Below are positions 1-64,000 of a DNA stretch of 64,000 nt, one piece after another. Source of the stretch: Hysterangium stoloniferum (taxonomy: Eukaryota > Basidiomycota > Agaricomycetes > Hysterangiales > Hysterangiaceae); assembly GCA_015178975.1 (NCBI GenBank), contig WHVD01000001.1, positions 868,001 to 932,000 on the forward strand, read 5' to 3'. The notes under the pieces were generated by a model. That model did no database searches. It saw nothing but the letters and a program-made list of their open reading frames with translations, and was not told where the DNA came from. The position numbers were made by a program, and so were the translations under genes. Each line of letters opens with the position of its first letter. The first letter of the stretch is position 1.

Positions 1-2161
1 CATATCGAGATTTTTAATGGAGAAAGGTTCTCGTGGAATAGGATGATTTTCCTCTTGGAAATTCCTCTTCGGAGGTATGTTCTTTTTCAAGTTCGTAGTA
101 TTTTTTACTTTAATATCATCCGGCCGGTTTGTATGCTCCCATTGAAAAGATGCTTTGTTCACAAGAAGGGCGACATCTAAATTTGGATCGACATGAAAGG
201 CTGTCTGATTAATTAACTCTGCATGGAAGATTGCATTGAGACGCGTTATTGCGCTTTGGGCGTCAGCGATGGATGAAAGTGCTCTGAATATAGAATACAT
301 GGTGTGAGTGCGGTATTGCAGGCTCGGCAGGTAAGATCGTGCCAACTAACCGTGGAAAATACATTAGCGGTTGCCTAAGTAGCTGGAACAAACTGAGACT
401 GCTGAAGATAATGGCAGGATCTAGCGAATTTCCGGAGAGTCTATACGTAACAAAAGCCAGGATTGCTGCCAGCGCCGGAATGGAAAAAGAAGCGGCTTCA
501 CTGAGGAAAGATCAATAAAATTATACTATGCATGTTATGAGTTTATCTTACTTTCCAGCCCGGATGAGGAGGATCCACCAGATTCCTTTTAATTCCATAT
601 GTCGTATGAACAATAGACCTAAGAAGAAGATCTCGAAATGCGCGATTACTTATACAGCCAAGTACACGTACGCTTAAGGAAGGGCTTCTCGTATGTGAAC
701 CATTTAACAACGCGCATGCCCCCGAGAAGTTCCTGCACAAGGCTTGCGCGCTGATCCGTCCATCGCATAGAACCTTTACGAATCTTGAATTGGTATGCCA
801 TGGCTCGTTCTTGGATAGGAGTCACAACAATAAAGAGGCAGAAGCCGGCGAGAGCAGAGGGTCCAAGCTACAGGCATTGAGTGGTAAAAGCTTTACACCA
901 GAATGGAAGAATCTTTTTATAAGACATACCTGCGCGAGAAGAATGATCAGACAAATTATTACCTGAATAGGTGCTGTCCAAGAGCAGTCTGTCATACGTC
1001 TGGTTTAATTATTTCTTAGATTATATGTGAAAATGACACACGGAACCACTGGGCGCAGTAATTCATTCTAGAGACATCAGTACTCATGTGGTTGAGAAGA
1101 GAGGAGTTTGGGTGTGCAGGACGGGCAGCGGGAGCAAGAAAAACGCCTCTCTTATAAATTGAAGCAATAAGAGCCGAACGGGCTAGAACACCGGTACTCA
1201 TAGAGCGCCAGAAAAACTATAACCATTAGTCGTAAACATTTTGTAGACTGATATATATTCGACTTACCTGCTGTTGCAACACAACAAAAATGCAAGTAAA
1301 GCAAAACAACCCAACGGCTAAACCGATTCCTCGTCCAATGTTGGGCCCAGGTTCACCAGCTTCTCGTGCAGCAAAATGTTCTTTACCGAAATTTATGATT
1401 GCCTATACAATGTATTAATTATTGAATGTAACGGTGGGGATCTCAGGAGTATATAGAACCTTCACAAGGAGCGTCCCCATAAGTTGAGCAGCATCTCCAA
1501 ACACCTTAGCTGCGCCTAATGCCGGTAAATGTAAACATTGTGTATGCCAGAAGAAAAGCGTACCAGCGATCCAAAATTGCCAACCGAAAGTGTCGTTAAG
1601 AGCCCAAGCGAGGCTGGCCTCTCGGTGACCCCACTCGTCAATATAACTTGCATACTCGCCTCGCCACCCTTCTCGGAATATCCCAGTCAACGCCTTAACA
1701 GCCCAGAAGGCCTTCTTGGTCGAAGTCGGTTGGATTTCCCCGGCTTTGACCTTGGCATTCCATTCTTTCGCCTGATGGACTCGTTTCGTCCAAGAATCAT
1801 CTAGTAGTTTGACCAAACCGGACACTTCTCGTCTTGGATCCATCTTCCAGAGGTCGGTAGCTTGTAGGGGACGTTGGTAGCCCAGAGTCATGATTGGTGT
1901 GATCCAGGCAAAAGTCAGCACACTCCATAAGGACGCCTCGTTAAGAGGCATGACATCTACAGCATCGAATGAAAGAGGTGGCGGAACCAGTGAATCTTTG
2001 GGACGCCTATCAAAGGTGAAAGCAAAAAAATAAGACGAAGAACAAAACACCTCCGTGGTGGATACACAGGATACTAACCAAAGCTGCCACCAATATTCTC
2101 TTAATCTGCCCTCCTCCTCATGGCCCAAGTCGAGGTGCTGAAGCTTCAAATCTCCATCCAT
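1..2161 (-). CDS. ABC transporter, ABCC/YOR1-like, N-terminal part (left tandem copy, cut by window edge)
   Basis: Integral-membrane ATP-driven exporter of the ABCC (MRP/YOR1) type, by family. The start is the ATG at 2161 (MDGDLKLQ). Exon 1 ends at WWQLW, followed by a GTTAGT...ATAG intron of about 70 bp. Next come a cytosolic stretch with the motif PLNEASLWSVLTFAWITP, typical of fungal full-size ABCC exporters, and the first transmembrane domain, including the NHMSTDVSR segment near 1,080. The reading continues to the beginning of NBD1, where the window ends just before the Walker A motif. Nearly every exon can be laid beside the complete copy at 5,432-11,495, and introns sit at the same places. 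I see no stop that splicing would not remove. Exon joins were judged by eye. The substrate is unknown. Confidence 0.75.
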
Positions 2162-2987
2162 TAGTTGTGGTGGTTATGTGAAAGAAACACAGTTCATTAT
2201 TTATATTTGAACTCGAAAAGGCATTCGCCGAAGACATGGGAATGGCATCAGTAGGACACTCCACGATGAAGACGCCTTCGTCATGCAGAACCAAAATTGC
2301 ATCGGCGGATCTAGTATGTCTCGTAACGAAGCAATCTGATATCGGTTTCGGATCGATTGCGCTTAATCTAATCAGATAGGGATCAGTGTAATCAATAGGG
2401 TGGTGATTGAACCCCAAATATAGTCGTAATAGTCAGCCCATCTGTTACGTCCTGCATTTATTGGTGATTAATAAGACGATGATCATGTGAAGGATGAAAG
2501 TTCATATTTAGTTTCAACGAACCGTGAGTTAGCGTGTAGCAAACGCCAACTTTTCACTCCGGATAGACGCCATATGGATGCACATATATATAAATTCCGC
2601 CCACGTGTATTCCATATGAATTGAGGAAAAATGTACCAGGGGCGAGCAATGCTCGAAATACATATCACAATACGACGTCGTGGATTATGCAAAGTTTAAC
2701 AACTCACCTCAGTCGTCGCTCAGAAGGGCAAGAAACGACTGAGGAGCTAAGATCATCCTTAAGTAATGGGTGGAAGCTGTGATCGTAGCATGAGGTGGCA
2801 TAAGTTACAATAAGCAAAAGTGGAGACACGGCGACACACCGGATGAGGGACTGATCCTGATCTGAGATTCTCCAACTTGATGCGTTCGCCTCAGGAGCTT
2901 TTAAACAAGGGCCACCTATTTTGTCATGAATGTCCTTAGTAGTTATTCCAGGGGGCATTAGGGAAAAGTTAGTCATCTTCGAATTCG

Positions 2988-4044
2988 GAGTGTCGGCCCG
3001 TCGACTCCATGTGCTACGATCAAACTCCACCATTAGAATTATTTATTCAACATTTATACCTAAGGGGTATTATTATGCATGTGCATATTCATATTATAAT
3101 ACGCGGGCCACGATGGTAAAAACACCCCACAACAGTGCAACCACTGCGCGCTCCTGACATCATCTAAAGTGGACTGCCGATGGTCTAGGTTGGTGCCGCG
3201 AAGGTTCTGCTTCAGGGATGTCAGTGGACTCTAGTGGACGCAACACCGAGAAAAGCCCTAGGATCTTCAGTAGAGTAGAGGCTTATTTGATATCCACTCC
3301 GTCAATCAGATCCTTAACCGAGCTAATGTATCCAACATGTGATTGGCGGGTTTAGACCAAATAACAACTTGTGGATCCTTAAAAGATCCATAACCAAGTT
3401 AAAATCGGTTAAGGATCTAACATGTGATAGCAGCGTTTAGAATCCAATGAGCTTTTGGATCCTCAGAAGATCCCTAACCAATTGTAACTCTTATAAGGAT
3501 TCAATGGATGGTTGTTGGAGTTTATATAAAATAAGGCTTTACTATGGATCCTAAAATTTTTTGGAGAGGGGGTTATCCCGGTTTGATAGTTATGGTACTG
3601 CCGATATCGTGCCGCCTTACAGAAATTTTTACAGAATCATGCGTTCAATTTGTACAATTCCCTAAGGCCTTGGTCCCCCGCTCCGTCTTTTGAAGGGCCG
3701 TCCCGAACAGTTTACAGAAAGTAGAATTGAGGTCGACTAATTTAATATAAACGGGGGTAATAAAAACATTTTAAATTGTTTCATTCCATGGGATTTCTGA
3801 GGGATTTGTTGTGGACGTACTCACGAGCCTTAGCTGACAGTCATATTTGCTCCACATACTAAAATAGAGACTAATGGTCATACAACATCAGGAAAGTGGG
3901 AAGATCAGTAAGTATGCCGTCTATATTGTCTAGAGCCATCTAGGAGAGCTAGCTAGCTCGGCTAGACACCCTACTTTCGCGAGATTTGTCCGTAAGTCCT
4001 GCGATTAATTTACCTTTCGGTTAGAGTGTCGGCCCGTCGACTCC
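2988..4044 (+). repeat. Exact 21-bp direct repeat, copies at 2988-3008 and 4024-4044
   Basis: The sequence gagtgtcggcccgtcgactcc occurs at both positions in the same orientation, about 1 kb apart, in the spacer upstream of the left ABC gene. It is GC-rich against an AT-rich background and contains GTCGAC. It could be a regulatory site or the edge of an old duplication or insertion. Its function is unknown. Confidence 0.7.
3320..3500 (+). repeat. Imperfect tandem duplication of about 90 bp with GGATCC foldbacks
   Basis: Two diverged units run back to back. The shared words are aacatgtgat followed by a gcggg/gcagcg...gtttaga block (near 3,338 and 3,419), then ggatcct-AAA/CAG-agatcc followed by taaccaa (near 3,374 and 3,457). 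The ggatcc...agatcc part can fold on itself. No coding potential is seen. Confidence 0.55.
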
Positions 4045-4337
4045 GAGTCCATACTATCATTGTCCCCAATCATGCAGTCACACAACAGTCACGCAATGGC
4101 TAATGCTACCCATGACAGTCAGTAAAACTCTGACGACGACAGTTGACATTCACGCAAAATGTGGTATATATATTATAGTATTTAATTGAAGTCATTATAA
4201 TTGTAATACTAATTAATAGGATGGAAAAAATGGAGGATTATATAGGGCAATGTGGTATTGTTGTGGGACTATAAAAGTTCTTCACATACGTAATGGGTGT
4301 CCTGGTTTAGATGTTACTTCTTCTCTCCTTTCATCGC

Positions 4338-4436
4338 ATACATCAGTAAAATGGTATTTGTTCCGTGTGGAGCGTGTGGAGCATCCCAGAATAGGGGTAC
4401 CTCCTCCCAGCGTTTAATACCATTTTACTGATGTAT
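4338..4436. mobile_element. Tiny foldback/MITE-like element with perfect 21-bp inverted repeats
   Basis: Positions 4338-4358 and 4416-4436 are perfect reverse complements (atacatcagtaaaatggtat plus one t), separated by 57 bp. If the flanking TA at 4339-4340 and 4434-4435 is read as a target duplication, the element is 93 bp (4341-4433), starts CATCAGT and would fit a Tc1/mariner-type MITE. It could also be a hairpin-RNA locus. There is only one copy in this window, so mobility is an inference. Confidence 0.6.
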
Positions 4437-5431
4437 AATGTGCTGGAAGACATTATGCGCTTTACTCGCTATTTTCTAGATCTTCTGGTTTCGGCAGGAT
4501 CTTCTATGCATAGATACCCATCGGGGAACAGCTGGCGTGGTAAGGTTTGTTGACAAGCCTGCTCGGTGTTGCTCTCTGCCTAAACTTTGAAAAATTAGCT
4601 ATTGATAGGACTCATGTTGACAACAACTTAGTCTGAGGGTATAAGACCTTCTCATAGTCCCCTGACATGCTCAAAGTAAGGTTCCCCACCACAACTGGCA
4701 ATGCCGTAATGGCACCATTATATAGAGCCTATAGTAATATCCAGTTGGGTAGATACTAGAACTCTCTTGTAATATAGACGGCAGCGAACCCGCCCGTGTT
4801 TGAAACATTTGTGTCGTTCAAAGATAACAATCGAGTGGCACCAACTAGTCCGAATCATATATACCTTCATACACTTTTTATATCGGGAGAAAAGTACTTC
4901 CGTCTTCCATCTTAGAAATATTGTTGATCATTCGGGACAACTCCAACACATGGAGAAGGTATCGACAAATGAGACTTAATGAGATGAATATAGATTTGGT
5001 GCCAGTTTGTCTGCACGAAACCCCCTGTGAAACAGAGACTATGGTCGTCGCCTACACACATCTCGTACACATTGATGTCTATTGTTGATATCAGTGCGTA
5101 CCTCTGTCCTGGGTACCCTTGGTACAATATGTTAGTACTTCGAGGACGACGTCTGCTAGGTTCCAACCCAATGAGGAGAAGATGTTCTTCCACGATACAC
5201 CGAGCAATTCTCGTCGATCGATCACGGCTAGATTGGAATAGTTGTATTCACCCACAGTCACTTCTATTTGCTTAATTAAACACTGAACTATGAGAGAATT
5301 CTATGGGCTTCTCAAATCTTCTGAATCATTAATGAGTTCACCACTATTCCACGGAGCAGCGTATGTTAGATAGAACTGAATATTTCCAAAAAGCTGCTAT
5401 ACGCGATCTTCGCGCTCAATGTGACATCCCC

Positions 5432-11495
<6,064 letters not shown>

Positions 11496-12697
11496 GAGCG
11501 GTGGTAGTTATGAAAAAAATAAAATCCAGCTCACTCTTTATATCCAGGGCTTTCCGTGATGAACAAGCATTCGTCTTACAGAACTTCAAAAGTTCTCCGG
11601 CGGATCCAGGTGTCAAACCGGGAAGGACGCGGATTTCATCCTCCGATTAATAAATCTTAACCTATAGAAATAAGTTCAGGATCGTTGAAATAAAGAGGAT
11701 TATGGGCGCGGACGTCCTGGTGATTGAATAGCCTGTATTGACTGCCTGAAGCAACCACAAATATGGTTATAATACTTTGCGTTAGTAAATGTATGATACT
11801 TCCCAACGATGATTTCACGTCGAACGGTGGCGGCAATGTTGGGACTGTAAGTCTTTGGAAGCGTTCGACTCCGGTTCGCGCAATGTACCCATCCCTTACT
11901 TACTGTGTTTATTAGGGACTAATTAAAGGATCAAGTGGAGGATGAAAGTTTATACTTAGACTTAGTCTCAATGGGCCGTGATATAATTCAGGATCCCACA
12001 GCGTAAAGAATGGACTTCCGACTTCGAATATCCATGACAACGCCTTTTAAAACATTATGTGTTGACGCAGTGAGGGGCGGATACGCCGGTACACGGTGGA
12101 CACGAGCGGGAGAAGTTCAGGGTATTATTGAGTTATTATCATTATTAATGAACTACTTACATAGCCTACACAAGTCAGTGTTTCAATATAGTTTGCCCTG
12201 GATAGACGCGCAATAGATTCTATACATCCTACTCTATATGGCAACTCTATGATGAAGTCTATGCTGTGGAGATAGGCGCCTCATCTAATGTTTTCGCGCA
12301 ACTCGGCTGCTGCCTTCAATGTCCATCTCAGGTGGTCCAACATGCTGAGAGATACACCATATGCTACCTATTTAGTGTAACTAGGCCATATTTGATCCAT
12401 CTCACTCCGTGGAGGTTTCAAAATTCTATGGATATTTATTCCTATATTGAGAATAATACATTGGAGGCATTTGTTGCGGATCGGACGCACTCATTAGCTT
12501 CATTAGTTGACAGTCATATTGACTACACATACCGAAATGGAGAATAGTATAAACGAAGTCCGAGATAAGAAACTACGTGGTTCGGCGCGGGTCGAGGTTA
12601 TTGTAATATACATTAAAATCATGTAAAATAATGCAACACCAGAAGAGACACGAAGAACTGGAGCCCACCGAGAAGAACATGAAAGGGGGTCAGAGGT
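11496..12697. other. Upstream region of the right ABC gene, no supported gene
   Basis: The stretch contains several short ORFs without recognisable homology. The part around 11,930-12,000 resembles the upstream sequence of the left copy, as expected if promoter sequence was duplicated with the gene. I see no clear TATA box or repeat. Confidence 0.5.
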
Positions 12698-13366
12698 TTG
12701 GAGGGTAGCCCTAGCAGCGAGGAGGAATGCTCTGGCAGAGTCAGGTGTCCTGTTACCACAGCGGCTCCTCCTGATGAGACCCAACCTCTCGCTACACCAC
12801 CGATCTTAACCTCTGAGCTATTGGCTCTCCTTCAAAACATGTCTAGATCTACTCAACAGGCTCCCCTAGCTTCGCAAGTGCCCCCCACAAGCCCCTTATG
12901 CTTCCCAGCCCCCACACCAGTCTTCAACTGGCTTATCTTTCATGCCTCCCTCAGGCAATGCAGGCTCTGGTGCATCCTCTCTGCTTTCTCTGTTTCCAGA
13001 TATCAGCCTCTAAAGCCCTCCTATGAGTTTCAGGGTGGTATCTATGTACAGGCAGAACATGCCTTTTTGAAAGACTTCCCCAACTTTGAGTCATTTTACT
13101 ACCCCCTTTCATGCTATTTCAGCATCCTCCATGCACACATCCTCTCAGGTAACCACTCTCCAGTATCCACCAACTTCATTCTCGGGACCTCAAGTTACTT
13201 GGCCCTCCTCTGCTCTTGGTACTTGGAATATGACTGGACAGCACTCTTAAACTACCACTTTGCCTTCCACTCCAAGCAAACCTTCAGTCATTTGGTCCTT
13301 GGCCCCTTTATCATCAAGCTTCTATTGAACTCGCACACAGACCATCCTACCCTGCACCTGCCTTGA
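12698..13366 (+). CDS. Unrecognised ORF, possibly a retroelement gag-like remnant
   Basis: An open frame of 222 codons without introns. The N-terminal third is rich in Pro, Ser, Thr and Gln, and the C-terminal part is rich in aromatic residues (for example YDWTALLNYHFAFHSK). I do not recognise a family. The neighbourhood is entirely repeats, and composition changes abruptly from the ABC locus at about 12,650, so a transposon origin is more likely than a host gene. The open frame could also be chance. No upstream promoter signal was identified. Confidence 0.3.
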   Translation: MEGSPSSEEECSGRVRCPVTTAAPPDETQPLATPPILTSELLALLQNMSRSTQQAPLASQVPPTSPLCFPAPTPVFNWLIFHASLRQCRLWCILSAFSVSRYQPLKPSYEFQGGIYVQAEHAFLKDFPNFESFYYPLSCYFSILHAHILSGNHSPVSTNFILGTSSYLALLCSWYLEYDWTALLNYHFAFHSKQTFSHLVLGPFIIKLLLNSHTDHPTLHLP

Positions 13367-13633
13367 ATATTTGGGCCTTGAAATAGACACTATCACCATG
13401 GAAGCATGCTATCAGGTTGCACAAAAGGGTTGCCAGCAACTGCAGAGTTAGAGGAGATGGTGGATTAGGTGAATTGCTAATAAAGTACTTTTTTTCAATG
13501 TAATATGACTGGGCAATGATGGTCTTCTCTTTTGAAATGTAGTAAGGCATAAAAATGATACATAAGTGAGATAAATTGGAGTCATTTCAGGAATGAATTT
13601 GAATTTCTACATGGGGGGGATCAGCAATACTGT

Positions 13634-13996
13634 GCAAAGAGTCACAAAGAGTCTAAAAGAGTCACAAACAATCTAAGAGAGTCTAAAAGAGTTGCAAAGA
13701 GTCTAAGAGTGTCACAAAATGTTGCAAAGAGTCACAAAGAGTCTAAAAGAGTCACAAATGATCTAAAAGAGTCTAAAAGAGTTGCAAAGAGTCTACCAGA
13801 GTTGCAAAAGTCTAAAAGAGTTGCAAACAATCTAAAAGAGTTGCAAAAAGTCTAAAAGAGTTGCAAAGAGTCTAAAAGAGTTGCAAAAAGTCTAAAAGAG
13901 TTGCAAAGAGTCTAAAAGAGTCACAAAGAGTCACAAAGAGTCACAAACAATCTAAAAGAGTCTAATAGAGTCTAAAAGAGTTGCAATGAATCACAC
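13634..13996 (+). repeat. Minisatellite of roughly 10-bp units (AGAGTC TAAA / AGAGTT GCAA / AGAGTC ACAA)
   Basis: About 360 bp built from three alternating decanucleotide-like words: gagtctaaaa, gagttgcaaa and gagtcacaaa, with acaatctaaa variants. The order of the words is irregular, so it is a higher-order mixture and not one pure unit. The repeat degrades towards aatcacactgta words up to about 14,040. Confidence 0.85.
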
Positions 13997-14611
13997 TGTA
14001 GCCTCTTAAATATTTGTGAATCACAATAAATCACACTGTATCCTTTTGAATATTTGCGAATCATGCTGAATCAGGAAAAATCGGTTCAGGGTTTCTCATC
14101 TTGAAAAACCTTTAAGAAACTCATGGGAAATTGACAATTTCTTCATGATTTCACAAACACATTTTTTGAATTTCCATAGTGTTTGTGACAAGGAAAATTT
14201 TGTTGAAATATATAATTATTCAATGATTTTACATATAATTAAATTGTAAATTTCATTATGGTTTTCCCCTTGACAAAACATTAAGAAAATTTTGTCTTGG
14301 CACAAAATTTTTTCAGGCAGAAAATCATAGTTTTCACTCAGTTCCCTGAGAGGCAAATTGAGTAGAAATATGTAGTTTTTAATTGATTTCTCTAGGCACA
14401 TTATTACAGTTTTCATAGGATTTTGTTGGGTGGAAAAACCTTAACAAAATACAGGGTTTTTTAAGAGTTTTCTCATCCATAAAATCCATAAAAAATAGGC
14501 TATTTCTAACAATGTTTCCTCACAATTTCCTGATACAAATTTTTAGGAATTTCAGATACAATTTTTGGCCTCAGAAAAACCTACTAAAACTCAAAAATTT
14601 CAAACATTTTT
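13997..14611. other. AT-rich stretch, no gene seen
   Basis: A low-GC sequence between the minisatellite and the integrase end of the decayed Ty3 element. If that element had a 3' LTR it should lie here, but I could not find TG...CA ends or a matching second copy. Confidence 0.4.
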
Positions 14612-17600
14612 TCAGTTCAAAAAATGCTTAGAAAATTTGGCCAAATAGCAAGATTTTCTGAAGGTTTTCCAACTCCAAAAATCTTGGGGTGCCTCCAGTG
14701 TCCCTGGGATTATTGAGTCGAGTCCTTTGTCTGAATTCCTTAGAGAGAAATGATATTTCTTGAGATGCTCCCTGTTGATGACTGGGTGCATTTGGTATTT
14801 GGAAGGGAGTTTAAGTTGGAAAAATTGAGAGTTGATCTTTTCCAAAACTTCAAATGGCCCTATTCATCTCTGAATGAGCTCTCACCTGCTGCCTTTGGCC
14901 TCAATGAGTTCAAGGGAATGGGGGTTAATCAAAACATAGTCCCCTTCTGCAATCTCCTCCACATGTCTCAATTTCTTATTGTAGCTACAAGCTTGGGTCT
15001 CTTGGGCTCACACAATCAAATCCCTCACCATTTATCAATGGTGTTCCAGCTTGAGAATCCACTGGTCAGCCATCAGGTTGTCAGAGAGTTCTCTAGGGAT
15101 GATGGGGTCATCTCCTCCTAGGCAATGAGACATTCCCCTAGGTAGGTATCCCATCAACAAGAAGGCTGGTGCATAATTTGTGGAACTGTGTGCTGTAGAG
15201 TTATATGGGTAGACCACTACTTGAACCCACTTGGACCATTCTTCTTTCAAGGAGGCACAATAGGCTCTCAGCATTTGTTCAATAATAGCATTTGTATTCT
15301 CAGTCTGGCCATCTGTTTGAGGGTGGTGGGAAGATGAAACTGCCAGTACACTTCTGTATACCTTGCAAACTTCTCTCCACAACCTGCAGGTCCACCTTTT
15401 GTCTCAATCACATATTATTCTCAAGGGTAATCCAAAGGGAGTGGCCACTTTCTTCACAAAGATCCATGCAAATCCTTCTGTTGATAAGTTTGATGATGTA
15501 GATTCACAAATGACAAAATGTGTTAGTTTATCCACCATGAAAAAATCACTGAATGGGAGTTCTCTCCAGAAGGGGGTACTCCAGTTATTAGGTCCATCAA
15601 GACAACTTCAAAAGGCCTGAGAGGTATGTCTGACAGTCAAAGTGCTCCTTGTCATGCCATATGGTTGACTTTAGTTTTCTGGCATATATTGCAACTACAA
15701 GCATACACCACACAGTCCTGCAGCATTTGGGGCCAGAAGAAATGGTCTTTCATTAGCCTGAATAATCGCTGTCCTCCCATGTGAGTGTTACATAAGCATT
15801 CCCTGCAATGAACACTATACCAACTGGGCTGAAAGAGCCACTATGCCAGGTTATCTGACATAGGTTGCAGGCACTATATAAACACTTGACATGTCACATA
15901 TATTCACCAACCCTGCTTGGATGACCAATCCATGACAAGGTATGTGACAGTGAGCTCCTTTGAAAGGGTTATCATGTATTAGCCTTAGAATAGTATGTAG
16001 TTGTCATATTGCTATGCATGCAGATTCAACTTTTCCAGTCCAAATTTCTGAAGTATAACAACTTGCTTTTACCAATGAAGTAGTGGGAGGGAGTGCAACT
16101 ACATTCAGGGAGGTCAAATCTGCAGCATAGTGAGTCCTGAAGGAGGGATCTTTTTGGTACCCATCATGAAATTCTTTTGCATAATCCTTGTTGATTTCTA
16201 AGGTAGTTGAGAGTTCAATGAGGTGAAGCTGAACTTGTCTGTTTCATTGTCTCTGGGAAGGTTGTAGGCATCCCATTCTGTTTGAGGGGTGTCTCCTCCT
16301 GTTCCCATGGCTTCTACTAGCTTGCATTAAGTGGTAAAAACTGCCTTCTTGGCTGGTTTATTGTCCCGTGGTTTCTCATTAGTGTCCCTGTTAAGGGAGG
16401 TTGACACTATTGATGGTAGGTCATCCCTGATGGGGCTTACGAGTCAGGTATTTGGGAAGTCTGGATAGCAGGTTGACATTACTGTGAACTCATCCTGCAC
16501 AATGTAAGATTTCTAACCTGGGGTATGCAGCATATACTGCCCCCCATGCAGCCAGTCGACAATTCGGATTCTTGTATGACCTGGCCCATTGCAAGGCTGC
16601 ATGATCCATGATGAGAAGTATGTGTTCACCCTCTATGAATGGTTGGAAATGAACCAGTCCCTCCTTGGCTGCTAATACTTCTCATTCCATTGCTGAGTAA
16701 TTGCATTCTGCCTTCTTAAGTGTGTGACTCCAGTAGGCAATGACATGTTCAACTGTGACACTGGTGTTGTCAAACTCATGGGCCCAAGAGTCAGTCCAAG
16801 TAAGTTCAGGTGGCTTGGCTGACAAAAACTGGTACCCCTCACCATTGCTTGAAGGCGGATTTCACTTGAGTGTAAATTTTCATGTCCTTTAAATCTCATA
16901 GAACCATCTTCTGGACTTATTGAAGGCAACACACAACCTAGAGTGAAGTTGGAAGTGTCCATGTACAGATGATAGGGCATTCCACTGATGGGGTGTCCCA
17001 ATACTGGAGCAGAACTTAACATGACCTTAGTGTCTTTGAATGCTCTGGCATGCTCAGAATCCCTAGTCCAACAAGTCCCTTTCTTTAACAGGGTGAATAG
17101 CAGGGAGACTATCCAGGAATATAATGGTATAAAACCATTTCAAGGAAACACTGGAGTTCTACTATTTTAGTGGGTGGGACCAACTCCAATATAGCAGAGA
17201 CTTTCTCTTGGTGAGACAAGAAACTGAGTTGAGGTACTTTGTATCCAAGCAGAAGGATAGAGTTGTACCCTACATAACATGTCTTTGGAGAGAGCATTGT
17301 GCCAACCACAATGATGGCCTGTAGTACTTGATCCAAATGATCCAAATGATCATCCCAGGTCTTAGAAAAAATCACAATATCATCTATATAAACCAAGCAG
17401 AAAATCCATAGATGAGGTGTAAGTACAGCTTGCATAATGTATTGAAAGATTGAGGGTCCATTTCTTAGTCCAAATAGCATCCATTTACATAAATTGCCAC
17501 AGTCCTCTATGGGATCTGAAGGCAGTTTTTGGTTTGTCTTCTTCTAGCATCTTCTAGTTGAGTAAATCCTGCTAGCACATCAAAGGAGGACAAAAAGTTG

Positions 17601-18290
17601 GATCCAGATAGGACTTGCATTATTTCAGAGTGACACAGTAATGGAAACTCATTGGGAAGGGTGAGACTCTTTAGTTTTCAGTAGTCTATCACCACTCAGG
17701 GCTTTCTGTTGTGATAGATGACAATGGCCAGTGCTTCCCATGGACTTTTAGACAGCTCAATGACCCCTTGTTGAAACCAGGTATCCATCTGTTCATCAAT
17801 AACCTTTCTGTTGGCTGGGGAAGTCTGGAACATGGGCATTGAGATTGGCTACATGTTGCTCTTCAAGGGGGTGCTAGCTTTAACATCAACTTGTCCTAGT
17901 CATCCATCAACCCCAAAAGTTTGAACATTCTTAGTCAATATAGAACTAAGAAGGGGCAAAATTTGGTGGGGATGTCAGATCCTAGATTGACCAGTTTATG
18001 TAAGTCCTCAGAGTGAAGCTTCTCAATAGTAGCAACTTCTGAAGTCTTAGGACCCACAGGGTTGAAATTGTCTGTGGTGTCACACTCAAAGGTGGCTCAA
18101 ATGATTGAGGGTTGAGAATTTGGTCCTCTTCTATCTTGGAAGGCTCTCAATGAGATGAGTGATCTTCATTCTGGTAAACTGCATCATCTGTCTTTCCATG
18201 GATGATATAGGTGTCTGGGCCCACTTTCTGGTATCATAGATTAATCTGATGGTTTCTCCTCCTGATAATCCAGGGCATTAGGATGGGTTA
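14612..18290 (-). pseudogene. Decayed Ty3/gypsy pol (PR remnant, RT, RNase H, integrase)
   Basis: Fragments in several frames on the minus strand follow the order of a Ty3 polyprotein. The region upstream of RT contains PMFQTSPANRKVIDEQMD-like text near 17,800. RT catalytic box YIDDIVIFS lies near 17,370. The RNase H start LYMDTSNFTLG lies near 16,960. The integrase end of the core HHPQTDGQTEN, with the catalytic E, lies near 15,310, and the integrase C-terminal text HPVINREHLKKY near 14,790. Multiple frameshifts and stops make it non-functional. The 5' side ends exactly where a MITE begins at 18,291. No LTR was found, and gag is absent. Confidence 0.8.
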
Positions 18291-18577
18291 GGAGAATAAC
18301 CCAAAACTTTAAAAGTTATTTATTCACTAAAGTGTATATATTTATATTGTTTGTTGTAAAATTAATATTTAAGCAAGTTCAGTCTATCAGATGACATTCT
18401 GGAGAATAAGGAAATATTAATATTCATCCTATATCTGACAAAATTTAGTCAAACAATCATCTGTAGATTATTCTTTTGGAATAAATTGCACAATGGGGAT
18501 TGGTACCCCAGATAGTTCTGGTTAACTCTAAACCAACTAAATTTAAATTATATGAAATATATTTGAAAGTTTGCTTG

Positions 18578-19613
18578 TGTCAGGAACTGGAAAACCCACC
18601 AGCCTCCGGGCCCCCGGACCCCATCCTACATGCTCCTGACCCTCTATATTGTATAGTTACAACCGGAGTTCCCGCCAGAGCCGCACATCAACTTGTTTAT
18701 GCCTGACTGTCTGTATGCACCCCACCCTATCTGTACCCAACTCTCTATACCCACTACTGGACAACCCACCAGGAACCGGGCTCCACCCTATATACACCCG
18801 ACTCTCTGTATCTCACGGACCAGTCACCGGACTCCTGGAACCCCTCTAACAGAGCATAGAACCCTGCTCTCATTATAGTCAAACAGTCTGTCATGTGTCT
18901 CATTTACCAGTCATTGGACTCCACCGGACTCCGAACTCCACCCTATATACACCTGACACTCTGTATCTCATGGACCAGTCATTGGACCCTGACTGGACTC
19001 CCCGGAACCCCTCTAACAGAACCCCATTCCCGTTATGGTCTAATGACCTGTCATGATTCATTCTCCACTCCCATTCCATTCTGTCCCTAATTCCCAGTTT
19101 AGTATTTACTTGTTTTGTTTTATGTCTAATAGTTCTGCCCCTCATTAATACCAGATTTGGTATTATTACATTTCAAAGTCTATATAAGTCTGCTACATTC
19201 ATGTACTTAGAATCCAGTTTCAATCTCGAACAAGTTTGACCCTCGAACAAGTTACACCCCTGATCCAGTCTCTAGTCCTCTTGTCTGTCTGCACACTCGA
19301 TTCCCAGACCTCCCACGGGAACTCCGGAATCTACATCTTCCTGTATGCATTCTGTCAACTCGAAATATGGACACCTGAATGAGTGTATGAGGGTGCAGCC
19401 TATAAGCTGAAGCCAAGTTTATCTCAGCCCGTACCATACATTTCTGGTAATTATTCTGATACCACCTTCCCTTGTACTAATAATCCCCAGAAACTCCCCC
19501 GGACTTATTACCTGGGGACTCCGTGGGACAATTCCCGGAAGCAAGCGTGTGTTCAGAATAATTACCAGAAACCTCTGTGGGGCTATCCGTGGAGTGTTGT
19601 TTGGAACTTAACA
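18578..19613 (+). mobile_element. Solo LTR with 5-bp target duplication GCTTG
   Basis: The sequence runs TGTCAGGAAC ... AACTTAACA and is flanked by GCTTG at 18,573-18,577 and 19,614-19,618. The host MITE sequence is restored when the LTR and one target copy are removed. It is 1,036 bp with no internal region. It carries the LTR hairpin motif (gcagcctataagctgaagcc) near 19,395, which sets its transcription sense as plus. Confidence 0.9.
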
Positions 19614-19770
19614 GCTTGTATACAAGAGAATACATCATAACTCAAAGATTAAGTCATAACCCAAATGATCTAGGTTAACCCAAATAATCTTGTGTGACTA
19701 TGTCATTTATGTGTATTTTAAAAGGGCATGCATATTTTAAAGATGAAATTTCAAGTAATTAAATATAAAC

Positions 19771-21188
19771 TGTTATGACTGTGTCGCAGCCCTATCGGTC
19801 CCCGAGGTTATCACCACCATTTGACAATTTCAAGTTACCGTTCAAATCATCACATCGGAAACCATTGGCCCCCGATGCTGACGTACACTTTCACGGTGAT
19901 CAAACTCCGTTTACGCCTACGTCACAATATAGGAGGATATCTGAAAACTATTAAGTATACCAAATTCTAATATACTCTAAAGGTCATTTAAACATCTGGG
20001 ATGTGATTCAAACATAATTTGGTTTTTAAAACTTTTTGAAAGTTTTAAACTCTCTCATACATTACAAACTAAAGAATCTTTCCGGACATGAGTAGACAAT
20101 AAAAAAAATTAGTAGTTTGAAACACTAATACTTTTAAAAAATAGATACCTTTAGATAGTCCATTCCATGCATATGTATATCATTGGCACCTCTAAATACA
20201 TATGTATTACTTCGGAATGGATCTGTTAATCTGAACAGATTTCTACTTGATTCAACATACCCAGAATATATAGGGGGTTTTACTTAATAAAGACAGCTGT
20301 GATATGAAAAATTTCCAATAATATTTTACATATTTTACATGGAAATAACTACATTTCAACTTTTAAAAAACAAAGTACTAATAAAAGTATTAGTAGGCAT
20401 CTGTAAAAGGAAGGAAATTATATACAATGGAATTTGTTAAATAACTATGGGTTGTATAAGATGTAATATGGAGAACTATTTCTGATGGTTATTTTTTGAT
20501 GATATAATTGTTTCAGAATAGATATCACTATTTAAAGATGGAGTTTTGTAAAAATAAGACTTTTATTAGTAAATATTTGAGATTATAGTAATTATAAACA
20601 CCCTCCATACTCGAACTATCTGGTTAAACTCTAATACGTCCCTTTTATTATGATGATCCGCTCTATCCTATGTTTCACATATGTCTATATATATTTGTAA
20701 CCCTCAAACTATTTCCTTTCTTCATAATTCCGCTCTGGGTTATTTCACGGCCTCCGAACTAATAGTAACTCCCATTCCTAGTCAAGTTTATTTGTCAATA
20801 CCGTGTTCCGCTCTTCTCCCAGTTAGTATTTTCTAGATGCCTGTTACTTGTATATGAACCCACTGTAGTTGTAGTTACTAGGCAATCAGAATATCGACTC
20901 AGAATACCCTCTTACGCCTCCAGAAGTCTCATACTAAGAATTCCATCTTCTGCCTTTGCGTGCGCTCACTCACTCTCAGTCCCTGACCCCTTGGCCCAAC
21001 ACTCGACTTAACCTTTGGTCCCAATCAGTATTACGCCGAAAGGAACTCATTAGGATTAGTCTTTGCTCATCCGAAATTTAAGGACACTCAATGGATATGT
21101 GTGGGGGTGCAGCACATAAGCTGAAGCCAAGTCCTTCCGATCGGTCCCTGTTGGCCAACTGATTTTAGTTAGTTTTCAGTTCTTAACA
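19771..21188 (+). mobile_element. Solo LTR with target duplication TAAAC, itself carrying MITE-2
   Basis: The sequence runs TGTTATGACTG ... CAGTTCTTAACA, with TAAAC at 19,766-19,770 and 21,189-21,193. A 675-bp MITE lies inside at 19,932. The LTR without the MITE resembles the LTR at 55,475-56,226 in reverse orientation. The hairpin motif (gcagcacataagctgaagcc) is near 21,110. Confidence 0.9.
19932..20606 (+). mobile_element. MITE-2 copy a inside a solo LTR
   Basis: Ends GGAGGATATCTG and AACACCCTCC, flanked on both sides by ATA (19,929-19,931 and 20,607-20,609). It is 675 bp, very AT-rich and non-coding. It is homologous in reverse orientation to 41,624-42,286. The LTR at 55,475-56,226 lacks this insert, which confirms the borders. 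Confidence 0.85.
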
Positions 21189-21294
21189 TAAACTCATAGA
21201 ATAACTTGTCATGGCCAGAGGAAGTAGTCTCACTTAAAAATATGAGGATTATTCAGTAAAATTTTGTATATTCAATAAAGTGTGACCATCCTCC

Positions 21295-22074
21295 TATATT
21301 AATTTTTAAACATATTTGGAACAAAATATAAAATGTATGCCACATTCTCCTTATATTATCAACTTAAGTCTTTGAAAATTATTTAAAACATTTTTAGCTT
21401 CTTCTCTATTTTCATAATTCTTTTGATTTTTTCCTTTATTATATTTACCTTTTATTTTACTTTGGCTAGGTTGTTTTCCAATACCTATAACAAAGAATTT
21501 TTTAACAAATGATTTCATAATTTCTATAATTTTTGAATTATGGAGGTTGCATTCACAAAATACTCATAATTAGTTATTAAATACACATGTTTTCATTTTA
21601 GTTCATTTGCTAATATTTCCTTAACAATTATACTGTATATCCTTTCTGATCTATTATATTAATTATGTAACTTTTAAAATTTGCAGTCCAATTATAATGA
21701 CAGTTAGAAACAATGAACAAAGAAATAACCAAGTAATCTCTTCCACCAACTAGAAGGCCTTAAAACTTCTTCAGCCACCTCTTCAACTGGATATTAATCA
21801 TATTCATCTATCCTTTTTCTGAAGGATATAAACACCTCAAAAGTGAGTTTATCTACAATAGCCATGTTATGGTGAGTAAAGGCTGCATTGTACATCTGGA
21901 TCATATTATCATATGACCTCAGAGGGATTGGTTCAAGCCCTACAAACTTGTAATGTCCCATTTCAGATAAGAATGGAAAGTCAATCTCATCTTGAAATTT
22001 GTATGGGGGACTTAATCCCAAATCATCATGATTGATGTAGTAGATTTTTTCCTTAGAACCATCAATTGGCATTT
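21295..22074. other. AT-rich segment between inverted MITE-1 copies, one weak ORF
   Basis: Very low GC. A minus-strand frame of 97 codons (22,087-21,794) begins inside MITE-1 copy b and matches nothing I know. I see no other feature. The segment is bounded on each side by the inner ends of two inverted MITE-1 copies. Confidence 0.4.
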
Positions 22075-22655
22075 GGAGGATGGTCACACTTTATTGAATA
22101 TACAAAATTTTACTGAATAATCCTCATATTTTCTAAGTGAGTCTATTCCTTCTGGCCATGACAACTTATTCTATGAGTTTATATTTAATTACCTGAAATT
22201 TCATCTTTAAAATATGCATGCCTTTTTAAAATACACACAAATGACATACTTACACAAGATTATTTGGGTTAACCTAGATTATTTGGGTTAAACAAGATTA
22301 TTTGGGTTAAACAAGATTATTTGGGTTATGACTTAATCTTTGGGTTATGATGTATTCTCTTGTATACAAGCAAACTTTCAAATATATTTCATATAATTTA
22401 AATTTAGTTGGTTTAGAGAGTTAACCAGAACTATCTGGGGTACCAATCCCCATTGTGCAATTTATTCCAAAAGAATAATCTACAGATGATTGTTTGACTA
22501 AATTTTGTCAGATATAGGATAAATATTAATATTTTTGCATTCTTCAGAGTGATACCTAATCAACTGAATTTGATTAAATATTAATTTTACAACAAACAAT
22601 ATAAATATATATACTTTAGTGGATAAATAATTTTTAAAGTTTTGGGTTATCCTCC
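22075..22655 (-). mobile_element. MITE-1 copy b (inverted)
   Basis: Reading the minus strand, it starts GGAGGATAACCC at 22,655 and ends CATCCTCC at 22,075. It aligns with 27,885-28,529 throughout, with fewer internal aacccaaa-type repeats and some divergence. Its outer end truncates the reverse transcriptase frame of the Ty3 element to the right, so it or an associated rearrangement broke that element. Confidence 0.85.
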
Positions 22656-23752
22656 TAAATCCGGGCATTCCATGGAGCATTGAGCAGATCAGATATAAGT
22701 GGAAGTGGATACTTATCCTTTTTGGTGACAGCATTGAGTCCTCTAAAATCAACACATAGTCTAAGGGATCCATCCTTTTTTCTGACAAACAGAACAGGTG
22801 CTCCAAAAGGAGACTTTGAGGGTCTGATAAAACCTATGAACAAATGTTCATCCAGGAAATCATGGATCGTGGAAAGTTCCATGGATGAGAGTGGGTAAAT
22901 ATGTCCTAGGGGTGGCTGGGCGCCATCTTCGAGATCAATTTTCAAGTTGTATTCTCTGTGGGGTGGAAGCCAGTCAGCTTTTCACTTGCTAAACACATCC
23001 GCGAAGTCATGATATTTCTCTGGGACATCTTCTAGGTCAGCAGCTTGCTCAGATGCAGATACCAGGGTTGAAAAACGTCCAGTTGCTTCATCCATTTTTA
23101 AGTTGATAGTGAACACCTGAGACCCATCCATTTTTGTAGCCCTAATAAAAGCTGCAGCATTAATCAGAGAAATGGACAGAGGTGCCGTGGGTTCCGGGGA
23201 AGCCATGGGTGCCGTAGGGATCACAGGAGTCCTTGAGACTGCAGGTGCTGGGAGGGCCATGGGTGCCATGGAGGCTGTGTCGGGTGCAGTTTCCTCAGCT
23301 GCCATGGGGGTCCAGAATGTTATACTGTTAGCTATCCATTCAATCGACGTATTGTAGCGGGTAAGCCAGTTGTGTCCAAGGACCACTGAGCAACTTGAGT
23401 CTAACTGGGTCACATAGAAAGTGACCAATTGAGATGTTCCACATGGGAAACAGATGGATAAATCACAATCTTGGGTGACAACTGAATTACTTGTGCCATC
23501 GAAGAGGTGGAGGCCGACGGGATTTATCAGATAAGTTGACAACAAATTTTCTTGCATGAATTTTGTATCTAAAAAACAATGAGTCGAGCTGGAATCTATA
23601 AGAGCTGAAAAATGAATTTTGGAATCATATTAGACATAAGTTTAATGAAAAATGAATCAGAATGCGAAAGAGTGGATGCATTGAGGCAGTAAACTCTTGA
23701 ATGCATGGAGAGGCAACACAACCCCCAACCCATGCAGAGTCTGCGGGGTTGC
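22656..23752 (-). pseudogene. Truncated Ty3 pol of element A: protease and start of RT
   Basis: This is the -1 frame relative to gag and begins with VSNPADSAWVGGCV after the gag stop. The protease site near 23,590 reads LIDSSSTH, where the related elements B1 and B2 have LIDSGSTH, so the catalytic DSG is altered. The VVLGHNWLTRYN text lies near 23,360. A Pro/Ala/Thr-rich linker and the RT N-terminus ([29 protein letters not shown] text, then LCVDFRGLN) follow to 22,656, where MITE-1 cuts the frame. RNase H and integrase are missing from the window. Confidence 0.8.
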
Positions 23753-24972
23753 TTACTCTTTTTTCAAGTTGGAAGCCGGTTTGTCCTTCAATGGGGTTTC
23801 CATGGAGGTCTTGGCTGTTCGACCCTTTGCAGAGTTTGCTTTTGCCAGCAGACATTCCGGGACTCAATGACCGGGTTTCCCGCACAAGAGACAGAGGTTA
23901 TTGTCCATATGACATTGTCTTTCCTGTGGGGTCAATTTGCCATTGGGTCCGAGTTTGCCTGTGAGGTCGGGTTTTCCAGCTTCCTTGCCAGACTGTTGAC
24001 CCTTATTGTTGTTGTTGTTGTTGTTAGAAGACTTTTTATTGTTCTTCTTATCAGATTGTGTGGAGTTTTGGTTGCTGGTTGACGAGTTGTTGTTGTTGGT
24101 TTTATTGGCCGTGGACTTGTTCACTTTGTCCGTGGAGGTCTCACGGGCAACTTCCGTGTGACGTTCCCAATAACGTGCATCCACGTTTTGAGCTTTGAGG
24201 TGCATACAGGACAGGGTTTTTGGCTTGCCATCTTCTCCTTTCGAGACTTCATCTTTAAGGTGGGATGGCAGACCGGCATAGAATTGGTGGTGGAGAGCGG
24301 GATCACCTCACTGACAATGAGCTGCAAGATTATTGAATTGGATGATGTAGTCCATGATGTGCTGTGTGTCCTTCATATGAAGATTTGTGAGACTGTTCTC
24401 GGCTTCTCCTGTCAGGTCATATGGGCCAAAGTTGGTTTCAAGCTCCTCAACAAAAGCATCCCAATCTTCGAGCCACAGTGGCTCTTCCTCGGAAAGCCCA
24501 CTAAAAGCCAGTTCGAACCATTTCAACACGGATCCCGACAAGTATGAAAGTGCGTAGTTGACTTTTCGGGAGTCCGTGGAGAATGTGGCAGATTGATCGC
24601 CGAAATTGAAGCGACATTGCATGAGGAAAGTAGAGAGTTTGTTTTGGTTGGAACCTGTGAAGGGTTCTGGAGCATTGACGTTTGACCGAGGGGGTTCCGG
24701 ATCTTTCTTTTTGCCTTTTCGGAGCATATGATTCATCAACCTTTCTAAAGTGATTGCTAAATACTCAGAGGTGGGATCTGAAAGCGGCGGTTGATCACTG
24801 GACAGAGGATTTTCAACACCTTTGCCCTTGTTGGGGCTTCTTCGATACAGGCTTCTTCCATGGCTTCCGATTGGTTCGCAAGTGTCTGGCTGGTATACAA
24901 AGTTAACGGGGAATGAAGAGTTGATGGTCCAGGTAATGATGCCTGTGCATGTGCTTTTCTTCTTGGTGGCAT
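23753..24972 (-). pseudogene. Ty3 gag of element A with CCHC zinc knuckle
   Basis: Capsid-like text (VNYALSYLSGSVLKWFE, WEDWDAFVEEL...NFGPYD) lies near 24,560-24,420. A poly-Asn/Ser linker (24,090-24,000) and the knuckle start CLLCGKPGH near 23,880 follow, and the frame ends at KKE-TAA (23,753-23,755). A TGA directly after the GH of the knuckle (probably from CGA) and a frameshift near 24,750 disable it. The structure matches gag of B1 and B2. Confidence 0.8.
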
Positions 24973-25008
24973 ATTGAAAACAATCTGCGAGTCTTAGTCA
25001 GAAAATAC

Positions 25009-25817
25009 TGTTAGGGTACGTACATGGCAGGTTTCCAGAGAAACCCGTGGGATATCCAGTAGGACTTGGCTTCAGCTTATAGGCTGCACCCTCGTGAGAT
25101 TGTGTCATCCAATTTCAGACAGGGGGACAGGAATCCCGGGGAGTCTGGGCAGGGTTCGTGGGTCAGGGGGTCGTAGGTCGGAGGTCGTGAGTCAAGATAG
25201 ATAAGAGAGATAGATGTGCCAGAGCCTGCGGGCTCCAACTAGTGTGAGTGGTGTGATTCAAGTAGGAGTTTTAGAGTGGAAAATGTATTAGATTACTGGG
25301 GGGAATCTAAGCCAATTTTCTGACTGGATTGTATGTACAACATCTGCCAGACTATATAGACCGTGGAATGAATGACATACCAAATCCAGTAATAATGAAA
25401 TGAAACTAGCAAAACATAAAATGGGAATAGTAAACACCAAATCTGGTGTTAGGAACAGGACAGAATGGAGTGGAGTCTGAACCATGACAAATCATAAACC
25501 ATAACGGGAAATGGAGCGGGAGCGGAGTCCGAACTGTGACAGGTCATTTGACTAAAATGGGAATGGGGCTCTGTTAGAGGGATGATGGGTTTTCTGAATG
25601 GGGTCCAGTGACTGATGTGTGGGATGAGGTCAGACATAGACAGGGATGGAGTCCTGTGGGTATTCTGGTGCTGATACACAATGTAACGAAGATGAATGTA
25701 GACAAGTCTGATGTATGGAGTCCGGCAGGAATTCCAGTAAACTGACAATGGGTGCGTATAGGGTGCGGGTGTGTATAAGTTAGTGCCCGGAGTCCAGTGG
25801 GAATTCCGGTCGTAACA
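25009..25817 (-). mobile_element. 5' LTR of Ty3 element A
   Basis: On the minus strand it starts TGTTACGACCGG (25,817) and ends CCCTAACA (25,009). It sits directly upstream of gag. The internal region starts GTATTTTCTGACTAAG, which is not a standard TGG-type primer binding site. The hairpin motif is at 25,064-25,092 and a second hairpin GGTTTC...GAAACC at 25,030-25,045. It is related to the solo LTR at 36,592-37,418. The 3' LTR is absent. Confidence 0.85.
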
Positions 25818-26489
25818 CCAATCTTCATTAAGAAAAGTCCAATGTTCTTTCATTAAATTCTGAAATTCTAAATAGAGGGCTTTTTCAAAAGATACTGTAG
25901 ACATGATGTAATAAAATTAGATTAAACAATTGAATATTTCATTTTTATGTGTCTGAAAGTATGTCTTCTTACAATATCCTTTCCCTTAAGTATCTACCAG
26001 AGGTTATATATTCATTCATATCCACTCTTAATATAACTATGTAAACAATAGATTTCTCCAAATAAGATCATCAATATCCCTATATTGGATAAATGACAAA
26101 AGAAGGTTTATGTATATCTTCATCAGGAATTTGTAAGATTTATGTCTCCTTTTAGGCCAATATCAATGTATCATAAATTGAATCTAATTTGATAATTATC
26201 TATATGTATAGGTCTATACATAGTCTGTCATGCATGTCTAATCTCGGTTGGGAAAGCATATTGCAAAATACTACTAAGGCTCTTCTCACAGACTTGTAGT
26301 ATTTTATACTATACTTTCTTTTCTTCTGAGTTATATGTGATTGAGAGTGATATTGGAGAAAGTGCTGTAAGCACTGATGCTTGATTCTCTTTTTTATGTC
26401 AAGAGAAGTGTGTTATACAACACTCCAGATCCATCACCTTTACCTCTCTTTTCTCTTGCTTTTTCAGCTCTCTTTCTATATTTTAATAT
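25818..26489. other. AT-rich intergenic stretch, no gene seen
   Basis: No supported ORF, LTR or inverted repeat could be identified. GC content drops clearly compared with the LTR to the left and leads into the AT-rich ORF pair at 26,490-27,372. Confidence 0.4.
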
Positions 26490-27179
26490 TCAATGTTCTA
26501 GATTATCATCTACATCCATAATATAGCCATCCTCATATTTAATAGTGCAATTATCTTTATCTATAATAATAGTGTAATTATGTTTATCTGTCATAATAAT
26601 ATGACCCTCAGTTGTAATAATAATCTCATCACCACCTTCATTTATAATAACATCACCATCTTCATCTATAGTAATATCATTATCTTCATCTGTATTAATA
26701 TCATTATCTTCATCCTTATCTTCATCCTTATCTTCATCCTTATTTTCATCCTTATTTTCTATAGTATTTATTTGTTTCTTTCCTTTATTCTTTGGGATCC
26801 AATTGGAACTCCAATTGAAACTCCAATTGAAACTTGATTTTGGCTTTATGTCATCATCTATAATATCTTCTACCTTAGTATCTGAAGATGTATTATTTTC
26901 ATTACTTTGTTTCTTTCCTTTATCTATAATAAAGTTATATCCACAATAAATTTCCTCTACATCAATAAAGTCATCCCTATACCTATAAATAGTAGATAAA
27001 GCTCTAGGATTACCATTGAAATTAAGTCTATATCCTTCTAAGTCAATTATACCTACATTATCTAGATCTAGAATAACAGAACCTTTTTGCTTCTTTATGA
27101 TAAATCCTCGGTTACCATAGTCTTTATTATGTTTTTTTTGATCATTTAGCTGTTGTTTTAAGGATTCTATTTCTTTCAT
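26490..27179 (-). CDS. Unrecognised Asp/Asn/Ile-rich protein (ORF2 of an AT-rich pair)
   Basis: 229 codons from the ATG at 27,179. The N-terminus has a Lys/Gln-rich helical stretch (MKEIESLKQQLNDQKKHNK). A central block (GFIIKKQKGSVILDLDNVG ... NPRALSTIYRYRDDFI) looks like a folded domain. The C-terminal half is a run of acidic repeats (KDEDKDED, NTDEDND). Codon use is strongly A/T-biased, unlike the ABC gene or the chromoviruses. I do not recognise the family. The 5-bp spacing from the upstream ORF suggests one transcript or one frameshifted gene. It may belong to a mobile element. No intron was evident. Confidence 0.4.
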   Translation of the reverse strand: MKEIESLKQQLNDQKKHNKDYGNRGFIIKKQKGSVILDLDNVGIIDLEGYRLNFNGNPRALSTIYRYRDDFIDVEEIYCGYNFIIDKGKKQSNENNTSSDTKVEDIIDDDIKPKSSFNWSFNWSSNWIPKNKGKKQINTIENKDENKDEDKDEDKDEDNDINTDEDNDITIDEDGDVIINEGGDEIIITTEGHIIMTDKHNYTIIIDKDNCTIKYEDGYIMDVDDNLEH

Positions 27180-27183
27180 TAGT

Positions 27184-27372
27184 TTACTCTCTCAATGATT
27201 TCATTATCCTGAAAACCCTTTTAGAAAACATTTCTGTCAGTTTTTCCTCCCTTTCAGCTTGTTCTTCTGCAAAGTTATTGAAGAATGATTCCATCCTCTT
27301 AAAAACAGTGTGTGCTTGCATTGTATAGTGATTACTATCATAGGGTCCACCATCATCTTGCTGCATGGACAT
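27184..27372 (-). CDS. Unrecognised small ORF upstream of 26,490-27,179
   Basis: 62 codons with a helical, charged C-terminal half (MESFFNNFAEEQAEREEKLTEM style). The stop TAA lies 4 bp before the ATG of the next ORF, in a different frame. The two could be halves of one coiled-coil protein broken by an indel, or a gag-like pair. The translated composition matches its neighbour. The function is unknown. Confidence 0.35.
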   Translation of the reverse strand: MSMQQDDGGPYDSNHYTMQAHTVFKRMESFFNNFAEEQAEREEKLTEMFSKRVFRIMKSLRE

Positions 27373-27621
27373 CGACAGATGAGCCAGCAGGGAAACCTGC
27401 TACCTCGCAGCACGACCTACATCAGCTTAGGTGATTGATGATCACAAGTTAAAGCCTCTACCTCCTGACAGGTGTACTGCCCAACCATATACTACCCACC
27501 ATTGGGTCTCAAGATTCTTGGAATTGCATTGTGTGCAAAGTCGGCACGAATTCATTATCTTATCACTCCCTTTGGACCAGGCTCAGTAGTAGACTCCTAA
27601 ACAGTAACTCTGGAAGGATGA

Positions 27622-27677
27622 AACGGTAGGGGTAGGGGTATCCCCCTGATGAGAGCTTTCATCAGCTCAAAACCGTT
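27622..27677 (+). ncRNA. Hammerhead-ribozyme-like fold, probably degenerate
   Basis: Read on the plus strand the parts fall in hammerhead order. Stem III 5' is AACGGU (27,622-27,627), the cleavage triplet is GUA (27,626-27,628), and stem I is a closed GGGG/CCCC hairpin (27,629-27,645). The core is CUGAUGA (27,646-27,652), stem II is GAGC/GCUC with an 8-nt loop (27,653-27,668), then AAAA (27,669-27,672), and stem III 3' is CCGUU (27,673-27,677). A15.1 pairs with U16.1 and five further stem III pairs are canonical. The one deviation is A in place of the catalytic G12, which should cripple cleavage. So this is a decayed or variant ribozyme, or coincidence. Confidence 0.4.
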
Positions 27678-27884
27678 ACAGTCCGTTTCTCCTAGCCACC
27701 CTCTACTCTAGCTGACAAAGTTCAATCTTCGGAGACAACTGATTGTGGCGATTGATAAGGTGGTGGTCTGCCCAGCGGTGCTCTGGTGGATGCTGGTGAC
27801 CAGGTGTCGCTATGGTCACCTTGCTAATTATTTGGTTGTCAAAAAATTCATTTTTATTTATTTGCAACCTTTTATCATCATCTA

Positions 27885-28529
27885 GGAGGATAACCCAAAA
27901 CTTTAAAAGTTATTTATCCAGTAAAGTGTATATATTTATATTGTTTGTTGTAAAATTAATATTTAAGCAAATTCAGCCTATCAGATGACATTCTGGAGAA
28001 TAAGGAAATATTAATATTTATCCTATATCTGACAAAATTTAGTCAAATAATCATCTGCTTTTGGAATAAATTGCAATGGGGATTGGTACCCCAGATAGTT
28101 CTGGTTAACTCTCTAAACCAACTAAATTTAAATTATATGAAATATATTTGAAAGTTTGCTTGCATACAAGAGAATACATCATAACCCAAAGATTAAGTCA
28201 TAACCCAAAGATTAAGTCATAACCCAAAGATTAAGTCATAACCCAAAGATTAAGTCATAACCCAAAGATTAAGTCATAACCCAAAGATTAAGTCATAACC
28301 CAAAGATTAAGTCATAACCCAAAGATTAAGTCATAACCCAAATAATCTTGTGTAACTATGTCATTTGTGTGTATTTTAAAAGGGCATGCATATTTTAAAG
28401 ATGAAATTTCAGGTAATTAAATATAAACTCATAGAATAAGTTGTCATGGCCAGAGGAAGTAGTCTCACTTAAAAATATGAGGATTATTCAGTAAAATTTT
28501 GTATATTCAATAAAGTGTGACCATCCTCC
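27885..28529 (+). mobile_element. MITE-1 copy c, uninterrupted reference copy
   Basis: 645 bp, GGAGGATAACCC ... GTGACCATCCTCC, with CTA on the left and TTA on the right. It is non-coding and defines the family: the same unit occurs split at 18,291-21,294 and inverted at 22,075-22,655. It sits in an old Ty3 remnant whose later part resumes at 29,348. Confidence 0.85.
28182..28334 (+). repeat. Eight tandem copies of a 19-bp unit inside MITE-1
   Basis: The unit cataacccaaagattaagt is repeated eight times almost without change and is followed by a variant with aataatc. Copy a has two related units. Copy b has a different expansion of gattatttgggttaa words. The array therefore expands and contracts between copies. 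Confidence 0.9.
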
Positions 28530-28564
28530 TTAGTAAGGGGCACCATGGCCCTTTGCTTAGAGAT

Positions 28565-29347
28565 TGTTAAGGAGTGGAGCTTATCAGAGGGTTTCTGGAG
28601 AAATATGCAGGAAAGCTAGTAGGACTTGGCTTCAGCTTATAGGCTGTGCCCTCACAAGATCATGTTGTCCAATTCCAGACAGGTGGATGGGAATCCTAGG
28701 GAGTCCAGGAGTAGTTGGTGGGTTAAGAGGTCAGAGGGTCAATTGTGGGAATCCCACAGAGGTCAAGGGGTTGGGTAGTAATGGGTCAGAGGTCAAGTGA
28801 TACATAGGTTGGAGCCATGGGCTCTGATGAGGTAATTAGTGGTGTGTTTCAAAGAGGGATAGAGCAGAAAATGTACTGAGATTACTGGGGGTAACCTAAG
28901 CTGATTTTCTGACTGGATTGTATGTACAACATCTGCCAGACTATATAGACTGTGGAATGTATGTTATACCAAATCCAGTAATAATGAAATCCAAACTAGT
29001 AATCATGAAACAAGATAAGTAAACACCAAATTAGGTGTTAGGAGTGGAATGGAATGGGGGCGGAGTGTGAAATGTGACAGGTTGTTAGACCATAATGGGA
29101 ATGGGTGGGAGCTGAGTCTGAAGTGTGACATGTCATTTGACCATAACAGGAACAGGGCTCAGTTAGAGAGCTGACAGGTTTTCCGAGTGGGGTCCAGTTG
29201 ACTGATGCATGGGACAGGGTTGGAGATAGACAGGTACAATGTGTGTGGGTCCTGGCGGGTATTCTGGTTAACTGATAACAAGTGTGTAAAGGGTGCGGGT
29301 GCCTATAGGATAGTGCCCAGAGTCCGGTGGGTTTTCCGGTCATAACA
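28565..29347 (-). mobile_element. Solo LTR with target duplication GAGAT
   Basis: On the minus strand TGTTATGACCGG (29,347) to CTCCTTAACA (28,565), flanked by GAGAT at 28,560-28,564 and 29,348-29,352. It carries the hairpin motif at 28,622-28,652. It belongs to the same family as the LTRs at 38,068-40,530 and 54,970-56,568. Confidence 0.9.
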
Positions 29348-29736
29348 GAGATGCTTAGAGATCACAGTAGTGGGGGCTGCAAGCATAAAACCATCATCAT
29401 TTGCAGATTAATACCCTGAACTATCCATTTATTGCCCACAAGGTCTCCAATGTAAATGGGTATCAGTCTTGCTGATTCTGGTTCAATTGTGCAATCCTCT
29501 AGTGCTCATGCGACTCTTTCTGTGCACACCCCTCTGTCTGGTCTGGAAGTTAACTTGGGCTGATCATTGGGTCATTCTTCAAAGGGGGCTTTACTAATCA
29601 AGAAGGTTAGGGGCTGTGACTCCTTCAAAGAACTGGCTGGGATGGATCCTATTCTTCCAGGGAGGATAAACCTGGATCCTAATGGTTGATTTCTCAGAGT
29701 CCTGATTTTATAATTAATGTGAACGTCTTCCCCTAG
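29348..29736 (-). pseudogene. Downstream part of an old Ty3 protease region, split from 40,531-40,800
   Basis: Minus-strand text LGEDVHINYKIR at 29,736-29,700 continues the frame of TIPI at 40,531 once the LTR at 38,068-40,530, element B1 and one copy of each target duplication are removed. The phrase TIPI-LLGED-NY is typical of mushroom Ty3 protease/linker regions. Further stops occur downstream. It is dead. Confidence 0.65.
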
Positions 29737-30302
29737 TGTTAAGTGCCATGTCAGGAACTTATTCCGGAACTATCGGAAAGTCACCAGGAAGTCGGAAACT
29801 CGTGGATAGGGTCAGGACGTCGGCTTCAGCTTATGTGCTGCGCCTCTACGCAAATGCTCAATGTCCTTAATTTCGGAAGTAAAACTTACAACAGAAGATA
29901 TGGATATTCAGAGTTCCGAAGAGTTCCAAATATCGAGCATACAGAAAGATGGGAGGAGGAATAAGAAACTAAGTCGATATCAGATCTAAGGTAAAGTACA
30001 AATTTGTGGAAACTAATATAAGTCTACTCGTTATTGTACTACAAACTAAGACCATAATAAGATGGAAATGGAAGTGTTCTTTAAAACAGAAATACAATAA
30101 GACATATTAGGGAGACAATATTCCGAAACGGGAATACAACAAACAAATGAGTGAATACTTGTCAACGGACAAATTACCAAATGTGGAACAAGGGAAGAAT
30201 GTGGATGATACGGTAACTGTGATGTTCCGTAGTCAGGGATCGGAAGTCGGAAGTTGGATATCGGAAGTCAGATATTGAAACATCCGGGAACGGGTCGTAA
30301 CA
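29737..30302 (-). repeat. 3' LTR of B1
   Basis: 566 bp, same length as the partner at 37,489-38,054 and nearly identical to it by eye, which implies a fairly recent insertion. The hairpin motif (plus-strand cggcttcagcttatgtgctg) starts near 29,821, about 85 nt from the 3' end in element sense. Confidence 0.9.
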
Positions 30303-30314
30303 GTACCCCCCTGT
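30303..30314 (-). promoter_or_regulatory. Polypurine tract of B1 next to the 3' LTR
   Basis: The minus strand reads AACAGGGGGGTAC immediately before TGTTACGACC of the 3' LTR. The run of six G is the expected second-strand primer site, and it confirms that the element's sense strand is minus. The same sequence flanks the 3' LTR of B2 at 47,244. Confidence 0.7.
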
Positions 30315-30430
30315 TAGGCCGAAATCCCATAGAGGCGATTAGGTACTGAGTGATTGAAGCGACGGCTGATTATTATGTGTCGTGAAATTTACGCAATTCT
30401 GGAGGTGAGAGTTTCGGCTGATGTGCTGAG

Positions 30431-30437
30431 TATAAAA
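30431..30437 (+). promoter_or_regulatory. TATA box of the antisense accessory gene in B1
   Basis: TATAAAA on the plus strand 50 bp upstream of the ATG at 30,487. The same box and spacing occur in B2 (47,372-47,378; ATG 47,428). It lies inside the retroelement, between the 3' LTR and pol, and points opposite to retroelement transcription. Confidence 0.65.
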
Positions 30438-30486
30438 ACCTTCAAATATTCGAATTAACGTTTTTGTTTCTTTATCCACAACTTGT

Positions 30487-31606
30487 ATGTCGATTCGTTG
30501 GCCGTTATTCATCACTACCCCGGAAGACTCAGATACCGAAATTGCCATTCTACAAAAAATGTCGAAGGTCGCAGAACTTCAACAAAAACGACAAAAGATG
30601 GAGGAGTTGAAGCGACGACAAGAGGAGGAGGAGAAGGCGTTGATGCAGGAGTTGAAAGATGCGGAAGATGCGGAGAAACGGGAGTTGGAGCGGGTGAAGG
30701 CGGAGGCGGAGGCTCAGAAAAGGAAGGAAGAGTTGGAAAGGTTACAGCAGGAAGCGGAGGTGGTGAAAAAACTCAAGGAGGTAAGGGAAGGAAAGGTAAG
30801 TTCTGTCCATAGATTCTGTGATTTCAACCGATAACTATTGGGTACAGCGAAAAGCCGTGGAGGTGGAGGTAGAGGGAGAAGCTGGGCCTTCGAGTCCTAA
30901 AGTAAGTGCATCTGCAAAAGATCGGTAATTGACTAATCTTCCGAAACAGAAACAAAAGGTCAAGGCTCCAGAACGGATGGAAATTGTCCATGAAAATCCG
31001 TGTTATCGATGTTCCATACGGACTATGACATGTTGGAAGCAGAAGGTAAAATGGGGCGGAACTTGCTATCCCTGCGCGGTCCTCAAACTTCCGTGCACTC
31101 TTGCTGCGAAAAGGGTTCCGAAAGGTGAGAAGGCTCAGAAGGCTAACGACGTGGAAGGTTCGGGAACAGCTAGGGCTGTGGAAACTGAGGTGCCGAAATC
31201 AGACAGTACGGGCATTGAGCTCCTCAAGGACACCGTTGACACATTAGTTTTTATCGGGACGGAAGTCATGAAAATGCGGGACACAATGAATCACCATAAT
31301 GATATCCAGGAGAAAGGTTTCCGTTCGTTGATCCGGAACTTCCAGAGGCAAAACGAATTCCTGGAGAAGATAATGGTTAGCATCGGTGTGATTGCAGTAT
31401 CCGAGAGGTTTTCCGATAAGGCACGGGAAAAGCCTAATGATCCGTTGGTGGAATGTGTCGAACAGAGGTGGGAGTCAGGGAAAGGGCCGGAAGAATCGGA
31501 GAGTGAGGATGAAGAGGTGCAGGATATGGTGGAAAGTGCGGAAATTGCTGATGAGACAGAAGTTGGGATGGAAAGTGGATTTGGGGTATCGGAGACTTTA
31601 AGATAG
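30487..31606 (+). CDS. Antisense accessory gene of B1: coiled coil plus Zn2Cys6-like cluster, two introns
   Basis: This gene sits on the strand opposite gag-pol and converges with pol, which ends about 100 bp away at 31,707. Exon 1 is 30,487-30,795, intron 1 GTAAGT...TACAG (30,796-30,847), exon 2 30,848-30,901, intron 2 GTAAGT...TGACTAAT...ACAG (30,902-30,949), and exon 3 30,950-31,606. Both introns are phase 0 and splicing gives 339 residues. Residues about 25-103 are a highly charged helical segment. C139, C142, C149, C160, C163 and C170 fit CX2CX6CX10CX2CX6C, the spacing of fungal Zn2Cys6 clusters, but without the usual basic patch. A second helical stretch lies at about 195-260 and the tail is acidic. 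It is possibly a DNA-binding or Gag-interacting regulator of the element. That is inference. Exon borders were deduced, not observed. Confidence 0.75.
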
Positions 31607-31706
31607 TCCTAATAATATATTTTTTGACTTGCAAAACCTAAAAACGAGTGTGATATCAGAAGTATCGGGAGTGTCGGAAACTGAACAGAAAGAAAACAGA
31701 AAAGGG

Positions 31707-34700
31707 TTAGAGTGACGATAAAGGTCCGGGTTTACTTGGATAAGCCATGTGGAAGTTGGTGACAATTTCCATAGCGTGTCCAAGTTCCGTGGCCAATATC
31801 CACGAAGTTTCCTGGTCGGTACCTTCATAACCTGCCCATTTGACTAAATAGAGCAATTTACAAGTACGTCGGCGATTGTCGATTTTAGAATCCAAAATTT
31901 CGGAAACTTCAAATTCAGGTTCTCTGTCAATAATGACCGGAGGGGACGGAGGTTGAATACGTTCCGGGATTTTGTTAGGAACACAGGGTTCTAACATGGA
32001 AACGTGGAAAACGGGGTGAACTGCTCGCATACTATCAGGAAGTCGGAGAGTCCATGAGAGTGAACCGGCTTGTGCTATAATTTCAAAAGGTCCTAAGAAT
32101 TTCTCAGCAAGTTTTTTAGAAGGTCGGGTAGTACGGAAGAATTGAGCTTTTACAAAAACCTGATCACCGATTTTAAAGTTAGGAGGCAGGATCCTGTTTT
32201 TGTCTGCAGAACGTTGATAATATTCCTGTGCGGAAGAAATAGCTTTCCGTAGTTCTTGATGTAATTCGTCGAGGTCGGTAATAAATTCTTGAGCACGGAC
32301 AGAAGCCAAATCTCATTCAGAATGTACGGTGAGATTCGGATTATAGCCTTTGTTGGTGAAGAAAGGAGATACGCCAGTAGTTGCATTCGGGGAGTTATTG
32401 TAGGCAAATTCCGTGATCGGAAGAAGGGATTTCCAATTGTCCTGTTGATAATTGCAATAGATGCGAAGATATTGTTCCAATGTTTGATTTACACGTTCCG
32501 TTTGTCCATCACCTTCCGGGTGATATCCCGAGGTGAAGTGTAATTTCATGTCGAGGGCTTTTCCGAGGGCCTGGAAGAAATGGGAGACGAACTTGGAGCC
32601 TCGATCGGAAGTTATGTGAGACGGAACTCCGTGTTTGGAAAATACGTGAATAATGAAAAGTTCCGCTAATTGTAAGGATGTGATTGTATCATGAGTGGGT
32701 ATGAAAATGCCTTGTTTCGAGAATCGATCCACAACAACTAGAATGGATGTAAAGCCTTCGGAAGTTGGGAGTTGTTCGATAAAATCCATGGAAATTGAAT
32801 TCCAGGGTTTTTCCGGTATCGGGAGTTGCTTGAGAAGGCCGTATGGCTTATGCCTCTGGGTCTTAGAGCGTAAGCAGGTGGTGCATGACTTACAGAATTG
32901 GGTTACGAAATCTCGGAGGTTGGGCCAAGTATATTCTCTATGGATTAAACCAAGAGTATTGTTAATGCCGTAATGTCCGGAGATTGGATGATCGTGTTTA
33001 TACTGAAGTACGCAGAGTCGGAGATTGTTGGAATCTGGAACATAGATACGTCCATCGAGACGGATAAAACCTTGAGAGTCCTGTGACCATCGGGGTTGGT
33101 CCGGATTGTCAGGAACTTCTAGGTGTGGCTTGAGAACCGGATCGGAAGTGAGTGCGGAAAGGATATCTTGATGTAACTGTTCAATGTCCATAATCATGAC
33201 GCTACGCATAATTGGATAGTAGAGGGAAGTTGCTCGGATAGATGCGGAAAGTTGTTGCGTTGTAAAAACTGGTTTCAAGTTATGTGGATTAACAACGGCA
33301 TAATTACTTTCCCCCTCTTTAGGATAGACGTCCCATTGTCGAGTCATGGCATCTGGTTTTCCACCAAGACGTCCGGGTCGGAAACGGATAATCATATTGA
33401 AAGCGGAAAGGAATTCAGACCAGCGGGTTTGCCGGCGGGTTAAAAGTTTAGTGGTAGAAAAATATTCGAGATTTTTGTGATCGGTAACAACGTCAACGGG
33501 AGTTGAGGAACCTTCGAGATAATGGCGCCAATGTTTAAAAGCTTCAAAAATTGCCAAAAGTTCCTTATCATGAACATCGTAGTTGAGTTCAGATACTGAA
33601 AGTGTCCGAGAAAGAAATGCGACCAGATGAATTTCACCGTCGGAATCTTAAATGGAAAGAATTGCGGCAATTGCATAATTGGAAGCATCAGTTTCCACAA
33701 TAATCAGAACATCAGGTTTCCAATGGGAAAGGATCGGGGCAGAAGTGAAAGCATTTTTTAAAGTCTGAAAAGCGGAGCGGCATTTGTCGTCAAAGACCCA
33801 TGGTTGAGTTTTACGGGTAAGACAAGTGAGCGGTACTGTAATATCCGAGTAGTTACGAATAAAACGACGGTAAAAGTTGGTGAAACCTAAAAATGACTGA
33901 ATATCCTTGACTTTCCGTGGTTCGGGCCAATCACGGACAACTTGAACTTTGGTTTCATCCATACAGAGACCATCAGGTCGGATAATAAAACCTAAGTATT
34001 CAATAGAATCCATGTCAAAGTAGCATTTTTTACCGTTGGCGAAAAGACCGTTTTTACGGAGTCTTCGGAAAACTTCACGGACTTGTTCATCGTGAAGAGC
34101 GGGATCTTCGGAAAATACCAAAATGTCGTCCAAATAGACTATAACACATACGTCAAGCATGTCGGAAAATATATCATTAACAAAATGTTGAAAAGTGGGA
34201 GGGGCGTTGGTAAGGCCGAACGGCATAACCAACCATTCAAAGGATCCATAACGAGTCCAAAAAGCAGTTTTCCATTCATCGCCCTTGGCAATTCGGACCA
34301 AATGATAGGCGTGTTTGAGGTCTATTTTGGTGTAGATCCGAGCTTTCCGTGGGGCGTCGAGTAAATCAGTAACGAGTGGAAGTGGATACTTGTCTTTCCA
34401 TGTGATGGAATTTAATCCTCTGAAATCGACACAGAGTCGAAGGGAGCCGTCCTTCTTTCTGACGAAAAGGACGGGTGCTCCATACGGAGACTTTGAGGGA
34501 CGGATAAAACCTATCGACAAATGTTCATCCAGGAACTCCCGAATAGATGAAAGTTCTGATTGGGATAATGGGTAAATAGGTCCTAACGGAGGGTTTGAAC
34601 CGGGCTCAATATCGATTTTTAAGTCGTAAGGCCTATGTGGTGCAAGCCGGTCAGCTTTTTGCTTACTGAAAATGTCCGCGAAATCATGGTATTTTTGGGG

Positions 34701-35395
34701 AACTCCTTCCAGATCGGCTTTTAGCTCAGATAATTCTGGAGTCGCAAAACGTCCAGATGCTTCATCAACTTTTAAGCTGATTGAAAAACACTGCGAACCA
34801 TCCAGTTTACTCACCCTAACAAATGCCGAAGCGTTGATAAGAGAGATTTTTGGAGGCACGGAGGTTTCGGTAGAAGCTGGAGGTGCTGTAGATGCCAAAA
34901 AGGCATTGGCCGGAAGAGACGCTGCAGGAGGAACCAAAGTTTCGGGAATTCGGAAATTAATACTGCCCAATACCCAGTCAATCAACGAATTATATCAGGT
35001 GAGCCAGTTGTATCCAAGAACTACCGAACAGCTAGAGTCCAACTGTGTTACGAAAAAAGTAACCGTCTGGGATGTTCCACAAGGGAACCGGATAGACATG
35101 TCACAGGCTTGAGTAATTGCCGTATTGCTAGTGCCGTCAAACAGACGCAAGGAAATTGCGGGAACAGAATGGAGTTTCAGATTATGTTTCGTGGCAAAGG
35201 TGGTATCTACAAAACAGTGTGTGGAGCCGGAATCTATTAGAGCTCGGAACACTAAATTTCCAAGAAAGTCAGAAACGAGTTTTACAAATAATGAATCGGG
35301 ATTAGAGAGAGCGGACGCATTGAGACAGATAACCTCGGAAACACAGAGAGAGTCAACGCAACCCTCTGTCCGTGCAGATTCCGGAAGGTTGCTTA
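31707..35395 (-). pseudogene. Pol of B1: PR-RT-RNase H-IN-chromodomain, three stops
   Basis: One continuous frame, -1 relative to gag. Protease ALIDSGSTHCFVD lies near 35,240 and the NWLT motif is followed by a TGA (34,995). RT has LCVDFRGLN near 34,430 and YLDDILVFS near 34,120. RNase H starts IVETDASNYAI near 33,690 and meets a TAA at 33,648 (B2 has CAA). Integrase has an HHCC zinc finger with CKSCTTC near 32,890, catalytic MDFIEQL, TSDRGSKF and the E in DGQTERVNQTLEQ near 32,490. A TGA lies at 32,313 (CGA in B2). The chromodomain is EVSEILDSKI...YLVKWAGYEGTDQETSWI near 31,900-31,800. Without the three C-to-T stops the frame would be intact. Confidence 0.9.
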
Positions 35396-36586
35396 CTCTT
35401 TTTTCGGCTCCGTGGCGGGTTTTTCCTTGGACATTGTAGTCGTAGTGGAAGTTGCCGTGCGGGCCTTGGAAGAGTTAGATTTAACGGTACAGTCGGAAAC
35501 CTTGTGTCCACCTTTCCCGCAGAAAAGGCAGAGGTCGTTGTCCATACGTCGTTGTTTCTCCTTCAGGGTGAGTTTACCGTCGGTACCCAACAAATGGGAA
35601 ATGTCAGGTTTGTCGGAAGTTGACTGTTTTTCCTTGTTGGATTTCTTGTCTTTTTTCCGGTCGGAGTTTGATTTGCCAGTATTAGTGCCAGAGTTGCCGG
35701 TGTTATTGCCTGAGTTGTTGCCGGAAGACTTGCTAGTCGACGCCTTGTTGTTCTGAGAACGTTCTGTCGGGTTCTCTCGAGAAACCTCAGCTTTTCGTTC
35801 CCAATAACGGGCATCGGATGTTTGAGCTTTCATCCGCATGAGTTGGAGAGTTTTTGGCTTCCCATCTTTGCAGATTTTGTCTTTAAGGCGTGACGGAAGT
35901 CCCATATAGAAATGGTGTCTGAGGGCGGAATTGTCCCATCCACATCGTGCGGCGAGGGTATTGAACTTGACGAGATAATCGGAAACTCGTTGATTGTCCT
36001 TCATCTTAAGCGTCATTAATTCATTTTCTGCTTCGCCGGTTTGATCGTAAGGTCCGAAATTAGTCTCCAGTTCTTCCACAAAAGCATCCCAGTTGTCGAG
36101 CCATACGGGTGTCTCGTCGGATATTCCAGATAGTCCGGGTTCGAACCAATCTTGAGCGGTATCCTTGAGATAAGAGAGTGCAAAATTGACTTTTTGACTG
36201 TCGGATTTAAAAGCATTGGGTCGATCACGGAAACTGAAATGGCATTGAAGAAGGAAATTCTTCAATTTTTTCGGATCCTTGCCGGTAAATGGTTCGGGTT
36301 CTTTGACTCTGGTGTGGGAAGATTCTTTACTATCCTCAGCGGATTTCAAATAGTCAGTGAATTTCACAATGGAGTTGATAAACAACATTTCAGTTGGTTC
36401 GTCGGAAGATTTCTTTTTCGATGTTTCCGGCTGATCTTCTGGTTCGTTGTCGAAAGTGTGGGGAACATTGGTGTCCTTTGTTACCTCGGTAACCTCCTCG
36501 GTAACTTCTTCGACTGAAGCTGATGTTGTCGGCTGAAAAGGGGTTTCGGATTGAGTGGTGTAAAGTTGCAACGGGGATTGAAGTTG
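35393..36586 (-). pseudogene. Gag of B1, separated from its start codon by a solo LTR
   Basis: Capsid text FALSYLKDTAQDWFEPGLSG near 36,150, DWDAFVEELETNFGPYD-like text near 36,060, an Asn/Ser/Gly linker near 35,720 and one CCHC knuckle CLFCGKGGHKVSDC near 35,520. The frame ends KKE-TAA at 35,393-35,395. B2 shows that the natural start is MGPKCKAAEGP. In B1 the corresponding codons (MRPKRKAAEGP) lie at 37,453-37,421 on the far side of the LTR at 36,592-37,418, so the ORF as it stands has no ATG at its beginning. Confidence 0.85.
35399..35405 (-). promoter_or_regulatory. Candidate -1 frameshift site at the gag end of B1
   Basis: In gag frame the codons are CCG AAA AAA GAG TAA, and pol continues in the -1 frame as VSNLPESARTEGC. 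The G AAA AAA heptamer is weaker than the A AAA AAA of B2. The arrangement is the same in element A. Confidence 0.5.
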
Positions 36587-36591
36587 GGATG

Positions 36592-37418
36592 TGTTAGGAT
36601 ACACACACAGGCCGGGTTTCCGGAGAAACCCGCGGGATATCCGGTAGGACTTGGCTTCAGCTTATAGGCTGCGCCCTCGCTAGATCGTGTTGTCCAATTT
36701 CAAACGGATGGACGGGGATCCCGGGGTGTCCGGGCAGGGTTCGTGGGTCGTAGGTTGTAAGTCGGGGGTCGTGGGTCGTGGGTCGTGAGTCGAGTTGGTT
36801 GAGAGAGATAGATGTGCCAGAGCCCGTGGGCTCTGACTAGTGCGAGCGATGTGAATCGAGTAAGGTTTTTAGAGCAGAAAATATTATTAGATTACTGGGG
36901 GGAATCTAAGCTAATTTTCTGACTGGATTGTATGTACAACATCTGCCAGTTTATATAGACCATGGAGTGAATGACATACCAAATCCAGTAATGGCGAAAC
37001 GAAACTAACAAAACATGAAACAGGAATAGTAAACACCAAATTGGTGTTAGGAACGGAACGGAACGGAGCGGAGTCCGAATCGTGACAAAGCATAACCCAT
37101 AACGGGAAACGGAGCAGGAGCGGAGTCCTAAATCGTGACAGGTCATTTGACTAAAACGGGAACGGGGCTCGATTAGAGCGGTAACGGGATTCTAAGCGGG
37201 GGCTGGTGACTGATGCGTGGGACGAAGACGGACATAGACAGAGACGGAGTCCGGGGGAAGTCCGGTGACTGATATGTGTCGTAATGAGGTCGAACATAAC
37301 GAGTCTTGACGTAACGGAGTCCGGGTGGGAAATCCTATAAACAGACGATTGGTGCTTGTAGCGCGTGGGGGCGTACGGGTTAGTGCCCGGAGTCCGGTGG
37401 GATTGTCCAGTCGTAACA
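36592..37418 (-). mobile_element. Solo LTR inserted in gag of B1, target duplication GGATG
   Basis: On the minus strand TGTTACGACTGG (37,418) to TCCTAACA (36,592). GGATG lies at 36,587-36,591 and 37,419-37,423. B2 has an uninterrupted sequence at the same place (near 52,835). It is the same family as the 5' LTR of element A. It contains the hairpin motif near 36,650 and a second hairpin at 36,614-36,631. Confidence 0.93.
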
Positions 37419-37488
37419 GGATGGTCCTTCGGCAGCTTTGCGTTTGGGACGCATGATGAGCGAGTCGCAGAGTTGAGATCTGATATAC

Positions 37489-38054
37489 TGTTAAGTGCCA
37501 TGTCGGGAACTTATTCTGGAACTATCGGAAAGTCACCGGGAAGTCGGAAACTCGTGGATAGGGTCAGGACGTCGGCTTCAGCTTATGTGCTGCGCCTCTA
37601 CGCAAACGCTCAATGTCCTTAATTTCGGAAGTAAAACTTACAACAGAAGATATGGATATTCAGAGTTCCGAAGAGTTCCAAATATCAAGTGTACAGAAAG
37701 ACGGGAGGAGGAATAAGAAACTAAGTCGATATCAGATCTAAGGTAAAGTACAAATTCGCGGAAACTAATATAAGTCTACTCATTATTGTACTACAAACTA
37801 AGACCATAATAAGACGGAAATGGAAGTGTTCTTTAAAACGGAAATACAATAAGACATATTAGGGAGACAATATTCCGAAATGGGAATACAACAAACAAAC
37901 GAGTGAATACTTGTCAACGGACAAATTACCAAATGCGGAACAAGGGAAGAATGCAGATGATACGGTAACTGTGATGTTCCGTAGTCGGGGATCAGAAGTC
38001 GGAAGTTGGAGATCGGAAGTCGGATATTGAAACATCCAGGAACGGGTCGTAACA
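37489..38054 (-). repeat. 5' LTR of B1
   Basis: 566 bp, TGTTACGACCCG ... GGCACTTAACA on the minus strand. The leader to gag is about 35 bp in the uninterrupted element and begins GTATATCAGATCTCAAC, with no canonical tRNA-complementary TGG site. The hairpin motif starts near 37,573. Confidence 0.9.
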
Positions 38055-38875
38055 CCTAAAAGGATTGTGTTAAGGAGTGCGTGCAGAGCTTATCAGAGGG
38101 TTTCTGGAGAAACCTGTGGGAAAGCTGGTAGGACTTGGCTTCAGCTTATGGGCTACACCCTCGCGAGATCATGGTGTCCAATTTCAGACAGGGAGATGGG
38201 AATCCTGGGGAGTCTGGGAGTAGTTGATGGGTCAAGAGGTCAGAGGGTCAATTGTGGGAATCCTGAAGAGGTCGAGGGGTCAGGTGGTGATGGGTCAGAG
38301 GTAGAGTGATAGATAGGTTGGAGCCTGTGGGCTCCAATGAGGTAAATAGCAGTGTGTGTGTTTCAAAGAGAGGAATAGAGTGGAAAATGTACTGAGATTA
38401 CTGGGGGGATCTAAGCTAATTTTCTGACTGGATTGTATGTACAACATCTGCCAGAATATATAGGCTGTGGAATGTATGTTATACCAAATCCAGTAATAAT
38501 GAAATCCTAAACAAGTAATCATGAAACAAGATGAGTAAACACCAAACTAAATATTAGGGATGGAACGGAAGGGAGGCGGAGTCCAAAACATGACAGGTCA
38601 TTAGAACATAACAGGAATGGGGTGGTAGCAGAGTTCGGAACATGACAGGTCATTTGACCATAATGGGAATGGGGCTCAGTTAGAGAGCTGACGGGTTTTC
38701 TGAGTGGGGTCCAGTGACTGATGTGTGGGACAGGGTCGGAGATAGACAGCTATGACATGCACGGGTCCTGGTGGGTATTCCAGTGATTGGTACATGAGAC
38801 AATGAAGGTCAGGCATGGACAGGTTCATCATCTGGGTTCCAGCAGGTATTCTGGTTAACTGATAACTGTTGCATA

Positions 38876-40469
38876 CAGTGACCCAAAAAAGCGTCCGGAT
38901 GTTTGGTGAAATTGGAAAGATGGGTTTGCAGCTCTAGAAATAAAATAGATAAAATTCTGAATAAATAAAAGGTAAGAGGTATACATCTGACCTACATGAT
39001 GACATAAGCATAACATCATAGCTTTCCTTATCAGGGAAGTAGGAAATGAACAATGGACATGGTGCATCCGGACATTTTTTTTGCTCTGTCAACTGATACA
39101 TGAAACTCAATAAGGTTCATATAACTGTGGGAATTTCTGGTTAGGTTCAACAATGTCATGTGACCACATGTTTAAATAACACATTTACATGAACCTTTGC
39201 CTCAATTCACCCCCCCACCACATGATGAAGAAGCACTCTACTGAAACAAGGCTCTCTGTCATTTCTCTTCTCCAGGAAGGTCACTCCTGCAGAACAATTG
39301 CTTCTAAACTTCATATTGGGCACTCTACAGTATCAGAAATTCGCTTTCAACTCCCTGGTCCACTTCCAACACCTTCCAGAGGTTGTCCTCCCAAACTCTC
39401 CCCCAGGGATCATCACCACCTGGCTCGTTCTATCACCTCTGGACAGGTTGATAATGCCTCCCAAGCCAAGTCCCACCTCTCCCTCAATGTCTGCACACAG
39501 ACAATTAGAAATGCATTGAAGAAAGAGAATTTGAAGGCTGTGGTGAAGGCCAAAAGACCTCTTCTTGCCTGTCGACACATCAAGGCTCAATATGAGTTTG
39601 CTATCAAGTACCAGCATTGGACTGAGGAGGACTGGTTTAGGGTTATCTTCTCAGATGAGACCAAAATCAATCGTTTGGGCTCTGATGGGAGGTTGTGGGT
39701 ATGGAAAAGACCAGGTTCTGCAGTCACTCAGCAGCATATCAATGGAACTATCAAATTTGGAGGGGGGAGTCTAATGATTTGGGGATGTATGACAGCACAT
39801 GGTGTGGGGTACATGTGCAAGATAGATGGGAGGATGGATGGGGAGATGTACAAGGACATATTGGAGGACTATATCTTCAAAACAGTGGAGTATTATGGGA
39901 TGGACAGGGAAAGGTTTGTCTTCCAGCAGGACAATGACCCTAAACACACTTGCAAGTTGGCCAAGGATTGGTTCAAGGACCATCAGGTGGAGGTTTTAGA
40001 CTGGCCTGCACAGTCTCCAGACCTGAATCCAATAGAACACTTATGGTGGGAGTTGAAGAGAAGGCTTGGAACATACCCTGAGGCACCCAAGAGCATATTG
40101 GAGCTCTGGGAGAGAGTGGAGGTGGAATGGGAGGGTATTCCAAGGGAGAAATGCCTTGAATTGATCAAGAGCATGCCTAGAAGGGTTGCTGCAGTACTAA
40201 AGGCCAAGGGGGGGTACACTAAATACTGAAACTGGTAAAAACTAGTAATTAATTACAAGAGCAAAAAAAGTGTCCGGATGCACCATGTCCATTATTAATT
40301 TCCTACTTTCCTGATAAGGAAAGTTATGATGTCATGCTTATGTCATCATGTAGGTCAGATGTATACCTCTTACCTCTGATTTATTCAGAAATTTATCTAT
40401 TTTATTTCTGGAGCTGTAAACCCATCTTTCCAATTTCACCAAACATCCAGATGCTTTTTTGGGTCACTG
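38876..40469 (+). mobile_element. Apparently intact Tc1-family transposon
   Basis: 1,594 bp starting CAGTGACCCAAAAAAGC and ending with the reverse complement, flanked by TA (38,874-38,875 and 40,470-40,471). The terminal inverted repeats are about 210 bp each (38,876-39,086 and 40,258-40,469). Each carries a GTCCGGATG core at the outer end and an inverted one at the inner end, an IR/DR-like layout that gives two likely transposase sites per end. It encodes one open transposase. It is the youngest layer of the nested stack. Confidence 0.93.
39189..40229 (+). CDS. Tc1/mariner transposase, DD34E
   Basis: 346 residues, uninterrupted. Cut-and-paste transposase that binds the element ends and inserts at TA. 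Residues about 20-110 form a paired-like helix-turn-helix region (LSVISLLQEGHSCRTIASK ... STVSEI). The catalytic triad is D156 (FSDETKIN), D248 (QQDNDPKH) and E283 ([11 protein letters not shown]), with 34 residues between D248 and E283. GGGSLMIWGC is the usual conserved box. The C-terminus RRVAAVLKAKGGYTKY is complete. Methionines 12 and 13 are alternative starts that would give the more usual Tc1 N-terminus. All catalytic residues are present, so activity is plausible. Confidence 0.93.
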   Translation: MNLCLNSPPHHMMKKHSTETRLSVISLLQEGHSCRTIASKLHIGHSTVSEIRFQLPGPLPTPSRGCPPKLSPRDHHHLARSITSGQVDNASQAKSHLSLNVCTQTIRNALKKENLKAVVKAKRPLLACRHIKAQYEFAIKYQHWTEEDWFRVIFSDETKINRLGSDGRLWVWKRPGSAVTQQHINGTIKFGGGSLMIWGCMTAHGVGYMCKIDGRMDGEMYKDILEDYIFKTVEYYGMDRERFVFQQDNDPKHTCKLAKDWFKDHQVEVLDWPAQSPDLNPIEHLWWELKRRLGTYPEAPKSILELWERVEVEWEGIPREKCLELIKSMPRRVAAVLKAKGGYTKY

Positions 40470-40530
40470 TATAGGGTGCAGGTGCATATAGGGCAATGCT
40501 CAGAGTCTGGTGGGTTTTCCAGTTGTAACA

Positions 40531-40800
40531 GATTGGTATGGTCATTCCTCTGATGACATACATCTCAGTCATAAACCTGAGTAGTACTCCATTCTCATCC
40601 TTGAGATAGACAGGGATGTTGACATATCCCAAGACCTTAGCATTTCCAGTGAGTTGAATAAGGCACAGTTTAAGACCCTGTTTCAATTTTGACTTTCTAA
40701 CCCCATGTAGAAGTCTTCTGAGATTAGAGATAGCTCCAGCATCCAGTCTGATCTTAACTAGTTCAGAGGAGTCCAAGCTCCCTATATGCCCATATACATG
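40531..40800 (-). pseudogene. Upstream part of an old Ty3 protease region (continues at 29,736)
   Basis: Minus-strand text KIRLDAGAISNLRRLL ... LKDENGVLLRFMTEMYVIRGMTIPI resembles the retropepsin-like region of mushroom Ty3 elements (a D-A-G in place of D-S/T-G). It is interrupted by the LTR at 38,068-40,530 and by B1. Upstream remains to about 40,860 are unclear. Confidence 0.55.
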
Positions 40801-40860
40801 TAGTGTGGAGATTCCTATACTGGAGTAACTGCTTGGAGGGTCCCTTTTTCAATAGACAAT

Positions 40861-41623
40861 GGCCATATCTTGCTTCATTGTTTGACTAGGTTGTTGTAAT
40901 GTATTTAGGGGTTTCTCTCAGATAGCTCAATAAATGCTATAGTGTCACAGAGCTTCAACAATAAAACAAACAAAGGTCCAGTAATTTAAATACTGATAGA
41001 TTAATTAGTTGTGCTATTAAGCTTAAACAATTAAAATCAATGCTTATTTTGATTATTGAAAGGTTCAATAGAACTGTGTACGACTCTTTTAGGAAATAAA
41101 CAGCTATTCCTTGAGAATAGGGGCTAGAAGCTAAGTATATATGTGCAGTAACTTAGCAGACTTGATATAAAGCTTCAGTTTCTTGTATGCTTATTTGTAA
41201 CTATTAATAGATATTTAACAAGATGTTAAATAATTTATTAACAGAGACAATAATTTGTACAGATTAATTGAGTGCTTGTACTATATGTGTAAGATCTGCA
41301 AAATGTTGTTGTGTACACTCAGCAGATCTACCAGTTAAATGAACAAATCCCATTTGATTGCCTTTCTTCCATTCTCCATTGGAATCATCAGCTAGTCGGA
41401 CCATTTGGGAATTGATTGAATGAGGTCATCCAGAGTTCTTGACCATGTGAATAGGGTTTGAGCAGATAAAATGCCATGATACCTACCCAACCAAGCCACA
41501 ACTGTCATGGGCATGGTGAGATACATATCTCATCTTGTAGTCCTGTGCAATGGCTGTAATCTCCTCATCTGAAACTTGGGAGGCATAGTACATATCCCAT
41601 TTATTGTCAATAGGTTCATCATA
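40861..41623. other. AT-rich stretch, no gene seen
   Basis: No supported ORF. It may be further remains of the old Ty3 element, or of the LTR whose 5' end appears at 42,290-42,422. Neither could be shown. Confidence 0.35.
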
Positions 41624-42286
41624 GGAGGTTGTCCATAATCATTATAATATCAGATGTTTACTGGTAAAATTTATATTTCTACAAAACTCCATCTTTAAAT
41701 AATGATATATCCTCTGAGACTATTATATTGTTAACCAACCATAAGAAACAATTCTCCATATTACATCCTAAACAATTCAGAGTCAATTAATAGAACCTAT
41801 TGTATATGGTTTTCCAAGTTATGTAAATACTTGCTAATACTTTTGTTGTTAATTTGTTTTTTAAAAGCTAAACTGTAGTTATTTCCTAGTAAAATATGTG
41901 ATACATGTATATAATTGGAAATTTTTTGTCCTGTGGCTTTCTTAGTTGGGTGAAATCACCTATATATTCTGGGTATGTTGAATCAAGTAGAAATCTGTTC
42001 AGATTGACAGATTATATGTATTTAGAGGTGCCAATGATATACATATGCATGGAATGGACTATCTAAAGGTATCCATTTTTTTAAAGTATTAGTGTTTCAA
42101 ACTACTAATTTTTTTTTATTGTCTACTTGTGTCCAGAAAGATTCTCTAGTTTGTAATGTATGAGAGAGTTTAAAACTTTCAAAAAGTTTTAAAAACCAAA
42201 TTATGTTTGAATCACATCCCAGATGTTTAAATGACCTTTAGAGTATATTAGAATTTGGTATACTTAATAGCTTGCAGATATCCTCC
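41624..42286 (-). mobile_element. MITE-2 copy b
   Basis: 663 bp with ends GGAGGTTGTCC and GATATCCTCC, flanked by ATA on both sides (41,621-41,623 and 42,287-42,289). It aligns in reverse with 19,932-20,606 over most of its length. Non-coding. Confidence 0.85.
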
Positions 42287-42289
42287 ATA

Positions 42290-42422
42290 GACCAATTGTC
42301 CATGATACATATGAAGGGGTCTGGGATGTCCAGGTGGAGTCCAGTGGCTAGTTCATGCAATATAGAGAGTTGAATACCTATAGGATGGGTTCCAGGTCCT
42401 GGCAGGTTTCCTGATCCTAACA
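42290..42422 (-). mobile_element. LTR 5' fragment next to MITE-2
   Basis: On the minus strand TGTTAGGATCAGGAAACC followed by about 115 bp of LTR-like sequence, broken by MITE-2. The rest of the LTR was not identified with confidence. Confidence 0.5.
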
Positions 42423-42603
42423 CTCTGACAGAAAAGAACAGTTCAACCCAGATCACCACTGTGAAGAGTCATAGAAGTTCTGGGCTTTGAGGGTAAGTGT
42501 GAGGCTCAGAGCAAAGATGTGATGTGACTTGTACATAGCTGTTAAAGATGGCTGAGACAATACCCCAATCATGGCTTGCAGGACACTTCAAATGGTGTCT
42601 TTG

Positions 42604-43346
42604 TGTCAGGATCCCATCATTTTGGACTCCTGTGACCTGTTTTTAGACTCAAAACCCTCTGTTGACTCACTATCAGAACCCCCACTCAAGGTATCACTGC
42701 TCATGGCATCCCCAACACTTGTTTCATTATAGTAGTTGACCTTTTAGTTTTCCATTCTGTCTCCATCCCATTCACTCCCCCATCACCATCTCCCTTTACA
42801 CATCTCATTTGCCACCTCAGGCTCCTTTAGTATTGTTTAGTATCCTACATTTAGTCATCCCACCTTGTCATCAACTTCTCATTATCTGTTTCACCTTTTG
42901 CTTCCTTGATTGGCCCTCCAGTCATCCATCCCATTATAGTATAAAATCTTCTTCATGTATGCTACAGTTCTTCAGTTTGAAAATCAACATAGATTACCCC
43001 CTATTGGTTCTCAGTCCCTTTCCTCCCTTCTCAATACCCTCAAAGATTTTTTCAGCAAGCTGCAAACTCTTATTTTATGACCCTTAGTATTTCAGTCCCC
43101 CAGTAGATTGAGCTAAGTATTGGATTTCATCTCTATTGTACTATCTGCTCTGTTTGAAATACCAGAGCACCCTGACAGTTCATATGAGGATGCAACACAT
43201 AAGTTGAAGCCAAGCTCCACTATGTTTATAGAGTTGGACCTCCCAACTAATACAATCTCTATTGTCAGCCCCTTGATTAGCTTATTTCCAATCATTGGAC
43301 CCCCAACTTAGAGCCTTCCTTTCCCCTTTTAGCTTAGATCTTAACA
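42604..43346 (+). mobile_element. Solo LTR, imperfect target duplication
   Basis: TGTCAGGATCCC ... TAGATCTTAACA, 743 bp. Flanks are CTTTG and CTTGG, one mismatch. It contains the covariant hairpin gcaacacataagttgaagcc near 43,187, which shows its sense is plus. It is related to the truncated LTRs at 43,560-44,400. Confidence 0.7.
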
Positions 43347-43559
43347 CTTGGGCAAGTTGTGGTTATGGGGTAAAAAGTGTCTGAGTTCTCTGTTACACCC
43401 ACTAGTGTATATAAGACAAAAGTAAGTATGCACCCACAAGAGTCTATGTACCCAAAGGCATACATGGATCTTCAAACTAATGTAAATGCATGTAAACAAT
43501 GATTTTACTTAGTCAGAAAATGGTAGAAAATAAGGAAAAAGATGGGAAATATAATATGA

Positions 43560-44400
43560 TGAAATGGTTACATTCCCGTGAGAGGGGGTACCCCTCACAC
43601 AAAGTATCATTTACATGTAGGACAGATAATGAGAGAGGATCAGGATGGAGACAGAACAGAATGATAAAAAGGTGATCTACAGTGAAACAGGTGTCAGCAT
43701 GCTGCAGGTGGTAGCACTGTGGTCAAGGGTACCAATAGTGGGACACTAGAGGGTGAGGAGGGAAACACAGCTGTGGGGGGCTGAATGACAGGGATCCTAA
43801 CATCACAATCAGGGATGTCAATGTTGGGATGCCAGAGGGTTTCCAGAGTGAGAACAAGTTTCAGGGACCTGTTAGGATCCCAGTCATTCAGCCCCCTCCA
43901 ACCTCATTCTACTCTCTCTACCCTCCAGCTTCCCATCATTGGTACCCCTGACCAGTGCCCTGACACTTGTGTCACTATGTTTTCCCTTTTCATCATCCCA
44001 TCCTGTCTCCATCCTAATGCTCTTCCATCACCCATTTCACTTGTAAATGATATTTTGCCACCTCATACCCTTTAGAATACTTCTACTACATTGCATTTAG
44101 TTCTAGCCTGATCCTTACCCAATCCTGTGCTTCCTTTGACCTGTCACTGCTTCCCACTTCCTTGATTGGCCCTCCACACATCTATTACACCTTTGTATAA
44201 AGTTCCTACCATGTATGCTACTACTCTTCAGTTCTAATATTGACTTATATTACCCCCATTTAGTCTTCAGTCTACTTACTCCCTCCCTAATACCCTATAA
44301 GGTGTCATTGGCAAGCTACAACCCTCTACCTCACATCACTTAGTATATTGGCCCCCCAGTTGAGTGAGCTAAGTCTTATCTTCAGTTCTATTCACATTAG
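43560..44400. mobile_element. Two truncated related LTRs in head-to-head orientation
   Basis: The left one runs leftward from 43,802 (minus strand TGTTAGGATCCCTGTCATTCAG) to about 43,560. The right one runs rightward from 43,870 (TGTTAGGATCCCAGTCATTCAG) to about 44,400. The two are clearly homologous for more than 200 bp and are separated by 67 bp. Both lack the 3' part with the hairpin motif. Confidence 0.7.
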
Positions 44401-44463
44401 TTTCAAGACCTATGTACACCTGTGGGTATGTAGACACTTGTGGGCATGCACACCGTAGTTTTA

Positions 44464-45945
44464 CAGTGACTTACAAAACATATCCAATGGTTTGCAGTTT
44501 CAACATGTATAGCTTATACCCCAGTAGATAAAATTGTAAAAATCACCAAAATATTTTCCAACATACTTTATCATGTATAATCCAAGATACCATAATGTCT
44601 TTATGTAATATCCATATATGGTAACAATATGAATATTTTAATAGAGAGGGGTCATTGGATACCTTTTGTCACTGACAGGCTTTTGGCAAGAAATTACTTA
44701 TATTTAGTACTTGGTATAGCCACCCTTTGCCTTTAATACATCTGCAACCCTCCTAGGCATACTTTCAATCAAATCCTGGCACACCTTTGCATCAATCTTG
44801 TACCATTCCTCCACCACCCTCTCCTAAAGCTCTTCCATCCCCTAGGGTGCATTCTCATACCCTGCCAACCTCCTCTTCAGGTGATTCCATAAGTGTTCAA
44901 TGGGATTCAGGTCAGGAGACTGTGCTGGCCATGAGAGAACCCTGAAACCATTTTCTTGGAACCAATTCTGGGCCTTCTTGCAGGTATGCTTGGGGTCATT
45001 ATCCTGCTGGAAGATGACATCATCTGCAGATTTACCATAATCCCTGAGGCTGGCTTGCAGGTCATCCTCCAGAATCTGTATGTAGAGATCCCCATCCATC
45101 CTTCCATCAATCTTGCATGCATAACCCCCCCCCCCACAGCATGCACCCCCACATCATCAAAGATCCACCACCAAACTTCAGGGTTCCCTCAACCAGCCTG
45201 TCACTCAAGCCCTCCCCTGCCTTTTTCCACACCCACTTCCTACCATCTGACCCCAGCCTATTTATTTTTGTCTCATCAGACCACACCACCTTCTTCCAGT
45301 CCTCCACAGTCCAATCTTGATGTGCCAAAGCAAAGTCCATCCTCTCCTTCCTATGCTTCTTAGAAAGAAGAGGCCTTTTCTTCTTTACCACAGGCTTCAT
45401 CTGTTGGAATAATGGGTTATGTGAGCATGCACAATGTGCTACACCAGTTAAGCCACCCCATTGTTGTTAGCTTGTCCCTTTGTTTTATTGTTCTTTTGTT
45501 CCACCTTTATGTTGTGTCACAAAAATCTATTGTTCCTTTTAGTTAAATAGAGCAGCTACATGATTGTATCTACAATGATTTGGCATACAGCGTGCAAATA
45601 CTGAGTATTGTTCTTTCACTTGTTCTCACATCATCCCAGCTGCCTTGAGTCCATGATGTACTGTTTGAGGATTGAGTGACTGGTTGGTGATAGTGCAAAG
45701 TGCCTTTGTTGCATCTACAGCTGTATCAGCCTTCCCAGAGCTGATAAGACATTGTGCAAAACGGATATTGGCTGTAGAGAGTTTGGAAGGATGACCACCA
45801 GAGGACTTAGAAAGGTGGGAGCGATGTTTAGAGTGAAGTCTAGAGATAGTAGCAAAGCCATATCCAGTGGAAACTGAAATATGTTTGGCAGAATGGCCAG
45901 CATCAAGTACATAGAGAAAGGGTCTCTCACTGGACAGCAGGGGAC
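44464..45945 (-). pseudogene. Dead Tc1-like transposon, split by a solo LTR
   Basis: Transposase text on the minus strand: HTH region GHSAKHISVSTGYGFATISRL (near 45,900), ending ..HHGLKAAGM. After the LTR at 45,402-45,630 it continues KPVVKKKRPLLSKKH, WSDETKINRLGSDG, then [25 protein letters not shown] and MPRRVADVLKAKGGYTKY with the stop at 44,704. The frame shifts at a run of C (near 45,125). A terminal CAGTGACTTAC lies at 44,464 after TA. The other terminus was not found. It is a different subfamily from 38,876-40,469. Confidence 0.8.
45402..45630. mobile_element. Small solo LTR with target duplication TCATC
   Basis: 229 bp, TGTTGGAATAATGGG ... TTGTTCTCACA, with TCATC at 45,397-45,401 and 45,631-45,635. 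It interrupts the dead Tc1 transposase, and removing it rejoins the reading at KAAGM-KPVV. Its size and TGTTGGAATA start suggest a copia-type LTR. It lacks the hairpin motif seen in the Ty3-type LTRs. Confidence 0.85.
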
Positions 45946-46014
45946 AGAGGATGCATAGTTGAAATTAGAAGAATCTTAGCTGTGAAAGCCCTTCTACTTA
46001 TACTTTAGCACAGC

Positions 46015-46652
46015 ATGATCACATCCAGGACGGATACTGTGCTTGATCGAACGTCATTGTCAGAGTCCTTCAACAGTGCAACAAGTGCGGGAATGACACC
46101 TGCAATGGCGGCTCGAAATTCGGCTGTGGTCAAATGTCAGCTGGATTCCCATCCCATTATTTTTTTTTTAATTCGAGGCAACAAAAAGAAACTCTTGATG
46201 CATGACATTTCAATGCTTTTCTGCAGTCTGAGCTAGGGTGTACCACAAAAACATTCACGATTCAACTATTACCCGCGTCAGATAAGAGGTTTTGTATATG
46301 TGGAAGATGGTAGAAGTGCCTTACAAGCTATTATTGACGCATCTGTCTTTGCAGAGATAGCTCGAACACGCCCCGAACACGTTCCACCTCCACGCTTGCA
46401 ACATCTGCAATGGCGAAACCATGCACATCAGCCCAATTATCGGAAATGCTCCCATGTTCAAGGCATCGCTTCTGCGGTTTTGGATACGACTTCTGTGCTG
46501 GCTATTGCCACAGACTTGCCATACCTGCAGAGAATTTGCTGGGAGCCCTCAGCTATATGCAAAGAACGCGTCAACAATGTTGAAATTATTGACTTCGCTG
46601 CACAGCACAGATCATTCCCTGAATTAGAACATATCAGTTCGACTGAAAGGAT
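46015..46652 (-). pseudogene. Coding-like fragment with HEAT/ARM-style text, left of B2
   Basis: Near 46,130-46,030 the minus strand reads FRAAIAGVIPALVALLKD followed by SDNDVRSSTVSVL, the style of a HEAT or armadillo repeat. A second open stretch (46,652-46,440) reads GILSVELICSNSG... without a known family. Stops separate them, so this is a remnant if it is a gene at all. B2 sits at its upstream edge. Confidence 0.35.
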
Positions 46653-46657
46653 GCCAG

Positions 46658-47243
46658 TGTTAAGTGCCGTGTCGGGAACTTATTCCAGAACTATCGGGAA
46701 GTCACCGGGAAGTCGGGAACAACTAGATAGGGTCAGGACGTCGGCTTCAGCTTATGTGCTGCGCCTCTACGCAAACGCTCAATGTCCTTAATTTTGGAGG
46801 TGAGACTTATGATGGGAGTTACGGATATTCAGAGTTCTGAAGAGTTCCGAATATCGAGCGTACAGAAAGACGGGAGAAGGAATAAGAAACTAAGTCGATA
46901 TCAGATCTAAAGTAAAGTACAAATTCGCGGAAACTAATATAAGTCTACTCGTTATTGTACTACAAACTGAGACCATAATAAGACGGAAACGGAAGTATTC
47001 TTAAAACGGAAATACAATAAGACATATTAGGAAAACAATATTTCGAGACGGGAATACAACAAACAAACGAGTGAATACTTGTCAACGGACAAATTACCAA
47101 ATGCGGAACAAACGAAGAACGCGGATGATACGGTAACTATGATGTTCCGTAGTCGGATATCGGATATCGAAAGTGGGAGATCGGAAGTTGGAAGTGGGAG
47201 ATCGGAAGTCAGATATTGAAACATCCGGGAATGGGTCGTAACA
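46658..47243 (-). repeat. 3' LTR of B2
   Basis: 586 bp, TGTTACGACCC ... CACTTAACA on the minus strand, preceded in element sense by the same G-run polypurine tract as B1. The hairpin motif starts near 46,741. The two B2 LTRs differ in length by 9 bp. Confidence 0.9.
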
Positions 47244-47427
47244 GTACCCCCCTGTTAGGCCGAAATCCCATAGAGGCGATTAGGTACTGAGTATTTGAAG
47301 CGACGGCTGACTGTTATGTGTCGTGAAAATTACGCAAATATGGAGGTGAGAGTTTCGGTTATTATTCTGAGTATAAAAACCTCCAAATATTCGAATTAAC
47401 GTTTTTGTTTCTTTATCCACGACTTGT

Positions 47428-47868
47428 ATGTTGATTCATCGGCCGTTATTCATCACTACCCCGGAAGACTCAGATACTGAAATATCCATCCTGCAAAGAA
47501 TGTCGAAGGTCGCAGAACTTCAACAAAAACGCCAGAAAATGGAGGAGTTGAAGCGACGACAGGAGGAGGAGGAAAAAGCGTTGATAAAAGAGTTGAGGGA
47601 TGCGGAAGAGGCGGAAAAACGGGAATTGGAGCGGGCGAAGGCGGAAAAAGAAAAAGAGTTGGCGAGGTTGCGGAAAGTGATGGAGGATCGGAGGTTGAAG
47701 GAAGAAGAAGTGAAGAAACAACAAGAAGCTGAGGCGGCGGAAAAACGTAAGGAGGTAAGGGAAGGAAAGGTGAGTGAAGATGAGGAGGTACAGGATATGG
47801 TGGAAAGTGCGGAGGTTGCAGGAGATGAAGTGGAAGGCGGATTTGGGGTGTCAGAGACTTTGAGATAG
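47428..47868 (+). CDS. Shortened antisense accessory ORF of B2, coiled coil only
   Basis: 146 residues from an ATG 56 bp after a TATA box at 47,372. Its N-terminus matches the B1 protein (ITTPEDSDTEI, MSKVAELQQKRQKMEELKRR), and its C-terminus matches the last B1 residues (DEEVQDMVESAE...GFGVSETLR). The junction KEVREGKV-SEDEEVQ removes both introns, the second exon and the whole cysteine cluster in frame. An extra charged heptad-like insert (LARLRKVMEDRRLKEEEVKK) is present. It could be a deletion derivative that retains only the multimerising part. Whether it is expressed is unknown. Confidence 0.6.
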   Translation: MLIHRPLFITTPEDSDTEISILQRMSKVAELQQKRQKMEELKRRQEEEEKALIKELRDAEEAEKRELERAKAEKEKELARLRKVMEDRRLKEEEVKKQQEAEAAEKRKEVREGKVSEDEEVQDMVESAEVAGDEVEGGFGVSETLR

Positions 47869-47953
47869 ATTTAATAATATTTTTGACTTGCAAAACCTAA
47901 AACGAGTGTGAAAATGGAAGTGTCGGAAGTTGATCAGAAAAGGAACAGAAAGA

Positions 47954-50900
47954 TTAGAGTGATGATAAAGGTCCGGGTTTGCCTGGATAAGCCGTGTGGA
48001 AGTCAGTAACAATTTCCATAGCATGTCCAAGTTCCGTGGCCAATATCCATGAAGTTTCCTCGTCGGTACCTTCATAACCTGCCCATTTGACTAAATAGAG
48101 CAATTTACAAGTACGTCGGCGATTGTCGATTTTAGAATCCAAAATTTCGGAAACTTCGAATTCAGGTTCTCCATCAATGATGACCGGAGGGGACGGAGGT
48201 TGAATACGTTCCGGGAATGACTTAGGAACACAAGGTTCTAGCATGGAAACGTGGAAAACGGGGTGGACTGCTCGCATACTGTCGGGAAGACGGAGAGTCC
48301 ATGAAAGTGAACCGGCTTGTGCTATAATTTCGAAAGGTCCTAAGAATTTCTCAGCGAGTTTTTTAGAAGGTCGGGTAGTACGGAATAATTGAGCTTTTAC
48401 AAAAACCTGATCACCAACTTTAAAATTAGGAGGCGGGATCCTGTTTTTGTCCGCGGAACGTTGATAATGTTCCTGTGCGGAAGAAATAGCTTTCCGAAGT
48501 TCTTGATGTAATTCGTCGAGGTCGGTAATAAATTCTTGAGCACGGACAGAAGCCAAATCTCGTTCGGAATGTACTGTGAGATTCGGATTATAGCCTTTAT
48601 TGGCGAAGAAGGGAGATATGCCGGTGGTTGCATTCGGAGAGTTATTGTAGGCGAATTCCGCGATCGGAAGAAGGGATTTCCAGTTGTCCTGTTGATAATT
48701 ACAATAGATGCGGAGATATTGTTCCAATGTTTGATTAACACGTTCCATTTGTCCATCACCTTCCGGGTGATATCCCGAGGTGAAGTGTAGTTTCATGTCG
48801 AGGGCTTTTCCGAGGGCCTGGAAGAAATGGGAGACGAACTTGGAGCCTCGATCGGAAGTTACGTGAGATGGAACTCTGTGTTTGGAAAATACGTGAATAA
48901 TGAAAAGTTCCGCTAATTGTAAGGACGTGATTGTATCATGAGTGGGTATGAAAATGCCTTGTTTCGAGAATCGGTCCACAACGACTAGAATGGATGTAAA
49001 GCCTTTGGAAGTCGGGAGTTGTTCGATGAAATCCATGGAAATTGAATTCCAGGGTTTTTCTGGTATCGGGAGTTGCTTGAGAAGGCCATATGGCTTATGC
49101 CTCTGGGTTTTAGAGCATAAGCAGGTGGTGCATGACTTACAGAACTGAGTTACGAAATCTCGGAGGTTGGGCCAAGTATATTCTCTACGGATTAAACCAA
49201 GAGTATTGTTGATGCCGTAATGTCCGGAGATTGGATGATCGTGTTTATACTGAAGTACGCGGAGTTGGAGATTGTTGGAATCTGGAACGTAGATACGTCC
49301 ATCGAGACGGATAAAACCTTGAGAGTCTTGTGACCATCAGGGTTGGTCGGGATTGTCGGGAACTTCTAAATGTGGCTTGAGGGCCGGGTCGGAAGTGAGT
49401 GCGGAAAGGATATCTTGATGTAATTGCTCAATGTCCATAATCATGACGCTACGCATAATTGGATAGTAAAGGGAAGTTGCTCGGATAGATGCGGAAAGTT
49501 GTTGCGTTGTAAAAACCGGTTTCAGGTTATGTGGATTAACAACAGCGTAGTTACTTTCCCCCTCTTTAGGATAGACGTCCCATCGTCGAGTCATGGCATC
49601 TGGTTTTCCACCAAGACGTCCGGGTCAGAAACGGATAATCATGTTGAAAGCGGAAAGAAATTCAGACCAACGGGCCTGCCGGCGGGTTAAAAGTTTAGTG
49701 GTAGAAAAATATTCGAGATTTTTGTGATCGGTAATGACGTCAACGGGAGTTGCGGAACCTTCGAGATAATGGCGCCAATGTTTGAAAGCTTCAAAAATTG
49801 CCAAAAGTTCCTTATCATGAACGTTGTAATTGAGTTCGGATACTGAAAGTGTCCGAGAAAGAAATGCGACCGGATGAATTTCACCGTCGGACTCTTGAAT
49901 GGAAAGAATCGCGGCAATTGCATAATCGGAAGCATCGGTTTCCACAATAATTGGAAAATCAGGTTTCCAATGGGAAAGAATCGGGGCAGAAGTGAAAGCA
50001 TTTTTTAAAGTCTGGAAGGTGGAGCGGCATTTGTCGTCAAAAACCCATGGTTGAGTTTTACGGGTAAGACGAGTGAGCAGTACTGTAATATCCGAGTAGT
50101 TCCGAATAAAACGACGGTAAAAGTTGGCAAAACCTAAAAATGATTGAATGTCCTTGACCTTCCGTGGTTCGGGCCAGTCACGGACAACTTGAACCTTGGT
50201 TTCATCCATACGGAGACCATCAGGGCCGATGATGAAACCTAAGTATTCAAGAGAATCCATGTTGAAATAACATTTTTTACCGTTGGCGAAAAGACCGTTT
50301 TTACGGAGTCTTCGGAAGACTTCACGGACTTGTTCATCGTGAAGAGCGGGATCCTCGGAAAATACCAAAATGTCGTCCAAATAGACTATAACACATACGT
50401 CAAGCATGTCGGAAAATATATCATTAACAAAACGTTGAAAAGCGGAAGGGGCGTTGGTAAGGCCGAACGGCATAACCAACCATTCAAAGGATCCATAGCG
50501 AGTCCGAAAAGCAGTTTTCCATTCATCACCCTCGGCAATTCAGACCAAATGATAGGCGTGTTTGAGGTCTATTTTGGTGTAAATTCGAGCTTTCCGTGGG
50601 GCGTCAAGTAAGTCGGTAACGAGTGGGAGTGGATACTTATCTTTCCGTGTGATGGAATTTAACCCTCTGAAATCAACACAGAGTCGAAGAGAGCCGTCCT
50701 TCTTTCGGACAAAAAGGACAGGTGCTCCATACGGAGACTTTGAGGGACGGATAAAACCTATCGACAGATGTTCATCCAGGAACTCCCGAATAGACAAAAG
50801 TTCCGATTGGGATAATGGGTAAATAGGTCCTAATGGAGGGTTTGAACCGGGCTCAATATCGATTTTTAAGTCGTAGGGCCTATGTGGTGCAAGCCTGTCA

Positions 50901-51642
50901 GCTCTTTGCTTACTGAAAATGTCCGCGAAATCATGGTATTTTTCGGGAACTCCTTCCAGATCGGCTTTTAGCTCGGATAATTCTGGAGTCGCAAAATGTC
51001 CAGATGCTTCATCAACTTTTAAGCTGATCGAAAAACATTGCGAGCCATCCAGTTTACTCGCCCTAACAAATGCCGAAGCGTTGATGAGAGAGATTTTTGG
51101 GGGCTCGGAAGTTTCGATAGAAGCCGGAGATGCCGTTGATGCCGAAAAGGCGTTGGCCGGAAAAGACGCTGCAGGAGGAACGGAAGTGTCAGGAGTCCGG
51201 AAAGTAATACTGCCCAATACCCAGTCAATCAACGGATTATATCAGGTGAGCCAGTTGTATCCAAGAACTGCCGAACAGCTAGAGTCCAACTGTGTTACGA
51301 AAAATGTAACCGTCTGGGATGTTCCACAAGGGAACCGGATAGACATGTCGCAGGCTTGAGTAATTGCCGTATTGCTAGTGCCGTCAAACAAACGCAAGGA
51401 AATTGCGGGAACAGAATGGAGTTTCAGATTATGTTTCGTGGCAAAGGTGGTATCTACAAAACAGTGTGTGGAGCCGGAATCTATTGGAGCTCGGAACACT
51501 AAATTTCCAAGAAAGTCAGAGACGAGTTTTACAAATAATGAATCGGGATTAGAGAGAGCGGACGCGTTGAGACGGACAACCTCGGAAACATGGAGAGAGT
51601 CAACGCAACCCTCTGTCCGTGCAGATTCCGGAGGGTTGCTTA
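47954..51642 (-). pseudogene. Pol of B2: PR-RT-RNase H-IN-chromodomain, four TGA stops
   Basis: The same domains as B1 in one frame. APIDSGSTHCFVD lies near 51,485 with a TGA after NWLT (51,242), then [11 protein letters not shown] near 50,670 with a TGA after KHAYHLV (50,540) and YLDDILVFS near 50,370. RNase H has IVETDASDYAI near 49,940, followed by TGA at 49,625 (IIRF-stop-PGRL) and at 49,337 (DQP-stop-WSQD). Integrase and chromodomain (YLVKWAGYEGTDEETSWI near 48,060) are complete. Each stop is a CGA codon in a relative or is best explained as one. Confidence 0.9.
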
Positions 51643-52866
51643 CTCTTTTTTTGACTCCGTGGCGGGTTTTTCCTTAGACGTCGTAGTCGTAGTGGAAGTT
51701 GCCGCGCGAGCCTTGGAAGAGCTGGATTTAACGGTACAGTCAGAAACCCTGTGTCCGCCTTTCCCGCAGAAAAGGCAGAGGTCGTTGTCCATACGTCGTT
51801 GTTTCTCCTTCGGGGTGAGTTTACCGTCGGTACCCAACAAATGGGAAATGTTGGGTTTGTCGGAAGTTGACTGTTTTTCCTTGTTGGATTTCTTGTCTTT
51901 CTTCCGGTCGGAATTTGATTTGCCAGTATTAGTGCCAGAGCCGGTATTATTGCCTGAGTTGTTGCCAGAAGACTTGCTAGTTGATGCCTTGTTGTTCTGA
52001 GAACGTTCCGTCGGGTTCTCTCGAGAGACCTCGGCTTTTCGTTCCCAATAACGGGCATCGGATGTTTGAGCTTTCATCCGCATGAGTTGGAGAGTTTTTG
52101 GCTTCCCATCTTTGCAGATTTCGTCTTTAAGGCGTGACGGAAGTCCCATATAGAAATGGTGCCTGAGGGCGGAATCGTCCCATCCACATCTTGCGGCGAG
52201 GGTATTGAACTTGACGAGGTAATCGGAAACTCGTTGATTGTCCTTCATCTTGAGCGTCATTAGTTCGTTTTCTGCTTCGCCGGATTGGTCATAAGGTCCG
52301 AAATTAGTTTCCAGTTCTTCCACGAAAGCATCCCAGTCGTCGAGCCATACAGGTGTCTCGTCGGATATTCCAGATAGTCCGGGTTCGAACCAATCCTGAG
52401 CGGTATCCTTGAGATATGAGAGCGCAAAATTGACTTTTCGACTGTCGGATTTAAAAGCATTGGGTCGATCACGGAAACTGAAACGGCATTGAAGAAGGAA
52501 ATTCTTCAATTTTTTCGGATCCTTGCCGGTAAATGGTTCGGGTTCTTTGACTCCGGTGCGGGATGATTCTTTGCTATCCTCAGCGGATTTCAAATAGTCA
52601 GCGAATTTCACAATGGAGTTGATAAACAACATTTCAGTCGGTTCGTCGGGAGATTTCTTTTTCGATGTCTCCGGCTGATCTTCTGCTTCGTTGTCGGAAG
52701 TATGGGGATCATTGGGATCCTTCGTTACCTCAGTAACCTCCTCGGTAACTTCTTCGATTGAAGCTGATGTTGTCGGCTGAATTGGGGTTTCGGGTTGGGT
52801 GGTGTAAAGTTGCAACGGGGATTGAAGTTGGGGTGGTCCTTCGGCAGCTTTGCATTTGGGACCCAT
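51640..52866 (-). CDS. Gag of chromovirus B2
   Basis: 408 residues, open from the ATG at 52,866 (MGPKCKAAEGP) to TAA at 51,640-51,642. The structural protein forms the cytoplasmic particle and binds RNA. Thr/Glu-rich N-terminus to about residue 90. Capsid region about 110-260 with SYLKDTAQDWFE and WDAFVEELETNFGPYD. Basic Asn/Ser/Gly linker about 285-335. CCHC knuckle CLFCGKGGHRVSDC near residue 370. The last codons TCA AAA AAA GAG TAA form a slippery stretch leading into pol. This is the best-preserved retroelement ORF in the window. Confidence 0.9.
   Translation of the reverse strand: MGPKCKAAEGPPQLQSPLQLYTTQPETPIQPTTSASIEEVTEEVTEVTKDPNDPHTSDNEAEDQPETSKKKSPDEPTEMLFINSIVKFADYLKSAEDSKESSRTGVKEPEPFTGKDPKKLKNFLLQCRFSFRDRPNAFKSDSRKVNFALSYLKDTAQDWFEPGLSGISDETPVWLDDWDAFVEELETNFGPYDQSGEAENELMTLKMKDNQRVSDYLVKFNTLAARCGWDDSALRHHFYMGLPSRLKDEICKDGKPKTLQLMRMKAQTSDARYWERKAEVSRENPTERSQNNKASTSKSSGNNSGNNTGSGTNTGKSNSDRKKDKKSNKEKQSTSDKPNISHLLGTDGKLTPKEKQRRMDNDLCLFCGKGGHRVSDCTVKSSSSKARAATSTTTTTSKEKPATESKKE
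51646..51652 (-). promoter_or_regulatory. Slippery heptamer A AAA AAA at the gag/pol junction of B2
   Basis: The heptamer is in the gag frame, one codon before the gag stop, and pol follows in the -1 frame as RVSNPPESARTEGCV. This is the classical -1 programmed frameshift layout. A downstream stimulatory structure was not evaluated. Confidence 0.6.
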
Positions 52867-52900
52867 GATGAGCGAGTCGCAGAGTTGAGATCTGATATAC

Positions 52901-53477
52901 TGTTAAGTGCTGTGTCGGGAACGTATTCCGGAACTATCGGGAAGTCACCGGGAAGTCGGGAACAACTAGATAGGGTCAGGACGTCGGCTTCAGCTTATGT
53001 GCTGCGCCTCTACGCAAACACTCAATTTCGGAGGTGAGACTTATGATGGGAGTTACGGATATTCAGAGTTCCGAAGAGTTCCGAATATCGAGCGTACAGA
53101 AAGACGGGAGAAGGAATAAGAAACTAAGTCGATATCAGATCTAAAGTAAAGTACACATTCGCGGAAACTCATATAAGTCTACTCGTTATTGTACCACAAA
53201 CTGAGACCATAATAAGACGGAAATGGAAGTATTCTTAAAACGGAAATACAATAAGACATATTAGGAAAACAATATTTCGAGACGGGAATACAACAAACAA
53301 ACGAGTGAATACTTGTCAACGGACAAATTACCAAATGCGGAACAAACGAAGAACACGGATGATACGGTAACTATGATGTTCCGTAGTCGGATATCGGATA
53401 TCGAAAGTGGGAGATCGGAAGTCGGAAGTGGGAGATCGGAAGTCGGATATTGAAACATCCGGGAACGGGTCGTAACA
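52901..53477 (-). repeat. 5' LTR of B2
   Basis: 577 bp, TGTTACGACCC ... CACTTAACA on the minus strand. The hairpin motif starts near 52,984. The leader to the gag ATG is 34 bp. Confidence 0.9.
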
Positions 53478-53482
53478 GCCAG

Positions 53483-53716
53483 CCGGGTCTTTGATGAGCA
53501 TTGGCAGAGCTCTGGCACACAAGTGATAAAGCCCATTGAAACCCCACTCAGTTGACATCTATCATAATCAGTGCCATTGGTGTAGTCATATCCCTTCCAG
53601 CTCTGTGCTGCTGCATCTGCCTCCTCAATATCCCGAAAATTGATTTTTGGCACCTCGCCCATGTCACAAGGGAATGCCAAACTCGCTGCACTCTTTGTTA
53701 GCCACCCATGGCTCAT
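53483..53716 (-). pseudogene. Coding-like fragment right of B2, unrecognised
   Basis: From an ATG at 53,716 the minus strand is open (SHGWLTKSAASLAF, then CDMGEVPKINFRDIEEADAAAQ) until the B2 insertion. The family is not recognised. After removing B2 the frame would meet a stop within a few codons (SFQSN-stop), so this and the fragment at 46,440-46,652 do not join directly in one frame. An intron or an indel would be needed. It is possibly a host gene disrupted by B2. Confidence 0.35.
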
Positions 53717-53937
53717 TTGTAGGGCTCGGCGGGCTTATTCTAGCTTGAATTTTTTTAAGTTATTTAAGCCTTTAAGAGTTTTAGTGGAAGTATACAATAT
53801 ACATGTCTGAAGTAGACAGAAATACAGTATCTTAGAGACAGATAGCAAATTTGAATATGTGCTCTTATCATGATGGGATATGCATAATACGGAGTTCCGA
53901 CTTCAAGCCTTACATAACATATATATGTACATGCATG

Positions 53938-54678
53938 TGTTAGAATATGAGATACACACTTAGTCTAATCTTATATCTCATCTTGTGACTGTATATGTAG
54001 ATCCGACCGGTTCATATCATGTGATACTGTATATTTTAGTTTAGTGTTCACTAGATCTGTAGCACGCCATTGTGCACAGACCAGTGCACAGACCATGTAC
54101 GTGATCTTCATCTAGAAGCCTAGCAATATCACCGGTTTAATACCTACAATGCTCTACTCTTAGTGGCTACACTCCCCAGTGTAGAGAGTCCTCACACTGT
54201 GATCTCCAGGCTTGTAGATTACCTCAAATACTCGAACAGCATGAACATAGTTGGATACATCCAGGTACATATACTTCATTAGGTAGCTCTTATAATAAGT
54301 TGCTATCACGCCAGTGAGTATATGTTGAAATAGACTCCTGTGCCCTAACCAAAGTCAAGCCTATACAACCATACTAAGCGGTACAGCTCAATTCAACATC
54401 AAGCGTACATGACCACATCAGATTGTGCCATACCTTAAAACATGTATATGTACCACCATTCGTCCTTATATTAGCCAAAACCTATTTAGCCATCGTAGTT
54501 ACACCCCTATACCTCAGTTGAACCACCTCTTTGTGTTGACTGAGGTAAGTTATGTACTATCTTCTCATCTCAAGTTACAATTAGCTTACCAAAAGGATGT
54601 ACATATCATAGTGTATTTGTTACAGGTAACAAATATAGTTGAACCACCTCTTTGTATTGACTGAGTGTATTTGTTACA
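53938..54678 (+). mobile_element. Copia-type solo LTR, borders approximate
   Basis: The 3' end is GTGTATTTGTTACA, matching the end of the copia LTR at 59,112-59,454. It also shares the duplicated module AGTTGAACCACCTCTTTGT-TTGACTGAG found in that LTR as AGTCGAGTCACTACTTTGT-TCGACTGAG. The left end TGTTAGAATATGAG is a guess because no target duplication was found. Confidence 0.5.
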
Positions 54679-54969
54679 GTATACAGATGCAATGTTTGTA
54701 ATGGACAAATATGTATGGCTTACATCAACAAGTGTCTTGGAAACACTTGAACACTCCGATGCATATCATTATCACTTGCCAGATAAATGTTGTTACCACC
54801 ATTATTGATATCAAGCTCAAGTTTTTTGTTCTGCATCAAAAAAATCTTTTTGAAGAAAACTCAAACATATTCAAAATCAGTTCAAAATCAAATATTGGTT
54901 CCTCTTATTTATTGGAAGGGGTGGGTGATTTAATTGAAGCAACCATAGGATATTCAATCAACTCCCCAC

Positions 54970-56568
54970 TGTTATGACTGGAAAACCCACTGGACTCTCG
55001 GCACTACCCTATATGCACCTGCACCCTATATGCAACAGTTGTCAGTTAACTGGAAAACCCACTGGGACCCAGACGTTGAACCTGTCCATGCCTGACCTTT
55101 GTTGTCTCATGTACCAGTCACTGGGATACCTGCTGGGACCTGTGCATGTCATACCTGTCTATCTCCAACCCTGTCCCATGCATCAGTCACCAGACTCTGC
55201 TCGGATAACCCATCAGCTCTCTAACTGAGCCCCGTTCCCATTATGGTCAAATGACCTGTCATGTTTCAGACTCTGCCTCCATTCTGTTCCGTCCCTAACA
55301 CCTAATTTGGTGGTTACTTATCTCATTTCATAATTACTTGTTTGGATCTCATTATTACCAGATTTGGTATTGCATACATTCTACAGTCTATATACATGTA
55401 AACTAGCTAATGTTGTACATACAGTCCAGTCAGAAAATCAACTAAGTTTTCAGACTATGTAAGTCCTTCCCCAGTGTTAAGAACAGACAACTGACCGATG
55501 TCAGTAGGCCGATGGGGACCAAACGGAAGGACTTGGCTTCAGCTTATGTGCTGCACCCTTGCAAGTTACCATCGGGTGTCCTTAAATTCCAGGTGGGCGA
55601 GAACTAGTCCTATCGAATTCCTCATGGTGAGTTACCAATTGGAAACTGAAGGATAAGTTGAGTGTCAGGCCGAGGGGTCAAAGACCAAGGGTGGGTGAGC
55701 ACCCACAGAGGTGGGGAGTGGGGTACTTAGAGTAAGGCTTATGAGAGATGTATGTGGGTGTTCTGAGTCAATATTCTGATTGCCTAGTAGCTACATTACA
55801 GTGGGTCTATATACGAGTTATCGGCATCTAGAAACTACTAACTAAGGGAAGAGCAGAGACACTATTGACAAATAAACTTGACTAGGAACTGGTAGGTTAC
55901 GATAATATCGGAAGCCATGATTAGCCAAGAGTGGTATTATGAGAAAAGGAAATACTCCAAGGGTTACAAGCATATACGGTCATATGTGAAACATAGCATA
56001 GAACAGATCATCATAATAAAAAGGGATGTATCAAAGCATAACCAGATAGTATGAGTATAACTTGACAGGGGTGTAAATGGGGTTTGATCGCCATGAAGGT
56101 ATATGTCAGTGTCTGGTGACCAACGGTTTCCGATACAATGACTTGATCAATAACTTGGAACATCAGTAGATGGTAATATCCTCAGGAACCGTCAGGTTGC
56201 GACATGGTTGCGACACAGTCATAACACCCAGTTGCTTAGCATATATCCACTCCATCCCCATCTTACAAATGCTCGACCTCATCAGGGACCATGGGCTTTC
56301 TGACTGGTCCTCACTCCATCCCCATCTCTCATATCATAATGCTCACTCGACCTCATTGGAGCCCATACGCTTCCCAACTGGTCTTTCAACCTATCAACCC
56401 TCAACCTATCAACTGCACCTGGACTCCCTGGGTTTCCCATCCACCTGCTTGAAATTGGACACAACGATCTCATGAGGGCACAGCCTATAAGCTGAAGCCA
56501 AGTCCTACTGGCTTTCCTGCAGGTTTCTCTGGAAACCCTCTGATAAGTTCTGCATGCACTCCTTAACA
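54970..56568 (+). mobile_element. Solo LTR with target duplication CCCAC, interrupted by another solo LTR
   Basis: TGTTATGACTGG ... CTCCTTAACA, with CCCAC at 54,965-54,969 and 56,569-56,573. It has 847 bp without the insert. It belongs to the family of 28,565-29,347 in opposite orientation. The hairpin motif (cagcctataagctgaagcc) is near 56,480. Confidence 0.9.
55475..56226 (-). mobile_element. Nested solo LTR with target duplication CCCAG
   Basis: On the minus strand TGTTATGACTGTGTCGCAACC (56,226) to GTTCTTAACA (55,475), flanked by CCCAG at 55,470-55,474 and 56,227-56,231. It is homologous to 19,771-21,188 but without MITE-2. The hairpin motif is near 55,532. Confidence 0.9.
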
Positions 56569-57757
56569 CCCACACACTATGGTACAATGGCTGTGGGACA
56601 CAAGCAGCATAGAGAACAATGGTCATTTGCCTTTCAACCAGTTTGGCTCATTGGACCAAGTGGAACAATGCAGCTAGCTTAGACACCACTTCTGTTATTT
56701 TTAACACTGTGAATACAAAAACACAACATATGTATCAGTACACTAACCCTCAACTTATCCAACTAGGGTGAGATCCCTGTATTTACCACCATAAGTGAAC
56801 ATGGGTCAGTGCATTCCAGTGCATTTTTCCTGGATTTGAGGCAAACTTGCTAAGCATGGAGATGGCATGGCATAGGAAAAGTCCAGTTGTGTTGCAATTT
56901 GGACATATATAATAGATCCCAACAGCTCATGGTAAGGCTTCTCAGAAATGAAGACATGATCCCAAAGTTAAGAACAGCCTCCAGCTCATACAAGTGCACT
57001 GGTGTAACATGTTTTTGCATCAGTGCTGTTGAAAATAATAGGAGTGATGTAGTCTGAGGGAGTTGCTTTATGATTACCATGATGACATGGACTACACCTT
57101 ATACACTACAAAACATTCCCAAAAACATTTCCATTATTTTTAATTACAGTGGCTTTGCAGACTTCCTTTAATATGGGTGAGGTGCAGATATCAATTATGG
57201 GGATATTAAGAAGTCATGGTCCATGTGGCAGTATGGAGCAGTGGCAAAGTGAATTTGAAAGTCTGTATGTGAGATTCTGAGGCAATTGGTAGTCAAAGAT
57301 TCAAAGGGAAGAGAAAAGTGGCAAAGGGGATAATGGATGTATGGGTCACAAGTTGAGATGGGCAGTTTTAAACCCAGGCACAACAAAAAAGTTCATGATG
57401 GTGGAATGGGTTAGGAGGCACTCCGAGGTTTTGATGTTAGAAAAGTGACTCTACAAACTCAGTCTCAATATTGAGATAACATTAGAAATAACCCCCAGTC
57501 CAAAGATTTTAAGGACCCTTGGTAATATACCTCCAATGATCATCCATTTGGATCCTTATAAGAGTTAAAATTGTTTAAGGATGCAAAAGGTGGGGTGGAG
57601 GGTGATCAGGTGTACATGGTATCTTTTCAGCATCCACCATATTGATAAATATAATTCTTCAGGGAGCAAGTTTTCGTCGATCGATGACTGATTTAGGAAT
57701 GGATACTTGTCACTTGATGTCGCAAGAAAATACTCCAGGAAACAGTTCCAGTTATCT
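56569..57757. other. Intergenic stretch, no supported gene
   Basis: Only short ORFs without recognisable homology. The words ggatccttataagagttaaaa near 57,550 recall those of the repeat at 3,320-3,500 in reverse order, but the similarity is short. Confidence 0.35.
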
Positions 57758-57800
57758 GGCGTGGTAGCTCAGCTGGGAGAGCGACAGATTGAAGATCTCA
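57758..57800 (+). tRNA. tRNA-Phe(GAA)-like 5' half, fragment
   Basis: The sequence contains GTGGTAGCTCAGCTGGGAGAGC, with a D arm and A-box as in eukaryotic tRNA-Phe, followed by GACAGATTGAAGATCT, an anticodon region with GAA. The 3' side of the anticodon stem mismatches, and no T arm, B-box or acceptor partner follows. So it is a truncated pseudo-tRNA or the head of a tRNA-derived SINE, and not a working tRNA gene. Confidence 0.5.
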
Positions 57801-58640
57801 CATCAAGAGTTACAACATTTAAGGCAGCACTAAAATATTATCTAAACCTGTTTACAAAACTTTAAGTCCTAAAATGGATTTGAACTCAGTTATTACTTCA
57901 ATTATAGACATAAGTTCAAGTAAGAATGTAAACTCAAAGTGTGTATATCTGTGGAAAGCAACGTCTAAACCTAAGACTATACTTCAGGTATAATTAGGCC
58001 CCAAACTTATACACTTACAACTCCTTTTAATTCTAGTTTAGATGTGATCCGAACTTGTTGTTTAGGACACACTTTTACCAGAGTTTTTATTCTAAGTCCA
58101 GACAAATGTTTACCCCTTATAGAAACCTGTGATGTATTAGCCTTATTTTAATATTATTTTCTGAAAAAGGAGTCCAATGCTCTATCAAAGTGTGCAAATA
58201 CTCAATTCACTACAAGGTAAAATAATTTAAGTATTTGATATTAATCAGTGGCAGCCTAAATAGACTTAGAACCCCTGAAGTCAAGAGTTTACTTGAATAT
58301 ATGCACCCTACTTCGCAAAGAAGGTTTTTGAGAGCTGCTTATGTAAGCTTGTTCTTTTTCTGTGAAAACAACCACTTTACTGATTCCAAAACTAGATTCA
58401 ACTTCGATTCTAGCTAGTTTATATATATTTTATACTATTTATCAAACAGTAAAAATATTAATAAACAGATCAAAAGATCAATTATAGAATAAAGCAATAT
58501 TTGACAATATATGCTTTATTTAAATTAATCTACTGGATCTACTGTGATAATAACTTATCAGGATCTTAATGTAGTCTTAATGATTCTGCAAGAATATTCT
58601 CAGTATTTATTTATAAGCCAAACCAGGAGAAACTAGAATT
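57801..58640. other. AT-rich stretch, no gene seen
   Basis: No supported ORF or repeat. If the tRNA-like half is a SINE head, its body would lie here, but no second copy exists in the window for comparison. Confidence 0.35.
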
Positions 58641-58900
58641 ATATTCTAATTTCAAACCTGAGGTGGCAACAGATTCCAACAACTTAAATAGAAGTCAGAA
58701 AAAAGTATTAAAGCCAGCTACTCAATTAAGAGGTGGCAAGGGGAACAAATAAGTCAACAACTCAGATTGAGGTGACAAGGGATCTGATTGGGCCAACAAC
58801 TCTGATAGAGGTGGCAAGGGTTTCCAACAGCTCTGATAGAGGTGGAATTAGATATCCAACTGCCCAGATTGGGGTGGAGTAGCCTGCTTGCTGCAGTGAC
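58640..58900 (+). repeat. Degenerate tandem repeat of roughly 35-45 bp units
   Basis: Recurring words are gaggtggcaa, aggg, ccaacaactc and gattgagg/gatagagg, at about 58,662, 58,730, 58,770, 58,808, 58,840 and 58,870. Units are too diverged to give one consensus length. Just downstream (59,000-59,060) are several TTCTAGAA-type palindromes. Confidence 0.5.
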
Positions 58901-59111
58901 ACACAGATGTGGTGTAAATGGGTTGATAAGATTGGTTAAGATTATATTCAGGGCTGGAGCTGAGCTCCTTATATACATTTTAGTCTGAGACATTTAGAAG
59001 ATTCTAGAAGATTGAATGATGTCATTTAGAATTTTCTAGAATTTTCTAGAGCATTGTGGAAAGTTCTAACTACTTTCTAAGACACTATAGAATATTCGTG
59101 GCATAATAGAA

Positions 59112-59454
59112 TGTTGAATTTAGGCTCACACACTCCGCATTACCAAGCCCAGATGGCTACGCCACACTGTACCCGGTTATATCACACCATACATGGATAC
59201 ATGAAGCCGCATCGTTCCTGCCCAATATACAGTCTTACTACCATCGTTTCCACGCAATATAATCACGTACTATTTAATCCTAGACACTCAAGACTCATAC
59301 CTCAGTCGAGTCACTACTTTGTGTCGACTGAGGTATGTTATCACTACTTATTGTCATTTCACATTTTTCTTACCTAATGTAACATAGCGTATTTGTTACA
59401 GGTAGTAAATATAGTCGAGTCACTACTTTGTGTCGACTGAGTGTATTTGTTACA
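59112..59454 (+). repeat. 5' LTR of the copia element
   Basis: TGTTGAATTTAGGCTC ... GTATTTGTTACA, 343 bp. The 3' part contains two copies of a hairpin module, CTCAGTCGA...TCGACTGAG at 59,301-59,332 and a second one near 59,412-59,442, each followed by GTATTTGTTACA. Confidence 0.9.
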
Positions 59455-59594
59455 GGTTATGGGCCCCGACCAAAGCTGTTAAAAACACTACCACTGACTG
59501 GCTGAACTGACTTCAAACCTGACCCCGAATAATCAAACCCGACCCCAACTGACTGCCAATTGACCGACCCCAACTGACCAAACCTCCATCAAAC

Positions 59595-62500
59595 ATGTCT
59601 AACCAGCCAGCCCTATTCATGCTGCAATCTGAGGACCATTTTGAAGGACACAACTGGCTTACATGGCATAATACTATTTGGTCAGCTGCAGGTGCACGAG
59701 GCGTCCAAGGGTATCTGGATGGGACCATTCAGAAGCCTTCTCCACTCACACCTAATTCCATACCCACACCAACGAGTTACTGGGGATCAAGAAACCCCTC
59801 ACCTGAGGAATGGGAACAGTGCAATGCATATGCAAAATCAATGATTGACCTGAACGTAAAAAACCCAGTTGGGCATGGGATCCAATCTACAGATACTGCA
59901 GGTGAAGCATGGTCTGCTCTAAAGGAGGTCCACAGCACATCTTCCAACATAGGCCTGCTCAAGCTGACAACAATCTTCATGCTATTAAGCATATCGATGG
60001 CACAGACATTATATCCCATTTTTCACGGTTGCGTGAGGAATGGGCGAAGGTCAATGCTCAAGGGGGACAAATGGATGACTGTATTTTCCGCACAATTGTG
60101 ATTGCATCAATGCCTAAGGAGTGGGACTTAGTAGTTGGTACCCTCTTCTCACTAAAAACTTCAAAAGAAGTAATCGCGAATCTCACCCTATATGACACAA
60201 CTCTCGCACGACACAGGAAACAGACCCCTCAGACCTCCCAAGCCCTCGCAACTACTAAACCGAACCAGTCGAATGATGTCTGCTCCAACCCCAACTGCAA
60301 ATGCATAGGACACACGATTGAGAAGTGCTTCAAGGTTGGGGGGGGAATGGAAGGTCAGTTTCCAGATTGGTGGAGGAAAAAGGGGACTGCGACTAGTGGG
60401 AACCAAGGCACCCAGCAGCAAAAATTGCCGACTGATGTACCTCCAAAATCAACAGCAAATATGGCAATAGTCCCCTCAAGCCCCTTCACACCTGGGTCTG
60501 GGGAATTTTGTGCCATGATGACACAGGCAGACTCATCGGCATCAGCCATCGTCACCTATGCCGACTCTGTGGCAAGCGATCACTTCTTTACCAACATAAA
60601 CGATTTTCAGACTTACACACCTTGTGAAGGAAAGGACGGATCCATGGCCAACAGTGGTAGCACCTTCTCAATTCATGGAAAGGGGACAGTCAACAAGCGT
60701 TGCATGTATGGTGGACGAGTTATAAACCTTGCTTTCCAAGACACACTTTATTGTCCAACACTGTCCCATAATCTTGTTTTGATTGGGAAGCTTGACAGCA
60801 GCGGCTGTTATGCGACTTTTGGGGGAGGAGGAGTCACATTCACCAACCCTGATGGCCACCCATACATGTATGGAAGGGGAGAAGGAACAATGTACAAGAT
60901 TGACCTCTTCCCACCAACCGGTCCTCTCCCGGACAGCGTCCACTCACAACCGGATCCAACCATAGATCCAACAACCGTAATCAATGCATACACAAATGCA
61001 CTCGCTGCCAAGTCCTATGATCGACCAACTGACATAGATACATGGCACCGACGTCTTGGCCACATCCGGTACGACACTGTCCAACAAATGTCTAAGCGTA
61101 ATGTTGTTCGCGGAATGCAGGTTACCACCTTGACACCCAAGCCAGGGACATGTGAAAGCTGTATAATGGGGAAGCACACACGCCGTCCATTCTATATTAA
61201 TGACGAACGTGAGACAACAACTGGAGAATGCACCTATGTTGATTTGTGGGGCCGTCACGAGTACAGTCCATCGGTGGTAGGAGTTATATGATGCCATGTG
61301 TTGATGGGTATAGTGGCCACCAGGAGGTATTCTTCATGTCGAATAAAGAGGCTGAGACAACCCTGTCGGCACTGAAACACTATACAGCACTCACCAAACG
61401 ACAAACAGGAATGAAGGTGCGCACTATATGCACAGATGGAGGCACAGAATTCATCAACTCTTCATGGACTGCATACCTCAGTAAACAGGGTATAGTACAT
61501 GAAAGCACAACCGCATATTCATCGTCATCCAATGGTGTTGTTGAGCAGTGTCATCGCACCATTATCGAACGTGTCCGCATCTGTCTATACGAAAACAACT
61601 TACCCCCAACATTGTGGTGCGAAATTGCAGCGGCAGTTGCATATGTGATGGATTTTATTCCCACCACTAGAAACCCAGATGCGACCCCATTCGAACTGTG
61701 GTATGGCAAAAAGCCTGATATTTCTCACCTGCGACCTCTTGGTTGCATAGCCTATGCAAAGATTCCAGTTGAAGCTGGGGGCGGACTCAGTAAACTGGAC
61801 CCACGGTCAATCAAGGGGATCCACATTGGATATTTTGGGCGTGACACTTACAGGATATACGACCCAGATACCTGCTGCATTTTTCGCTCACGCGACATCA
61901 TCTTTGAGGAAGGATGTAGTCATAAGACACTGACTGAGTCTTTGGGTGAGGGGGAAATGCACCATACTGACCATGTGATCCTTGACACACCAGTTAGCAA
62001 GAATCCAGATGAGATTTACAGGGGGTTAGCACCCACGCACGACCATACCCCTCCAACCAACATCTCGCTCCAGCCTGCTTCAGAACCAACCATCACTGAA
62101 CCTGCACCACATCGCTCACTGCATGTCCCTGTACCAACACAGGTACTCAAAGACTCTATTAATTCAGAGAATGAAATCTGAAATGCACAGGCAGCAGGGG
62201 AAGCGTGGGCAGATGACAGAACACATAGTGCTTTTCACACTGATGTGAAAACAATGCCAGATCCGACGAACATGTGGCTCCCCAATACATACAGTGAGGT
62301 GATGACATGTCCCGATATATGAGAGGGCCCAATCAACAAGGAACTTGCTGTAATGAGGAAACATGGGGTCTGGACGGTAATGGATTGCCCTGCAGATGCC
62401 AGACTGGTAAAGACTCGCTGGACCTTCACAAACAAATACAATGGCAATGGTGAACTCACTTCACGCAAGGCATGACTCGTAGCAAAAGGCTTCACACAAA

Positions 62501-63849
62501 TTCCCGGCGTCAACTTCTTCAAAACATACGCTTCAGTTGTGCGCTATGAGTCACTGTGGATGAACCTGGCTATTGCTGCTGCCACTAACATGGAGGCATG
62601 GCAAGTTGATTATGTTGCAGCATACCTCAATTCCGTCCCACAAGCCATAACATACATAGAATTACCTGATGGAGCAAAGGAGGCCGGAAAGGTAGGACAA
62701 CTAGAAAGGATGTTATACGGCACAATGGATGGTGCTAACAACTGGTGGGGGACGCTGGACAGAGAAATGGGTGAACTAGGATATTACCGGTCAAAGGCTG
62801 ATCCTTCCGTACGATCCCGACACGCGAATGGCAACACAACTATAACGAGTACTTACACTGATGACACAACCGGAATTTCATCGTCTGTAGAAGAAGCAAA
62901 ATGGGCCAAGGAAGAGCTAGGATGGACTTATGAGACAAAGGATCTTGGGGACGCCAACTTAGTCCTAGGAATATGAATTGACAGAGATAGGGAGCAAGGA
63001 ACAATTAGAATATCACAACGTGCATACCTTGAACGTATTCTCGAATGTTTCGGCATGACAGAATCAAACCCCCGCACCACACCACTACCACCAGGCATCG
63101 CACTGAATAAGGAGCAGGTGCCTCAGACAGTGGAGGACCACATCTTCATTGCGGATAAGCCATACCGTGAGTTGTTGGGGTCTATTATGTACGCACAGAT
63201 TGCGACACGCCCGGATCTCTCATATGCGGTCTCCACACTCAGTAAGTTCGCCTCAAACCCAGGAAGAGCTCACTGGAATGCTTTGACACATGTTCTACGT
63301 TACATTAAGGGGACACTCCACTATGGCATTACCTATGGGGGTTCGCATAGGGATATCACGCCAGTTGGGTACATTGATGCTGACTATGCAGGTGACACCG
63401 ACACACATCGATCCTGTTCCGGGTATGTTTTTATTCAGGCGGGTGGACCAACCGCTTGGGGAGCAAAATACCAGCCGACAGTAGCGTTATCCACAACAGA
63501 ATTGGAATACATGGCACTCACACAAGGTATGAAACAGGTCTTGTGGATGTATGCAGCAATGGACAAAGTCGGATTCCCGCAGTTGAAGCCAGCTATATTG
63601 TACAACGATAACTCGGGAGCGGTCCTTCTAACCAAGAACACTAAGAATAATGCATGCGTTAAACACATTGATATACAATATCACTACATATGGGAGCGGG
63701 TCGAGGAGGGGGACATTGAAGTATGCCGAATTGCATCCACCGATAATCTAGCCGACATGTTCACAAAACCATTGGCTAAAACTATTTTTCACAAACAATG
63801 CATAGCATTGCGACTCTGCGAGAGTGCATCGAGCCAGGGAGGGTGTTGA
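59595..63849 (+). pseudogene. Copia gag-pol polyprotein, two frameshifts and four TGA stops
   Basis: The start is the ATG at 59,595 (MSNQPALFML). Gag to about 59,960, then a 1-base frameshift. CCHC-like knuckle CSNPNCKCIGHTIEKC near 60,280. Protease site YADSVASDHFF near 60,560, where family members have DSG. Integrase zinc finger WHRRLGHI...CESCIMGK near 61,050-61,170. A second frameshift in a G run near 61,248. Integrase core VDGYSG, CTDGGTEF and the E of VVEQCHRTI. Stops TGA at 62,179, 62,320, 62,473 and 62,974. RT has QVDYVAAYLNS and YTDDTTGI. RNase H has GYIDADYAGD and DNLADMFTKPL. Three of the stops fall where Arg is expected, so CGA to TGA. Confidence 0.9.
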
Positions 63850-64000
63850 ATTTAGGCTCACGCACTCCGCATTACCAAGCCCAGACGGCTACACCACACC
63901 GTACCTGGTTATACCACACCGTACACAGATACACGAAGCCACATCATTCCTGCCCAATATACACTCTTACTACCATCATTTCCACGCAATATAATCACAT
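63844..64000 (+). repeat. 3' LTR of the copia element, truncated by the window
   Basis: TGTTGAATTTAGGCTCACGC matches the start of the 5' LTR with scattered C/T differences over the visible 157 bp. The right target duplication is outside the window. Confidence 0.9.

Follow-up and report, generated by a model that had tools for sequence, protein, structure and literature searches.

A predicted intron-bearing antisense gene with a Zn2Cys6-like cysteine cluster in a lineage of fungal chromoviruses

Our analysis of 64,000 nucleotides of fungal DNA (the window; G000:C1:868001-932000) points to an intron-bearing gene that runs antisense between pol and the 3' LTR of a Ty3-type chromovirus. Judged by its sequence, this gene is almost certainly real: the signals conserved among its copies, their low dN/dS, the same plan in the further groups B, C and C2 and its presence beside pol together argue for a protein-coding gene of the lineage. 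We propose that it is a conserved accessory gene and a likely nuclear regulator of the element's own expression, a reading for which we consider the scales about level. Such a regulator is the most likely role given the combination of selection at the protein level, a stretch resembling a nuclear localisation signal, a DNA-binding-like cluster and an acidic tail. The window belongs to a 111-Mb assembly of 554 contigs.

Element A and the structure of its antisense gene

The gene lies in element A, which is a chromovirus, that is, a Ty3/Gypsy element with a chromodomain: its C-terminal pol region (31710-32309) matches the chromodomain PF00385 (E 2.5e-6, 27.7 bits against a cut-off of 25.1) and, in the Pfam scan, SH3_Tf2-1 (PF24626, E 1.4e-20). 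The two LTRs (29734-30302 and 37486-38054, 569 bp each) differ at 24 sites, 22 of them transitions, and a CX2CX4HX4C knuckle can be read from the Gag translation. This copy is decayed, since pol is spread over three ORFs and the start of gag has been split off by a nested insertion at about 36592-37418. The alignment with element B2, a second element in the window, stops at 36591 and restarts at 37419, and the repeats D6-D8 fall within the insertion. The features of element A and of its antisense gene are as follows.

29734-38054, minus strand: element A, Ty3-type chromovirus, LTR to LTR (from the LTR pair)
30303-30340, minus strand: polypurine-tract block adjoining the 3' LTR, kept in A, B, C and C2 (upstream-block alignment)
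30431-30437, plus strand: putative TATA core of the antisense gene, 56 nt 5' of the ATG; TATAAA in 39 of 39 copies
30487-30795, plus strand: exon 1, charge-rich N-terminal part, 103 codons; dN/dS 0.19
30796-30847, plus strand: intron 1, 52 nt, phase 0, GT-AG; GT in 38 and AG in 38 of 39 copies
30848-30901, plus strand: exon 2, 18 codons; free of indels in 39 copies
30902-30949, plus strand: intron 2, 48 nt, phase 0, GT-AG, with a branch-like site, ttgactaat; GT in 39 and AG in 38 of 39 copies
30950-31606, plus strand: exon 3, with the cysteine cluster, C-terminal part, acidic tail and stop; dN/dS 0.23
31001-31096, plus strand: six-cysteine cluster CX2CX6CX10CX2CX6C within exon 3, residues 139-170
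31607-31706, no strand: gap of 100 nt on which the 3' ends of the antisense gene and of pol converge; many indels among copies
31707-34985, minus strand: pol in three broken ORFs (ORF list)
35393-36604, minus strand: gag ORF (ORF list)

The gene lies on the plus strand, with the 3' LTR (inner edge at 30302) on one side and the end of the pol ORF (31707) on the other, and thus has the position and orientation of an aORF-3R, antisense between pol and the 3' LTR. It runs from an ATG at 30487 to a stop at 31604-31606 and would encode 339 amino acids. A preliminary description made from the sequence had proposed a TATA box, an ATG and three exons held in frame across two phase-0 GT-AG introns, with a branch-like site in the second and six cysteines at a fixed spacing. 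All of these were found at the level of the sequence, the cysteines at residues 139, 142, 149, 160, 163 and 170.

The surroundings of element A hold other repeats. A Tc1/mariner-like transposon (38873-40472) has a 346-aa ORF (39189-40229) with DDE_3 and HTH_Tnp_Tc3_2 domains, flanked by 215-bp inverted repeats that are 94% complementary, and ORFs of Ty1/copia type lie at 59595-63849, with gag_pre-integrs and Pol_BBD domains in 59909-61288. A direct repeat (100-1853 and 9431-11196, about 9.33 kb apart) shows 83-87% identity; nearby ORFs look by eye like pieces of an ABC transporter, and a Pfam scan of the one ORF scanned there, 1418-2161, gave no match. A minisatellite with a period of 10 bases occupies 13603-14051.

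Conservation and selection across copies

For the comparison of copies, we aligned 39 genomic copies out of 40 loci, plus B2, anchored on the window copy; locus L040, which was matched in pieces, was left out. The ATG is kept in 39 of 39 copies, and 11 of the 39 have neither a stop nor a frameshift, so that, together with the splice sites listed above, the frame whose loss had been named as evidence against the gene is conserved. Lengths divisible by three make up 13 of 22 distinct indels in exons and 1 of 16 in introns, or 47 of 57 and 2 of 81 when counted per copy; because shared indels are inherited and the alignment is anchored on the window copy, these are not counts of independent events. 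The cysteines of the cluster are kept in 39, 38, 39, 39, 38 and 38 of the 39 copies, and Cys290, outside the cluster, in 31.

Over the 339 codons, pairwise counts among the 39 copies gave dN 0.076, dS 0.339 and dN/dS 0.22 (codon bootstrap 0.177-0.277), figures that are descriptive, without a likelihood test, as the copies are related to one another. The preliminary description had held that a value near 1 would count against the gene, and what we observe lies far below it. The remaining plus frames gave 1.15 and 0.95 and the minus frames 1.04, 1.18 and 0.30, the last of these because that frame shares its wobble (third) position with the gene. Third codon positions are more variable (0.184) than the other two (0.078 and 0.085). 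For the pol tail (last 200 codons, 36 copies), dN/dS was 0.229; the constraint on the antisense gene therefore equals that on the pol tail, its dN and dS both being about twice as high.

Two other sources of this pattern were considered and rejected. A sense-strand gene would have to lie in minus frames that average 3.2-9.5 stops per copy over exon 3; the frame of the antisense gene has a mean of 1.7 there, frameshifted copies counted. CpG decay as the cause of the low ratio is ruled out since dN/dS drops to 0.13 once CpG codons are removed. Among the stop codons in the aligned frame, 44 of 49 fall at a CGA or CGG of the window copy, which is what the loss of methylated CpG in inserted copies should produce.

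Related groups and association with pol

The gene is not confined to element A. A 24-base pattern across the border of exon 2 and intron 2 (at most 3 mismatches) has 298 occurrences in the genome, and its reversed control has 0. We also searched the genome at the protein level with exon 3 (in one search with exons 2-3); 150 candidates were scored in each search, out of 864, 920, 1334 and 869, in overlapping sets. The survey of related chromoviruses called for earlier thus turned up antisense genes with the same exon plan in groups B, C and C2. The group B gene (L073, beside a 1304-aa pol ORF) would encode 294 amino acids in exons of 327, 57 and 501 bases, the group C gene (L075) 298 and the group C2 gene (L086) 292, with introns of 50 and 59 bases in C2. 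In C, intron 2 is assigned the second of two AGs because the first leaves an in-frame stop. Both introns are in phase 0 in all four groups and follow GK and SPK (SPQK in B), all six cysteines can be aligned, and the ATG is preceded by a TATA-like box at a distance of 56 (A), 59 (B), 63 (C, TATAAG) and 57 nt (C2).

The proteins themselves are diverged. Local alignments gave identities of 29% for A and B, 39% for A and C and 28% for B and C; C and C2 are 67% identical, with dN 0.23 and a dS of about 2.1, which is near saturation. Pol is 84% identical between A and B (180 residues) and 82-84% between A and C (200 and 148 residues).

Association with pol was assessed on 70 loci, the listed matches of one pol query, which sample this lineage and not the Gypsy elements of the genome at large. 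Beside 61 of these 70, a listed exon 3 lies 102-302 bp downstream on the opposite strand; the remaining 9 have at least a gene fragment past pol on the opposite strand, several of them truncated (tblastn, E <1e-4). Among these listed matches, the gene is therefore present in most copies of the family. The earlier proposal is supported in so far as the gene belongs to the element, is under purifying selection and is shared with other chromovirus groups.

Several further observations concern these groups. Group B is apparently a young chromovirus group that also bears the antisense gene; many of its copies score identically, several have the 1304-aa pol ORF and some lie near contig ends. In B, C and C2, a motif resembling TGTGTCA...TCATGTGA precedes the antisense TATA box (L073 1861-2070 and the upstream blocks of L075 and L086). 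Judged by eye it occurs twice in B; it is less clear in A, and it may be a control element. Near another copy, L004 3459-4112 holds a second piece of the antisense gene, which is diverged (44% identity in one stretch) and breaks off into other sequence.

The window itself contains a shortened form of the gene in element B2 (46658-53478), whose LTRs differ at 14 of 578 sites and which has a 408-aa gag ORF.

47428-47868, plus strand: antisense gene of element B2, shortened in frame to a 146-aa ORF

The deletion runs from within intron 1 to about residue 305 and removes the greater part of intron 1 together with exon 2, intron 2 and all six cysteines, the remaining ORF staying in frame. The N- and C-termini hence recur in B2, as described before, without the cysteine cluster. 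The idea of a mobile short form was dropped, as the deletion junction was found once in the genome.

Features of the predicted protein

The predicted protein begins with a charged region, followed by a KRKA...KKQK stretch and the cysteine cluster, and ends with a C-terminal part and its acidic tail. The KRKA...KKQK stretch corresponds to exon 2 with its borders and is encoded on both sides of intron 2, where GKRKA and SP are invariant in A, B and C, and it resembles a nuclear localisation signal, which may be its role. In the last 60 residues, D/E outnumber K/R by 20:5 (A), 17:4 (B) and 14:3 (C).

In A, B, C and C2 the cluster reads CX2CX6CX9-10CX2CX6C and fits CX2CX6CX5-12CX2CX6-8C, which we take to be the spacing of the Zn(2)Cys6 class. 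It shares this spacing with the fungal Zn(2)Cys6 (Gal4-type) factors of PF00172 but scores below their gathering cut-off: no other Pfam profile fits the isolated cysteine domains better than Zn_clus, which reaches 14.7 (B), 13.9 (C2) and 12.5 bits (C) against a cut-off of 21, and for B and C2 the best stretch is shifted in register, placing the first half of the domain on the second half of the profile. The profile search of the full 339-residue product of A, which had been suggested as a check, gave no Zn_clus match in Pfam up to E 10. In the class signature, the fourth of the residues that separate Cys 2 from Cys 3 is basic. Here that place is taken by Thr, Asn, Asn and Gly in A, B, C and C2, and an invariant Arg stands one place earlier, as the third residue after Cys 2. 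On account of the score, the register and the place of this Arg, we call the cluster Zn2Cys6-like and do not file it in the PF00172 family; the earlier label survives for the spacing and not for the profile, and binding of zinc and DNA is putative.

The coiled coil that had been suggested stays putative: the region is charged, and the heptad signal is mostly not significant, with p 0.13-0.66 for the N-terminal parts of A, B and C and 0.09-0.29 for the C-terminal parts, apart from C with one residue set (p 0.01). An AlphaFold model of exon 3 alone, of poor quality overall (pLDDT 47.5, pTM 0.21), predicts one long helix at modest confidence.

Searches among about 5.8 billion proteins, which need shared 5-residue words and may miss distant relatives, gave no homologue of A residues 115-290 at E 1e-3 and none of B residues 105-210 at E 1. 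A stretch of pol, run against the same proteins, gave 6217 matches of 8000 scored, some with basidiomycete names (Meripilus, Antrodiella, Pisolithus). In viral_contigs, there was no match for exon 3 and none for pol, and sequence searches of NCBIfam and PDB returned nothing useful.

Discussion

The features of the gene suggest how it might work. An antisense pre-mRNA would be made from an internal promoter whose TATA box lies just inside the 3' LTR. Its introns could be removed only from the antisense RNA, being in the wrong orientation in the sense genomic RNA, and because they are read backwards there they would survive retrotransposition. The resulting protein of 290-340 amino acids would enter the nucleus via the KRKA...KK stretch and bind DNA through a two-zinc six-cysteine cluster, and its acidic tail would alter transcription from the element's own LTRs, either upward for expression or downward for copy control. 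In outline, this would resemble the action of HBZ for HTLV-1. Genome-wide, we found no intron-free copy with patterns for junction 2 of A, junction 1 of B and junction 2 of C2, of which the first would detect 29 of the 39 copies if spliced and the other two are without such a control. By these three junction patterns, splicing has left no trace in the DNA.

The LTRs were also inspected for CGG triplets. Their CGG content is above that of shuffles and highest in a stretch of family B, with 33 direct pairs against 10.9 expected, where the borders of the LTRs are not fixed. As candidate binding sites in the LTRs, the triplets were set aside: observed over expected was 1.69-1.82 in the LTRs of A and B2, against 1.34-1.44 in gag, pol and the gene. 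The median over 112 tiles of the window was 1.17.

How far do other explanations account for these data? A chance ORF or an annotation artefact is refuted by the conserved signals in 39 copies, the kept cysteines and an exon plan that, like the cysteines, recurs in four groups although the proteins of A, B and C share only 28-39% identity. Nor is it at all probable that the function resides in the antisense RNA, through dsRNA and RNAi control of copy number, with the protein incidental. The gene does converge with pol, from which the preliminary description had inferred possible dsRNA, and such RNAs are discussed for plant elements in the available text of PMC7264820, but RNA alone leaves the selection at the protein level unexplained: a dN/dS of 0.22, third positions twice as variable as the others, in-frame indels in the exons and kept cysteines contradict it as the sole function.

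The main rival, which we think unlikely though ahead of the others, takes the protein for an anti-silencing or chromatin factor that shields the DNA of the element from host methylation or heterochromatin. The CpG-like decay seen in the stops at CGA or CGG and in the LTR transitions indicates that the host may well methylate these elements, and each of the 70 listed pol copies has the gene, or at least a fragment of it, alongside. Against this, nothing ties the protein itself to methylation, and silenced copies would decay likewise with or without such a factor. Its presence beside the pol copies examined, with the NLS-like stretch and the cysteine-rich domain, would suit a part in the replication cycle: the protein might bind Gag or integrase, help to bring the preintegration complex into the nucleus or influence the choice of target. 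We rate this lower still, as distinctly improbable: it would be odd for a component of the particle to be supplied by an antisense transcription unit of its own, and Gag already has its CX2CX4HX4C knuckle.

The antisense gene has relatives in kind. Zhao et al. (2011, Virology 417:248) reportedly described brtn, an antisense gene of Boty-like Gypsy elements in Botrytis cinerea. Antisense extra ORFs between pol and the 3' LTR are described for plant elements and for Boty of Botrytis and Sclerotinia in the parts of PMC7264820 available; the available text of PMC8365987 has brtn absent from the latest B05.10 annotation. Boty is thus a fungal element with an extra antisense gene in the same place, the difference being its ascomycete host. 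Plant Gypsy aORFs (Grande gene23, RIRE2, Retand TRP28) share the place and orientation of the gene of A; they occur in most copies and some of their products are nuclear (PMC7264820, PMC11963269, as far as the accessible sections go). Grande gene23 has its own promoter (PMC7264820), and the antisense TRP28 ORFs of Retand elements have predicted DNA binding (PMC11963269), both according to the same sections. The function of such accessory ORFs is called open in these portions of PMC7264820 and PMC11963269, with a regulatory role proposed, and the same portions mention no conserved introns or cysteine cluster for the plant aORFs. Two further differences are that Retand is a non-chromovirus lineage and that Pfam searches up to E 10 found no PF04195 (TRP28) match for A, B or C.

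Antisense accessory genes in plant Gypsy elements and Boty mean that the kind is already known; the conserved introns and the cysteine cluster set the gene apart as new within it. In open-access literature, read at the level of titles and the starts of abstracts, we found no basidiomycete chromovirus described as having an antisense gene that is spliced and encodes a cysteine cluster. HBZ of HTLV-1, an analogue in the way it works, is a bZIP protein made from a spliced mRNA. Like the protein proposed here, it is nuclear and regulatory, and the antisense gene that encodes it sits at the 3' end of its retroelement (PMC11963269, available part), but its antisense promoter lies inside the 3' LTR (PMC7264820, available part), whereas the TATA box here stands just inward of that LTR.

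More broadly, and more tentatively than for the regulatory role as such, it is possible that a lineage of chromoviruses, probably of basidiomycetes, has a zinc-cluster transcription factor of its own, encoded by an antisense gene with introns. The orientation would keep the introns through retrotransposition, and splicing would thereby separate the mRNA of the regulator from the genomic RNA. The regulator may track its own LTRs or an opposing host factor, as might be expected from its identity of 28-39% among A, B and C against 82-84% for pol of A compared with B and C.

The gene occurs in many copies in several groups, with a clear signature of selection at the protein level, in a class of genes whose function is open. 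Its short introns offer an unambiguous test at the RNA level, since a spliced junction arises only from the antisense strand. If our proposal is correct, fungal chromoviruses would carry a regulator of their own, as HTLV carries HBZ, and antisense orientation would be one way for a retroelement to retain a gene with introns.
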